DNA from: Bryoerythrophyllum caledonicum
Lineage: Eukaryota; Streptophyta; Bryopsida; Pottiales; Pottiaceae
Assembly: GCA_963971425.1 (NCBI GenBank)
Contig: OZ020515.1
Coordinates: 33,801,856 to 33,865,855 of the forward strand
DNA length: 64,000 nucleotides
Reading direction: 5' to 3'
The notes under the pieces were generated by a model, which did no database searches, was not told the DNA's origin, and saw nothing but the letters and a program-made list of their open reading frames with translations. The translations under genes were made by a program, and so were the position numbers. Shown piece by piece: positions 1-64,000 of this stretch (position 1 is its first letter; every line of letters starts with the position of its first letter).

Positions 1-951
1 TTGATGGAAATACAATGTCTAATATTAATATTTAGCCTTACAAAATTGAACTTAACCCATGACCTAAACTTTGGAGAAATTTTGCACAACATCCAACCGT
101 TGATGGTGGAATAGATTCAAGTTACCGTATATTGGTAGTGAAAACTGTGGATTACTGTAATCATCAATAGATTCTTGCAAGATTTTTTTAAATTTGAATT
201 AGAGTAGTTCACATATGTACTAGGTTGATAGCTTTGCATTGACATATCATATGTGAAGAAAATATTTTTACACAATTAGTGGTGGTTTTTTTTCTTTTTT
301 CTACTTAATTGTATACCAAAATGTTCCAACTTTATACAAATCAAAACGGAAGTTTCGTATGTGAGGAGAGAGATCAACAATCACAAAACAATGAAGAATG
401 TCTTAAAAACAAAGTTCAATCAAAATTTAAGACCAAAATCAATGTGCATGTGTGAAATACAACATAGTATGTGGCATGGTATTCATTGTATTCACTCTAT
501 TTTAGTGTATTTGATGTATTTTGTGTTGTATTCCTAGTTTCTCCAAGAGTTCTATAAATCCAAATCATGATATGATTGTCGGAGAGTGTTCATGTAATGT
601 GTGCCCAAATCTGAACATGGTATCTCAAAACCTAATTCCTCATGGATTTCATGCAAATTGAGTTTTAGCACCTCTGGAGTCCCATTTCGGGCTTCTTGGG
701 CGGTAAAGGGTTAAAGCATCCTACGATTGCACGTCAATCAAGAATGAAGTGCCAAACCTAGATGAAAAGCTATCCAGCCCATTTGAAAAGTATGGTTGGC
801 ACACTAACATGAAGAGTCATGGAAGGGCATGCTAGAACAATACATGGGTGAGATTCTCTCAAAGATATGGTGCTTTTATCTTCCACTATTAAGTAATTAC
901 TTTTAATCTGTCCTCATCAAGTATTGGTTTATGTTCGATGTGTGAACCCTG

Positions 952-990
952 GGGTTACTCCAAGTTTGAAGGGTTACTCCAAGTTTGAAG
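952..990. repeat. Short tandem duplication
   Basis: A unit of about 20 bases beginning GGGTTACTCC and ending in TTTGAA(G) occurs twice head to tail with almost no change. No function is suggested. Confidence 0.85.
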
Positions 991-1679
991 TTTCCCTTGC
1001 AAAAAATTCTTCCCTTGCTACCGTGGGGATGCCCTCAGATCACCAGTGTAGAACATATCTATATTAATCCAGTTTGCAACATGCAAGATCAAAGTTATAG
1101 ATTGTTTTTAGTGGCCGAGTGCACATGCATACCCAGAGAGGATAAGCAAGAATGAAATGCTTGCTTTGCCACACAACTACACAAATAGTACCACTCTGCC
1201 TGCCTGCCTGCCTTAAAAATTCGCATCTTGCATGCAACCATAACCGATTGTAACTCAACTTGCTCTCAAATTATCAGCCCATCACGAGCTAAGAAAACTG
1301 TGAAGAAAAATCTCAACCAGGCCCATCTCGGCAAATGTGCAGATGATCGCTGCTGCTGCATGCAAGCACATACAATATTCTGATTCCCAGTGCATCCACC
1401 GGACCCACCAGAACCGAATGGTTGGACTCAAAGCAACGAATCATTCCTACCGTCCTAGCCAAAACTTAATAATTCATAAAATAATCCATGAATACAAGTT
1501 TTAGTGATTACTGATTCTAAACTTTACTGTACCATTCTTACAATCATGATAGAGTTTTCCTGAAAGTCCTTCAAGACGATGAAGGAAATGGAAAAGGCAG
1601 GGTGCTCGTCTCATTTACAGAGAGCATGCGAAATTTCATAACATTTCTTTCATTTTGCACCAGTGAAATGCATGGCAAT

Positions 1680-1737
1680 CAATACTCTTGGGTCCTACCC
1701 AATGCAAGCAATACCCTTGGGTCCTACCCAATGCAAG
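1680..1737. repeat. 29-bp tandem duplication
   Basis: Two adjacent 29-base units share the core TTGGGTCCTACCCAATGCAA and differ by one base near the start. The core contains a short dyad (TTGGGT / ACCCAA). It looks like a simple local duplication. Confidence 0.85.
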
Positions 1738-2006
1738 CTAAAGCTCCCCCATGGTATCCTAAATTTTTCAAAGGATTGATTAATAGTTCCCCCACACCTC
1801 TTCCAAGCCAAGGCACCCTATCCATGTGGTCCCATATACTAACAACCTAAATGATGTTATTAAATCTAACTCTGCTGTAGAGTATTGATCACAAAATGCA
1901 TGGTTCTCACCTACCATGATAGTACTCTCCAAAAAATCTCTAAAGACCAAGAGTCCCGAGGTGGGCTTTTGCAAATCTTGGGCATGTTTCCAATAATATC
2001 ATCCAT

Positions 2007-2053
2007 AAGGGTGTAGAAGTGGATGGTATTGGATGGTCCACTTCTACACCCTT
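2007..2053. repeat. Perfect 17-bp inverted repeat (hairpin)
   Basis: Two perfectly complementary 17-base arms (AAGGGTGTAGAAGTGGA and its reverse complement) are separated by a 13-base loop. It may be the remnant of a palindromic element. There is no U-run or neighbouring gene to make it a terminator. Confidence 0.8.
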
Positions 2054-3717
2054 GTTAGATTTAAAAGATATAATATAGTCTATCATTACATCATCTCATA
2101 AATTCATTAGTCATATAAGAACAACCTACATTTCCTCCCTAATATTTAGGAATCGTATAGAATAGAAGTTGGTGGTATTGGGTCATCCTACATATGTTAA
2201 TCCTTTAATGCCGAAGTGGACCACAAGGGCATGGGAGAATCTAAGAGCGTATTACATTATGCAAAACATCATTTATTCAATCGATTCATTTTGTCACAAC
2301 CACACTTCACAAAGATCACTGTATTGGCTGCCTGCATCGATTGGAGATCAAGGAGATCCGTTAGAAAGCTAACAACATGCCCAAATTGCATTTTGAAGAC
2401 CGCGGTAACAGTGGCCAATTGGGGAAGAAATTTAAACACCTGGAGCACCGAAATTGACCTTCCTAGGGCCTCGTAGGCATTAAAATAACCTCCCTAGTAA
2501 CCAACCAAAATTCATACCCGACACTTATAAAATTGGGGTATATCCAACCCACTTCCATCTCATTACCGCCCATTCAATTCCAAATGGAGGTTTGCTATTA
2601 GTCATGACCCCTTACTTTTGGTCGGCGCTGATGGGAAGTACCTATTGGCAACCTTCAGCTAAACTTGGCATCACACTTTAAAAATTCATAACTAATTCAC
2701 AATTCATCAGAAAATATAAAACCACTCAGGTTGAAATTTGAATTTTATTGGCTTCTTGAAAAACAAATGTAATATTATTTGTTCTCTCCATATATGCACA
2801 TTGCTTAACTTGTCGGTTATGGAAATTATACCTTGTTGTTGGTTAACCCCTAAAGGACCAAGGCATTTTAGAGGGAAAAACCAGTCCAAAACTGCCACTA
2901 CCATAAAGAGGCATGAAAATCTCATTTTTGAGTAAAATTTTGCACATTTAGCCATAGGATCTTAAAATAGAATTCTACTTGAACATATCAGTTTTTTTTT
3001 GTTGCAATCCACCACATGGATTTGAAGATTATAGTATTTGAAGTGCAAGAAAAAGTTTTTTCCCCCTTTTCCCAACAATGTGTGACAGTATATGTTTGAC
3101 TTGGGTTAGTATGCTATTTTAAACTAAAGATAATTCTTTTTTGACAAAAAAATAATACTTGCTAGTCTTGAAAATATTACATTCAATGAAGTGTCCTAGC
3201 AAAAGATTTTGGAGGTGCCCAACGTGCTGGCACTCCCTGTTCGAAATTGAAAACCCTATAGCTTTTTCATTGAATGTGAGATTTAGAAAAAAACTATTCT
3301 CCGATTGAGATTTTAGTAATGCCCTTTTATAGTAAAAATTTCAAAGAGGAATGTTGGAAATTGACATCATAGGAACTTGACCAAATCTTCAAATTTGCCA
3401 TTTTTGGACACTTCGTCCTTTGGGGGTTAATTGAGCCAAGGCCAAGCAAAAATTGTTTTCCAGCAAGTATGGGGTCAAAGAAGAGCAAAGGAATCTACAG
3501 CATGGGATGAAGGAATGTGGAGAATAGGTCCAAGATGACCCTAAACTACCCGGATGATAGTGTGAGATATCCAAAGACAGAGGTCCTTGGTTCAATCCTG
3601 GCAGTCAAATCGTCTCTCACTTGAGGGAATCACCACAAGTTGTCAATATAGCAACTCGCGTGTGCTAAAACAATATTTAAAAAATATAAAATGTGGAGAA
3701 TTTACTGGAGTACAATT

Positions 3718-3965
3718 GGCTCCCGCGACTGGGGCACGCCGCTCGGGATGGAACACACGAAAGCGCGGCGGGCCAAGGTCAATCATCAGGCTGGCGCAGA
3801 TAGGCCAGGGAGGAGCGTCTGTTCATGGGAAACCAGAGGAGCAGAATGGTTGGGGAGGAATCTTCAGAACTGGCGTAGAAGGCCGACTTTTCCATGGCGG
3901 CTCCCGTCCCATGATCCATCCCTCGCACTGCAGGCGCTGCTCGTGGTTTCCGTGCGCACTGCCCC
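3718..3965. other. GC-rich, CpG-rich island of unknown nature
   Basis: Base composition rises sharply here against AT-rich flanks, with many CpG dinucleotides. Frames are open on both strands (127 and 98 aa on +, 71 aa on -), as expected of GC-rich sequence, and none has a recognisable motif. It abuts the left end of the MITE at 3971. It could be a relict exon, a promoter island or a piece of another element. Confidence 0.35.
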
Positions 3966-3970
3966 AGTAA

Positions 3971-4367
3971 GGTTGGATGACCTATAACCACCAACTTAAG
4001 CTTGCTGACCTATTTATAGCGTTTGTATACGTGGTAAGACATTTTTTGGGAATTCAAAATAGGATTTCATGAATATTGCAATTGTCGTGACCATTTATTT
4101 CTTCATATTGAAATTGCTACAAATTTTCAAAGTGGATAGTAAGCCGTGACCCATTCCTCGACATACAAAACTCTCTATTTCTACACTAAGTTGTACCAAT
4201 AACCACTTCTGCATTGACAAAAAACCGGCAGCTTTGAACCAATCATGAACTGACACCCAATCATAAATGACTTCCTAAAATTTCGGAAATGGGGTGGGTC
4301 TGTGGTGGTTTTGGTACACTTTAGCATCTCCATTATGGGGTTCGTGGTGGTTATAGGTCATCCAACC
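3971..4367. mobile_element. MITE-like element with ~25-bp terminal inverted repeats
   Basis: The left end GGTTGGATGACCTATAACCA is matched by its reverse complement at the right end (GGTGGTTATAGGTCATCCAACC). The bases just outside are TAA on the left and TTA on the right. That could be an imperfect 3-bp target duplication or an extension of the inverted repeat. The interior has no coding capacity. A related but decayed end lies near 2170-2195. Confidence 0.65.
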
Positions 4368-4570
4368 TTAGAACGCTGTTGTCAAAGCTACACAATCGTC
4401 ATCAGCACTCATCCCTCCTCCAACCAATTTGATCCTTCTTTTCAGTTTCTTCCCAATAGTTATCAGCCACAAGAAGAATATTCATCTTTGAAGAAGAAAA
4501 AGAGAATGAAAGTTTGAGGTGTTTTCTTGAAGGTTAAAGTGGGTGATCCCCTGTATCATCCCTTACTTTA

Positions 4571-4776
4571 GAGCATCTCCACCCAGAGACAGAGAACCAC
4601 CAATTTGGAGTTTTGCGAGGACAAAAAGTTGCACCCGTCACCTCAAAATGGGGAAACTTTATAAAATTTGGAGCTTGCGGTGGAGCTCTTACAACGCCAA
4701 ACCCTAAACCACTCCCGGCGTGGAGTAGATTTTCCGACCTCGCGTGGAAAATTCCATGCCAGGAGTGGAGATGCTC
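4571..4776. mobile_element. Tourist-like MITE (PIF/Harbinger type) with TTA target duplication
   Basis: The element begins GAGCATCTCCACCC and ends in GTGGAGATGCTC, an imperfect terminal inverted repeat. It is flanked on both sides by TTA (4568-4570 and 4777-4779), the 3-bp duplication typical of PIF/Harbinger-derived MITEs. At 206 bp it has no coding capacity. The terminal motif resembles a MITE end common in plant genomes. Confidence 0.75.
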
Positions 4777-4779
4777 TTA

Positions 4780-6261
4780 TGACCGAATGTTACTAACTAC
4801 ATAAAGAGGGTGATTTGACTTCGGATCAATGTGGGGAACTTATGGTCAACACTTGGGATACTATGGGAGAACTTAAGCTTGCATTGGGTAGGGTCCAAAA
4901 GCACTAATTGCTAGTACTACTCATGCATTTCATGGGTTCACTTATTATATGATGAAATCAACCGTGCTCTATTTCTTTCTGTGTGTAAATCTCAACCCCT
5001 ATCTCTCCTCTCTTTCCTCTTCAGGAAGGACTTTCAGAAACAGTGATTAATTATTGGATTAGTTGACTAAGTTCCGGGTCAAGTTCGGTTTCCAAAGTTT
5101 GTGGAGTCGTCAGAGTGGTTTACACGCTACCAGTTTCACTTACGCCACGTACGACTCACTGATCTCAAATTTAACCGAATGGCAAATGGGCCAGTCATAG
5201 AATTTCATTGTAGATCTTCCAGACTTCCATCTCTAACTATCCAACAGCAGAATCGTGACTCATGGACCGAAAAAAAAAAACAACAACAATGACAACGATT
5301 CGAGATTCTAGGCTGGGAGCGACAATAGGAGTGACCGTGGGCTGATTGCCAAAGGTGGTGAAGGTGGTGGTTCTGATGAACTCAGTACAGTTGTGTGCGT
5401 GCTCGCGGCTACTCGGAGGCGTGCTGTCGAGGCCAGCCAGCCGATGGTGTGTGGACCGGTGCTTTGCAATCAATTGAGTGTCCAGCACTGCGACCAGCCT
5501 CACCACCACCACCAACGTCTTGTGGTAAGTTGAAAATAATCAGTGAGGGGGAAAAACTGCAACCTGTTCAGAAGTACTACTGTCGATGTTCGAGATCGTT
5601 CAAAACTTTGAAGCTAATAGCTAGCCGCAGGAATCAGGGAGGATTCGTGGTGGAAATCTGGCATGCTATAATTCAGAAGATCCCTTGAGATCCGTTCACT
5701 TCTCGTCCTCACTTTGGATCACTTGAGACTCCGCAGCCTGGATCAGATTCTCAGACTCGAGCCGGTTGTGCTTCCGTTTCAAGCTTCTGAATGCATTAGG
5801 CGTGAACTGTGTCAGTGCGAGAGCCCATCTGTCGTAAGAGACGTGAAAATCCTTATTTTTTTCCTCGGTTGAGTCTAGATTGTCTGCAGAGTCATCGTCC
5901 CTCTGTAACCACTTGGGTTGAAGGTCGTTTTCTGGAATCTCTCTCTTCGTTATTTTATTCGACACTTGATGATGACTGCCGTGCCGGGTTGGCTTACATT
6001 TCTTTCACGTTTTGTTTCGCTGATTTCTGAGGGCAAAGTCCGGGTTTTGACACTTTTCAGAAACTATGGCTCAGTGAAGACGCAAGAAGGTGGAGGGTGT
6101 ACTGGTGTTAGAGGTGTTTGAAAGGTTGCTAACAATTATATTGAGAGGTGTTGAGATACTGAGTGATCTGTTTCCTTGGCTGTCACAGTGGTTTGCGGAC
6201 GGCATGAGAATTTGGTGAGTATGCAGTAGATCGTCAGAAAAATAAAAGGATTTTCGCTACC
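4780..6261. other. Upstream flank of the SLC1 gene, no gene recognised
   Basis: About 1.5 kb precedes the start codon at 6262. GC content rises from about 5,250 onward. Several short frames are open on both strands, none with a recognisable motif. The segment could contain the promoter and a 5' untranslated exon of the transporter gene; I could not identify a convincing TATA box or transcription start. Confidence 0.4.
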
Positions 6262-8931
6262 ATGGTTTACGTCGCAATGCCCGTCGAGGTGGAGGCCGGC
6301 TACAGTCTGCTGCAAACCGGTACATAGAATCCCCTTTTTTAGAGTGTTCTGCTTTTGGAGGAAACGGCAAAACTCACATTCTTGAATACTTCCTGCTAGG
6401 TGTCTTGAAGAAGTCGCTATGGCAGCAGTTCCGGAGCACCTGCTTTCGGATGAAGATGCTCATCTGGTGGACACTCCTGGGAGTCGGCTTCGGCATCGTG
6501 TGTGGCCTGTCCCTCTACAGATCGCATCTCCCACCACTGGCCATCGAGCTCATCGGTATGCTAGCTATTTCGCCATGCAAGAGCCCGACATTGCGACATT
6601 GGAATTTTCATCGTAGTACTCACAAGCTCGATGAATCTGCGCAGGGTACCCTGGTGAGCTCTTGATTCGCGCGCTGCAGGAGCTGGTGTTGCCATTGATG
6701 GTGTTCGCCCTCATGAGTGGTGTCTTCAACCTGCGCCACTCTGCCAGCGGGTACAACCATCTCACCTAGGTCTTGAAACCCTAGACATTTACTTTTACCA
6801 GTTTGAAGGCTCAGCGACAATATGCGCGTGTTGTTGGTTGCAGCGCTGGACGGATCATCCGATGGTCTCTGCTATACTACTTGATGTCGATGCTACTCGC
6901 AGTAACGCTTGGTATCACGTTGGTGTATATCATTCATCCTGGACAGAGTAGCCCCTTCTCGAACAACAGCACCCGCATTGGGGATTGTGGAGATCACGCC
7001 AACACTGTTGCCACTTTGTGAGTGCTCTGAGATCAGTGTTTCATGTGAGAAGGGTGTGTTTGGTGATGACTTGACATGAGATTGGAATGTGGGGTTGAGC
7101 AGAGGACTGTTGCATGCTGATAAGTCGGCGGTGAGCTCGTTACTCAACATTGGACGTGATCTGATTCCAACCAACATCGTGGCGGCGGCTGCTCTGCCTA
7201 ATTTCATGGGAGTCATCACTTTCGCCATCGTTTTCGCCTGTGCGCTCAACACTTACGGTATATTTTTGTAACTAGGTACCAGCAATATTTAACACTGGCC
7301 TTGAGATTTTAGAAGAGTAATCGTAATGGTGGGATTGCAAGCTGTTATCTGAACTAATATTAGAAAAGTACTCAAAGGTAGGACTCACTCTGATGCTTGG
7401 AATAGTCATGCTGTGTTTCAAGGCCTATGAGGCATCTGAAAGTTTGGAATTACCTGGCAGGTGAAAGAGCTGAGTCATTAATCCTCAGCTTCGAGCTTTT
7501 AAATGAGGTTTTCCTGAAAATTGTGAGTCCCGACTTCTTTCATATTCCTGACATGATATCTATGAATGGATTCATGCATTCAGATTGATATGTAGTTTAA
7601 CAAAACCTCTGAAGTAACTGTTGTGGTTTTACAGATTTATATGGTGATCGCGATGACACCGGTCGGAGTGGCATCATTGCTGGCAAGTACCATAATGAAG
7701 TCGTGCAGTCTTCTCGAGCTTGTGAAAGCGTTGGCGTTGTATGTGAGCACTGTGGTAGTAGGATTTGGCCTCCACTCTTGTGTGGTGATCCCTACCGTCG
7801 TCTTCCTGCTATCTCAACAAAATCCGCTCAAAATTTTCAGGTACATCGAAATTGTTATTTGTACTTGTATTGAGAAGAACTAAGGCTTACGTCTTTTCCC
7901 TAGAATATTCGACCATTACAGTTTTATACGCAATTTATCAATCGTCATATGTAATGTGTGTAACAGAAAATTCACGCCAGCCCTGCTTCTAGGCTTTGGA
8001 ACATCTTCAAGCGCCGCCAGTATGCCAGTAGCCATGCGCTGCGGTGAGGAGTATGGATGCGCCAGCAGCATTGTGCGCTTCGTCATTCCCATGGGCACGA
8101 ACATCAACCGTGACGGCGCTGCTCTGTATGAAGCAGTTTCAGTCATGTTCATTTGTCAGGTGCAAAACTATCACTACAGTAACATCTCTTTACTTTATAG
8201 TTCCTTTCAACTTTGTTATCATAAAGAAACCTGATAAGCTCTTATTCAGGAGTCTCTCAAGAAGAAACTAATGAAAGTTGATGCTTGTCGCAGGCTCATG
8301 GACTGTCGTTATCACTAGGCAGTGTGGTGGTGGTAGCCTTAACAGCCACGTTGGCCGCAATCGGCTCCGCTTCCATTCCCAACTCTGCCCTTGTGTCTAT
8401 GATTACTATACTGCAGGTGCATACCCACCTCTTTCAGTTTTTCTTTCAGGCCAGGGAAATTCCTTGCCTATTGTTTTATTGATTTTTTTGCCCCCATAAA
8501 TCTCTTAATTGATTTACTGAGTTTCTAAATCGGCGACAGGCGCTAGGGCTACAAGAGTACATTCCCGACGTGGCTGTTTTGTACTCCGTGGATTGGCTTC
8601 TTGGTATGGTGCGAACAACAGTGAATGTCTGGGGTGATGCAAATGCGTGCGTGGTTGTGGACACTTGGGCCAAGCGTCACGCCAAGAAACATGACGTGCT
8701 CCCGGTCATTGTAAGTTTTTCCATCGATGAGATAGAATTCTCTAGTTCGTCTACACACTGAAGAAGCGATGTTGCATGACCTTAAAGAGCAGGAGCCACT
8801 TGTAGTATTAACTTTAAGTGAAAATGAGCCATTGTTTTATTTAGACTGATACCTTTTGTCATGTGGTTTTACAGAGTACTCGAGCAGCAAAGGAGAAAGC
8901 TGCTGGCAGCGGCGAAACCAGTGGGGAGTAA
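6262..8931 (+). CDS. SLC1/DAACS-family dicarboxylate/amino acid:cation symporter, 11 exons
   Basis: Hand splicing gives exons 6262-6319, 6400-6555, 6645-6750, 6844-7017, 7103-7257, 7461-7522, 7635-7840, 7967-8159, 8294-8416, 8540-8710 and 8875-8931. They total 1461 nt (486 aa plus stop), every intron starts GT and ends AG, and phases match throughout. Family landmarks appear in order: a hydrophobic N-terminal half; the serine motif of hairpin 1 (GTSSSAAS, residues 317-324); the TM7 motif NRDGA (353-357) followed by ALYEA; hairpin 2 (GSASIPNSA, 394-402); and TM8 RTTVNVWGD (436-444). SLC1 proteins couple Na+ and/or H+ to uptake of acidic or neutral amino acids or dicarboxylates across membranes. 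Odd: the usual TM7 motif is NMDGT, and the TM8 Asp that contacts the substrate amino group is Gly433 here. Substrate therefore cannot be assumed. The length is normal for the family. The ATG at 6262 is the first in frame and precedes a good donor. Confidence 0.92.
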
Positions 8932-9436
8932 TCATTTTTCTGAGTCCACAAGAAACTTTTACTTGTATATTTATCGTGTCAAATGCTCACTTGTGTATAA
9001 TCTAGATGTAGATAGCGATGTGGTAGGTGGCAATGGTGGGAGTGGAATTCAAAAGCGCTTTGAATTCAATTCATGTTCTGCTGATTCAGGTATGCAGAAT
9101 AGGTATACCAATCCGAAATCATTGGGGTTGTGCTAAATTTCTTCAGCTTAGTATGTGAAAGTCCGAAGGTATTGGAATATAGATAGGGCTCATCTGGAGC
9201 TCGGCGTAAGGGTGCTACAGTAAGCAGGCGCACATGCCAGCCGTATGGCTGGATTTTGACCCCAACTAGTCCTTAGAATCTCGGATTGGGACCCGGGTGA
9301 CCAAATGGGTTTAGCCCGATGAACTGAAGGGGGTCTAGGTTCAGGGTCATGTGCACCTGCTTAGTATGTGGGTGTTGTAACCTGCATCAATTTGAATAGT
9401 CGACGTTCTGAGTGGAAGTACGTTTGTATCTAAATA
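8932..9436. other. 3' flank of the SLC1 gene
   Basis: About 500 bp after the transporter stop codon, probably holding its 3' untranslated region and polyadenylation site. I see no definite AATAAA signal. A 91-aa frame runs through the last exon and this flank but is a by-product of a different reading frame. The segment ends at the TA target duplication of the pogo-like element. Confidence 0.5.
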
Positions 9437-9989
9437 CAGTGGGCTCTCTATAAATGTTACCTCTGTAAGTGTTAGAATCGCATAAGTGTTACTAAAAATC
9501 TCGCTCCCGAAAAAAACCTCAAAATTAACACTAGTAAGTGTTATATGTTAAGTGTTATAACATGTTCCGCTCCCCCCTTTGTTAAAATGATTCTATAAGT
9601 GTTACATTTGGAGAAAACATCATAATAGAACTTGTTTTTAAAATTTTAAATTACTTCAGATGAATATATACCATATCTTTTGTGGAACTTGAGAAGATTT
9701 GTCCTTTTAAAAAAGAATCTGACAGGATTCTTTCAGCAATATCTAAAAGGGCATCGTAGGCCATATTCGAGAAGGGTATTGTAGGCCATGTAGTGAGTTT
9801 TTATTTCTATTTATTTATTTGTTTTTAAACGTTTTGGATGTAGTTGTTTGCCGCATGCAAGAGGCATGCCGTTGACCCCATCATGGATGCATGGCCTGTC
9901 ATGCTAAGGTTTGATTGCTGGCTGTGATTGTTTTTTTTTTTTTTTTTTTTTTTAAATTTTAAACTTCCAAATGGGTGCATGCCTCATCG

Positions 9990-10381
9990 GCTTTCACTTT
10001 TATCTTCAAACCTAAAAGATAGCAATGTTATGGGCGCTCATGAGTTCATAAACTATGAGGTAGACTTTGATTTAAATAATCCCTATGAACCTATTGAGGA
10101 GGATATCCTAGACATGCTTCCTTCCAAAGACTTGGAGATTGTTGCAGATGAGGTTATAAATGATGCGGTAGAGGAGGACCGTGGTTGGATTTGACACTGT
10201 TGAAGGTGCACTTCATATCAATGTGAAGAAATTCCTTCAACAAAGACCACGTGATGTTTCATCACGCATCAACTTGGTTCAAACTCTTCTGCAAGATGTG
10301 GCGATTGCCTATATGGAAGATACCCGTCAATCCACTATGGATTTTTTCTTCGTTAAGCTTAGTTTAGCTGAATTTAGTTGA
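9990..10381 (+). pseudogene. Pogo-like transposase C-terminal remnant
   Basis: An acidic stretch (10030-10194, containing EVDFDLNNPYEPIEED) is followed, in a different frame from about 10200, by a helical segment ending RQSTMDFFF. A short motif of the form Q-x-x-x-x-FF near the C terminus is typical of pogo/Tigger transposases, where it can act as a PCNA-interacting peptide. The catalytic DDE region is absent and at least one frameshift separates the two parts, so this is a fossil. The assignment rests mainly on the pogo-type ends around it. Confidence 0.55.
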
Positions 10382-10425
10382 ATTTAGTTGAGTTTAGTTG
10401 AGTTTAGAAGAATTGAATTTAGTTG
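10357..10425. repeat. Degenerate tandem repeat (GAATTTAGTT units)
   Basis: About six imperfect copies of a 10-base unit (TTTAGTTGAA or TTTAGTTGAG) follow the transposase remnant inside the pogo-like element. It is a simple microsatellite-like expansion. Confidence 0.75.
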
Positions 10426-10719
10426 CATTATGGATTATATTTTTTGTATTTTCAGCTTTCATATTCTCTATATGTTATGGATTTTTCTTTGAAGTCTTAC
10501 AAGTGTTATTTCATTAAATGTTATTAATCATCACTATCAAGTTTCATAAGTGTTAATCCTTTAAATGTTACTAACCATCGGTATTGTATTTCATAAGTGT
10601 TATTTTTGTAAGTGTTACTAATCGTCGGTATCTAGTTCTATTAACGTTATATGTTATAACTTCATAAGTGTTACCAAAAATCCCACTCCCGAGGAGTAAC
10701 ATTTATAGAGAGCCGACTG

Positions 10720-13370
10720 TATGTACCTTCATCTTTCAGGAAATATAGATCGGGATCAGCAGATTGATTGTAGCTTTCCGGTGTTGTTGTGTCCGTTTTC
10801 TATTTTCTACTCTAGGATTGATCTCTCATCTCTAACGTGAGTATGGCATTTAATATACTCAAAAACTTACTGTAGATTATATAGAATTTCATAGAACATC
10901 AAAATAAACTTAGAATCTTGAAGGAAACTTTTTGAGACTTGGAGACCAACTAAAAAGGTTTTGCCGATAGAAATGTTGCAGATTTTTTCATTGCTTCAAT
11001 CCTTGCCACTGACAAGGATGGAAGATATTCTGATCGTGAGATGCCTTCTACATTCTACTCAAAAGGAGGATTTGAAGGTGTAGCACATGATGCAGTAAGT
11101 GACAATGAGGATCATAGACTAAGAAGAGGAACTGCAGTTTCCTTTGGAGGCCAGCATGAATGAAGTGTCTGTTTGTTCCTCCACTAAGTCCATCCCCACT
11201 AAACAAAAAATTAGTGGTATAGAACTACTTCCTCCTTTCGAGGGTAGACACTATAAGATCGGGGACATAACAAACCAAGGCCGTTACGGTGGGGCCATGT
11301 ATTACATTTAGTGGCAAACGCGTATAATTATGTTGATGTTTGTAGTTTATAGGTTTTGGTATTGGTTTTATGGGGGGCCATGTGGGTCGGGTAATGGTTG
11401 GTTAATTTCCAATCTTTGCTTCTAGAGGAGGATAGACATGGCAGTTGGATGGCGATGGTAATTATGTTTTTGAGGGTGTCTTTGATACCGTACCTAATTG
11501 TCCCTCTCAACTCCTCTATGTCGAAAGAATTATTTTCCTTTGACACAATGATTCGGACACAATGGATACCACCTAAGTATGACATCGGTACCACCTATGC
11601 ATGATAGGGGTAGCACCTTGACATTCCATGGGTAATCACACGGGCAATCATATTTTCCAAAATTTTGGACAACTCTCCATTTAGAATTAATTATGTACGA
11701 AAGCGACCATGGCGTAGGGTAGAAGCAATTGGGATCTTGAATGTATCTTCAATTGCTTTCATAGAGGGGATATGGGTTGTGGCGCAAGCACCGACGATAA
11801 TCACTATTTGAAGGGCAACCTTCCAACCAAGTGCACTAAATTTCATTTACGTGTGATTGATATTTGTTTATCTTGTGTTCAATTGTGTTGGGCGGAAATC
11901 TATCATTGCAAAATGTAAGTTTGAAGAATTGGATGGTACTATTTGGGTTCCAAGTTTTTTTGGGGGAGTGTTGTATGTTAATCCGCAACCATGTAGTATA
12001 TGTGGTTTGAGTATGGCATTTTAGTGACATCATAGTGTGCCGCAAGGAAGATACAGACGAAACCTGTCTGTGAGTGTGCCTAGGCAATTGACTGCAAACT
12101 AGTCTCTAGGCTTAGACTTCAATTCTGATACAGACAATGCAATCTATCTAGAACATTGACGACCCTGATTTTAGTAAAAAACGCTATTCTGCGGTCACTT
12201 CCAAAAGATGTATCAAAGCAAAATGACCAAGGTGCCACAAAGTTGAAAGATGCTGCAAGAATTAATGATTTAAAAAAAAGAAGCGAAGTATCTTCAACTG
12301 GTTTCCTTGACTTACAGCTCTTGCAGGTTGCTTGATCAGGTTGGTATTTAAGCTTCACATTTTCATTAATAGCTTCAACATAAAACCCCTTTGATCTTTA
12401 TTTTTCTTGTAGGGTTTTCTTATCCTTCAATTTTTGTCAATGGTACAGATCTAGACATGAAGTGAACAACAGCAGCAACACAAGCAAGTTGGAAGAGTGA
12501 CAAAGTCATCCTCTTAAAGTGGTTGTAGTGTTTTGAATAATTATCAGCAACAAAAATGCCAAAGAGAAAAGAATAAACAATGACAACATCACAACACTAC
12601 ACCAAACACTGCATATACTGTGGACCAGATATTTCAAGATACCTACACGAATTCAATTACACTCAAATTTCAGTGGTCCACCTCAATTCTCAATACACAT
12701 CAAATCATGTTCCTCATAAAATAGTGTGGGATGTTTCAAAATTGTTGGCACAAAATTAATGTGGATTATGGAGAGTTGGCGGTGAGTGGCAATGAGGTGG
12801 GCGCAAGCGATGAGGAGGGCGCAAGCAATGAGGAGAGATATATTGGATGTTGAGTGGTGGTGTGGATGCAAAGAATGGTATGACATATGTTGAAATGAAT
12901 GTTGTTGTCAATAGTGTGGATGTAAATTGTTGTCAAAGTAGCCAAGAGGATAGCAAACAAGGTTAGCAAACCATAGAAATATACAAGGAAAATGACCAAT
13001 CATTTCAGGGGCCTTAACAAGGCGAAGGAGAAGGAAAAAGAGGAGTTGGATAAACATAAGAAAGTTCCAATCCTACTGGCCTCTTGGAAAACTCAAGCTC
13101 TAATATTGAAAAACATTTTCATGGTGTTAAAAAAACTCTTTGCACTTATTTTTGTGGGGAGTGAAGATAACTTGGTTTTGTTACACAGTACATGTGCAAT
13201 CCTCACCACGATTAGTACTTATTTATTTAGAATTCACTTGATAATATGGTTAGTCTCCATGATTAGGGCCGCTTTAGATTATGGTGGAGAAATGCACCGG
13301 CCGGTCGAGAAGTTTTGGCCAAGACATGGTTATTTGAGGCAACCGGTGTGAATTGAGCTTCTCTGGTGGT
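10720..13370. other. Intergenic DNA with no confident gene
   Basis: No recognisable domain is present. A short coding-like fragment at 10955-11163 is listed separately. Two related blocks at about 13,268-13,312 and 13,377-13,416 both read GCTTTA..TA..GGTGGA.AA.., a diverged ~110-bp duplication next to the truncated integrase end of the Ty3/gypsy element. Other frames (for example 11328-11594, 12119-12358, 12766-12999) lack motifs and overlap frames on the other strand. Confidence 0.5.
10955..11163 (+). pseudogene. Short coding-like fragment, unknown
   Basis: An open frame without a usable ATG encodes about 69 residues with balanced composition, including ADFFIASILATDKDG and MPSTFYSKGGFEG, ending at a TGA at 11161. 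The composition looks more protein-like than its neighbours. It could be an exon or a gene fragment carried by a repeat. I do not recognise the family. Confidence 0.25.
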
Positions 13371-14150
13371 TTAGAATTGCTTTACACTACGGTGGAAAAG
13401 TTCACCGTTCAAGAACTCTAGGGAAATGGAGCACTTGCTTAAATGCTCCACCATCAACAAGACATACTTGGATTTGCATGGAGTCACAACAAGTGGACCA
13501 ACAAAGTCCAAAGACCACCGGTATCCTAGCCCCATACTGGGCAAAGGCTGCAACTATGGTGACAAGGTGTTGAAGCTGGATCCAACCCGATCACATATTT
13601 CATACCAAGAAACATACGTGGCGATCTGTTGATACATACCGGTCCACTAGTACTGGCTGCGTTACATTGAATGAGTCCGCTGCACTCCAAAATGGCCTTG
13701 GTCTTCATGTACTTGCCGAACCAACGAAGCCCTCTTATCTAGCCTAGGAACTATGCGCCTAGTCCCATCCGGCGACACCCAAAATAATAGGCCGTTCCCC
13801 CAACAAAACCTTGCTATTTGGTGTCCAACTCGATCATGTTCCATAGCGGAAAGAGCTTGGGGAAGTGTCCCATGTACTAGCTTGTGCAATAGTGGACCAT
13901 CTTCCCACACATCGCTAACAATTTGGGCCCTATCCGGATCCTCATCCGTTGCCAAATCGGGCAACGTTGATGCGTAGCCACACATTAGCGTGAGGTAAGC
14001 CGCTGCATGCCATCCTAGGAGTGACTCCCTATCACGGTCCCTATTCCACTTGGTACTAGTCACATCCTCTTCCGAAGGACTTGGATTGCGAGATAGACCA
14101 TCCGCATCCAAGTTTGTGATGGCCCCCCTGATGAACAACCTAGAAGTCAT
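13371..14150 (-). pseudogene. Ty3/gypsy linker, zinc-binding segment and truncated integrase
   Basis: The 162-aa frame starting at 14150 begins near the tether sequence NLDADGLSRNPSPSEED and ends in the integrase zinc-binding region (VHEDQGHFGVQRTHS, supplying the HxxxxH pair). A second frame (13553-13371) gives the start of the catalytic core with YRWSLDFVGPL, containing the first Asp of the D,D-35-E triad. The rest of the core is absent, so the 3' part of the element is truncated. The same DADGLSRNP tether is where the + strand gypsy element was hit by a CACTA transposon. Confidence 0.85.
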
Positions 14151-15508
14151 ACTCCTGAAGCAACAAAGCCTATCTGGCGAGCTTGCTAGTAAGCTTATGA
14201 GACTCCATGATCCACTTCAAAGCATGATGTTCGGCCACCAATTTAATTGCAGCCCATACAAATAGGGCATAAAATGGGCTATTGCTCAAAGCGTGTCCAA
14301 AGCCTCCCCTTCATAGGATTAGTAGTTGGACTTTGAGTTGTTGTTGCTTCTAGAAGCAAACGCTACAACGTACTCCCGTCCCTCATCATCCTTCTGAGTC
14401 AACACTATCCCCAATCCCACAACACTCTAGTCTATGTGCAACTGAAAGGTCGTATAACATCTGGACGCCGTAGTACAAGCGTTGAACCGAGCTTTAGCTT
14501 CAAAGTAGCAAAGGTCTGGTGCTGCTTCCGTCCTCACGTCCATGGTTGATCCTCTTCCGTAAGAATAGTCAACGGCTTAGCAATCAAACTAAAGTTCTTG
14601 ACAAATCGGCAATAGAAATTTGCCAAGCCAAGAAAATCTCACAGCCCTCACACGTCATTTGAGGCAAGAATATTCTGCAACGCATCCACCTTGTCATGCT
14701 GCACGCCAAGACCCCGTGGAACAATCATATAATGTCCCAAATATGGCAACCGATTGTGGAATAACCTACACTTGTCATGATGCAAGCACAATTTGCACTA
14801 GCGGAACCTCTTGAACACCGCCTAAAGATGCCTCACATGCTCCTATTGGTTGCTACTAAAAATGATAACATCATCAATATAGCAATGGAAAAATTGTAAA
14901 CTAGTCAACACTTGGTCCATCACCCTCTGAAACTCAATGGGTGAGTTCTTGAGGCAAAATGGGAGAAAGTTCCAATGGTAAAGTTGATCTCTCCTATCCC
15001 ATTTAACTCCTCAAAATGTAGTCTTCACCTGGTCATCCACCATAAATGGTAACTGGTGGTAACTAAACCGCAAATTTAAAGGACTGAATACTCTAGCGTT
15101 GCCCTCCGCATCAAACAACTACTCCGGCGTGGACATAGGATAACGGTCTGACTTGGTCTTGCAATTGACTGGCCTATAATCCCCACACATCTGCTTTTTC
15201 TTCCAGCTGCCAAATATATCCTTCTTTGATGGCATAACGGTGGCACAAGCGTACTCCCCGTTGGAGAGCTCAATCAAGCTAGCGGCCAACAACTCCTGAC
15301 AACAAGTTTGGACCCCAACTTTCTCTAAAAGACTGAGCTTGTATGGTGGTCGAAAGATTGGGTGGTCGTCCTCTAATTCAATGTGAATGGGCTTGCCCAT
15401 GTAGCCCTCCAAATCATCAAGGCAAAAGGCAAAACAACCACAATACGAACGTATAAACGCTCGTATCCTCCGAGCCTCGGCACCGTTAAAATGTGGCATC
15501 AAATCCAA
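14151..15508 (-). pseudogene. Ty3/gypsy reverse transcriptase/RNase H region
   Basis: The first frame (15508-15119) carries the N-terminal RT region: HIELEDDHPIFRPPYKLSL, then ELLAASLIELSNGEYACATV and CGDYRPVNCKTKSDRYPMSTP, matching the usual priming and fingers motifs (..RPYRLSP.., ..G.I..S.SP.ASPV.., ..D.R.LN..T..D.YPLP..). Further on, the catalytic YIDD is intact at 14883-14872, in a CYIDDVIIF context. The frame is broken by stops before and after it. RNase H-type sequence follows toward 14,200. Confidence 0.8.
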
Positions 15509-15782
15509 AGGCTAGTCATTAAACGTTGTCGTCTCCTTCTCCACCAAAGAAGACTCATTGCGTACTGGCACGGTTGATGATTGCTACTTAGTAGCAGAGA
15601 GGGCATTCATGCTCCAAGAATCCTCACTCACGGGCTCAACAGAAAGTCCCGTGTTGTGATGATAAAACGCGGGAAAATTTATCCCGAGCATCTTCTCAAC
15701 CAAAGTCTTCGGCTGCGTGCATCTTTAAACCAAAAAGCAACTTTGCTTACTCGATCTCTGTGAAATGTAGTACCATTGCTCC

Positions 15783-16820
15783 CTAACCATCAGAGTTTGC
15801 CCCCAGGACGCAAAGATGGTCACGCAAATGGCGCTCAACAACGAAACAGAGGCTATAAATCCAAATTAGAGTGTTGAAGTCAATGGCTTGATCCAACAAA
15901 TAATAATGCTGGCCCTCAGAGAGATCCGGTGCGGCTGTGGCGCCTGTCAAAAAAGACCATCGCCTGCTCACTCTCATTGGGAGAAGGCTCTTGTAAGTTT
16001 GGAAAGTAGAATTCCAAACCATACCTCGACCGCATGTCCTAAAGGTGCCAAAGGACTATGAGTAGCATTTCAATTTTCAACATGAAAAAAGCCCCCCGAT
16101 TAAAGCCAACGCGGTTCACCATGGCCAATGGTGGCTCAATATTCTAGGTAACCTCCGTGGAAACTTGGTGGTATTTCAAGATGTCATCAACCTCACAACG
16201 CACAAGCCATTGCAATTGAGCCAGTGCAGAGGTGAGCGTCACCGATGATGCCATGCTAGTCCAAATTCAACGTGGCCACTAGGCGTAAGAGCCCAACGCC
16301 GCGGCATCTACAAACATGGGGAACCAAGAATGTGATGGATGTATGCACCATCCTCACGCACCTTCATCCGTGTATCCCCCTCTGGAGGTACATTCTCAAA
16401 AGTGTACTCCGGTGGGGTCAATTAATGGGTAGTCCACCATTCGATGAGCCTGAGCAAATCCGCAAAGAGCCCCGAACTCTTGGGCTAGCTCAAGAGTGGG
16501 AGTTTGCCAAAACACACTCGATTGGCAGAAGCTGGTAACTACTCCAGATACATTGCCAAAAGACGCTGAATGTGATGGTGAGCCGCACGATTAGCTGCAA
16601 ACCCACTATCTACGGGGTTGAATTGTCGTATCTTGAGCCCGGCCTCTAGCACAGCTGCGAGCCCCATATCAATACCGGCAAATAGCTCTACGAGGGTAAT
16701 ACCCTCATCAAGTGGTCGCCACTGAATGGTGTAAGCCAACAATGGAGTGGTAGTGTCTTCTGAGAGGTGTGGAGCATCAAGTGTGTCCACAATCTCCTGA
16801 TTGCGACGACTGAGTTCCAA
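15783..16820 (-). pseudogene. C5 cytosine methyltransferase-like domain inside a Ty3/gypsy polyprotein
   Basis: The first frame (16820-16539) contains TLVELFAGIDMGLAAVLEAG, a good match to motif I (AdoMet-binding, ELFAGIGG-like) of C5 DNA methyltransferases, followed by AANRAAHHHIQRL. After stops the sequence continues with GLFADLLRLIEWW (about 16,450-16,490) and a GSYA-x-WPR-x-IWT segment (about 16,260-16,310) reminiscent of motif VIII. The last frame (16022-15783) has GATAAPDLSEGQ and LLDQAIDFNTLIWI, where motif X is expected. I do not find the catalytic Pro-Cys of motif IV; the stretch that should hold it appears deleted. Retrotransposon-borne C5 methyltransferases have been reported in charophyte algae and dinoflagellates. 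This copy is inactive. Confidence 0.75.
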
Positions 16821-16829
16821 CGAAGTCCC

Positions 16830-17627
16830 CTATGGATCTTTGCAATCACGTGCACCGATCTCTACTAATTTGTGCTCACTTGATTCCGCTACTCTTGACA
16901 TTAAAGCATATATCTCCTCCAAAAGCGTAAAACCATATGGCAAGTTGGATGCCAAAGCATTGCATCCAAACATAGTGCCCGCCATGGAAGTCACCGTGCT
17001 AGCTGCAAAGACAACTTGAATAAGCTCCTTCCTACCATCACCGGTAGACTGTCCAGGCCTAATCGAGGACTCCACATTATAATTATCCATCCCAAACTTG
17101 GGTTGATAAAGTGTCTGCCGACCCTTTGGAATGTTGTAGTTGGTGGCACAAGTTACAGTGCACTGAAAAGATACGTGTAAGAACAATGGACCAGATCCCA
17201 CCCCAGACATCAACTGCAACCGATTTCTGGTGTACCCCATAGCATTATCCTTGCCTTCAACTGATGTAACAATCATAAACAGGCAAGGCTTGAGGTCTGA
17301 AGCACCTAGAGCCAACTCTTGGGCTAGCTGCTCGCCAATATATGAGCCTCCGAGTCCAACATAAGATGTAGGAAGTTGCTCAAGTGAGGTTGTCGTTCGT
17401 GACTCCGTACGGCCAACGACCATGACTCCGTCGTCATTCACCAAGCGTATCACCTCTAGACGCACATTGCGTCGCTTCTGTGCACATCGGGCCGCAACTT
17501 CAGACAAATAAGCTACTCTAGGGATCAAGGACTGATCTTCGAAGGACTGCTCTATAAGTATAGACGTGGCATTGGCTTTAAACACGGAAATAGCCTCTGC
17601 CGCCAATTTGGCCCACATAGCCACCAA
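16830..17627 (-). pseudogene. Ty3/gypsy protease-like region
   Basis: A 265-aa open stretch lies between gag and the methyltransferase domain, the position of the aspartic protease. The likely active-site region reads LGGSYIGEQLAQELALGA; retropepsins have D-S/T-G at this point, so the catalytic Asp appears to be missing. A later segment (ATNYNIPKGRQTLY) fits the flap-to-C-terminal part of such proteases (usually ..YDILLG..). The C-terminal ~80 residues lead into the methyltransferase domain. Assignment is by position and weak motif similarity. Confidence 0.55.
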
Positions 17628-17999
17628 ATCGTCCTCAGTGGGTCAAGCCATCATTGCCTACAACATCTATAACGAAGGCATAGGCACCTTGCCCTCCAAC
17701 ATACTGCCTGCCAAGTGGAATACACCAGATGGTTGAAAATTCAGTGTCAGAAAGTCCACACTAGCAAACACTGGCAATTGCAACACCTTATACGCCAAAG
17801 TGTGTGTGGCATCTCCACAACTAGAAAAAACCAGTGGGACCGGGGTCGGGGTGGGAGCGGCAAGAGAAGTCCCCGCATCCTCAATGCTAAAAGAAAGAGG
17901 TAGCCGGGATTAACCAATGTGGTCCGACAAACCCGTGTGGCGTGGATGGCCAGTACTACCTAGCATAGAGGGAGAAGGTGCCACCGCCTATGCGGTAGT

Positions 18000-19079
18000 C
18001 TAAGCATGAGTGGCAACTGCTCCCACCACCTCCCCTGAAGCGCCATACAAGTAGCGATCTAGGGCTAAAGATGAGCCATGACCTCTCACCGGAGGCCGAG
18101 TGTCTATCACTTGCCTCAAAGATGCCATCGCACTCATTTGATTTTTCAGCTCTGCCAATTTGGCATGGAGTATCTTCACAGCATCCGATCTAGCAACTGA
18201 AGACCGTGGGCGCTTCTCCGGATGAAGATTAAAACAATTTTCATCATTGTGGTGAGACTTGCCACAATGCGAACATGTCATTATCTTCTTTTCCTTGCTC
18301 TTAGCCATCTCTGCAGGCTTGGCCGCCTCGGCCTTGGCCTTTTCCGCCTCTGCCTCCTTCTTATGACAACTGAGGTCCCTCTTCGTGTAACCAGCCTCTC
18401 CAGAAGCCTAGCAATGCATAACCTTTTCAAGTTGTGCCTCCGCCAAGCTACTTGTAGCTGCAACAAGCTTCTTAGGCTTGATAGCCTCCAGAAGTGACGT
18501 GACGAAATCTCTGTAGACTCGCTCACGCCCAACGCTCTATCGAGCGCTTCCACCTTGGCGAACGCATGTGCCAAAGTGGCGTTCCTGTGATACCTAAGAA
18601 AAAGATGCGGATTAATCAACTCTACCATCTGCTTATCCAGCATGGAGATGAAGAACTTTACCAACTGGTGCTCCCTGAACACATCACTGACCTCTGCTGA
18701 CAATGTACCAACGGGGAATACTGAGTGCATAGAATATCCTTATTTTTCCAACATAAATCTTGGATGCGTTGCATTTGATTATGCTTGAATCCCCCTGCTC
18801 TACTTCTAGATGAGCCATGAACTGCACTAGAGGATTGAAGGCTGGCAGATTGCCAACTACCACCAATGGCGCACGAGTGGCTACGGCCAAACGGGACATG
18901 GCTCCCATGCCAGCCTGTTTGCCCACAATGGCAACACCCTTGTCCCTGGAATACTGACTAAGGAAGAATTCTTCTACCTTGGGCTCTTCGGTGAAAGTTG
19001 AGAGTTGGCCAACCGCACTAGCCTTAATTGTAGTCATGAACTCTACATGCTGGCGCCCATGCTCCTCAACGAGGCGCAA
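18000..19079 (-). pseudogene. Ty3/gypsy gag with CCHC zinc knuckle
   Basis: Three overlapping frames (19079-18684, 18730-18281, 18308-18000) together form a gag-like protein that shifts frame twice. The C-terminal piece contains the zinc knuckle CSHCGKSHHNDENC, spaced C-x2-C-x4-H-x4-C, the usual nucleic-acid-binding element of retrotransposon nucleocapsids. A lysine/arginine-rich stretch precedes it. The upstream part has the helical, hydrophobic composition of a capsid domain. In an intact element it would package the RNA. The breaks make this copy non-functional. Confidence 0.8.
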
Positions 19080-24063
<4,984 letters not shown>

Positions 24064-24779
24064 ACACATCAGTTTTTTTCCTATCGTAGGGAGAGATTTC
24101 GGCCTCAACCAGAATCCGAGTATACACAGGTATCCCGTGCCCTATAGACTACCAGACACACCTCTGCAATATGTCTCTTCCCCTCCTCGCTACTTTTGGA
24201 CCCCGAAGAATGTCAAGGCTCTCCTTAACCCGTTCTCTAGCTCTTCCGGGCAATCTCCCAATGCAAGTCCCAACCGGTCACTTCAAATACAAACACTTTA
24301 ACACTCAACACACGAGATCTAAATCACCATACTCCAACCACAATGGATCCGTTCCTCACAAGAAAGTACTCAATCTCTACAAGTTTGAGATAAAATAGTG
24401 ATAGATAGAAAACATTCTCAGCAAAAAAAACAAAATGATGAGCTTCTAAAACTCATCTATCAAGTACTAATTAAATTCCCAAACTAGAGTCTATCTTATC
24501 CGCGAGAAATCCGAAAAATCCTGTCATAATAGCAAAAAGGTCTTATCCCTGAAAATCCGGAAATTCAATCTTAGATCCAAAATTATTGATCTCAAATCTG
24601 GATTTTCCGCTGGTAAGGAAGTTTATGGAATTGGATAAACTAAGGTTTGGCAGCCGGGTGCAATCATGAGCCCCATCGTTTAATCGCTACAAAACCTAAG
24701 TAACTATTAGTGCCTAACTTTAACCCTAAACCTAGCTACGGAGTCTTCTTGTTCCGGCTGCTCCTACGCCTGGGGGATG

Positions 24780-26733
24780 CTAATACTGCTTCCGGTGCTC
24801 TGTCGGTCTTCTCAGGAGTTGGTTCCAGTACCTGGCTCTTGCTTTCGGAAGCTGGGTTGCCGGCTCTGGGCTGTTAGGGGAAGGTACCACCTGTGTTGCC
24901 TTCTCTGCCGTGCCGGTTGTGGTTCCCACCACATCCTTGACACTGGAGGTCTCCTCCGGAAGACCCTTCGATAATAGGAAAGTCGTCTTCCAGATGGTGG
25001 AGGAAGGGGGAAAAGAAGGGAGCCGGAAAACTAGGGGAGTCCCTTGGAAAAGCGCTGCCGAAAGTGTGTTCTTCCAAGACTTGACGGTCTCCGAGCTGGG
25101 CAAAGGAACCTTGTCCCAGCGCATGGGTGAAGCCGCATCCGGCGTGCCAAAGATCTCCTGCGCCTGCCGCTTACCCTAATCCTTTCCGGAAGCCTCCGAC
25201 GCTCTACTCGATGGTTTGACAGCATCCGGGTGATGAGTTGAGGTCGATGGATCTAAGTTCGGCATCACCGTTTCTTCCCGGACCACGCTATTGTTGGCCA
25301 ATAGCAACATCTGTCCCCATGTCTTCTCCATCTTCCGTCCATGATCCATGAAGAACCGGATGATCTGCCTACGATTCACCTTCCCTTCCTTCTTCAAGCG
25401 CTCGTTGAAGAGGAGGCTCTAGTTGACCGTGTCAACCGGAAAACTCAGCGCCGCCCGGATCTCCACGAGCGCTTGAGCCAATGCGGTGGCCCTATCCTTT
25501 GCCTTCGTCCGGGCAGCTCGTGCCTCTGTCACTACTGCTTCCGCCACCGCCAATTCGTGCTGCAGCTTTGTCCGGGATTAAACTAAAGGTGCCTACTGCT
25601 TCTCCAGCACGGTCAACCGAGCCTTGACGTAACGGAGGTCCTTCAACCAAGGAATAATTTTTGTTAGCTCATCCACTTTGAGCTCGGCCAACATCAAGAA
25701 CATCAGCGCCGAGCTGTCCGTAATGAACTAGTTGAGCAACAATATACTGGTTGAGTAGCAAGGTTCTCTAGGCGATGTGCTTGAGTAATTCCATGATGTC
25801 TTCTGCCAGTTTTCTGCAGAGTTCCTAAGGCTCAGCATTCGGTACTTGTGGCGGGTTGTGGATGGGCCTGCTGCCGCTGGATCTTTGGAGGTTGTGTCTA
25901 TCCGGGTTGGTGGCGATTCCTCTACGTCCGCCTCCGGCTGCACCGATCAACTTTGCTTCCGATTGGAGGGATTTTGACCGGGGGTGGCTCCGCAGCTTCG
26001 GTCTCGTCTTCGGAATTGATTTCCGGTCCGCGATACTTCTGAATGTTCAGAAGTGCTTCATACTCATCTTGGCTCTTGCTCTGCTGGCTTCAGCAACTCT
26101 ACTTGACATAGAGATGGGTCAGGGATGACGGAAGCGGCGATCCGGCTCTCCATGATCGGTGGAGGCCCTTGACCAATCTTGCCACCAGGTCTTGCATCAA
26201 TTCCGCCCAATCGATGGTGATCTTCATTCTCATGGCGCCCATGAAAACGCTCGCCTACTCAAACACCAACCGCTTGGGCTTGTCCGGATGGAAGTTTGGG
26301 TTTAGAATTCCTACAACGATTCGGGCCTGGGTGCAAACAAGGTTGCTTGTTGTGTACCCGTCCTTCGGGTCAGCGTGACGGTTGAACTCTCCGTCGACGA
26401 ATTCATCATTCTTCTCCGGCATCTTCATCTCTCCATCTTGGAAGCCATACGTGCGCTTCCACTCCGCCACTGTCCATCTCTGCGGGTGAGCTCGAAGACT
26501 GCCATTGTAGAGGTTGTCGGGTGCTCCAATCTGTTCCGTTACCAGACATTCCTCCTTTGTGTCCCACACCACCTCTTTGAGTCCGAAGCAACCCATCTTG
26601 CCAAGGTAGTGGTATAAGGCGTGCATGTCCACGTCTTTGGTAGGGTAATCTGGAGTCACCTTCACGATCGGTGGCCCTGCGGTGGTCGTGTTCTTCACCT
26701 ACCCCGGTCTTCCGGTTTGCTCTCCTCCAGCCA
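24780..26733 (-). pseudogene. Gag-like protein of unknown family, copy 1
   Basis: A plausible start is the ATG at 26733, but a stop follows after 11 codons, and the main N-terminal frame runs 26698-26255. It contains PQRWTVAEWKRTYGF, then DGEFNRHADPKDGY and NPNFHPDKPKRLV. These three landmarks recur in copies 2 and 3. Later frames (25943-25728, 25620-25400, 25397-25176, 25124-24780) give a helical region (EIRAALSFPVDTVN), NRRQIIRFFMDHGRKMEKTW and a Pro/Ser-rich tail. The layout (globular N-terminal domain, coiled coil, low-complexity tail) resembles retroelement gag proteins, but no zinc knuckle is seen. At least four stops or frameshifts break it. I do not recognise the family. Confidence 0.55.
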
Positions 26734-26854
26734 TGGTAGTTCCTCAACCTTTCTTCTCTCCGGTCACACCTGCACGCATTGACCTCACAAAAGCACTCGT
26801 ACTACAAAATGCTACCGGATGCTAAAAACAAATGGAAAATGAGGGGAGCAAAAA

Positions 26855-26858
<4 letters not shown>

Positions 26859-26889
<31 letters not shown>
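26859..26889. repeat. (GA)n microsatellite
   Basis: About 15 uninterrupted GA dinucleotides lie in the leader of copy 1, between its TATA box and its coding region. On the transcribed minus strand this reads as CT-rich leader sequence. Confidence 0.95.
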
Positions 26890-26895
<6 letters not shown>

Positions 26896-26933
26896 CAGAA
26901 ACAAAAACTTTGAAGAGTTCCTGTTTCTGCTAC

Positions 26934-26941
26934 TTTTTATA
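26934..26941 (-). promoter_or_regulatory. Probable TATA box of gag-like copy 1
   Basis: On the minus strand the sequence reads CTATAAAAAGTAG, a good plant-type TATA box about 200 bp upstream of the first ATG (26733). A CT-rich leader follows. Position and strand fit transcription of the gag-like unit. Confidence 0.5.
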
Positions 26942-27721
26942 GAGGGAAAGACAAACGGTATCCCATAACGGCTCTGGTGTTGCTTCCAAAACCCCACATG
27001 ATGACGTTTCTGGTTTTAAGATATCTTGCGGAATACTTTGGACATATTCGGATTATCCCAACGTCTGGTTATCGGAAAGTTGCTGAAGACAACGTCTAAA
27101 AATTCTATTTTAGCATAGAATCCTTATTTCTTATTTCCAATGTAGTTGTACAAGTCTGCACTATTCTAATCGCTAATTTTTCTTTATTTTTCTTTAATTA
27201 CCGGATTTTGAAGGTTACATTCGGAACCTTGTGGGAACGGATTCCCACAGTTGTGAATGGAGTAGTTTTTAATCTCCTTGGTTTTTTCACGGAGATTGCT
27301 AACCTGGAGGCAGAGGGAGTCAAGTGGACGGGTGTGGGAAGTCGTTCCAACTAACTTCCGGATCTTAACACTAAATCCGGAAAGAAATGAAGAAGAATTT
27401 AAAAATTAGGTAGTTAGTACAGCTATAGTAGCATAAATAGTTCCATAGAAGAAATAAAATTTTAATGCTGAGCCGGAATCTTTAAAAGAGGTAGTTACAG
27501 CGTTTTCCCGGAACTTGCGGAAGCCGGAGTACGGCGCCAGCCGGATCCGGAAACGCCGTTATGACGCGTAACGGTATCCGTACAACGCGTTAATTATATA
27601 ACGCGAGTGCCAGCCGCTGGGCACCAATCTTTTAGGGTTTGTTGTGCTCATTGTCTCCTTCTCTTCCGCGCGTTGTTCTCTTGTGATTTTGTAGTGCAGA
27701 TTTAGCGTAGACACGAGGGAC

Positions 27722-28621
27722 TTGGTGAGGTCAGTGCGTGCAGGGTTTCCGGCCACCATTGCGAGACGCAAGTTCACGGAGAGGTGGGCCCGGATAGTGG
27801 GGAAGAAAGGCAAGGCCCCATCAGGTGGAACCTTGCTGCTGCAGAAGGTGACGCCGGAGTTTCCAAAATCGGACAAGACCTACAGGGTTTTGGAGAGCTT
27901 CCTCAAGATAATGGGGTGCGCAAGCCTCCTAGGGGTACCCTGGGCTTTCCAGAGCAAAGCCATGGTGGCGGAGCTCCTGGGAAAGCCACCAAGCTAGTAC
28001 GAGAAGCGCGTTCAGGCGCATTTGGAGGTCTGGACTACGTCACTTTGGAGCGACACTTATGGACTCCGGGCAGGGACGATCAAGGTGGCGGAGCGCGACG
28101 ACAACATCTTGAAGGGCGAGTTCTACTCGAAGGCAAATCCTAAAGACGAGTACGTACTCAGCGACCTCACCGATCCGGATGCGAGGTTAGTAATGACATT
28201 CTTTAACCCTATCTTCCACCCCAAGAAACTTAAATGGATAGTGGCAAAGCTAGCTAGTTTAATTCTGGAGTCGATGAAAGGGAAGCTGTCCGTTTATTGG
28301 GGAGCGATCATGGACGAGCAGATAGACCGCATGGTCAAGAACCTGCCTAAAGCCTAAAAAATCCCAACAACCCTCTCCACCTACGTAGCCCACATGTATG
28401 CGAAGCAGAAAATGCTGAGTCCGGAGGAGCAGGACGAGTATGACAACCTGCTCAGCACCCAGTCATACGGAGGGATGGAGACGGAGGAGGAGCAGGAAGT
28501 TTCGAAGGACTTTGAAACGGAGAAGTCTTCGTCTCCTCTCATCCTCAGGAGATCCCGGAAGCGGAGTCGTTCGGTCAGAAGACTCCGGAAGCCGCGGTAC
28601 CTTGCCGGCCTCTATCAGTAG
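27722..28621 (+). pseudogene. Gag-like protein, copy 2, N-terminal half
   Basis: One frame gives FTERWARIVGKKGKAPSGG and KSDKTYRVLESFLKIMGC (27722-27997). A stop at 27,994 is followed by continuation in a second frame (28022-28357) with KGEFYSKANPKDEYVLSDL and NPIFHPKKLKWIVAKLA, the landmarks shared with copies 1 and 3. The segment ends YWGAIMDEQIDRMVKNLPKA. A further frame (28394-28621) is Glu/Ser-rich and runs toward the hAT insertion site. No catalytic motif is visible. The function is unknown, and a structural gag-like role is inferred from the layout alone. Confidence 0.55.
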
Positions 28622-28839
28622 TGGAAACTCAGAGCCCGACCGAGGCACCACCACCTGAAGGAGCTGAAGACGAACGATTCACAACCGGATCAGAACCCGC
28701 AGGGTTATCAATCCGACGTCCTTTGGGGGTCTGAGAGCGTCCTAGGGCGTCCTAGGACGAGGACGTCCTGACGTCACGTCGGACGCAGCGTCCGGGGGGG
28801 GTAAAATGCATTTACCGAAGGCCGTAGTAAGTTTTCTGG

Positions 28840-29300
28840 ACCGTCAGATTCGACGAAGTGCGACGCGGCGAGATCTCAGCCGTCGAAATGCGTCGAGTCG
28901 TCCGACCGGACCCGGCCGTCGGAGAGATCGGACAGCACCTCGGCCGTCCGCGTGATCGGACGGCCGATGAACAGATCGTACGGCCCCGATTTGATCGCGG
29001 GGGCGCACGACGGCCGTCCGATTAGGCCGACGGCTTTAGGGCCGACCGATCGGGCGGATGGCCGAAAGGGCGGACGGCCGTCCGATCCGCGGATGGCCGT
29101 GCGATCGGGCGGCCGACCGATCGGGCGGACGGCCGAAAGGGCGGATGGCCGAAAGGGCGGACGGCAGTCCGATCCGCGGACGGCCGCCCAATCGGACGGC
29201 CGTGCGACCGGTCCATCGGCCGTCCGATTGGAGGACTGCCGGCTGGCCGTCCGATCGGATGGCCGTGGTGGCGGTCGGCCTCATGGCCGTCCGCCACCCT
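28840..29300. repeat. Left subterminal repeats, CGGACGGCCG palindromes
   Basis: More than a dozen copies of the self-complementary motif CGGCCGTCCG / CGGACGGCCG, in both orientations, fill this very GC-rich block just inside the left end of the hAT-like element. The same motif clusters just inside the right end (37,556-37,720). Subterminal arrays of a short motif are where hAT transposases bind. Because the block is GC-rich and palindromic, long frames are open on both strands and I do not count them as genes. Confidence 0.85.
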
Positions 29301-29307
29301 ATAAAAG
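29299..29307 (+). promoter_or_regulatory. TATA box upstream of the kinase-like gene
   Basis: CTATAAAAGG lies at the inner border of the GC-rich subterminal block, followed within 25 bp by the pyrimidine-rich CCTCTCTCTCTCAC, a likely transcription start. It is about 490 bp upstream of the ATG at 29789. The promoter is thus built into the transposon end. Confidence 0.6.
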
Positions 29308-29469
29308 GCCGTCCGCCAACCTCTCTCTCTCACTTTTTCCTTCCCCTCTCGAAAATTGAAATATATTTTTGAGTGGATGCGGAGTGGCTTTGGCTGGCAT
29401 TTTTCCATCCATTGGCTCCTCATCTTTGGGAGGGAGAAAGTGATTCACATTTGGAGGGGAGTTTTTGCG

Positions 29470-29765
29470 GTTTTTTTAAAGTTTTTTTAAAAACTTGTTC
29501 GTAAAATGCTTTTTTCATAGTTTTTTTATAGAACTTGTTCCAAACTAGTTTTTCTCTTCAAGTTTTTCTTAAAACTTGCTCTTAGAAGATTTTTCTCATA
29601 GGTTTTTTTTTTAATTTGTTCCAAACTAGTTTTTTTCTTGAACTTTTTTTTAAAACTTGTTGTGAGAAGTTTTTTCTCTTAGTTTTTTTTAGAACTTCTT
29701 CCCATCTAGTTTTTTTCTTGAAGTTTTTTTAAAAACTTCTTCAAAAAAGTTTTTTATTGAAACTT
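29470..29765 (+). repeat. T-rich tandem repeat in the kinase leader
   Basis: Roughly five imperfect copies of a 55-60-bp unit alternate AACTTGTTC..ACTAG with runs of T (AGTTTTTTTC). The array fills the presumed 5' untranslated region between the TATA box and the ATG at 29789. Confidence 0.75.
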
Positions 29766-29788
29766 CGAACGGCGGCGGGGTCAAGAAG

Positions 29789-31273
29789 ATGCCGAAGGAC
29801 AAGAAGAAGCAGAAGGTTGCGGACTTCGGAGTGAAGCTTCATCCAATCCACGACGTTCCATCTGAGGCTTGCAAGAATTTCCTCATAGAACTGACCGTCA
29901 GATTCTATGAGGAAAATTCTATTCGATCATTGGAGAGCAAGTACGTCAGATATAGAGATGAAGGCCCCGAGAAGTTCCGGACGGACATGCGGCAGCACAT
30001 GATGGACGCGCTTCAAGCCCCGATGTGGAATACGGAGACCCAAAAGCGCGGGTTTTTGAAGTTCTTGGATGCCAGAGTGCACGATTCACTCTGGAATGCC
30101 AAGAACTTGTTGACCAAGTTTGGGAGGTTCAATCGCGCGGCGGATGAAGTTTTCAACGACGTGCTGTTGAAGGCGGATTTGTTTGTGGCCCAGATGAAGC
30201 CATTCGCCAAGAATCGAAACCGGCGTGGCTCCGTGGGATGGTGGAATTCGATAGAGGGGCACCAAGAAGACCTGTTGCGTAAAGCCCATCTCATTGCCAT
30301 TCCGCCAACAGCCGCGGTTATACGAATGGACAATGCGAACAGGAGAGGTGGATACGCCACCATTCGCAAAGTCCGCATTGAGGGCGCTCCGGGCATTGAA
30401 CCATTCTAGGAATTTGCCGCCAAGTTGTCCAACCAATCGGAGACACGGCCGGATTTGGCAAAAGTTGAGCATCAGAATGAGTCGATGGCGGTGAGGATTC
30501 CACATCCGGGTGTCATCCGTTTCGTGGCCATTCATCCGGACAAGTACGAAGGCTATGCGTATTGGTGGAATGGCGGGACAGTTCGAGAGATGTTGAACCG
30601 GGATATCGAGTTTGGTGACGATGTCATCACACATTTGAACTATGGGAGATTGCCCAATGATGAGATTATTCGAGTTCAACAGTTGGTTTGTTTTCGCAAA
30701 AAACGGACCGAGCTTGCGTGGGCGTTGTTGCGCATCATGAACGAGGTCCACAAGAGCAACAATCTCCACAATGACTTGTCTCCGGACAATATCCTCCTCC
30801 ACTTCCCTCCACATGAATCGCGAGTGTATATTGGAGTATGCGATTGGGGCATGACCACGAAGGTTAACGAACCAATGCAGTCTCTTTATACGTTCACAAA
30901 GCGTGAAGACATGGCCGAGACTCTGCGAAGGCGATGGTGGGTCGATCCGCGGGTTGCGTACTTGCACAAACCAGATGCGGATGTGCAAATGATTCCGAAG
31001 TTATCAATGGCTTCGGAGGAGTTCGCTACGGCCCGAATAGCGCAACGAATCAACGGGCGGACAATGTCCATAGACTACGAGAATCTGCAACGGGAATCTC
31101 GGAGTTCCGTAGTATTCTCAAATCAAGAATTTGCGGATACATTTCATATGTACATGGAGAGAGTCTGCAACGAAAACCGAGAAAGCGCTGGAGGATTGTT
31201 TCATATCATTACACGCTTCAGCGACACATACAACTGGCCCATGCCTCATGAGCATTATCGGTCAACGTATTAG
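29789..31273 (+). pseudogene. Protein-kinase-like protein carried by the hAT-like element, one in-frame TAG
   Basis: The frame from ATG 29789 runs 206 codons to a single TAG at 30407-30409, then continues in the same frame to TAG at 31271-31273 (495 codons in all). Kinase landmarks are in order: a Gly-containing loop with a following Lys (RRGGYATIRKVRI, residues 185-197); HPGVIRF and YEGYAYWWNGGTVREML, resembling the beta4-beta5/hinge region; the catalytic loop HNDLSPDNI (His327, Asn328, Asp329); and DWG (352-354) in place of DFG. HND replaces the usual HRD, but the catalytic Asp, the Mg-binding Asn and the DWG Asp are present. The first ~160 residues are an unassigned helical domain. The TAG sits just after the Gly-loop/beta3 region, so truncation would remove the catalytic core. 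It may be a recent mutation, a read-through site or a base error. Confidence 0.75.
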
Positions 31274-33197
31274 TAATACTTAGGTTTTACTTTATTCCTT
31301 TCGGCATTATTAGACTATACTAGATAGCATGCACATTTTGAAGTGACTATAGCAATAGTCTTAGATTAATATGTATTACATGCCTTTATAATTTGGGCAC
31401 AAGAAGTAAAAAAACCTTATTTCATATAGCCGTGCAAAGAGCGACATTTTTTGAATTTTATATGGTTTAGGTTGTGGCATAGTTCCGATTTTTTAACTTA
31501 TCAATGTGTTCTATTTCAAAATTCTTGTATTTCAGAATTTCTGTTAAAATTACCTCAAAATATCCTAATCCAACCTTATGATGAGATTTCCCTACACACC
31601 AATTTTTAGAGGTAGAAAAGAACTGTAGCATATTCAAATCAAGTGCGCGAATACTGGAGTTTAAAAATTGCCATTCCATGTTTTATTTTTTAGTAAACTG
31701 AATAAGATTTCAAATGATAATCCAAACCCAGGTTTAGGAAGGTTTTCATGTGTTCACTACATGTTGTTGAAAAAGCAAAATGTGTAAAATATGATGATCT
31801 CTAGGTTTTATGTAGAGAAGACGTATATCAAATTTTATGAGTTTGGGTTCGAACTTTTCGGATAGATCATAGTGCCCATGGCACAAAATCATACATAACC
31901 TCAACCATTTTATGTTTCTTGAATACAATTTAGCATTTATAGGAATTACCCCCATTTGAAACGCCTCCTCATGCCCGACTCCCTACTCATACAACATGTC
32001 TCCTATATCCCCAAAAATATCGTGGTAGTTATGATCCGGAAACATTTCAAAGTTGTTGGATTCTAGTGCAATGACCATAGAAGGAAACCAAAAGTTTGAT
32101 TTCTAGTTGTGACCGTTGGAACTCAATTAAGACTTATTAAAAAATATGTTTACAAAATTTCAGAAACTTTGACCGCACATATTGAAAGATTATAGTGTGT
32201 GAAGTGAAGCAAATGGTTTAGGGTCTTCACTGCGTTTAGTGGATCCGCAGACTTTGACTTTACCTGGCGTCAAATTTTGAACTAGGCAAGGTCTAAATCC
32301 ACTACCTTAAACATGATGGTAGTTCCTTGGACAACAATTTCTTGAGGTAGAGGACAGGTGTAGCGTATTCAAAACAACCATGGAAGTAGTGGAGGTTCAA
32401 ACTTTGCCAATTCAAACTTCTTTTTCTTGTGAACTTCATGTGTTTTGAATTACTAATCCGAATGGTCAATAAGAAGGTTTACACCACATATTAATGTAGA
32501 GAAAATAAAATGTAAGAAATACAAAGATATGTAGGTTTTATGTGAAAATTCATAAGATCTTTTGGTACCTCGCCCGACAATGAGTGACAATGTGTGAAAA
32601 TGTTTCACTTGGGTACGTATGCTATTTTTAAGAATTTCAATAAAGAGAAGACTTGTTTTTTCAAGGGAACGGTGAAATACATCGTTTCTCATAAGGTTTT
32701 ACATGACATTGTCATGTACATTCTTCTAAATATTTACACCTGAATTAGATGCATAGAAAAGTTAAAAGTTTGATTCAAACTTTGCATGTTTAGGGTTCAT
32801 GCACGCTTTGACGACGTCCCCTTCCATCCAATTGTATTCTTTCCGTGTCCGTCATCATATTATTTTTTCAAATGAGATTTCAAACGAGACACCTTACATG
32901 TCTTGTAAATGAATATCGCCATATATAACAAATTTGAAAACACAACCATCACTAACACACAAAAAACATGCATGAGATCGAATGTGATGAACATATTCTC
33001 TAGCCATAATCTACATCCAAAGTTTAGTCCCTACAATGTTATTTTTAAGTACACTCCAAAATGTCAAATTTTCAAAACTTTTGTAACAATTTTTTTGCTT
33101 ACATATCAGATGAAAACGCACCTAAAAAGCCCAAATCTGAAGTCGGAATTGAAAAAAAAAAAAAATTTGGAAGTTATTAAGTCGCTGTTATGTTAAT
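31274..33197. other. AT-rich interior of the hAT-like element, no gene seen
   Basis: About 1.9 kb downstream of the kinase-like gene. Frames are short and without motifs on either strand. Several segments (for example around 32,150-32,700) read like degenerate dispersed repeats similar in style to the 1-4 kb region (CAAATTTTGAA..), but I cannot define a unit. Confidence 0.5.
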
Positions 33198-33379
33198 TCT
33201 GCCAAAAAAACAGTTTCATCCACTATGGATGAAATTCTATGTGGCGGAAGAAAAATCCCGCAGCGGATGGAAATTTCCGCAGCGGATGAAAAACAGCGCA
33301 ACGAATTAAAAACAAGCAGCGGATGGAAAAAAACTGCGGATGAAAAATCACCAGGCAGAGGAAAATCAGAGTCCGGTTT

Positions 33380-33460
33380 AAATGTTTGCAGTGGATGAAA
33401 ACATTTGCAGCGGATGAAAACATTCGCAGTGGATGAAAGCATTCGCAGCGGATGAAAAGT
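33380..33460. repeat. Tandem repeat, GCAGCGGATGAAAACATTC units
   Basis: Four near-identical ~19-20-base units (TTTGCAGTGGATGAAAACA and variants with GCAGCGGATG) follow one another, with further dispersed copies upstream from 33,220. It forms the left subterminal part of the possible nested element. Confidence 0.85.
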
Positions 33461-33510
33461 AGACTGCAGCTGAAATTTTGAAAACCTCATTATAATATTA
33501 AACTACATTA

Positions 33511-33617
33511 CAGTGGTTGGACTAATGCGTTTCGAAGCAAGCGCCAACCGCTAATTTGCATCTATAGAAGTTTGGTAGTGGTTCGCGCTTGTTTTGCAAC
33601 GCATTATAACAACCACT
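33511..33617. mobile_element. 107-bp MITE with TTA target duplication
   Basis: The element starts CAGTGGTTGGACTAATGCG and ends CGCATTATAACAACCACT, forming a long imperfect inverted repeat over most of its length. TTA flanks it on both sides (33508-33510, 33618-33620), as for PIF/Harbinger-derived MITEs. It lies inside the nested repeat within the hAT-like element. Confidence 0.75.
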
Positions 33618-34809
33618 TTAATGAATTCTCTATATTATTTAATATTAAGAAAAACATTCATTTCAAAATTACTTTTTATAAACAGAAAGAGTAGAGAAGG
33701 AGCGGGTTACAAACGTTAACCCTTAAACGACATTTCATGGCCTGGGCGGGCAGCCCGAAATTGGATCACGGCATCTTCTGTACTTGGACATCAATGAATA
33801 GTGCACTTTTTGAACTTGGGCATCATGAATAAACCAATCAATGATGAGCTTGCACCCTCCTAAAGGTTATCAACCTACCTACCACAATCCTTTCAAAGCA
33901 CAAATCACTCATACAAATTGTGATTTGAATTGTAAAATTTCACTTCGTGAATGCATCAAAAGAAGGTGATTAGAATGATATCAAATATGTGAAAAGTTGA
34001 GTACATGAAGAGCTACAGAGAAGATTCTGTAGAAACCAAGCCCCTCGGGTTGGCTCTGACGTTTAAGGGTTAAGTGTTTCTTAATAGTGTTCGTGATGAT
34101 TCTTAACACTTTGCCATAGTCATTCGCGGACGATTTTCATTAAAGTGCGCATGTGTGCACATACTTGTGCGCCTGGCCCACGTAGCTTCTGAAGACTGTT
34201 TTTCGTCCAGAGATTGTTTTCTCAACCAAGGACTACTTTTCCATCCTCTGACTATTTTCATCCGCAGTGGCGGAAATTGTAATTTGGCCACATTATATTA
34301 ATAGTGGATATCGGCTCTCTAAGTAGGGTTATATTTAGAAGAAAAAAAAAATTGTGTAGGAGGTTTTCCAAAAACCACATTCTTCTGTGTGTTTATAAAG
34401 CATTTTAAGGAAGTTCAATGCCTAACTCCGTAGGTAGATTGCTACGACATATTTACTCGGACATCTAGAATCATAACAATGTAAAGCAATGAAGTATATG
34501 CAATCATTAATACAAACATGCATACATTAAATTGTAGAGGCATTCAAATATGAATAGCAAAAATGCTTATAGGAAGATTTTGTTGTATTCATTGATATTG
34601 TATAATGTATTTGGTATACCATTTCGTGTACTCTATAGAGTAATTTCCACACACTAAAATATCCTTAGAGCATAACTTATGCCCATACACAAAACATGAC
34701 AAATCATCACAACAGAGTACAACAACTAACCCGCACCCATATTCACTGACTGTATCAATGCACTTTATCTACTAAACATCCAAATAACAAACCCTATCCT
34801 CTACAATAG

Positions 34810-35128
34810 CCATCTCGACCAAACCATTTTAATGTCGTTGATCCACATGTTACAAAACTAAACACATATAACAATCCTTCACAAAGTTCTGCTCAAGCAA
34901 ATATCGATGGAAACGAACTTGCATCTATAGAACTTGGGAAAGAGGTCCTCAAAAAAACGCATGAAATTGCCAAAGACTTGTACGAACATCCACATGCTAC
35001 CCCATACCACTTCCAAAAAGAATATTGGCCTCCTAAAGAGGATACCCCCATTAAGGTTCCGGTTTTATTCTTGAACAAATATCTCAAGACACAAGACCTC
35101 TATAACAACCTTGACGCAATCAAATAAA
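34810..35128 (+). pseudogene. Coding-like frame without a start codon, unknown
   Basis: A frame open for 105 codons encodes protein-like sequence, with KEVLKKTHEIAKDLYEHPHA followed by YHFQKEYWPPKEDTPIKVP, ending TAA. There is no ATG. The sequence just upstream (TCTCTACAATAG) could be a splice acceptor, so this may be an exon or exon remnant of a gene in the hAT-like element. I do not recognise the family. Confidence 0.3.
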
Positions 35129-35850
35129 ACTTCCCTAATATAGAATAATGGGTTTGCAACAACAAAATAGACTATGAACTCTCTACGAATTCTTCGAAAA
35201 ATTCCATCATCCCAAACTCACAAATAACATGCGTCATCAATTTCCGTAATAGTCGATATTTGGGAAACGCCCGAAAACAACTCTTATTTGGAATAGAAAA
35301 ATTCCCATATGTAACATGCCCCATATGCACTTTCTCAAACGCCGATAAATCACTCCATGTTCTACCAAAAATGCCAAAACCATCACATACACTCCTTAAT
35401 TGTCACAAGACATAACAAAGCAGTACGAGAAATTCGAAAACTAATTACCTCCCATAACAAATCACGATGATTTATCCTCATGAATGCCGGCACCTTTAAT
35501 AACAAGTTACAACCCACAAGGAAATACGGTCCCCCCTTCGCTACTCCCGAGTCCCATATACATGCGCAACATAGCGCTGTCTTTGTAACGCTAGACTCAA
35601 AGCCGACATACTTTGCATTCGGGGCCTACCATACAATGACCCACCATCGACCACATTAACCAAGAGTATACCGTTCAATTTATCGAATTCACATATTGTA
35701 ATGATAGATTCTCCCCAGAAACAATTGAAAACAAAATAAATGAATACCAACCCAGCAACCCCTTATTAATGACATCGTTGCCCTCGGATGGAAAATGGAC
35801 CCGCTTATTGTAATCACTGCCGATGCTCGTGCCACCACCTTTATCCCATC

Positions 35851-35858
35851 TATAAATA
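35851..35858 (+). promoter_or_regulatory. Candidate TATA box
   Basis: CTATAAATATCC lies 87 bp upstream of an ATG at 35938 that opens a 54-codon frame. Spacing is right for a short leader. The support is only this motif and its spacing. Confidence 0.35.
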
Positions 35859-35937
35859 TCCTTTTGAGATACCTTTAAAATCTCCATCGCAACAATTTCA
35901 CACACTTTCAATATTATTAACACTGTTGCCATTCAAC

Positions 35938-36099
35938 ATGCCATGTCCATTCTACTACACCAATGGAAAATGGAAAAGAAACCAAGCCCTCCTTGACAGG
36001 GTGTCTGGTGGGCATGGTCTTACTGATGGAACGAACAGATTCTTTATTCACGCCAGCCCCTTTGCGGAGCGGCGTTTCTCTTCTTGCTTTAACTTCTAG
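35938..36099 (+). CDS. Small open frame or first exon, unknown
   Basis: From ATG 35938 the frame gives 53 residues, starting MPCPFYYTNGKWKRNQALLD and rich in aromatic and basic residues, to a TAG at 36097. A TATA-like box lies 87 bp upstream. Internal GT sites (for example AGG|GTGTCT at about 36,000) could be a donor if this is a first exon. It may be part of the hAT-like element's own gene set. No family recognised. Confidence 0.3.
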   Translation: MPCPFYYTNGKWKRNQALLDRVSGGHGLTDGTNRFFIHASPFAERRFSSCFNF

Positions 36100-36456
36100 G
36101 TCAGAAATAGTCAAGGAACTTTAGAGGTACAGGTTGAAAAAAAAATTTATTTAACAAGTAATGATATGAAATACTCTTTAACTTTTATCAGGTGAATGAA
36201 AAGTTGGAATGTATAAAAATTTCTCATTCCACACATCCACTTATACTAAAAAATTATCAATAAAACTCATTTGGAAACATGTAGCATGCATTGTACATTC
36301 ATCATCCACATTGACATGGCCGCAACGTAGAAATATTTAATAAACATTGATTAGAAGATCTTAAAAAATGACCTTCTAAATGTACAAAATTGTCAACATT
36401 GTTCTCACATGAAGACATTATCCACATGGATTACATTACACAAAGACCATGTATGA

Positions 36457-37335
36457 TTAATCGGAATCTGAGTCAGTATCACGCCTTTCACTTGGCCCAG
36501 CGCCACTTGAGTACGGCCCGCTTGAATAAACATCATACAAGTTATTGTATTGCCTGTTCATGTAGCGAGATTCATCTTCGAGCCTGCGGATGTACTCGTT
36601 CTGGCTTTGTATTGTGGCTTCATGCATTTGTCTTTCAAACTCGGCATCATCGTTCTGACGAGGTGGAAACGTTGATGGAGATGTGTTGTCTCTTCCATCT
36701 AATCTCCGGCCATATCCATCGTAAGGATGGCCATAAACGTCGTAATAGACGTGTCCAGGGTTTGGAGTGTCGTGTTCTTCCTCTTTTCTGGGGGAATTAC
36801 GACCAGACTCGTACGTATCCCTTGGATGCGTTCGCGTATAGCGAAGAGGGGTGTTGGTCCCTGTACCACATTGGCCGCCATCCAAAGAACGGCCATATCC
36901 ATGGTAAGAACCGCCATATGGGTCGTAATAGACGGGTGCAGAGTGTGGGGTGGTATGTTCTTCCTCTTCTCCGAGGGAATTACGACGAGACTCGTACGTA
37001 TGCCTTGGATGCGTTGGCGTATAGCTCTGAGGGGTGTTGGTCCCTGTACCACATTGGCTGCCATCGTAGTAATGGCTGCCACTCCCCCCACCAAATGTTA
37101 CAGGCGTGGAACCCATATCATTGCCACGGTTGTAGTCGTTGTAGTTATGTCCCCCGTACTCTTCTGGAGGTGTCTGCTGTTGTTGGTGGGCATCGGGATC
37201 GTCCCCGGATCTTCGGTTTGACCAACGTGGCCAACAATCACTCGGTTGATTCCAGGTGGTTGGTATAAAATGGGCAGTTCGATCCATCAGGCTGACATTG
37301 CGGCCCGCCACGGTGCGCCAGTCCACATCCTTGTG
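36457..37335 (-). CDS. Unknown protein of the hAT-like element, C-terminal part, cut by an assembly gap
   Basis: The minus-strand frame is open from the N gap (37,335) to a stop at 36,457 (293 residues). After WRTVAGRNVSLMDRTAHF and a WNQPSDCWPRWSNRRS segment it becomes low complexity: Gln-rich, Gly/Asn/Tyr-rich, then two tandem 61-residue repeats each starting QCGTGTNTP and ending LDG. These are followed by a helical stretch (QMHEATIQSQNEYIRRLEDE) and an acidic end (RRDTDSDSD). It could be the C-terminal region of the element's transposase, whose conserved core would lie in or beyond the gap, but no hAT dimerisation motif is visible. The open frame despite the repeats suggests it was recently under selection. 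Confidence 0.5.
   Translation of the reverse strand, partial: HKDVDWRTVAGRNVSLMDRTAHFIPTTWNQPSDCWPRWSNRRSGDDPDAHQQQQTPPEEYGGHNYNDYNRGNDMGSTPVTFGGGSGSHYYDGSQCGTGTNTPQSYTPTHPRHTYESRRNSLGEEEEHTTPHSAPVYYDPYGGSYHGYGRSLDGGQCGTGTNTPLRYTRTHPRDTYESGRNSPRKEEEHDTPNPGHVYYDVYGHPYDGYGRRLDGRDNTSPSTFPPRQNDDAEFERQMHEATIQSQNEYIRRLEDESRYMNRQYNNLYDVYSSGPYSSGAGPSERRDTDSDSD
36690..37060. repeat. 183-bp tandem duplication within the minus-strand gene
   Basis: Two consecutive 183-bp units (marked by GGTGTTGGTCCCTGTACCAC near 36,849 and again near 37,032) encode the two 61-residue repeats. The length is a multiple of three and keeps the frame. Confidence 0.85.
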
Positions 37336-37535
37336 NNNNNNNNNNNNNNNNNNNNNNNNNNNNNNNNNNNNNNNNNNNNNNNNNNNNNNNNNNNNNNNNN
37401 NNNNNNNNNNNNNNNNNNNNNNNNNNNNNNNNNNNNNNNNNNNNNNNNNNNNNNNNNNNNNNNNNNNNNNNNNNNNNNNNNNNNNNNNNNNNNNNNNNNN
37501 NNNNNNNNNNNNNNNNNNNNNNNNNNNNNNNNNNN
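37336..37535. other. Assembly gap (200 N)
   Basis: Exactly 200 ambiguous bases, so probably a gap of unknown true size. It lies between the minus-strand gene and the right subterminal repeats, where a GC-rich palindromic array may have blocked assembly. Confidence 0.98.
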
Positions 37536-37555
37536 AATCTAATAAGGGACGAGGG

Positions 37556-37720
37556 AGCTGTAGTGAGAAGGCCGTCCGCCGGGCGGTCGGCCACGGCGGT
37601 CGGCCATGGCGGACGGCCACGCGGACGGCGGATGACGGACGCCGGTCGCCTGAAGCGGACGGCCGTGCCGTCCGCCCAAGCGGACGGAATGGACGGTCGA
37701 CCGGGACTGCGGACGGCTAT
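37556..37720. repeat. Right subterminal repeats of the hAT-like element
   Basis: Multiple GCGGACGGCC / GGCCGTCCGC motifs in both orientations mirror the block at 28,840-29,300. Between this block and the right end, GACGTCC motifs also mirror the left end (28,710-28,790). Confidence 0.85.
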
Positions 37721-37960
37721 TTACCCCCGGGTAAATTGACAAAACGGGTTATGTCACCGGACGTCCTGATAGGCCGGAGGACGTCCTCCGTCCTGACGTC
37801 CGGACGTCACGGACGTCGAGCGTCCTGACAACCCTGAGAACCGGGACTGTGGTAGGCCCCTAATATCATTGGCGACATTCCGGTGGACATTAATGAGCTC
37901 TACAGACATATCGTCTGGCGGACCAGGATCTAGGAAAGGGAAATTCGGGAACGGCACGCC

Positions 37961-38835
37961 ATGATCCTGACCGTCATGGAAGCGGTAGGTACGGAGGATT
38001 CTGATGACGTCATTCCGCGACTCACACAGATGAAGGCCAAGAAGAGCTCAATCGCGAAGCTAAAGCAGGAAAACGCCACCATCACCCAGACCAACACCCG
38101 GCTCTGGAAGCAGGTACAACAGGCGGAGGCCACACGAGATGCAGCCCAGCAAGCGAGAGTTGCGGCGGAAGCAAAGGTCCGGGCAACCACTCAGACCTTG
38201 ACGGAGATTCGCGCAGCATTGGGTTTTCTGGTGGATACCGTCAACCGGGCTCTTCTCTACACTAGAGCCTGAAGAAGAATAAGAAGCTCAACAGGGGGCA
38301 GATCATCCGATTTCTCTTGGTCTACAGCCGGAAGATGGAGGGCACCTGGAGCAAAATGCAGGAGTTGGTGAACAATTTGACTGCCGTAGCCCCACCAGTA
38401 CCAGAAGTTCCAGTTCCGAAAGCAGAACCTCCGGCTCCAGACACAGCAGGTCCATCCGGAACCATTGAAGGGCCATCCGAATCTCCATCCGGATCGGAAG
38501 CCAGATCTCCGCCTAGACCTACAGCGGGCTCTTTACCCAGACCTGCAGCCGATAGACCTCAGACCCCTACCGGAGGCTTCAACGATCTTGTGGGAACTCC
38601 GGATTTCAACTCTCCGATGAGTTGGAATGGGGTGGCCTTTCCAAGCACGGAGAGTATTCAGAAGTGGCAGGATATGCCGAGAGATCCCTCGCAGATATCC
38701 CCATTGCCCTTCCGGATCCCGTCAGAGTCTCCGTTGCCGGTCCCACCAAAGACGACCCCTTTACCCGGAAGCTCTGCAGTAGTGCCCATGGAAGTCAGCC
38801 CTAGCGGAAGCTTCCGGGACCTCCCGAGCCTTTAA
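37961..38835 (+). pseudogene. Gag-like protein, copy 2, C-terminal half
   Basis: The frame 37961-38272 encodes a coiled coil (KLKQENATITQTNTRLWKQV, then Ala/Arg-rich heptads) ending EIRAALGFLVDTVNRALL. A stop at 38,270 and frame change are followed by 38317-38835, with YSRKMEGTWSKMQELVNNL and then a Pro/Ser-rich tail (PEVPVPKAEPPAPDTAGPSG). The same order (coiled coil, RQIIRF..RKME.TW, low-complexity tail) occurs in copy 1. This is the downstream half of the protein split by the hAT-like insertion. Confidence 0.55.
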
Positions 38836-40256
38836 GTCCGGACAGACGCTCTACTAGCCCGGACAGCAACAACGGAAGATTCGGAAACGCCCTCCGGACC
38901 AAAGATGCAGGTACCTGCCTCCGTCCCCGAGCCGCCAGCTACCATTCTGGCACGTCCAATGCAGCACCAATAGAGGTAACCCCTACGCGCCGCAACTGTA
39001 GGAAGAAGAACCAGGTTACACCATAGATAGGGACTTCTAGTGCTTAAGTTTGATAGCGACTAATGATGGGGCTCATGGTTGCACCCGGCTATCACGCCAT
39101 AGGCTAAAGAAAATCCTAAACTAGATTTTGTTAGATCCGTAAAAACCGGATCTGAGATCCGAAAATTTCGGATCTGAGTTTTGAATTCCGGATTTTGAGG
39201 GATAAGATCCCTTTTACTTTTAGGATAGGATTTTCCGGATTTCGAGCAGATAGGATAGGATTTGAAGTTCAGTAGTTAATAGCTACTTAATAGATGAGCC
39301 TTAGTCGGCTCATTGTCTTGTTTTCTTTTTCATGAAGAGTATTTCCTGTTAGTATACTTTCTCTTCTGAAATCTATGGTAATGGAGTATAGTTTTGTGGA
39401 GAGGGAATAAGATCCATTGTGGTTGATGTGTAGTGAATATAGTTCTTATGTGGGAAGTGTAATAAGGATTGCGCCTAGTACAACCGGTTGGGGCTTGCCT
39501 TGGGAGATCACCCGGAAGAGCTGAAGGAGAGGTTAGGTAGAGTCTGACGATCCATAGTGACTCGAAGTAGCCTTGAAGGGGAGGGAGGATACTGCAGGGG
39601 TGAGCCTGGTAGCTCCCAGGGCACGGAGAATCCGTGTGAATCCGGATTTCGGTAGCGGCCGGAATTTTCCCTTACGATAGAGGAGAAAGCCTGAGATGTA
39701 TGTCTAGAAGGAAGTCTAGGAGTAAATCTACCACACTCATCCAATAGAACCACTGAGCATCAGCTGGAATGTCGTTGTAGTCCAGACAAACCTCTGAGTG
39801 ACCGCATCCGGAGGGCCTTCCGGATGATGTGAGAGTGCGAGTCCGACAGCAACAAACAAACTACCGGTTAGCAAAGTAGGAAGAGTGGGTGTCTAGCCAC
39901 TTTAAGTCACAAGATAGTGGGGAATCCGGCCACTTACACAAATTTTGATCAGTGGTACCCGGCCACTTGTTTAAAAACTCCGGAAGAAAACTCCGTCTCA
40001 ATCTATCCGAAATCCGGAAGGGTCCGGAAGTTGAAAGAAGGGACATCGGGAATCCGGAAGGATCCGAATGAGTAGATCGAGGAATGAATAGGAACGCTAA
40101 CCGATAGATCATAGGGTGGATATATGTTAGTTGTACTTATCATTTAAGAAAGAAACAATAGGTCTCTGTAGGAACGAATTTAGAGCCGATATTCCGAATT
40201 CTTTTAGCTCCAATTAAGTGTCATCCGGAGGAATACTCACTCTACGAACTGCAACA
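38836..40256 (+). repeat. 3' non-coding and terminal block of gag-like copy 2
   Basis: No coding frame. The stretch matches, in inverse orientation, 23,640-21,492 and part of 24,770-24,070. Shared blocks include GATGGGGCTCATGGTTGCAC with the pyrimidine/purine-rich part after it, the GATCCATTGTGGTTG stretch, and the GGATGATGTGAGAGTG dyad. Here the terminal block is single, whereas it is duplicated in the minus-strand copy. Confidence 0.6.
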
Positions 40257-41468
40257 ATGGGGCGCCTGCTCGTGTCCAACCGTCCGCATTTGTTGTTTGA
40301 TCTACACAAGGAGGTCAATGGTTTACGGGAAGTTGAACCAGCTGGACGATCATGACTTCTCTGACGACTTGAAAGTGACAAAGAAATCAAATACACTCGT
40401 TTGTGGGGACATCAACATTAGGTGTTCAAGTAGTACACTCTTGAGGTCTTTGCTATCAATAACAAATTTTATCCACAGCCTCATCCATCATGCCGGGAAC
40501 AAAGGTGTTTAGAAAGTTGCCGTTGATGAAGGAGACCTGCTCGGGGATGCAAGCCAAGGCGAGTGGACGCACGAGTTTGCAGCTTGGGGGAGGTGCGCAG
40601 AACCTCAAGCAGGCTGTTGACGTTGACTTATTAGGCTCATGGTCAAGGAGTGAATGTGCCTGCTCCTAGTGCGTTGATCAAGGAGCAAGGTGTCAAAGAT
40701 TGCAAGCAAATGCTCAAACTAGCATGATAGTTGTTGTGTGTATAAAGGCGACAACAAGTAGAATGAGTCCTAGTTCTGTCCATATTCATTATGAGCATGT
40801 GATGGATTTTGGGGGCTCCATAAGTGCATGTGGTGCTTGAAGTTGGTGGCCGTATGTCGTTAGTGAACGGCTCAAAAATCTCATCCTAGAGAATTTGGGG
40901 ATTATCTAGCACAAAGAGTTGTCTATGTTGACCTAAAATTGGTGTGCTTGAGGGGAGAGGGATACATCTTTTAGTAGCTTGTGGAAGCTTGAGAGTGCTC
41001 TATTTTGGTGGTGTTCAGGCGGTCGACCGACTACTAGAAGAAGCAGTGGTGGTGTCTTCAAGCCTCGGTTTGTTCTTGGGACAAGACGGTCTGTGAGTGA
41101 TGTTCGAGCACCGCGTGAAGTAATTAGAGTGAAGCGCGGCGGTGGCGATCCGGATGCGCAACATCCACATTGCAACGGGATGAGTGATTGAATTCACTTG
41201 TGGTGTCTTGTGGATTTTTTGGTGTTTATGGTGATATGGAAGCGCTGCCAAAAATTGTGTTAGAATTGCAAGGTGCGATTGTGTTAAGGTTGCCCAAGAA
41301 TTGTTAGTGTGGAGGACGCATGCTTGAATATAGGGTAGCTTTGTGTACATTTTAGCGCATGAATTGTACATTTTAGGTGATTTTGATCACTTAAAATCGT
41401 AGGGCATTAGTGATTTAAGCGTGAACTGAAACTCCGTTTCGTGTTTGTGCAGATCTGAGAGGGACAGG
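40257..41468. other. Region upstream of the ParB/methyltransferase-like gene
   Basis: Mostly without recognisable coding sequence. A frame at 40979-41188 (+) encodes a basic stretch (KPRFVLGTRRSVSDVRAPRE) that could be an upstream exon. The sequence immediately before the next gene (TTCGTGTTTGTGCAG at 41,438-41,452) looks like a splice acceptor, so a 5' exon probably lies here or farther left. Element boundaries in this stretch are unknown. Confidence 0.4.
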
Positions 41469-44400
41469 ATGGTGTCTCAGCTGCAGCACTTCTTCCAGCC
41501 AAAGCCTGTCGACATTGACAATGACGATGGAGACGACAACAACCACTTAGATTGCTTGGAGCTCAAAGATCCTTCCATGACACTAAAGTGGACGCTGTTG
41601 TGGGCCCCCTACACAGAGAATCTAGTGTTTGGTCAGACCTTCGCTGGTGATATCCGTGAACCCCAGCACACCGACTTCAAGACCAAAATTATTGATGTAG
41701 TCCACGAAGATAACGATATAGTGAAGTTGTCGTGTAACACCATATTCATTATTTTGGGAGATTTTCAACCTCCCAATTTATTGACAGTTTAGGTCGAGTC
41801 CACCTAAATTGTACCCACAGATTAGGTAATTCACCGAAACTGGACAAAACAACCAATCGCTGAAACATTCAAATGGCCATAACTTACTCAGATTTCGTTC
41901 AAATTGGGCATATGAGGTGTTTTTTGACATCTACAGGAAAATTAGATGTCAAAAAACACCTCATATGCCCAATTTGGACAAAATTTGAGTAAGTTATGGC
42001 CATTTGAAAATTTCAACGATTGGTTGTTTTGTCCAGTTTCAGTGATGTACTCAATCTGTGGGTACAGTTTAGGTCGACTCAACCTAAACTGTATTTTCCC
42101 AAAATCATGGAATTTTCCCATTATAACGAATATGGTGTTGTGTGAGACAACCACTGAGTCTGTCGTTCCTTATATGTTCACTATTGTAGTGAACAATACT
42201 TCGTCTCCCTTCTGTATTTTCGACTTAGTCAGTTCTCTTAGGGGGTCACAGTTTGATGACATAGTGGCTCAAGTCGACCACAAAATCTCCCAAAAGAAAT
42301 GGGAGACTAGTAGTGGTCAGCCGCTGAAAGCGAAGGCTGTAGCGAACAAACACTATAAGAAACCCGTGTTTTTTGTGATGTTCCAAAAAACGCAGAAAAT
42401 GTCAAAAAAACAGGGATGATGTCCATGAAAGCATCACCTAAAATTTGGATCAACCGAAACATGCAAAAACATGGCAAAAATTGCAGTCAACATGACAATG
42501 TTTACGTTAACGTCTTTGCCAACATATACGCGTGTCCTTGCTAACATCCCCATGTTTGGGAGCTAACATGCCCACGTGTCCCAACTAACATCTCCATGTT
42601 TTTTACAACGTCCTGTTAATTCTGATGTTTTTCTAGATGTCACTTTTCAAAATGTATATGTTTTACGATTTTAGGTGACATCACAAAAAACACGGGTTTC
42701 TTATAGTGAAATTCCGCATCATTCTTTCCAGAATGAGTACTTTTGCCGCTCTTGAGAAGGCGAAATTAATCGTATCTAGGCGCCCAATAGAACTTTCGGT
42801 AGTTTCTGGTGCCGTAACAGGTAGCCAGAATATAAGTCAAGCATCGGTACCGGTAAGAACTCCAGGTGCAAGAGCAAGTCGAAGCACCCTGCGCAACATG
42901 TTGTCAGCGTCTCCCGTCAAGAAGCGCTCAGCTGCCAAGAAGCCGGAGACTTCTTCCAGGAAGAAGACGAAACTCGTTTCAGAGGAAGAGTTGGCCAATT
43001 TGATGGCCTCTGCACTGTTGGAACTCCCTTCGGCGCTCGGGTTCGGAGAGGTAACAGACTACACCAACGTCCAACAGATATATCAGAAATTCTGGACGGG
43101 GTGTCAAAGCGATTTTTTCCAAGGAGACAGAGAGATGAAGATCGAGCTTGATGTGATGAGGCTGCATAATGCACCGCCGGAGTGGACAATCCGTGCATTC
43201 GAACCTCGGGGTATGGAGGAGTTGAAGCATTACTACCTCGAAATGTCGGACAAGACGCAGAAGCAGACTCTCTGCGTCATGCCCAAGCTCGATCATATGC
43301 CAACAAAGGTTGAGGAGCTGAGCGACTGCGACTTCTATATCATCAACGGCCAGCACAACGTTGCTGCATCAAAGTCGATGATAAACGATACCGTACCGGA
43401 GGTTATGAGAAGGCACTTCCGAACATGGCAGTGTTACATTGTCTGGACGGAGGACCCTGAGAAGCAGAGGAGGATTTCCACGTATTATAATCACGTAAAT
43501 CACTTGGTCCAATTCAAGCCGACGTGGCCAACAAATATCCTTGGCTCTCGCGCGTTGTGGATCCAAGCTGGAAGACCGATGCCGAAGCACTCCGCCGCAG
43601 GCATTCACGGGTCCCATAGATCAGGTCGGAGAACGGCAATGGAGATTGCCAATGACAAGAAGTTTGAGGTAATTAATCTTAACCAAGGTCATGCACTTTA
43701 GCTCGACTCGAGGTAACTTCTGTGCTTGTCCTTCTTAGTATAGTTCTGTATACAGATTCGAGCACTTGGAGTGTACACTCTCCGGTTGTAAGTTAGCTCG
43801 ACTCAGGTTAACCTGCATTTTTGGGTCCTGCTGGTTTGGTTTTTTTCCCTCTGTGGTTGTACGCTAAATCAACACTGCCAATGTTCTGCACAGCCATTTC
43901 TAAATGCGATTCGTGAGCGCTTCGCAATGATTGACGTCGCCAAAAGCCAGGCAGCGCTCAAGAAAGCCGGAAAGGCGAAGGAGCTCTCGATTACGAACGA
44001 GGTGAAGATTATCACCTCGTCCGATGAGACCTTCAAGCTCTGGTCGGATGTCATCTCTTCGGCGGCACAAGTCGACCTCATCAACGTGGATTCAACAACG
44101 TCGCCCTTGTCCAAGTTTAAGGACGCCAAGTCCTGGGTGCCTGAGAAAGATGGGGTATTGACGCGAGAGTTCTTTAAGTTTTTCGGCAATATGACCGAGG
44201 CTGATCACGCAACGCTGTGTAAGCATATTCTTAATCGATCAGGGCCATCGCAAAAACTACCTTATCCTAAGGTGGTTGTAAAGCAGCCGCAATCAGTGCT
44301 GGAAGATTGCTACAGCGCCCGGGACTGGGTCGATCGAAGGAAGAGGAAGGAGGTCGCTCGGATGGAGCTTCAGTTGATCAGGCCGGAGCTTGCCTTCTTC

Positions 44401-47351
44401 AACAGCACTAGGGCGTACAGTCGTTCAAACTGGCGGACGTTCAAGAAGAACTACAACGTCAGCAAGGCCTCCAAGCGTGCCCTCTTGGATTGGGGTCCAC
44501 CGGATTCGTACTACGCCAACTCGAGGCAGACGCAGTTTCGCAACTGCAAATGTGAAGATCTCTCTCTGTATGCGAAGGAGTTGTTCAGAGTCTTTCCCGA
44601 TGTGCGGGCACGGTTCGTTGCACCTATGGGGGCTTGCACTTTCGTCCATACAAGGCGGCAACCAACTCGCTCGGTGGATGGCCCTCGGATTCGTGGCGTA
44701 ACTTGGGCTGCAACATGAAGCTCGGCATCATCGACTTCCGTAATATCCCTGGGTTCGTAGGGAAGGCGACGTCGTCATTGGAGAAGCCCTTCTTCGACGA
44801 GTCCATGACAATGTTCACATCGAAAGGGCAACCTTCTCTCACCGGTCCTCCAGCGTGGCTCTTCATTTGCGGCGACGAGCAGTCACACCTTCAAGTGACA
44901 ACGTTTGCTGAGGGCCCGTCGTTGTGCCATGCGTACGACGTCCTGCAGTCGAAGTATCTTCCCTCCGACAACGAGCGCTTGGGGGGATTCGCGCCGAAGA
45001 CCAACAATGCTCTCGATGCGGTTCGCCTCCTCTTTCTCTTCAAGAAAGAGCTTACGCAGATTCGGGCCGTGAAGAAGATCTACGCAGCTCCGGAGCATGT
45101 GTTGCACACCAAGCTACGCAAGTACAACAAGCTGGCGTACTCCATGAACATGAACGAGCTGAGAATGGAGTTCTTCATCAAGGTTCTGGAGCTGTTCTGC
45201 ATGAAAGGGGATTCTACTGTCCAGCTGTTTTGCGGGACGAAATTACTGACTGCGAGTGTGGTGAGTATCCTTGCAGTTTAGCTCGACTCGAGCTAAACTG
45301 TTGATCCCCTCTCTGACTGTGAATGTATTGTTTCAGAGAGGTCGTCTCTCATGCTTTTGTAGCGTGGCACTTTAGCTCGAGTCGAGCTAAAGTGCCGGCT
45401 TATACTTATATGGTTTTCTAGCAGTCGTCAATCGCGTCATATTCTTCCAAGTTTTAATGGCTGCGTTTTCATATCAGTGTTCTTTTGTGCTCACTTTAGC
45501 TCAAATTGATCTAAAGTGTAACTTATTTAATCCATTGGTGTGCAGATGTTGGATCTGGAGGCATTCTGCATATCCCACGACACCGATGAGCAGGACCTGG
45601 ACAACGCCCAGGATGTAGCGTTGACGTTGGATCGGGCCGATTTCGTTATTGGTTCATATCACATCAGCGCGGAGATCTTCCCCGAGCTTGGAGAGGCTGT
45701 TGCCAAGGGGAAGGGGAAAGTGATTATCGATCTCGTCGATGAGGAGGAGGAGGAGGATGTGGTCCCGAGCCCCATTGGTGTGTGCCCGAGCACCAGTACG
45801 GTCACACCTGATGCCGATTCCCATGATGACTTCGATACCAACACTCCAGCGGAGCTTCATAGTGGCTCTCAGTCTGAAGCGGGAGAGACAATGGGTACCT
45901 CGCGGCAGCGGCTTGATTTCGTGGAGTTGGAATCGCTTGATATCTCCGAGAGGCCTCATTCAGCTCCTACCTTGGGTGGGTCATCCGCTCGCCCCGCAGC
46001 CAAGAAGAGGAAAGTTGCCAGCGCGACCGGCCGCTCACCGTTGGCAATGGCAAGCAGTGCTCAGGATGACATCAGGTTTATCGCCCTTGAGAAGAAGCTC
46101 GAAGAGGAGGCCTCCCGGATGAGGCTGATGGAGCAGCGGCTGGTGGAGCGTGACGAGGAGCTCAGGGATATGCAGCGGAGGCGTGACGAGGAGATAACGG
46201 GGGACCAGGACCAGAGGCATAACGACATGATGCTCATGATGCAGAGATTCATGATGGCTACTATGCCTCCTCTCGCCACGACACAAACCGCAGTGAATTC
46301 TACGATCCCTCAGCCTCCAATCTCAGGTGACAATGAGACTAGGAGTCTGCCTCGCGGTTCGCTTATGCCATCTCCGGCGGGTTCTTCACCCGTCTCCATA
46401 GGGGCTCAATCGCTGCCTGATCCCCCGTCCCCGCCGACCCGCCCCTCTTCCTCCCCGAAGTCGCCCGCTCGCACTATAAGAAACCCGTGTTTTTTGTGAT
46501 GTCACCTAAAATCGTAAAACATATACATTTTGAAAAGTGACATCTAGAAAAACATCAGAATTAACAGGACGTTGTAAAAAACATGGAGATGTTAGTTGGG
46601 ACACGTGGGCATGTTAGCTCCCAAACATGGGGATGTTAGCAAGGACACGCGTATATGTTGGCAAAGACGTTAACGTAAACATTGTCATGTTGACTGCAAT
46701 TTTTGCCATGTTTTTGCATGTTTCGGTTGATCCAAATTTTAGGTGATGCTTTCATGGACATCATCCCTGTTTTTTTGACATTTTCTGCGTTTTTTGGAAC
46801 ATCACAAAAAACACGGGTTTCTTATAGTGTCGGGACGATTCTGTCGTTGATGTCCCCAGCTCATCGTCAGGTTAGTGTAACGTAGTTGCATATGTATAGA
46901 GCCAGAACATTTTGTAAATGTCCAATTTTGTACTCCAGTATATTTGGTTGATATTACAGTGCTCAGTGATCACTTTAGCTCGACTCGAGCTAAACTGCTT
47001 GACATCTGACGACTCTGACATTGTATCAGTGTCCAATGTGCGCATGAGCTGATGGGTTGAAGTTGTTGAATTTTTTCAGATCTTAGTTTTGGTGATGACG
47101 CGATTGCTCAACCAGTCGTAGATGAGGTCGTCCAAACTGCAGTCCCAGTCGTAGAGGATGTCGTCCAATCTTCGGCCGTGCTCGTAGACGAGATCAATCG
47201 TGATTCTTTTGTCGAGGAGCCCGCTCTTCTTGTCCCAGAACCGTGCCCCCAAATGGTTCTAGAGCACTCGAGGGCCCTTGACACCGTGCAAGTTTCATTG
47301 GAATCGATGGGGGTCCGAAATGAATTGCTCCAAGACGATGAAGTTCTCGAG
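41469..47351 (+). CDS. ParB-like/DNA-methyltransferase-like protein gene, multi-exon, disrupted by three insertions and one frameshift
   Basis: Exons by hand: up to 43668 (first ATG 41469, but an acceptor at 41452 suggests an earlier exon), 43894-45260, 45546-46870, 47080-47351. All junctions are GT/AG with matching phase. The first exon holds a fold-back element (41736-42139) and MITE A (42351-42708); the third holds MITE B. Taking each out with one target copy leaves the frame open. A 1-nt shift in the G run 44628-44632 remains. The product (about 1,340 residues) shows INGQHNVAASKSM (43,340-43,380; ParB/sulfiredoxin-like), then after a long middle region LELFCMKGDSTVQLFCGTKL (about 45,187-45,246), matching motif I and its lead-in in beta-class N4/N6 DNA methyltransferases. 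I see no DPPY-type motif IV. The C-terminal part is acidic, then coiled coil. The introns argue against bacterial contamination. Confidence 0.6.
41784..41812. repeat. TTTAGSTCGA palindrome, copy 1 (left arm of fold-back element)
   Basis: ACAGTTTAGGTCGA followed by an imperfect complement ending CCTAAATTGT. It is one of ten related palindromes between 41.8 and 49.1 kb. Confidence 0.8.
42064..42092. repeat. TTTAGSTCGA palindrome, copy 2 (right arm of fold-back element)
   Basis: ACAGTTTAGGTCGA, centre, then CAACCTAAACTGT. It is nearly symmetrical, and the partner of copy 1 in the opposite arm. Confidence 0.8.
42351..42708. mobile_element. CACTA (En/Spm-type) MITE A, 358 bp
   Basis: It starts CACTATAAGAAACCCGTGTT and ends with the reverse complement of the same sequence. 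AAA flanks both sides (42348-42350, 42709-42711), the 3-bp duplication of CACTA transposons. It is inserted in the first coding exon shown, and removal with one AAA rejoins ..VANK to FRIILSR.. in frame. It is the exact reverse complement of MITE B as far as I can compare by eye, with equal length. Confidence 0.92.
43694..43815. repeat. Palindrome copies 3 and 4 in the intron 43669-43893
   Basis: Copy 3 (43694-43717) reads CACTTTAGCTCGACTCGAGG, then diverges. Copy 4 (about 43789-43815) reads GTTAGCTCGACTCAGGTTAAC. Both are imperfect versions of the motif. Confidence 0.7.
45274..45518. repeat. Palindrome copies 5, 6 and 7 in the intron 45261-45545
   Basis: Copy 5 (45274-45300) is a perfect 13-base dyad (CAGTTTAGCTCGA and its complement) around one base. 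Copy 6 (45366-45396) is a perfect 15-base dyad (GGCACTTTAGCTCGA) around one base. Copy 7 (45492-45518) is a degenerate version starting CACTTTAGCTCAA. Three hairpins thus sit in one 285-bp intron. Confidence 0.9.
46472..46829. mobile_element. CACTA (En/Spm-type) MITE B, 358 bp
   Basis: It has the same termini as MITE A, in opposite orientation, flanked by TCG on both sides (46469-46471, 46830-46832). It is inserted in the third exon, where it introduces a premature stop within a few codons. Removal with one TCG gives SPARDDSVVDVPSSSS in frame to the next donor at 46871. Identity to MITE A implies that both arrived recently or that one was copied from the other. Confidence 0.92.
46971..46997. 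repeat. Palindrome copy 8 in the intron 46871-47079
   Basis: CACTTTAGCTCGA, one base, then TCGAGCTAAACTG: near-perfect, with one mismatch in the arms. Confidence 0.85.
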
Positions 47352-47494
47352 GTGCTCTTCTAACACTATCCACACTCTGCGCTTCTCCATATTGCTTCCC
47401 CCCCGTTTGCTCTCTTCGTTCTACATTATGTTGACTTGTCGTTGTTAATGAATCTTTAGTAATATTGTTCGTTGTCCTGGCATTTCCAAACCAG

Positions 47495-48316
47495 GTCTGC
47501 GAGGCATCAATAAGTGGTGCCAGTAATTTAGAAGAAATACCTAGAGTCTATTCAGATTCCGAGGGCAGATGGTTGAATGTTGTGCTGGACCTAAATGGGA
47601 TTCTATGCACTTGTAAGCCATCATGGCAGGCCAGGAGATCCAGGGACTCTATCCTGTCCATTCACTCAGCCTCGCTGCCGGCCGAAGTAGGCCCTAAGCT
47701 TGTTCGGGTGCGCCCTGGTTGTGCTGAATTCCTTACGAAGTTGTCTAAGATTGCCACCATCACGATCTGGAGTTCAATGATGGAATCTACAACACGTGAG
47801 ATATGTCAATATCTTTTTCAGCATAGTTCTGCATATCCTCTCAGGATCTTTGGTCAGGAGAGTTGCAAAAGAGTTCCCGAGCGTAGAGTCGGTAACAGAA
47901 CAATCTACATGAAGGAATTTGGCACTCAGAGGGACATCTTCTTGAAGACGTTATCGAACCATCTCTTTGATAGGTTGGGCCGTGAGTATACTCCGGCAAA
48001 TACGCTTGTCATTGACGATAGCCCGATTAAGCATGTCCTCAATTTGCCGGAGAACGCCCTTCTTCTTCCGTCCTGGTCGCACAACCATGATGGCACGAGA
48101 CATGATTCTGTACTGCTGGAGGAATTGCTACCATATCTCTCTGACCTTCATCAATTTTTGGGTGGCCTAGCGCAGTACCGTGCTGAACATCCCTCGGGTC
48201 GGGAGATGTTCTATAATGATCAGAAGACGTGTGGTCAGTCTGCGAGTATTTGTAACGCAATTCAAGCCTATCAGAATCTCCGTTCCTTATGTGGTTGGAA
48301 ACGCTTAGATCCTTAA
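47495..48316 (+). CDS. FCP1/NIF-type HAD phosphatase-like domain
   Basis: A splice acceptor (CATTTCCAAACCAG) precedes an open stretch of 273 residues. The HAD landmarks are VVLDLNGILCTC (motif I; usual DxDxT/V), TITIWSSM (motif II region), FGTQRDIFLKTL with a nearby Lys, and NTLVIDDSPIKHVLNLPENA (motif III, paired Asp). FCP1/NIF-like proteins dephosphorylate Ser/Thr substrates such as the RNA polymerase II tail. Here the second motif-I Asp is Asn (DLNG), a variant seen in a subgroup of plant FCP1-like proteins, so activity is uncertain. The donor at 47352 (CTCGAG|GTGCTC) and this acceptor are both phase 0, so the exon may be the end of the upstream ParB/methyltransferase-like gene. No ATG starts it independently. 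Confidence 0.7.
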   Translation, partial: VCEASISGASNLEEIPRVYSDSEGRWLNVVLDLNGILCTCKPSWQARRSRDSILSIHSASLPAEVGPKLVRVRPGCAEFLTKLSKIATITIWSSMMESTTREICQYLFQHSSAYPLRIFGQESCKRVPERRVGNRTIYMKEFGTQRDIFLKTLSNHLFDRLGREYTPANTLVIDDSPIKHVLNLPENALLLPSWSHNHDGTRHDSVLLEELLPYLSDLHQFLGGLAQYRAEHPSGREMFYNDQKTCGQSASICNAIQAYQNLRSLCGWKRLDP

Positions 48317-48317
48317 T

Positions 48318-48346
48318 ACACTTTAGGTCGAATAGAGCTAAATTGT
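48318..48346. repeat. Palindrome copy 9, just after the FCP1-like stop codon
   Basis: ACACTTTAGGTCGA, then an imperfect complement ending GAGCTAAATTGT. It lies 2 bp after the TAA at 48314-48316. Confidence 0.75.
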
Positions 48347-48556
48347 TTCGTTTGACTGCAGCTCCATTTTGTAAATTTTGTTGGGCCGTGTTTTGAATAT
48401 ATTTTTTGATAATACAAATGGTGATGTTTCTCCACTGAATTTATTGTGCGGATTGGATACCTACTGCTGGTGAAATGTCGTCTTTTTTTTAATGATTGGA
48501 ATTTTTATCTATTGTTCTGAGGTATGTGAGTGTCACTTTTATTGAAATTTCTACAG

Positions 48557-49412
48557 GGCTCTGATTGTCGGGCGTCCGTGGATTCCTTGTTGGGCCCACA
48601 TGAGTTCGCCCTTTCCCTTCGGAGTAAAGGGCTTTTGTTGCACTCTGCTGCAACCGCGCAGTCAACCATGGATTATTCGACCATGGCACTGGACGACGGA
48701 GTTGTTGAAAGCCCTATTGCGCAGGAGCCAATTCATGAAAGGAACAATTCACCTTCGCCGCAGTGGCCTCGTTTAGTTCCGGGGTCTCCACGCCTAAACC
48801 TGGATAATTGTATTCCGGCAAAGCGTATTCTCTATGACGGTTTAAGGGATGCCACTCACCACCGCTCGCTCACGGTGCGTGTTATGCTGACCTCCAAGTT
48901 ATTGCAGTATTGAGTCGTTCTTGCCTAGAGAGTCTTGGTTTGTTGTTGAGGTACCTTGCACTCTTGTAGTTTTGCTTCATTTGAGCTTGTTTTTGTTCAT
49001 TGGATATTAAATGTGCTCTGATAATTTTCCCTTCTGCATTTTAGCTCCATTTGAGCTAAAGTGCACTAGGATGGATCTTGATGATACAGTTTTTTTGTGT
49101 TGTCGTGTAGGTGTACTCGACCTAAAGTGTATTTGTTTGGATTGTTTGTGGCGCCTATTGTGTAGGAACCATCTGGTAAATGTCTTCGCCCCCGTATTCT
49201 CTCAAGAAATGCTGCTGGAATCAAATGCTCTCCTTCTGCTCCCACCCGCCGTCACTCGCTGCCCAAATCAAACACGGACGAGGTGCGAAGGCGGGGTTTG
49301 CAGCGTCTTCTTGAGAGTCCATTAATGCAAGAGAATGGCGCAACATGGACTCGGCAACGTCAGAGGGCTTTTCTGAAGACGCGTATAGAGGCTTATGGAG
49401 GGACTCCCTAGA
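48557..49412 (+). CDS. Two coding-like exons of unknown product downstream of the FCP1-like exon
   Basis: The first exon runs from about 48,557 (after TTTCTACAG) to 48,873 at CTCACG|GTGCGT, containing DCRASVDSLLGPHEFAL and PQWPRLVPGSPRLNLDN. The second starts at 49,165 after TTGTGTAG and reads EPSGKCLRPRILSRNAAG, later RRRGLQRLLESPLMQENGA and RQRQRAFLKTRIEAYGGTP, ending TAG near 49,412. Both junctions are phase 0 and fit each other. The sequence is basic and Ser/Pro-rich with no recognised domain. It could be the 3' part of the same transcription unit through an alternative splice of the FCP1-like exon, or a separate small gene. Confidence 0.45.
49036..49064. repeat. Palindrome copy 10 in the intron 48874-49164
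   Basis: GCATTTTAGCTC, a short centre, then GAGCTAAAGTGC. A half-site (ACTCGACCTAAAGTG) follows at about 49,114-49,129. Confidence 0.75.
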
Positions 49413-49671
49413 CTGTTTGATTAGTTATAGGGCGATTGTGTTTTGCGTCGAGGAAAATGAGTGTTGTGTGTGACTTTTTTTCATGGAGTTTTGAATAAAG
49501 CTTGGATTAATAGTATATGCTTCCTTTATCGTTACCACTTTTTTGGACAATCAGCTATTTTGGTCCATCCATGGTAAAAAATACAGTATTTTTGATACAT
49601 TGTCTTTATGCTTTGCACCTACAAATGTCTATATTTATTGATACTTCAACAATCATATTTCTTCATAGTCA
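49413..49671. other. Short non-coding stretch between the exons and the element end
   Basis: AT-rich, with no frame of note. It may hold the polyadenylation site of the upstream unit (GAATAAAGCTTGG at about 49,492). The right boundary is the AACACCATATTC-type end. Confidence 0.45.
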
Positions 49672-49703
49672 TGGAAATTTCCCAATATAACGAATATGGT
49701 GTT
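49672..49703. repeat. Unpaired right end of an AACACCATATTC-type element
   Basis: TCATGGAAATTTCCCAATAT followed by AACGAATATGGTGTT matches the right end of the fold-back element at 42,105-42,139 with few changes. It abuts RT coding sequence of the + strand Ty3/gypsy element (HQIGLRDEDKEKT). The matching left end and the upstream half of that RT are not found in the window, so the element that ends here may be large. Confidence 0.65.
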
Positions 49704-50258
49704 CACCAGATTGGTCTGAGAGATGAAGATAAAGAAAAGACCGTGTTTTGGGGCATTGATAAAGATAGGAAGGACCGGTTGTTCCAATGGAAGTTTCTGC
49801 CATTTGGATTGAAGAATGCACCAACCGAATTCCAAAGGATTATGGACCGAGTATTCTCGGACTTGGACTTTGTGAGATGCTATATTGATGTTATTATTGT
49901 CTTTAGCAAGAATCAAAGACAACATAAACTACACTTGATAGAAGTGTTTGCTAGATTAAGGCTCGACGGTTTGAAGTTGCACCTTGGTAGGTGCAAATTC
50001 TACTTCGATCGTATTGAATATTTAGGCCACATGATATATCCTAGTGGATTGGAGGTGGTAGCTAGCAAAGTGAAAGTGGTAATGTCTATTCTTAGACCAC
50101 GGGATGTTAGTAGGCTACAGGCATTCTTGGGGTTGTGCAATTACTATACAAAGTTTGTGAAAACTTTTAGTGCTATTGCGAAGCCATTGACCATGTTGAC
50201 AAGGAGTGATCAACCTTGGATGTGGGGAGATAGCAAGAGGCGGCCTTCCAAGAGTTGA
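49704..50258 (+). pseudogene. Ty3/gypsy reverse transcriptase, catalytic motif mutated
   Basis: The palm and thumb regions are readable: FQWKFLPFGLKNAPTEFQRI, then CYIDVIIVFSKN, where YIDD is expected, so one catalytic Asp has become Val. HLGRCKFYFDRIEYLGHMI, LRPRDVSRLQAFLGLCNYY and TKFVKTFSAIAKPLTMLT follow. The N-terminal fingers are missing, cut at 49,703. A frameshift near 50,245 ends the frame. Confidence 0.9.
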
Positions 50259-50260
50259 AG

Positions 50261-50670
50261 GACGGCTTGGCATTCCCACCTATACTTTGAAGGCCAATAG
50301 TAGGGAGGACATACCAGCTATATACGGACTGGAGTGCATTGAGAATCGGCACGGTATTGACGCAAATGGATGATGACGGGAAGGAGTTTGTCATTGCGTA
50401 TGCCAGCCGGTCCAACAATAATGCGGAGGCCCAGTATAGCTAGTATGAAGGAGAGTGTTTGGCTAACATATGGGCAATTGCTCATTTTTTATGTTACCTC
50501 TATGGTAACGACATCTTGTTAGTCATGGATCATAAAGCGTTGAAGTGGTTGATGGAATCTGATAAACTGAGAAGAAAGCTAGCACGGTGGGCCTTGATGT
50601 TAATGAAATACGATTTCAAGGTGGTGCACAGAGCAAAATTGGTGAATATGGATGCCGTTGGCCTTAGCCG
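50261..50670 (+). pseudogene. Ty3/gypsy RNase H and tether, cut by a CACTA element
   Basis: Includes YQLYTDWSALRIGTVLTQMD (first catalytic Asp of RNase H), FVIAYASRSNNNAEAQYS, GECLANIWAIAHFLCYLYGN and LLVMDHKALKWLMESD. Stops interrupt it near 50,290 and 50,440. The tether VNMDAVGLSR ends exactly at the CCG target site of the outer CACTA insertion. Confidence 0.85.
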
Positions 50671-50699
50671 CACTATAAGAAACCCGTGTTTTTTGTAAC

Positions 50700-51994
50700 A
50701 CCGTAAAAAACATGCCTGAACGTCAAAAGTAACATGTTGTTGCGTCAATGTTGATGTCACCTAAAATCCGTCTAGATGAACAGGCCAAAAACGTCAAAAA
50801 ATTTGTCATAACATGGTTGTGAACCTCATGACATCCAACTAAACGTGGCCTGAAATGTGTAGGAAATGGCTCCACGTGGAGGGGGGCCCATATCCACATC
50901 AACTATGTTTTCTTTTGGGCAGCGCCACGCGCGATTTTTTTCATCCAAAATTAAGGTATACTATTTTTTTGCCAATCAAGCAGCATGGCTTCTCTTACAA
51001 TTCTTAAAAAAACTTTGATCACGACTCGTGTTCGATCCGCGAAGCGAGAGTACAGATACTATGTGAGGTGAAAGACCCATTAATTTACAAATTTATGAGA
51101 TAATACTAAATTTCCTAATAGTAGTTATACCTTTTTTTGTCAAATGTTGTTTGTTCTAAAGATATCTATGAATTTGGGTGAAGGCCGCAGCCGTAAATCT
51201 TTAATACAATAATTCAAAACATCATTAGGGGTCTATATTTCTATATCAAGCAATCTGGTTACACTTAATCTTGATATGAGTTTTAAACCTAACAACTCGA
51301 ATTACCACTCCATTTTGAGTGGGAAGTGACGTGGAATTTAAGAATTGCTGACTTGGTCGCGAAGAATTATGACGTGGACAACTCACGTCAGCTAACGTCA
51401 TGCTTTTAGAGCATTTTTCGTCCACTCAAGGCTATCACTTTTGATGTTCGTTTTGACATGCTCATGTTGCTCATGACATCAAACTTGATGTTGGCGCGTT
51501 CTGCCTATATGTTGTCATTGACCTTTTTCATGCTGGAATTCATGTTCACTTGAACATCTAGCATATTCTTGCGGAAGTTTTTCTAAACATGTTTATAAAA
51601 AATTGCTATTCTACGTGATGTGCTCTTTAACGTGGGATGAAAGTGTGATAATGATAGTGAAGACGTGCAACATTTGTCAGCCGTGACGTGAGGATGAACA
51701 TGCCATCAAAGTGGCTTTCACATTTTAAATAACACAGACGGTGATCAAGCGTAGAACACCGTTGCTACATTTGTTGCCTACAGCAACCCAAAAATCCTAG
51801 ATATCCTTCTGTTCTACCAATCCAAGTATGGCATACGAAACCTGTAACGTGTAAACTTGCAAATTCGCAACACGTCGTAGGCGGGTTGATGGCTCACCTT
51901 ATGCTTCGTTATCTTTTTGCATGAGTTCAGGTGTTTCACATATTAGAATGAAAAATTGAGCTTGTTACCAAAGCTCAACGACTTCACTTTCCCA
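50700..51994. other. Left arm of the outer CACTA element, no gene seen
   Basis: No frame of note. Motifs such as TGACGTCA/GACATC and AAAACGTCA recur in both arms (also 61,900-62,130), presumably subterminal repeats. Otherwise unremarkable AT-rich sequence. Confidence 0.5.
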
Positions 51995-52399
51995 CACTAC
52001 GGGAAATCGAGGCATTAATGACTAGCAATTTTAGTCATTTTTTAGTCATAGATGACCTGTATTACTAGGGAATGACTAAGAAATTTTTTGTTCGGGCACA
52101 ATAATAGTTTTGAGTAATAGATTTCTGTAGTCATTCTTTTTGCCACGTGGATTTCTCATCCATCTGCTGATGTGGCCCATCATCCTTAAAGATTGATGAG
52201 GTGGCTACTGACGTGGATTTGAGTGTGACATGGAATTTAAGGTAGATAATGATGTGGATTTTATGTGTGACGTGGAATAAAACGTGGCGGTTGATGTGGA
52301 CGATGATGTGTTCTCTTGCTGACATGGAATCCTACGTGGTAGCTTATGTGTCAATGTATGTATGGGGCCCACTTCTTTGTACGTGGAGGTGGTTCATTG

Positions 52400-52760
52400 G
52401 ATACCATTATTGAATGTCCCAGCCTAGTGATTGTTTAGTCATTATGTAGTGTTACGCTAGTGATTCCTTAGTTATTGTGGTATCATAAATTTAGCTATAA
52501 CAAAATTGCATGCACTAATTTTAATTCTTGTCAGGGAGTCATTTGGTTGTTATAAGGTTTCTGTATAGTTATTTAATAATTTTTTGGTGAACTGCCTAGT
52601 TATTATTTAGTCATTGTGCGGTGTTAGTTTAGTTCTACTCCAGTTATTATTTGGTTGCTGTGAGGTTTGTCTGTAGTTATTCTGTAGTTTTTAATTAGTT
52701 TTCATGTATATTGTTTGGTTATTGTTTAGTCATTGTGATGTGTTATAAAACCATAAATAA
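52400..52760. repeat. Subterminal TTATTTAGTCATTGTG-type repeats
   Basis: About a dozen imperfect copies of TAGTTATT or TAGTCATTGTG follow each other, the left subterminal array of the inner CACTA-like element. Confidence 0.75.
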
Positions 52761-53273
52761 TACCAAAGATGTCGTTGTCATGAAATACTTTGAAATAAAC
52801 AAAATGGTCACTTAGGGCAATGCTACAAAAGTCACTCAAATACAACGCCCAATAACAACCATCTACTAGCACCTATAATGCATGCTCGAAAGAAACCAAA
52901 CATAAAACAAAGTCCTTAATCAATTCTCTTGTTTGAGCTTCATAAATTTTTCTTCTCATATAACATTACTGCAACAAGTATCTTGGACCTTGTACTGGTC
53001 AGCTAGCTCGTTCACAACATAAGATCAATGTTGTTGTGGACTCCACTGTCGTAGTACGTGTTGGCAAGTATTCACATCTTAACACAAAGATACCCTTAAG
53101 GTAATCGTTCCCATAGAGAGTCACCAAGAACTACAACGACTAACCACAAGCGAAAACCTATAGAATGTCAAATATACAATAGATACATCAAAAGAAAGGA
53201 GGGAATAAAGGTTTAGATCACAAAGCCTGGGTGTTAATAACACCAATTACCCCGCTCATTGTACGCGTGTTGT
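52761..53273. other. Non-coding stretch at the 3' end of gag-like copy 3
   Basis: No gene. At about 53,060-53,130 the sequence (GTTGGCAAGTATTCACATC, then CGTTCCCATAGAGA) resembles the terminal block of the gag-like family at 22,072-22,170, marking the end of copy 3 on the minus strand. Confidence 0.45.
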
Positions 53274-53385
53274 CTCCTCGTACATCCTACCTCGTACGTC
53301 CTACTTCATACGTCCTACCTCGTACGTCCTACCTTGTACGTCCTACCTCGTACGTCCTACCTCGTACGTCCTACCTCGCTCGGGT
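53274..53385. repeat. 14-bp tandem repeat (CCTCGTACGTCCTA)
   Basis: Eight copies of the 14-base unit with few changes. The unit contains the palindrome TACGTA/GTAC. It lies in the 3' non-coding part of gag-like copy 3. Confidence 0.9.
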
Positions 53386-54455
53386 AGGAAGGACTTTTAG
53401 TACTCAAACTTTAGATTAGATCTGGGGCTTATAGTTACACCTATGCACACTATGGACATCCATAATACATGCGTACCCGGCAGGGGATTTTATCACCACA
53501 GACGATGATCCGAGGACTCACAGAGATTTTAGTGTTTGACACAAGTAACATAGACTCTTCCTCCCATTCTCTCCTTCTAACTCTACTCACTCACATGGAT
53601 GGTTATGATGTCACTGAGATCTTCCCGAAGGGAGTGTTAGGCCCGTGTTTCCGAAACTACGAGTGGCGTAATGTAAGTGAGCAAGGGGCCTACCCGCCCA
53701 CTATCCGTCCTCCTCTCAGTCTCCCTCCACATCCGATACGGCTGGAGATAAGATGTGTCAGGGAATGATACGAGTCTTCACAACCGACACCAATCGGTAC
53801 GCCGGAAGGTCACTCAAGACTCACTATGACCCTTACACATCCGTCACTCCCCCCTCGTCCTTCCCTAGACACATACAATCTCACCTGTTATTTCCATCCA
53901 CCCCAACTATTCTACTTGATGGAACAAGGAAGCAATTGTAACGGTTTAGAATTAGAGTCACGCCCCTACTAACTATCCTCTCACCTCACCTGTTATTCCC
54001 ATCCACCCGGACTAATCTACTTGATGGAACAAGGAAACAGTGATTAGACAATTAGTATAGACTTGAGGAGTGGACTACTTGAAATGGCACTCACAGTCAT
54101 GTATGCAATCCGAGCTCTCCAACCTTCGAAGGTCTTCTCAGAGCGTAGGTTTAGAATTAAACTGAAAGCGAATACACACATCAAGCAGTGAAGAGAGAGG
54201 CCACGAGGCTCCTCTCTTATACCGCGAAGTACTCACACAAGAGTCCAAACTCAAACGATACCTTCTAACTAAAACGGCGCATTAACTACTCTTAGCGGCG
54301 GTGGCTGCCACTCCTCACGACGTGCACCGAGAGAAGGTCACTTATTATACAAAACCCAAGGCAAAACCAAGTCAAAACCAAAGTCAACCGGGGGCCAAAT
54401 CCCGGAATGAACAGTGACCTACGAACCAAGATCCTTACCCTACAGACATAGGGTC
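53386..54455. other. 3' non-coding region of gag-like copy 3
   Basis: No convincing coding frame. A stretch around 53,880-54,020 contains a duplicated block (ACCTGTTATTTCCATCCACC and a second copy about 105 bp later). Layout matches the 3' non-coding region of copies 1 and 2, though sequence similarity is weak by eye. Confidence 0.4.
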
Positions 54456-56423
54456 CTACCTACCCTGCGCCAACTCCTCGAGCCTCTTCTTCTCCTCCTT
54501 CCTTCTACGCTTCTTGGAGCTTCGGCTTGAAGAAGGGGTGGATGCGGCTGTAGCAAGTGCCATCAATGGTGCCAAAGTGGCAACTGAAGGCTGAGTCGGC
54601 GTGGCGAACGGACGGGGCACAATTTCCCTTGCAAAGAAAGGAGTACCTGCTCCGGTGGAGGTGACAAGCAGAGAAATCGAAACCAGATGAAACTCTGGCC
54701 TAGTTGGGGGAATTGGTACCTGGTTTGGAGTCGTCATGATATCCGGGTCGGATGTAAAAACCGGGAGGTGCCAGTGAGAAGAACTCTCAGTGGTAGTCTT
54801 TCCTAGGGGAAAGACACTCGATGATGAGACCATAACAGGTGGAGAACGAACGGGGTCGCCGCGGAGTGGCTGGCGATGATGGTCAAGGGTGGAGGTTCCA
54901 CCCCTGCATCTGAGCTCTCCTTCCAACCACTTTGTATCTGGGTGGTGATTTCTGAAGGAGATGGTCTCGCAGGAACACTCGCAGGTCGAACGAGAAGAGT
55001 TGGACTGTCAAGGTCCACCACCGCCTTCCCTTTGATGTTGCCGGTGCCGCGATCTTCTGTGTTGGAGTCCAAATCTCCATCTTTGCTTGAGCTGTCGGAG
55101 TCATCCACGAACTTGGATAAGATGTGTGTGAGGTTGCTTACCCATAATATCATGCTGGCATAAGCCTCCTCAACCTTCACGGTTTGCTCCATCATGAATG
55201 CGATCACCCTCTTGCTCGAAACGTGGTCATCTCTCTCCAACCTAGCATCGAACATCCGGGCTTTGAGTACAACATCTGCAGGTAGGTGCAAAGCATCCTC
55301 CACTCGCTGTAATGCCTCCGCAGAGGCATTGGCTTGGAGAAGAGCCTCCTTGTGCCTCTTCTCTGCCTCCAAGGCTCGACTCTTCATCTTGGTCATCTCA
55401 AGGGTGAGTCGGTGGACCTTCTGCTCCATACTACGGAGGTCACTCGTTCCTCCTATACTTTCCTTGATCACCGCGACTAGTCCTTGGATGGGTGGGTTGC
55501 CCACCAAGCTGCTTACATGTGCCAATGTCTTGTCCGTATCTTCTACGTACACACAAAGAGCCTCAATTAGCTCGGATGCTCGATAGGTCTTGTCTCCGAG
55601 GTGTGCAATTCCGGTAATTGCTGCGCGGAGTGCGGCTCGGGTCCGAGTGGAAGGGGCTCCTCCTTCTCTCCTTCTCTGGCGCTTGAGGGGTGGGGGTACC
55701 TCTTCTGCTCATGGGGAGGATGTGCTTCCTCCTTCAGAGCCTGACTCAAACTCCGATTCGGTCCCTTGGAACTTCTTCATCATCAAATGGGTCCGTACGT
55801 CGTCGTCTCCTCTAGGTTGTTTCCTTGAAGTGATGGTAGAGGTAGATCAAGAAGGGGCAAAGAGGAGAATGCTTGGCATTGCTAACACTCTTCGTCAACC
55901 GAAGTACTACGTCCTTCACGATGATGGCCCAATTCACCATCCTCTCCCCTAGATACGATCCGTACACGGTGTTGGTGAGGGTCACGGTGACTCGTGTAGG
56001 TTTTTCAGGGTGTAGAATAGGTACAAGGAATGGAAAGACACGTCGTGCTGGAGGGTCCATGCAATCCTTTAAACCGTAACCATTCTTGGAGTCCTTGGTG
56101 CTGAATCGTCCTTTGGCATACTCCTCTTTCTTCAAACTAGTCCATCATGCACCCTGCTGAGGGAACTCGCACACCTCCTGCCACTTCCCCATCGTCCAAC
56201 GATTTGGGCAAGCCCAGATACTATATCCTTCGGGTTCCGGCAACGAGTCCTGCCTTAACTCTTGTACCGTGGACTCAATGCAAAAACTCCAACAACGTTC
56301 GAGGAGGGAGAGGCATCCTATGCGGAGGAGATCTTCTTTGAGCTCGGTAAGCTCAAGAGGTTCCTTGGGGATGGCGGAGAAAATGGCTTTGACTGAGGCT
56401 AGTACCAGGTTGGAAGAGGTCAT
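54456..56423 (-). pseudogene. Gag-like protein, copy 3, inside the inner CACTA-like element
   Basis: Minus-strand frames in order: 56423-56145 (PNRWTMGKWQEVCEF), 56135-55812 (EEYAKGRFSTKDSKNGYGL, VPILHPEKPTRVTV, YLGERMVNWAIIVKDVVLRL), 55749-55567, 55552-54803 and 54926-54456. The 249-residue frame 55552-54803 is mostly alpha-helical: IQGLVAVIKESIGGTSDLRS, then MEQKVHRLTLEMTKMKSRAL and further heptads, then SNLTHILSKFVDDSDSSSKD. The layout (RWT..W domain, FHP-type motif, coiled coil, Pro/Ser tail) matches copies 1 and 2. This copy has the longest surviving coiled-coil frame. Function unknown; a structural gag-like role is inferred. Confidence 0.55.
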
Positions 56424-56499
56424 GACTCACTTGGGAGAGAAGCTCGTCCCCCCCCTCTCCTCTCCAGGCTTTAGTTGGGCAGGGTCTTATCTCGTCGTC

Positions 56500-57470
56500 C
56501 CTTCGACTCTGGGCTTGATCCTGCACAGTACTCCTACGGGCTTGAGCGCCCTGTCCCCGACTGTAGGCTCCGAGCTTGACCGTACACAGTACTTCTCCGG
56601 GCTCAACCACCGTACCGTTAACTACAGGCTCCGGGCTGGACCTTGCACAAGCTGCTCTGGTCGGGGCACCGTGCCTTCAAACTGGAGGATCCGGGCTGGA
56701 CCTTGCACAGTCTCCTCCGGTTGGACCACAGTGCCTTCAATTGCAGTCTCGGGTTGATCTTCTTACTGTTGGCTCTAGGTTGTACCTCCGAGCTGTAGGA
56801 TCCGGGCTTGACCATGCACAAGCTCCTTCGGGCTTGAGCACTGTGCCTCCGAGCTGTAGGATCCGGACTCGACCCTGCATACAGCTTCTTCGCCTTTCCT
56901 CCGAGCTGTAGGATCCGGGCTGGACCATGCACAGGCTCCTCCGGGCTTGAGCACTGTGCCTCCGAGCTGTAGGATCCGGGCTCGACCCTGTACACAGCTT
57001 CTTCGCCTTTCCTCCGAGTTGTAGGATCCGGGCTGGACCGTGCACACAGTTCCTTCACCTTACCCCCGAGCTGTAGGATCCAGGCTCGAATCTACATACA
57101 GTTTCCTTGCCGTACCTCTGAAATGTAGGATCCGGGCTCGACCATGCACAGGCTCCTCCTCGCTTGACCTTGCACAGGCTCCTCTGGGCTTGAGCACTGT
57201 GCCTCCGAGCTGTAGGATCCGGGCTCGACTCTACACACAGTTTCTTTGTCGTACCTCTGAAATGTAGGATCCGGGCTCGACCATGCACAAGCTCCTCCTC
57301 GCTTGACCTTGCACAGGCTCCTCCGGGCTTGAGCACTGTGCCTCCGAGTTGTAGGATCCGGGCTCGACTCTGCACACAGTTCCCTCGCCGTACCTCTTGA
57401 AATGTAGGATCCAGGCTCGACCCTGCACACAGGCTCCTCCTGCTTGAGCACTGTGCTCCCCACTTCCTCG
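56500..57470. repeat. Minisatellite with two alternating unit types
   Basis: About 17 units start TGTAGGATCCGGGCT. One type is about 61 bp and contains GGGCTTGAGCACTGTGCCTC. The other is about 52 bp and contains a TTCTTCGCC or TTCCTTGCC segment. In part of the array they alternate. On the minus strand several units keep frames open (VQPGSYSSEAQCSSPEEPVH), which is a by-product of the repeat. It lies upstream of the gag-like frames of copy 3 on that strand. Confidence 0.92.
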
Positions 57471-57649
57471 TGTCACTACGTTTTAAACTCCGGGTTGGAC
57501 CTTCTTATCTCCGAGTCCCACTTCTCTTTCCTCTCTTGCTTGGACTGTTGTGATGAGGAGGTCCAGGGATGTCGGTTAAACAGTTGGCTCTAATCGCAGG
57601 AGAAGATGCGTACAGGTTTCCGTTGAAGGCTCCAAGTTCATTCCCTGCT

Positions 57650-58040
57650 CTCCAACTGGCTCTTCGCTTTCCAGCCTACTCTTCGTTTTCCAGCCTACTC
57701 TTCTCTTTCTAGCCTGCCCTTCGCTTTCCAGCAGGCTAGGGGCGGAGCTTGAGGTTCGTAGTTGGCCGGCCCGCGGTGAGGTTGACTAGCCCTGTGTTGG
57801 TGGGCTTGGCGTTCCGAGCTAGGACTGGTGAGGCCCGGGTCTTAGGTTCTTGGCTCGTGCTGGCCTGGTCTCAGCCTCTCAGGGCTCCGGCTTGCGCTCC
57901 AGGCTCCGGCTTGGGCTCCGGGCTTGTGCTGGCCTAGGTCTCGGGACTCCGGGCTTGGGATCCGGGTTTGGGGTCCGAGCTTGGGGTCCGGGCTTGGGGT
58001 CTGGGCTTGGGGTTCCCAGGTCCATTCTTCAAGGTTTTGG
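57650..58040. repeat. Pyrimidine-rich and GGGCTTGGGGTCC repeats
   Basis: Four ~21-bp units (TTCGCTTTCCAGCCTACTC type) at 57,656-57,735 are followed, after about 200 bp, by repeated GGGCTTGGGGTCCG and TCCGGGCTTG motifs to 58,020. The block continues the repeat-rich zone next to the minisatellite. Confidence 0.8.
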
Positions 58041-59520
58041 GGTACCCTAACAGTCCCTATTTATCGTCTTTCCTATTTTATCTAATAAACTATACTAAAG
58101 TAGTATTTGACCTAAAACCTGAACTAGTTAGTCTGGGAGTATCATAGTTAACCTCTTAACTAAAAAAAATTGAAAATTTGTGGTACGACATCCACCAATG
58201 TCTACCTGGAACCATGATTTTGAAATACTTCCTCCATGCCATTTGTCCCCTGCAAGACCACTCACCCTTTCCCAAGCCCCTTTCTGTCGTTTGTTTTTGG
58301 GATTTAACAAATCCACCAATACCTCCACATGGTACTGCAAGCCCATACCCATACAGATTTATTAAACAACAAAATTTATGTACAATGACTACACAAGTAA
58401 TATATTGTTACTAAACAATGACTTTATAACAACTACAAAATTACTAGAGAAAGTATAAGATCATACATGTAGATAATAGCGAGGACATTGAAAACAATAC
58501 TTGCAAGTGGAAAATCAACACCAAAAAGGGGGCAGCACACCCCTTGGCACTAAAACATACGCCATTTCGTACTGAAGATTTCAGTTTCAACAAAACAAAC
58601 TTGTAATAAAGGCTGGCTGAAATACCCTTCAGCTCGTCAAAAAATCATTGGAAAAAACCTTACCAAAAAAATGTCACAAGCCTTCAAAGTAAGGGCTTTC
58701 CAAATCTTGCGGCAGTCGATTGTCTTGCAACTGGTTGGCCGTAACTTTGTTGATATCACTCTAAATCCTTTGATTCTAGGCTTGTTGGAAAGCTAACTTA
58801 ACAAGCATTGACTTTTGCAAATCTTAGGTCTTGAATCATCCTCACTTCAAAGATATTGTCCTCCAAAGTCAGTGCTTGAGATTTGTGTTGTCGGCGGACC
58901 CCTTCTTGCTTTGGCGGCCATATCTCCCTTGACAATGCTCCAAATCCTTTAAGCTTAGACTTTTCGGAAAGGCAGCTTGATAAGCTTGGTTTAGTCCAAA
59001 TCTCACTACCATCTCTTACGTACTCTAACCGTAGTTGTAGATCTAGCCACGGCCTTTGCCTATCTCACTCTAATCCTAACTTACTATCCTCTTTCACATA
59101 CTCCACACACACACACCTTGGAAGAGAGAGAGAGAGTGAGAGAGGGAGGATGCCAGCCCTTGCAAGCCACTCTCTCAAACCCTAGCCACCACCTTTTGTC
59201 ACCCTAAGTCTAACATTCATCCGGTTGGGCATTTCCCATCTCGGTCTTCTTTTTATCTAGTTGCATACTTCTATTCCTTTTTATCTACTTTTCTACCTAT
59301 TTCATATTTCACTTGTATTTCTCCACAGTCTAACTCTTACTTCATCCTTTAATTCTCCCTATTTCTATTTTTCTATTGAAATCTTTCAATAATCATAATA
59401 TAGCATGGATATTTTCCTCTTGCCATTCTTTGGCATACATTTTTCATTGATTGCTTCTACAAAGTTTACTAATTCAATTTTGTGGGCAAACATTCAAATA
59501 TTTAATTAAAATTTGGCACT
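58041..59520. other. Interior of the inner CACTA-like element, no gene seen
   Basis: A 100-aa frame (58883-59185) covers a block that occurs in two diverged copies (about 58,690-58,800 and 58,900-59,000: TCCAAATCCTTT..AGCTTGATAAGCTTG style), so it is repeat-derived. A GA-rich microsatellite lies at 59,118-59,146. Otherwise AT-rich with nothing recognised. Confidence 0.5.
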
Positions 59521-59529
59521 AATCTATTT

Positions 59530-60620
59530 GACACATCATCAATGTCAAACACAAATAGACATCCATCTACATCAACAACTAGAAAAAATAAACACGAGTA
59601 ATTTTTTAGTTATAAATATATTATTAGACCTAGTTATTTTTTAGTGACACAATAATTCTTTTATATGTATCACTATTGAATGACTTAGACATAATCCAAG
59701 TCAGCAGTATCTGAAAAAACCTTGTATCCATCCACATCAGCAAAATGTCTGAAGTTTCAACGTTTTAATTGGAAGTTATAAAATATATTAATGTCTTGAA
59801 TAATTATCTAGCGACGCAGTAATATGTCTCAAATGTATCACTAAAGAATTACTAGCATACAATCCAAATCATCCCTAATTGCTACATCACAAATGTCAAA
59901 TGGAAATGGGCATTCATCTACGTGAGCAGTTTATAAAAAATTATCCACTTGTAATTTTTCAATTATAAAATATATTATTGTGCCGAGTTATTTCCCGATG
60001 ATGCAGTGATTTGTGCGAAATGTACTACCAAGGAATTACTGGAATATAATCCAAGTCACCACCTACTTCCCACATCCCTAGTGTCAAATGGAAGTAGACA
60101 TCCATACACGTCTACAATTTTTTTTAAATACCCATGAGTTATTTTTGAGTCATACAATATATAATTTTGCCAAGTTGTATTCCAACGACATAGTAATTTG
60201 TATCAATGTATTACTAAAGAATTACTAGAATACAATCCAAGTCACCACCTACTTGCCACATCAACAATGTCAAACTGAAGTAGACATCCATCTACGTCAG
60301 CAACTTTCTAAAAAATATCCCCGAGTTATTTTTTAGTTATAAAATATATTACTGCACCAAGTAATGTTTTAGGTATGCAGTGATTTGTGCCGAATGTATT
60401 ACTAAGGAATTTCTGGAATACAATCCAAGTCATCACCTATTTGCCACATCAGCAATGTCCAACAGAAGTAGACATCCATCTACTTCAGCAATTTTCTAAA
60501 AATATCCATGAGTTATTTTTGAGTTCTAACATATATTACTTTAGCTAGTTATTTTCTAGTGAGAGAGTAATTCTTTTCACACGTATCACTAATGAATCAC
60601 TAAGGCACAACCCTAGTCAG
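59530..60620. repeat. ~185-bp tandem array
   Basis: Six units are marked by TGTCAAA..GAAGTAGACATCC at about 59,545, 59,720, 59,898, 60,083, 60,268 and 60,457, spaced 175-189 bp. Each also contains CAATCCAAGTCACCACCTAC-like and TTTTTAGTTATAAAATATAT-like blocks. It is the right subterminal region of the inner CACTA-like element. Confidence 0.88.
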
Positions 60621-60873
60621 TCACCTTCTTGCCACGTCAACACTACCGGATGAAGCATGGATGAAAACACTAGAATGACGATATGAACGATCTTGGCCGT
60701 CACATGGTTTTCATCACCTCTCTGCCCGCAAAAACTTAAATTACTGTAAAATGACTAGGGCAGCTAACTAGCTAGATCCAGGCAGAGTCTGCAGATCCTT
60801 AGTAATTCTGTAGTAATTGTTTTCTGGCTAGTCATTTGTACTATAGTCATTTATAGGCCGATTTCCCGTAGTG

Positions 60874-62138
60874 CCAATATCATGGAAACACAACATCTAA
60901 CATCCACACATGAAAATAATAGGACCTCCATGCGAAAAACAAACGCATCTGGAGGCTACTCTCACCCATAAGGTAAATCATATGTACTGCCTCCGTTGTC
61001 ACTGACGTTATAAACTGTCATCTGTGATGTCAAAATGACGTCAAGATTGATGGGAGGTTGTCCTCTCGAACGGTTAGAAGTCGCAAACTATACCAACTTT
61101 GGCAATTTTGAGGAAGTACACTTGTCAAATAAATGATTCAAGGATGTTATGCGTACGAGGGGCTCTTAAAGGCTACCAGAGAAAAATTCAATAGCCTCCA
61201 CCTCCCTTGTGTTCGCTTCACCCGCCACGTCGATGCCATCACATCAAGGAAAGACGTCAATAACTCCTTTGTGAGCATAAAAAAAACATGGGAGAAGGAG
61301 GTACTAACGTGTAAAATTGCAAACTCTTGAGCTCGCCCTTGTTGCTGCAGTAGCCTCTTCGCGGTGGCGAACACTAAACTTGGCTATGGCTAGGATTTCC
61401 TGGCCATGGCTGAGGTCAGCTATGGCTAGGATTAGCTGGCTCCCCTTGCCATCGTTCTTCTTCCCTTTGAGCTCTCCCCTTGCTGTCTTGATCTGCCGTA
61501 GATCACCTTCCTTGCTCCCAGCTAGCTCTGTCGTCACCGCTCCATGGCTCCTGCCATAGCTGCTGCCATAGCTGCCGTTGCTTTGCTCCACCACCTTCAA
61601 GTTGCCTCTTTCTACTCCTTGTTCTCATAATCTCTCTCTTCTTAGCATTGTAGTGAGCTTTGTCGCTCCCCACCTCCCACTTCTATCACCTAAGTTCAGT
61701 TTGCTCTCACCCACACTTCCAAAAGTAAAGTGTAGATGATGTGGAGGTTGCTTTTGTGTAAGTCGCCTTTCGGCTCTTCCTTCCTTGCAACATATTTCAT
61801 CCACTACGGATGAAAGCTGCCCATTTCCTCATTTTTTTGCTTTTGGGCAGCGGGCTGCAGTCATTCTACAGTGAAATTAAATGTAACTGTGGCTGACGTG
61901 GACCTCCCGTGTTTTCTATGACGTTATAGTCTGACGTGGTCACGTTTCTTTTGACGTCACCAAAAACGTGCATGTCTACGGTGACATCAACGCGTTTTGT
62001 TTTTAACAGGAACACGTTTGATGCAACGTCAAATTAAATTCGAGGTAGTGTAGCAATTTTTTGACTAATGCGTGACGTCACAGAAAACACAACACGTAAT
62101 AGCCTTGACAACACCAAAAACATGGTTTTCTTATAGTG
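60874..62138. other. Right arm of the outer CACTA element
   Basis: A frame at 61133-61330 (+) and one at 61304-61600 (-) are open but carry no recognised motif; the second covers a tract of CTATGGCTAGGATT-type repeats. A short TTTCATCCACTACGGATGAA block at 61,797 belongs to the GGATGAAA repeat family. TGACGTCA-type motifs near the end mirror the left arm. Confidence 0.5.
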
Positions 62139-62141
62139 CCG

Positions 62142-63300
62142 CAATCCAATTCCAAACCAAGCGGATGCTACGGCCGCTAGATGGCACGGGGAGGATGAGG
62201 TCAATCCGTTGCCTGTTTGGCATTGATTGGCCTTTCTAAGTGTGTTGGCGATGCGTGGAGATTACACCGGAGAAGCTATTATGGCCATAATAGATGAGGA
62301 CGGCGGTGAAGAATCTGGGATCACCAATGACATCTTTGAAGACTCAAACGTGATGCAATTTCTGCATAATTGAGAAGTGGTGGCTACGTGGTCCTCTGAA
62401 GAGAGAGATCGCGTCTCACAACGAGCTAAACCATTTGCATGGAAGAAGACTCACCTTTTGAGGACATGGCCGGATGGCACGTGGAAGATTGTGCCGATTC
62501 CATTGGAGAGAGTGAAGCTCATCAAAGACACGCATGAAGACCTTGGGCACTTTGGAGTGTGGACGACTTATAGCCTTCTCCAGCTTCACTATTGGTGGCG
62601 TAGAATGCAATCACAAGTTCAAGCTTTGGTAGCCCGGTGCATGGTGTGTGATCGTGTGCAAGCGTCTTTTAACGCTCTAATGCCATAGATGCAACCATTG
62701 TCAATTATAAGCTTGGGATATAGGTGGAGCTTGGATTTTGCAGGTCGATTGCTAGAGACACCTCGACGTAATAAGTATGTGTTAGTGATGATTGAACACT
62801 TCTCGAAGTGGATAGAGTTGATACCCTTGCCTGACAAGTTCAGTGAAGGAGCCGCTTATTCTTTCCTTGATCGTGTTTTGAGTTGCATTGGAGCTCCAAC
62901 GAAAGTTCTCACAGACCAAGGACGCGAGTTCTTGGGTGAATTTCAAACGTTGTATGAACAAACGATGATAGATCACCGCACTACTTCGAGGGATCACCCT
63001 GAAGCGGATGGATTAACGCAACGCATGGTGCAAACCATAAAGAGGGGGCTTCAGAAGTATAGTTTGAAGAAGGGACATCATCAAGATTGGGACTTGTAAT
63101 TACCGTGGATAGCCATGGGCTACCTATTTAGCAAGCAAGCATCTTTGGCGTCATTTTCTCCTTACTTCTTGTTGTTTGAAAGGCAACCGGTGTTTCCAAA
63201 GGCCCTTAAGGCAGATGCTGACACCGTGTTGGCTAACATGGACAATCCAGATACGTGGCTCAAGTGTGTGAGCAACGTGCGGAATTGTTCAAGCGGGTGA
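62142..63300 (+). pseudogene. Ty3/gypsy linker, HHCC zinc finger and integrase core
   Basis: After the tether (NPIPNQADATAARWHGEDE), the frame 62377-62688 contains the zinc-binding HEDLGHFG..CMVCD (HHCC). It is stopped by TAG at 62,686, then resumes at 62689-63099 with YRWSLDFAGRL (first Asp), KVLTDQGREFLGEF (second Asp) and SRDHPEADGLTQRMVQTIKR, where the catalytic Glu expected before RMVQ is Gln. A stop at 63,097 follows, then IAMGYLFSKQASLASFSPYF and ADADTVLANMDNPDTWLK. The integrase is therefore inactive both by stops and by the triad change. Confidence 0.9.
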
Positions 63301-64000
63301 TGCCTGTGGCATTGGAGAATCTCTCCATTGCTCAACATTAGGATACGTTGCGCTATGCTAGAATACGGGGAGGAGGCTACCGACCACAAGTGCGATGGTT
63401 TACTCCTGAAGACTATGTGTATTTGTAGCAAGCAGCACCCACCACCTTCATTGTGACGGCAAGAAGGGTGATTTTGTGAGTTCGTGAGGTGAAGAATTCA
63501 GGAGTGTTACTGTTGGAGGGTTGTGATAGTAAGTTGTGAAAGGATCACACGCGCAATTGCGCGCCTTGCCATTTGCCATACATCGATGGTACGGTACATC
63601 CTGGGCTTTCTCACATCTCTGCTGGATTGCAATGTCGGTTGTGTGGGGGGATTGTTATTTTGCGTGCCTAGAGCGGTGAGTGGTGAGTGGTGAGCGGTGA
63701 GCGGTGAGCCTATAGCTAAAAATTTTATATTTATGTAGAAAATTTTTTAGTAAAATTTATGGGCTAGAATATTATATCTAAATTTAGTAAATTTAGTGGC
63801 TCCTATTGCCGTGAAAAGAGGCAGCTAAAACCTAGGAAACGACATAGAAGAATGTGAATTCAACTACGGTGGGAGTCATTGAAATTGGCGACGGCCGACC
63901 AATTCAAAGTGAACGTACAATTGATGGGAAGAATTGAAATGTAAGTTTACATTATAGAATATTTATTCTTCTAGTACAGGGTTTATGTCATCTTATGGTA
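63301..64000. other. Decayed 3' end of the Ty3/gypsy element and flank
   Basis: Degenerate frames up to about 63,650 still resemble the C-terminal gypsy region (GCDSKL, HTRNCAPCHLPYIDGTVH). Beyond that the DNA is AT-rich. No LTR repeat partner is visible because the 5' end of the element is not present. No gene seen. Confidence 0.5.
63671..63709. repeat. 7-bp microsatellite (GAGCGGT / GAGTGGT)
   Basis: Five to six tandem copies of a 7-base unit alternate C and T at the fourth base, directly after the recognisable Ty3/gypsy sequence. Confidence 0.9.

Follow-up and report, generated by a model that had tools for sequence, protein, structure and literature searches.

A ParB-like, methyltransferase-like and FCP1-type gene in a giant, palindrome-bearing DNA transposon family of a moss

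Background

The closest described counterparts of the gene considered here are accessory genes of giant algal transposons. According to the available text of PMC12477816, the 21.5 kb element Sola1-1_Ec32 of Ectocarpus carries a ParB+MTase gene opposite its transposase, and ParB-MTase accessory proteins are known in giant transposons of red and green algae too. The right gene of the moss element described below is a variant of these ParB+MTase transposon accessory genes, as far as that text describes them. It resembles Sola1-1_Ec32, on the same account, in belonging to a giant element of ~20 kb, with a gene, predicted to be ParB-like and N4/N6 MTase-like, opposite a presumed transposase. Unlike the algal ParB-MTase proteins, its product lacks DPPY at the motif-IV position and continues into an FCP1-like domain, and the element differs further in its presumed transposase (DUF7869), its presumed streptophyte host, in whose genome LEAFY-family domains occur, and its documented palindrome system.

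Two other systems bear on how such a protein might act. In the VANDAL transposons of Arabidopsis, VANC proteins bind noncoding regions that form tandem repeats and diverge rapidly (PMC10398659, available text). The moss element shares with VANDAL/VANC, to the extent of that account, a DNA-transposon accessory protein and rapidly diverging noncoding repeats, but the repeats here are long palindromes, and the likeness shown is one of element layout. In bacteria, the second system involves VirB, which is a relative of ParB. VirB offsets silencing (PMC10653881, available text). ParB-parS and VirB resemble the moss element in combining a ParB-box-like block with element-borne palindromic sites; unlike them, the moss element is eukaryotic, its palindromes are odd, 21-33 bp long and present by the dozen in each element, and its profile match to ParB is not significant.

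Transposon structure and copy number

The window, a 64,000-nucleotide stretch of the Bryoerythrophyllum caledonicum genome, holds the right-hand part of a DNA transposon of ~19.8 kb (family 1) with TIRs and 4-bp TSDs, TTGG and CTAA. The right TIR of the window copy ends at 49703, and this right TIR end is shared by 11/11 copies compared. By blastn, long pieces of the window copy are 92-97% identical to 9 of 10 other copies, with lower identity to the tenth (C3); the window copy lacks the element's 5' part. The features are as follows, with no strand assigned to the MITEs.

41432..49703, + strand: right-hand part of the ~19.8 kb family 1 transposon, 5'-truncated (blastn against 10 other genomic copies)
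41469..43668, + strand: exon 1, ParB-like, with INGQHNVAASKSM at 43342-43380, split by two MITEs (end positions by eye)
41736..42139: non-autonomous MITE in exon 1, its ends resembling the giant element's TIRs, TSD GTGT, carrying two palindrome sites (41788, 42068)
42351..42708: CACTA-type MITE in exon 1, TSD AAA
43894..45260, + strand: exon 2, MTase-like, with IIDFRN at the motif-IV position and motif-I-like GDSTVQLFCGTK (end positions by eye)
45548..46870, + strand: exon 3, end of the MTase-like core and an acidic, coiled-coil-like linker (judged by eye), MITE-split
46472..46829: CACTA-type MITE in exon 3, TSD TCG
47081..47351, + strand: exon 4, linker, without family match (end positions by eye)
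47495..48316, + strand: exon 5, FCP1/SCP-like HAD domain, LDLNGILC...IDDSP (Pfam NIF PF03031, E 8.5e-19)

The element has two genes on opposite strands, facing outward. The left gene encodes a DUF7869 protein (E 2.7e-42), which had no match to PDB sequences up to E 10 and is presumed to be the transposase of the element; the right gene encodes the ParB/MTase/FCP1-like protein. Among the matches listed, the right gene lies 6.4-10.8 kb from the left gene, outward-facing, in 32 of 46 scored left-gene copies, and for the other 14 no suitably oriented match to the right gene turns up within 20 kb. Further DUF7869 elements in this genome amount to 150 scored of 3611 candidates.

The right gene is real, but it is part of a high-copy transposon, and the window holds a decayed copy, with MITEs in exons 1 and 3 and with exon 2 spread over two frames. 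Exon 1 is a single 502-aa open frame in 10/10 other copies fetched, and exon 2 is open throughout in half of them (5/10). Both exons are under purifying selection, with dN/dS of 0.12-0.23 (10 pairs) for exon 1 and 0.12-0.19 (6 pairs) for exon 2. The original prediction, which had proposed a single intron-containing gene, also suggested a search for copy number and named an uncharacterised large transposon as an alternative. That search gave 119 scored matches and 1738 first-look candidates genome-wide, which rules out a single host gene, and the transposon alternative proves close to the evidence of TIRs, TSDs and high copy number.

A viral origin was also considered and rejected: no relatives of the exon-1 frame were confirmed in viral contigs, the hits in phages (4 records, best E 3) were taken as chance, and the TIR/TSD anatomy fits a transposon. 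Among transposon superfamilies, Sola elements have TSDs of 4 bp, KDZ/hAT elements of 8 bp and CACTA elements of 3 bp. All TSDs of the giant elements (TTGG, CTAA and, in a second family, TTAA), as well as the GTGT of the MITE, have the 4-bp Sola length, which does not match KDZ/hAT or CACTA membership.

Domains of the right-hand protein

The INGQHNVAASKSM and GDSTVQLFCGTKL blocks, together with the open frames and the DLNG/FCP1 exon, lie where the prediction put them, and the best-founded of the three proposed domains is the FCP1-type HAD domain. Exon 5 matches PF03031 with 68.2 and 68.6 bits against a cut-off of 21.8, and SCP1 structures at E 0.004; an FCP1-type domain is firmly predicted. Like the SCP1/FCP1 CTD phosphatases, it matches this family over cut-off and has an IDDSP block, but it sits in a transposon gene. 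The active site of FCP1/SCP phosphatases is DxDx(T/V). In both families of the element DLNG replaces this motif, and the domain may therefore also be inactive.

The ParB and MTase domains fared less well, with no significant profile match in the libraries searched. The right-hand protein carries a ParB-box-like block, INGQH(N/S)xxAA, which aligns in register with ParB in hhalign at a score of 14.1, inside the control range (controls up to 23.5), and the homology of exon 1 to ParB is suggested by motif only. Against N4/N6 MTases, the best hhalign match of exon 2 falls at motif I (HH probability 2.5-5.5%, P 0.007-0.019), with higher scores in 0/60 controls and, for the spliced version, in 2/200, weakly suggesting MTase homology. 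All 9 alignment rows that reach the motif-I position preserve an F-x-G-[ST]-K loop there. Exons 1-2 had no match over cut-off in Pfam, PHROGs, NCBIfam or PDB sequences. Sub-threshold matches to HTH_Tnp_Tc3_2 (0.01) and Perilipin_2 (0.0017, under its own cut-off), and further ones to a histone doublet (0.039) and SIR4 (0.76), were taken as chance.

At the presumed motif-IV column, assigned by position, DFR occurs in 9/10 rows reaching it and DFW in 1/10, and [DNS]PP[YFW] in 0/10. Because this position holds DFR or DFW and never DPPY, the MTase looks dead; the absence of DPPY noted in the original prediction is borne out, and the suggestion of a catalytically dead protein comes close to the evidence. 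We infer that the five exons encode one protein with a ParB-like region, a beta-class MTase fold without DPPY, a coiled coil and an FCP1-like domain. The claim that no protein of this order had been described holds in part, since a ParB+MTase accessory protein is described in algae, and an FCP1-like domain added to such a protein was not found described in the available text of PMC12477816 or in the literature searched.

A second family

A second family, with elements of 23.0 kb, TIRs and the TSD TTAA, has the same overall plan. It includes copies 99-100% identical in protein, and it shares with family 1 38% identity in exon 1, 42% in exon 2 and 45% in the FCP1 exon. The predicted ParB/MTase/FCP1 order within one gene is supported by this conservation. 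The order is beyond chance: a family of only 38-45% identity has it too, and purifying selection acts on exons 1 and 2.

Palindromic sites

The palindrome TTTAGCTCGASTCGAGCTAAA is found 37 times in element copy C11 and 38 times in C9, and is absent from the ~10 kb flanks of both. Exact copies number 3562 genome-wide, against 0 for a reversed-pattern control. None of 37 sites falls inside coding exons, which, with their ends as bounded here, make up 39% of the element. Arrays with steps of ~47 bp and ~52 bp lie upstream of both genes; these densest arrays are set back ~4 and ~8 kb from whichever element end is closer, and other sites are in introns. Sites nearer the ends lie at element positions 573, 669, 18434, 19151 and 19217. 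In the window, the following sites (no strand assigned) accompany the right gene.

43697..43717: palindrome site, intron 1
45277..45297: palindrome site, exact, intron 2
45371..45391: palindrome site, exact, intron 2
46974..46994: palindrome site, exact, intron 3
48322..48342: palindrome site directly past the last exon
49040..49060: palindrome site, right subterminal region
49106..49126: palindrome site, right subterminal region

In a family 2 member (L032), 12 palindromes occur, of which 10 keep the core exactly; their arms differ from those of family 1, and here too they form an array upstream of exon 1 and are found in introns. L033, one of five further families fetched, shows no palindrome of this kind over its 3.3 kb. 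Arm deviations are symmetric at position 11 in 24/37 cases (13.4 expected) and at position 15 in 23/37 (10.4 expected); at positions 1-10, only 7/42 deviant cases are symmetric.

Possible functions of the right-hand protein

Our best guess is that the right-hand protein is a sequence-specific anti-silencing or autoregulatory palindrome binder. We give roughly even credence to the fuller statement that its gene serves a giant cut-and-paste DNA transposon in an accessory role and encodes a multimeric palindrome-binding protein with an anti-silencing or expression-setting function. Bound to the palindromes as a multimer, the protein would coat promoters and introns within its own family, and this coating would keep the element transcribed or escaping host silencing, or set its expression, by analogy with VANC in VANDAL transposons and with VirB offsetting silencing in bacteria. 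The dead MTase might serve to read DNA or a cofactor, and the FCP1-like domain might contact the transcription machinery. An extension of this model, which we consider unlikely, is that ParB-parS-like loading and spreading has been rebuilt as a self-targeting chromatin device, in which a ParB-like protein, joined to a dead MTase and an inactive-looking CTD-phosphatase domain, would load at dozens of family-specific palindromes, spread along the element and leave it transcribed and unsilenced, with protein and arms co-evolving and each family thus addressing itself alone.

The palindromes could instead be sites for DUF7869 itself or for a factor of the host. If the palindromes were binding sites or transposition enhancers of the DUF7869 transposase, the right-hand protein would be an auxiliary transposition factor with no anti-silencing role. 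TNPA, beside TNPD in En/Spm, is the model for such a factor. Some palindromes do lie nearer the element ends and in MITE arms, and the gene pair is kept together in 32/46 copies among the matches listed, but the densest arrays are upstream of genes, ~4 and ~8 kb inward, and others are intronic, and this account is fairly unlikely. It is decidedly improbable that the palindromes work as RNA or cruciform hairpins, in splicing or transcript stability, and not as protein sites: the excess of symmetric changes at positions 11 and 15 is of the kind hairpins would leave, but symmetry is rare at positions 1-10, and sites also form arrays upstream of genes and occur in subterminal DNA. It is very improbable, too, that the right-hand protein has kept methylating DNA, or a related substrate, at these sites and marks the element that carries it, as has been suggested for the algal ParB-MTase class, which may modify its own transposon (PMC12477816, available text); the intact F-x-G-[ST]-K loop (9/9 rows) would suit such an activity, but not the motif-IV position, where no row of ten has [DNS]PP[YFW].

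Implications

Together, the ParB/MTase-like protein that the transposon encodes and the long palindrome, present thousands of times in one genome with arms specific to each family, offer a concrete pair to test. This pair would reduce the open proposal that algal ParB-MTase accessory proteins bind their own transposon to a single binding experiment. If palindrome binding by the right-hand protein is true, it could expose a plant-lineage anti-silencing system distinct from VANC.

Structure of the predicted gene

The five-exon gene at positions 41469-48316 of the window is real and unusual, and a giant transposon accounts for it. Both the open frames and the motifs of the original prediction lie at their predicted places, and its predicted exons (ATG at 41469, ends at 43668, 43894, 45260, 47351 and 47495, stop at 48316) fit GT-AG junctions by eye. 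A sound family match is limited to the last piece of the gene, where the suspected FCP1-type HAD domain was borne out by Pfam NIF (FCP1/SCP-like HAD, E 8.5e-19); SCP1 structures also match this exon, at E 0.004. Phosphatases of the FCP1/SCP type carry the motif DxDx(T/V), and the active-site position here reads DLNG in both element families described below.

Searches of Pfam, PHROGs, NCBIfam and PDB sequences gave exons 1 and 2 no match above the cut-off. A block in exon 1 looks like the second ParB box: in the exon-1 alignment 8 of 12 rows reach it, as IINGQH[NS] in seven and IINSQH in one, and it reads IINGKHS in L036, a stretch of a further family outside that alignment. When the alignment was compared by hhalign with four proteins of ParB-like type (YbdM of E. 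coli and three from phages), exactly the ParB box fell in register, but the score of 14.1 did not stand out from 100 shuffled controls, the best of which reached 23.5, and the proposed ParB-like domain is thus a motif call.

For the proposed methyltransferase, hhalign against six adenine-type enzymes (YhdJ and five phage proteins) gave a single local match to exon 2 (P 0.0069 and 0.016), which falls at motif I, just behind the HPTQKP region, with a score of 28.0 versus 25.0 for the best of 60 controls; adding the spliced start of exon 3 gave 25.5 (P 0.019; 2/200 controls higher). The match fell in the right place every time, but its HH probability was 5.5% and 2.9%, which weakly supports a methyltransferase-like exon 2. 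Ten of 16 rows have letters at the presumed motif-IV column, nine DFR and one DFW; none has PPY, in keeping with the missing DPPY noted originally, and if the fold is right the enzyme would be inactive for N4/N6 methylation.

A giant transposon family

A copy-number search of the kind originally suggested found exon 1 to be a repeat, with the best 119 of 1738 first-look candidates scored in the 437 Mb genome (itself included). The other scored matches have 84-95% identity, more than half in a 502-aa frame and some with internal stops. The same genome encodes LEAFY-family domains (7 matches, best E 1.3e-27, against none in 14 control genomes), from which we take the host to be a streptophyte. 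The large transposon that the original prediction had raised as an alternative is close to what was found: the gene belongs to a giant element with a common right end, TIRs and target site duplications (TSDs). One right end is common to 11 copies (10 fetched plus the window), and the left end, AACACCGTATTCGTTATATTGGGA, was reached in copies C11 and C9, giving elements of 19,812 and 19,811 bp whose right end is a near reverse complement of the left, with 4-bp flanks of TTGG/TTGG and CTAA/CTAA respectively. A 4-bp TSD is typical of the Sola superfamily, with which these elements agree in TSD length.

Over long aligned pieces, eight fetched copies of this family (family 1) are 97-99.6% identical to C11 and the window copy 94-97%; copy C3 has 84.6% identity over its longest aligned piece. 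Exon 1 is a single 502-aa frame in all ten fetched copies, and exon 2 is fully open in five (C9, C7a, C7b, C10b and C3) and broken in five. Because dN/dS is low for exon 1 (0.12-0.23; 5 copies, 10 pairs) and exon 2 (0.12-0.19; 4 copies, 6 pairs), the family was under selection.

Features of the window copy
41432-49703, family 1 element sequence retained in the window
41736-42139, MITE in exon 1, ends like the giant element's TIRs, TSD GTGT (by eye)
42351-42708, CACTA-type MITE, full copy inside the gene, TSD AAA (by eye)
46472-46829, CACTA-type MITE, full copy inside the gene, TSD TCG (by eye)

The window copy is dead, since it is interrupted by MITEs and its exon 2 is split between two frames. 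The MITE at 41736-42139, whose inverted arms hold two palindrome sites, is probably a non-autonomous derivative of the giant element. The CACTA-type family ends in CACTATAAGAAACCCGTGTT, and further such ends lie at 50671-50696 and 62113-62138 (3 mismatches). A reverse transcriptase fragment (PF00078, E 1.6e-18) at 49596-50258 abuts the element's right end. Elsewhere, low-complexity frames such as DGRKGGRPSDPR occupy 28805-29359 and 36457-37828, the latter including a 200-base N run (37336-37535), and an open frame at 30410-31273 has a protein-kinase-like block, NNLHNDLSPDNILLHF, by eye only.

The left gene

The opposite-facing left gene, on the minus strand, has a 1004-aa open frame in C9 and matches DUF7869 at E 2.7e-42. 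We infer that it encodes the transposase, from its place and from QMDN...GHTHDDID blocks resembling a DDE-type catalytic core; neither the word DUF7869 nor the string GHTHEDID was found in the open-access literature searched. For its protein, the best 46 of 5271 candidates in the genome were scored. Among the best candidates of both lists, 32 of these 46 have an outward-facing exon-1 match 6.4-10.8 kb off, six have one farther away in the right orientation, one has it in the wrong orientation, and seven have none within 60 kb. DUF7869 is extremely abundant in the host genome (best 150 of 3611 candidates scored, all at least 173 bits; P0001: 145), many matches sitting in open frames of ~1066-1092 aa, and the profile has matches in none of 14 control genomes.

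Further families

An element of a second family (family 2) adjoins copy C7 and has the same gene order, with identities to family 1 of 67% over 641 aa for the DUF7869 protein, 38% for exon 1, 42% for exon 2 and 45% for the FCP1 exon. It ends in AACACCATATTCATTATATTGGGAGATT and the complement, has TTAA on either side, and spans 23,010 bp by coordinates. Its exon-2 frame has at least 89 matches (best 79 of 1706 candidates scored). Among the matches listed, 17, including the query itself, are full-query at 99-100%, so family 2 moved recently; nine have only 50-56%, so more families exist. Five of the nine were fetched (L033-L037), and each of them still aligns with exon 2 of family 1, at 40-43% identity. 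At L033:1631-3300 a DUF7869 fragment abuts an exon-2 relative on the opposite strand, spaced more tightly than in families 1 and 2. Many listed exon-2 copies with several stops lie on the 65 Mb contig C1, which might be an old, repeat-rich chromosome.

Family-specific palindromes

Allowing up to 3 mismatches, the palindrome TTTAGSTCGASTCGASCTAAA occurs nine times in the window, always within 41788-49126, and never in 100 shuffles. At a limit of 4 mismatches, the C11 element contains 37 sites and the C9 element 38, and about 10 kb of flanking sequence of each contains none. None of the 37 in C11 overlaps the coding exons, which we bounded as the left gene (1014-3924) plus the five right-gene exons and which make up 39% of the element. 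Directly upstream of the left gene the sites form an array with a ~47-bp step (element 4026-4556), and a second array, with a ~52-bp step, lies upstream of the right gene at 11418-11732. Single sites lie in introns, 3' of the last exon and towards the element ends. Exact 21-bp sites number 3562 genome-wide, in and outside elements together, versus 0 for a reversed control.

In L032, a stretch of family 2, TGCATATTCAGCTCGACTCGAGCTGAATATGCA or near variants occur 12 times in 10 kb, ten with the exact core, in an array upstream of exon 1 (L032:4212-4703; steps 104, 104, 104, 52, 127) and in introns. Palindromes whose core is the same or nearly the same and whose arms differ lie outside the exon-2 coding sequence in four of the five further stretches (L034-L037); the 3.3 kb of L033 shows no such palindrome. 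The scan of these stretches also found a few unrelated palindromes within coding frames. If each family makes its own binding protein, the sites would be expected to share a core, to differ in their arms between families and to stay out of exons, as seen here.

Proposed role and meaning

By analogy, the right-hand protein would most likely bind its own family's palindromes and keep that family expressed. VirB is kin of ParB. In bacteria it is reported to counter silencing (PMC10653881), and VANC proteins are reported to bind noncoding regions of VANDAL transposons that form tandem repeats (PMC10398659). The right-hand protein would act like VANC in keeping its own transposon family expressed. 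ParB-methyltransferase accessory proteins of transposons are a known class, as described for giant algal transposons (PMC12477816), and the open-access literature searched showed us neither a case from streptophytes nor a fusion to FCP1 nor a palindrome system for it. The new, directly testable observation is that of the family-specific palindromes.
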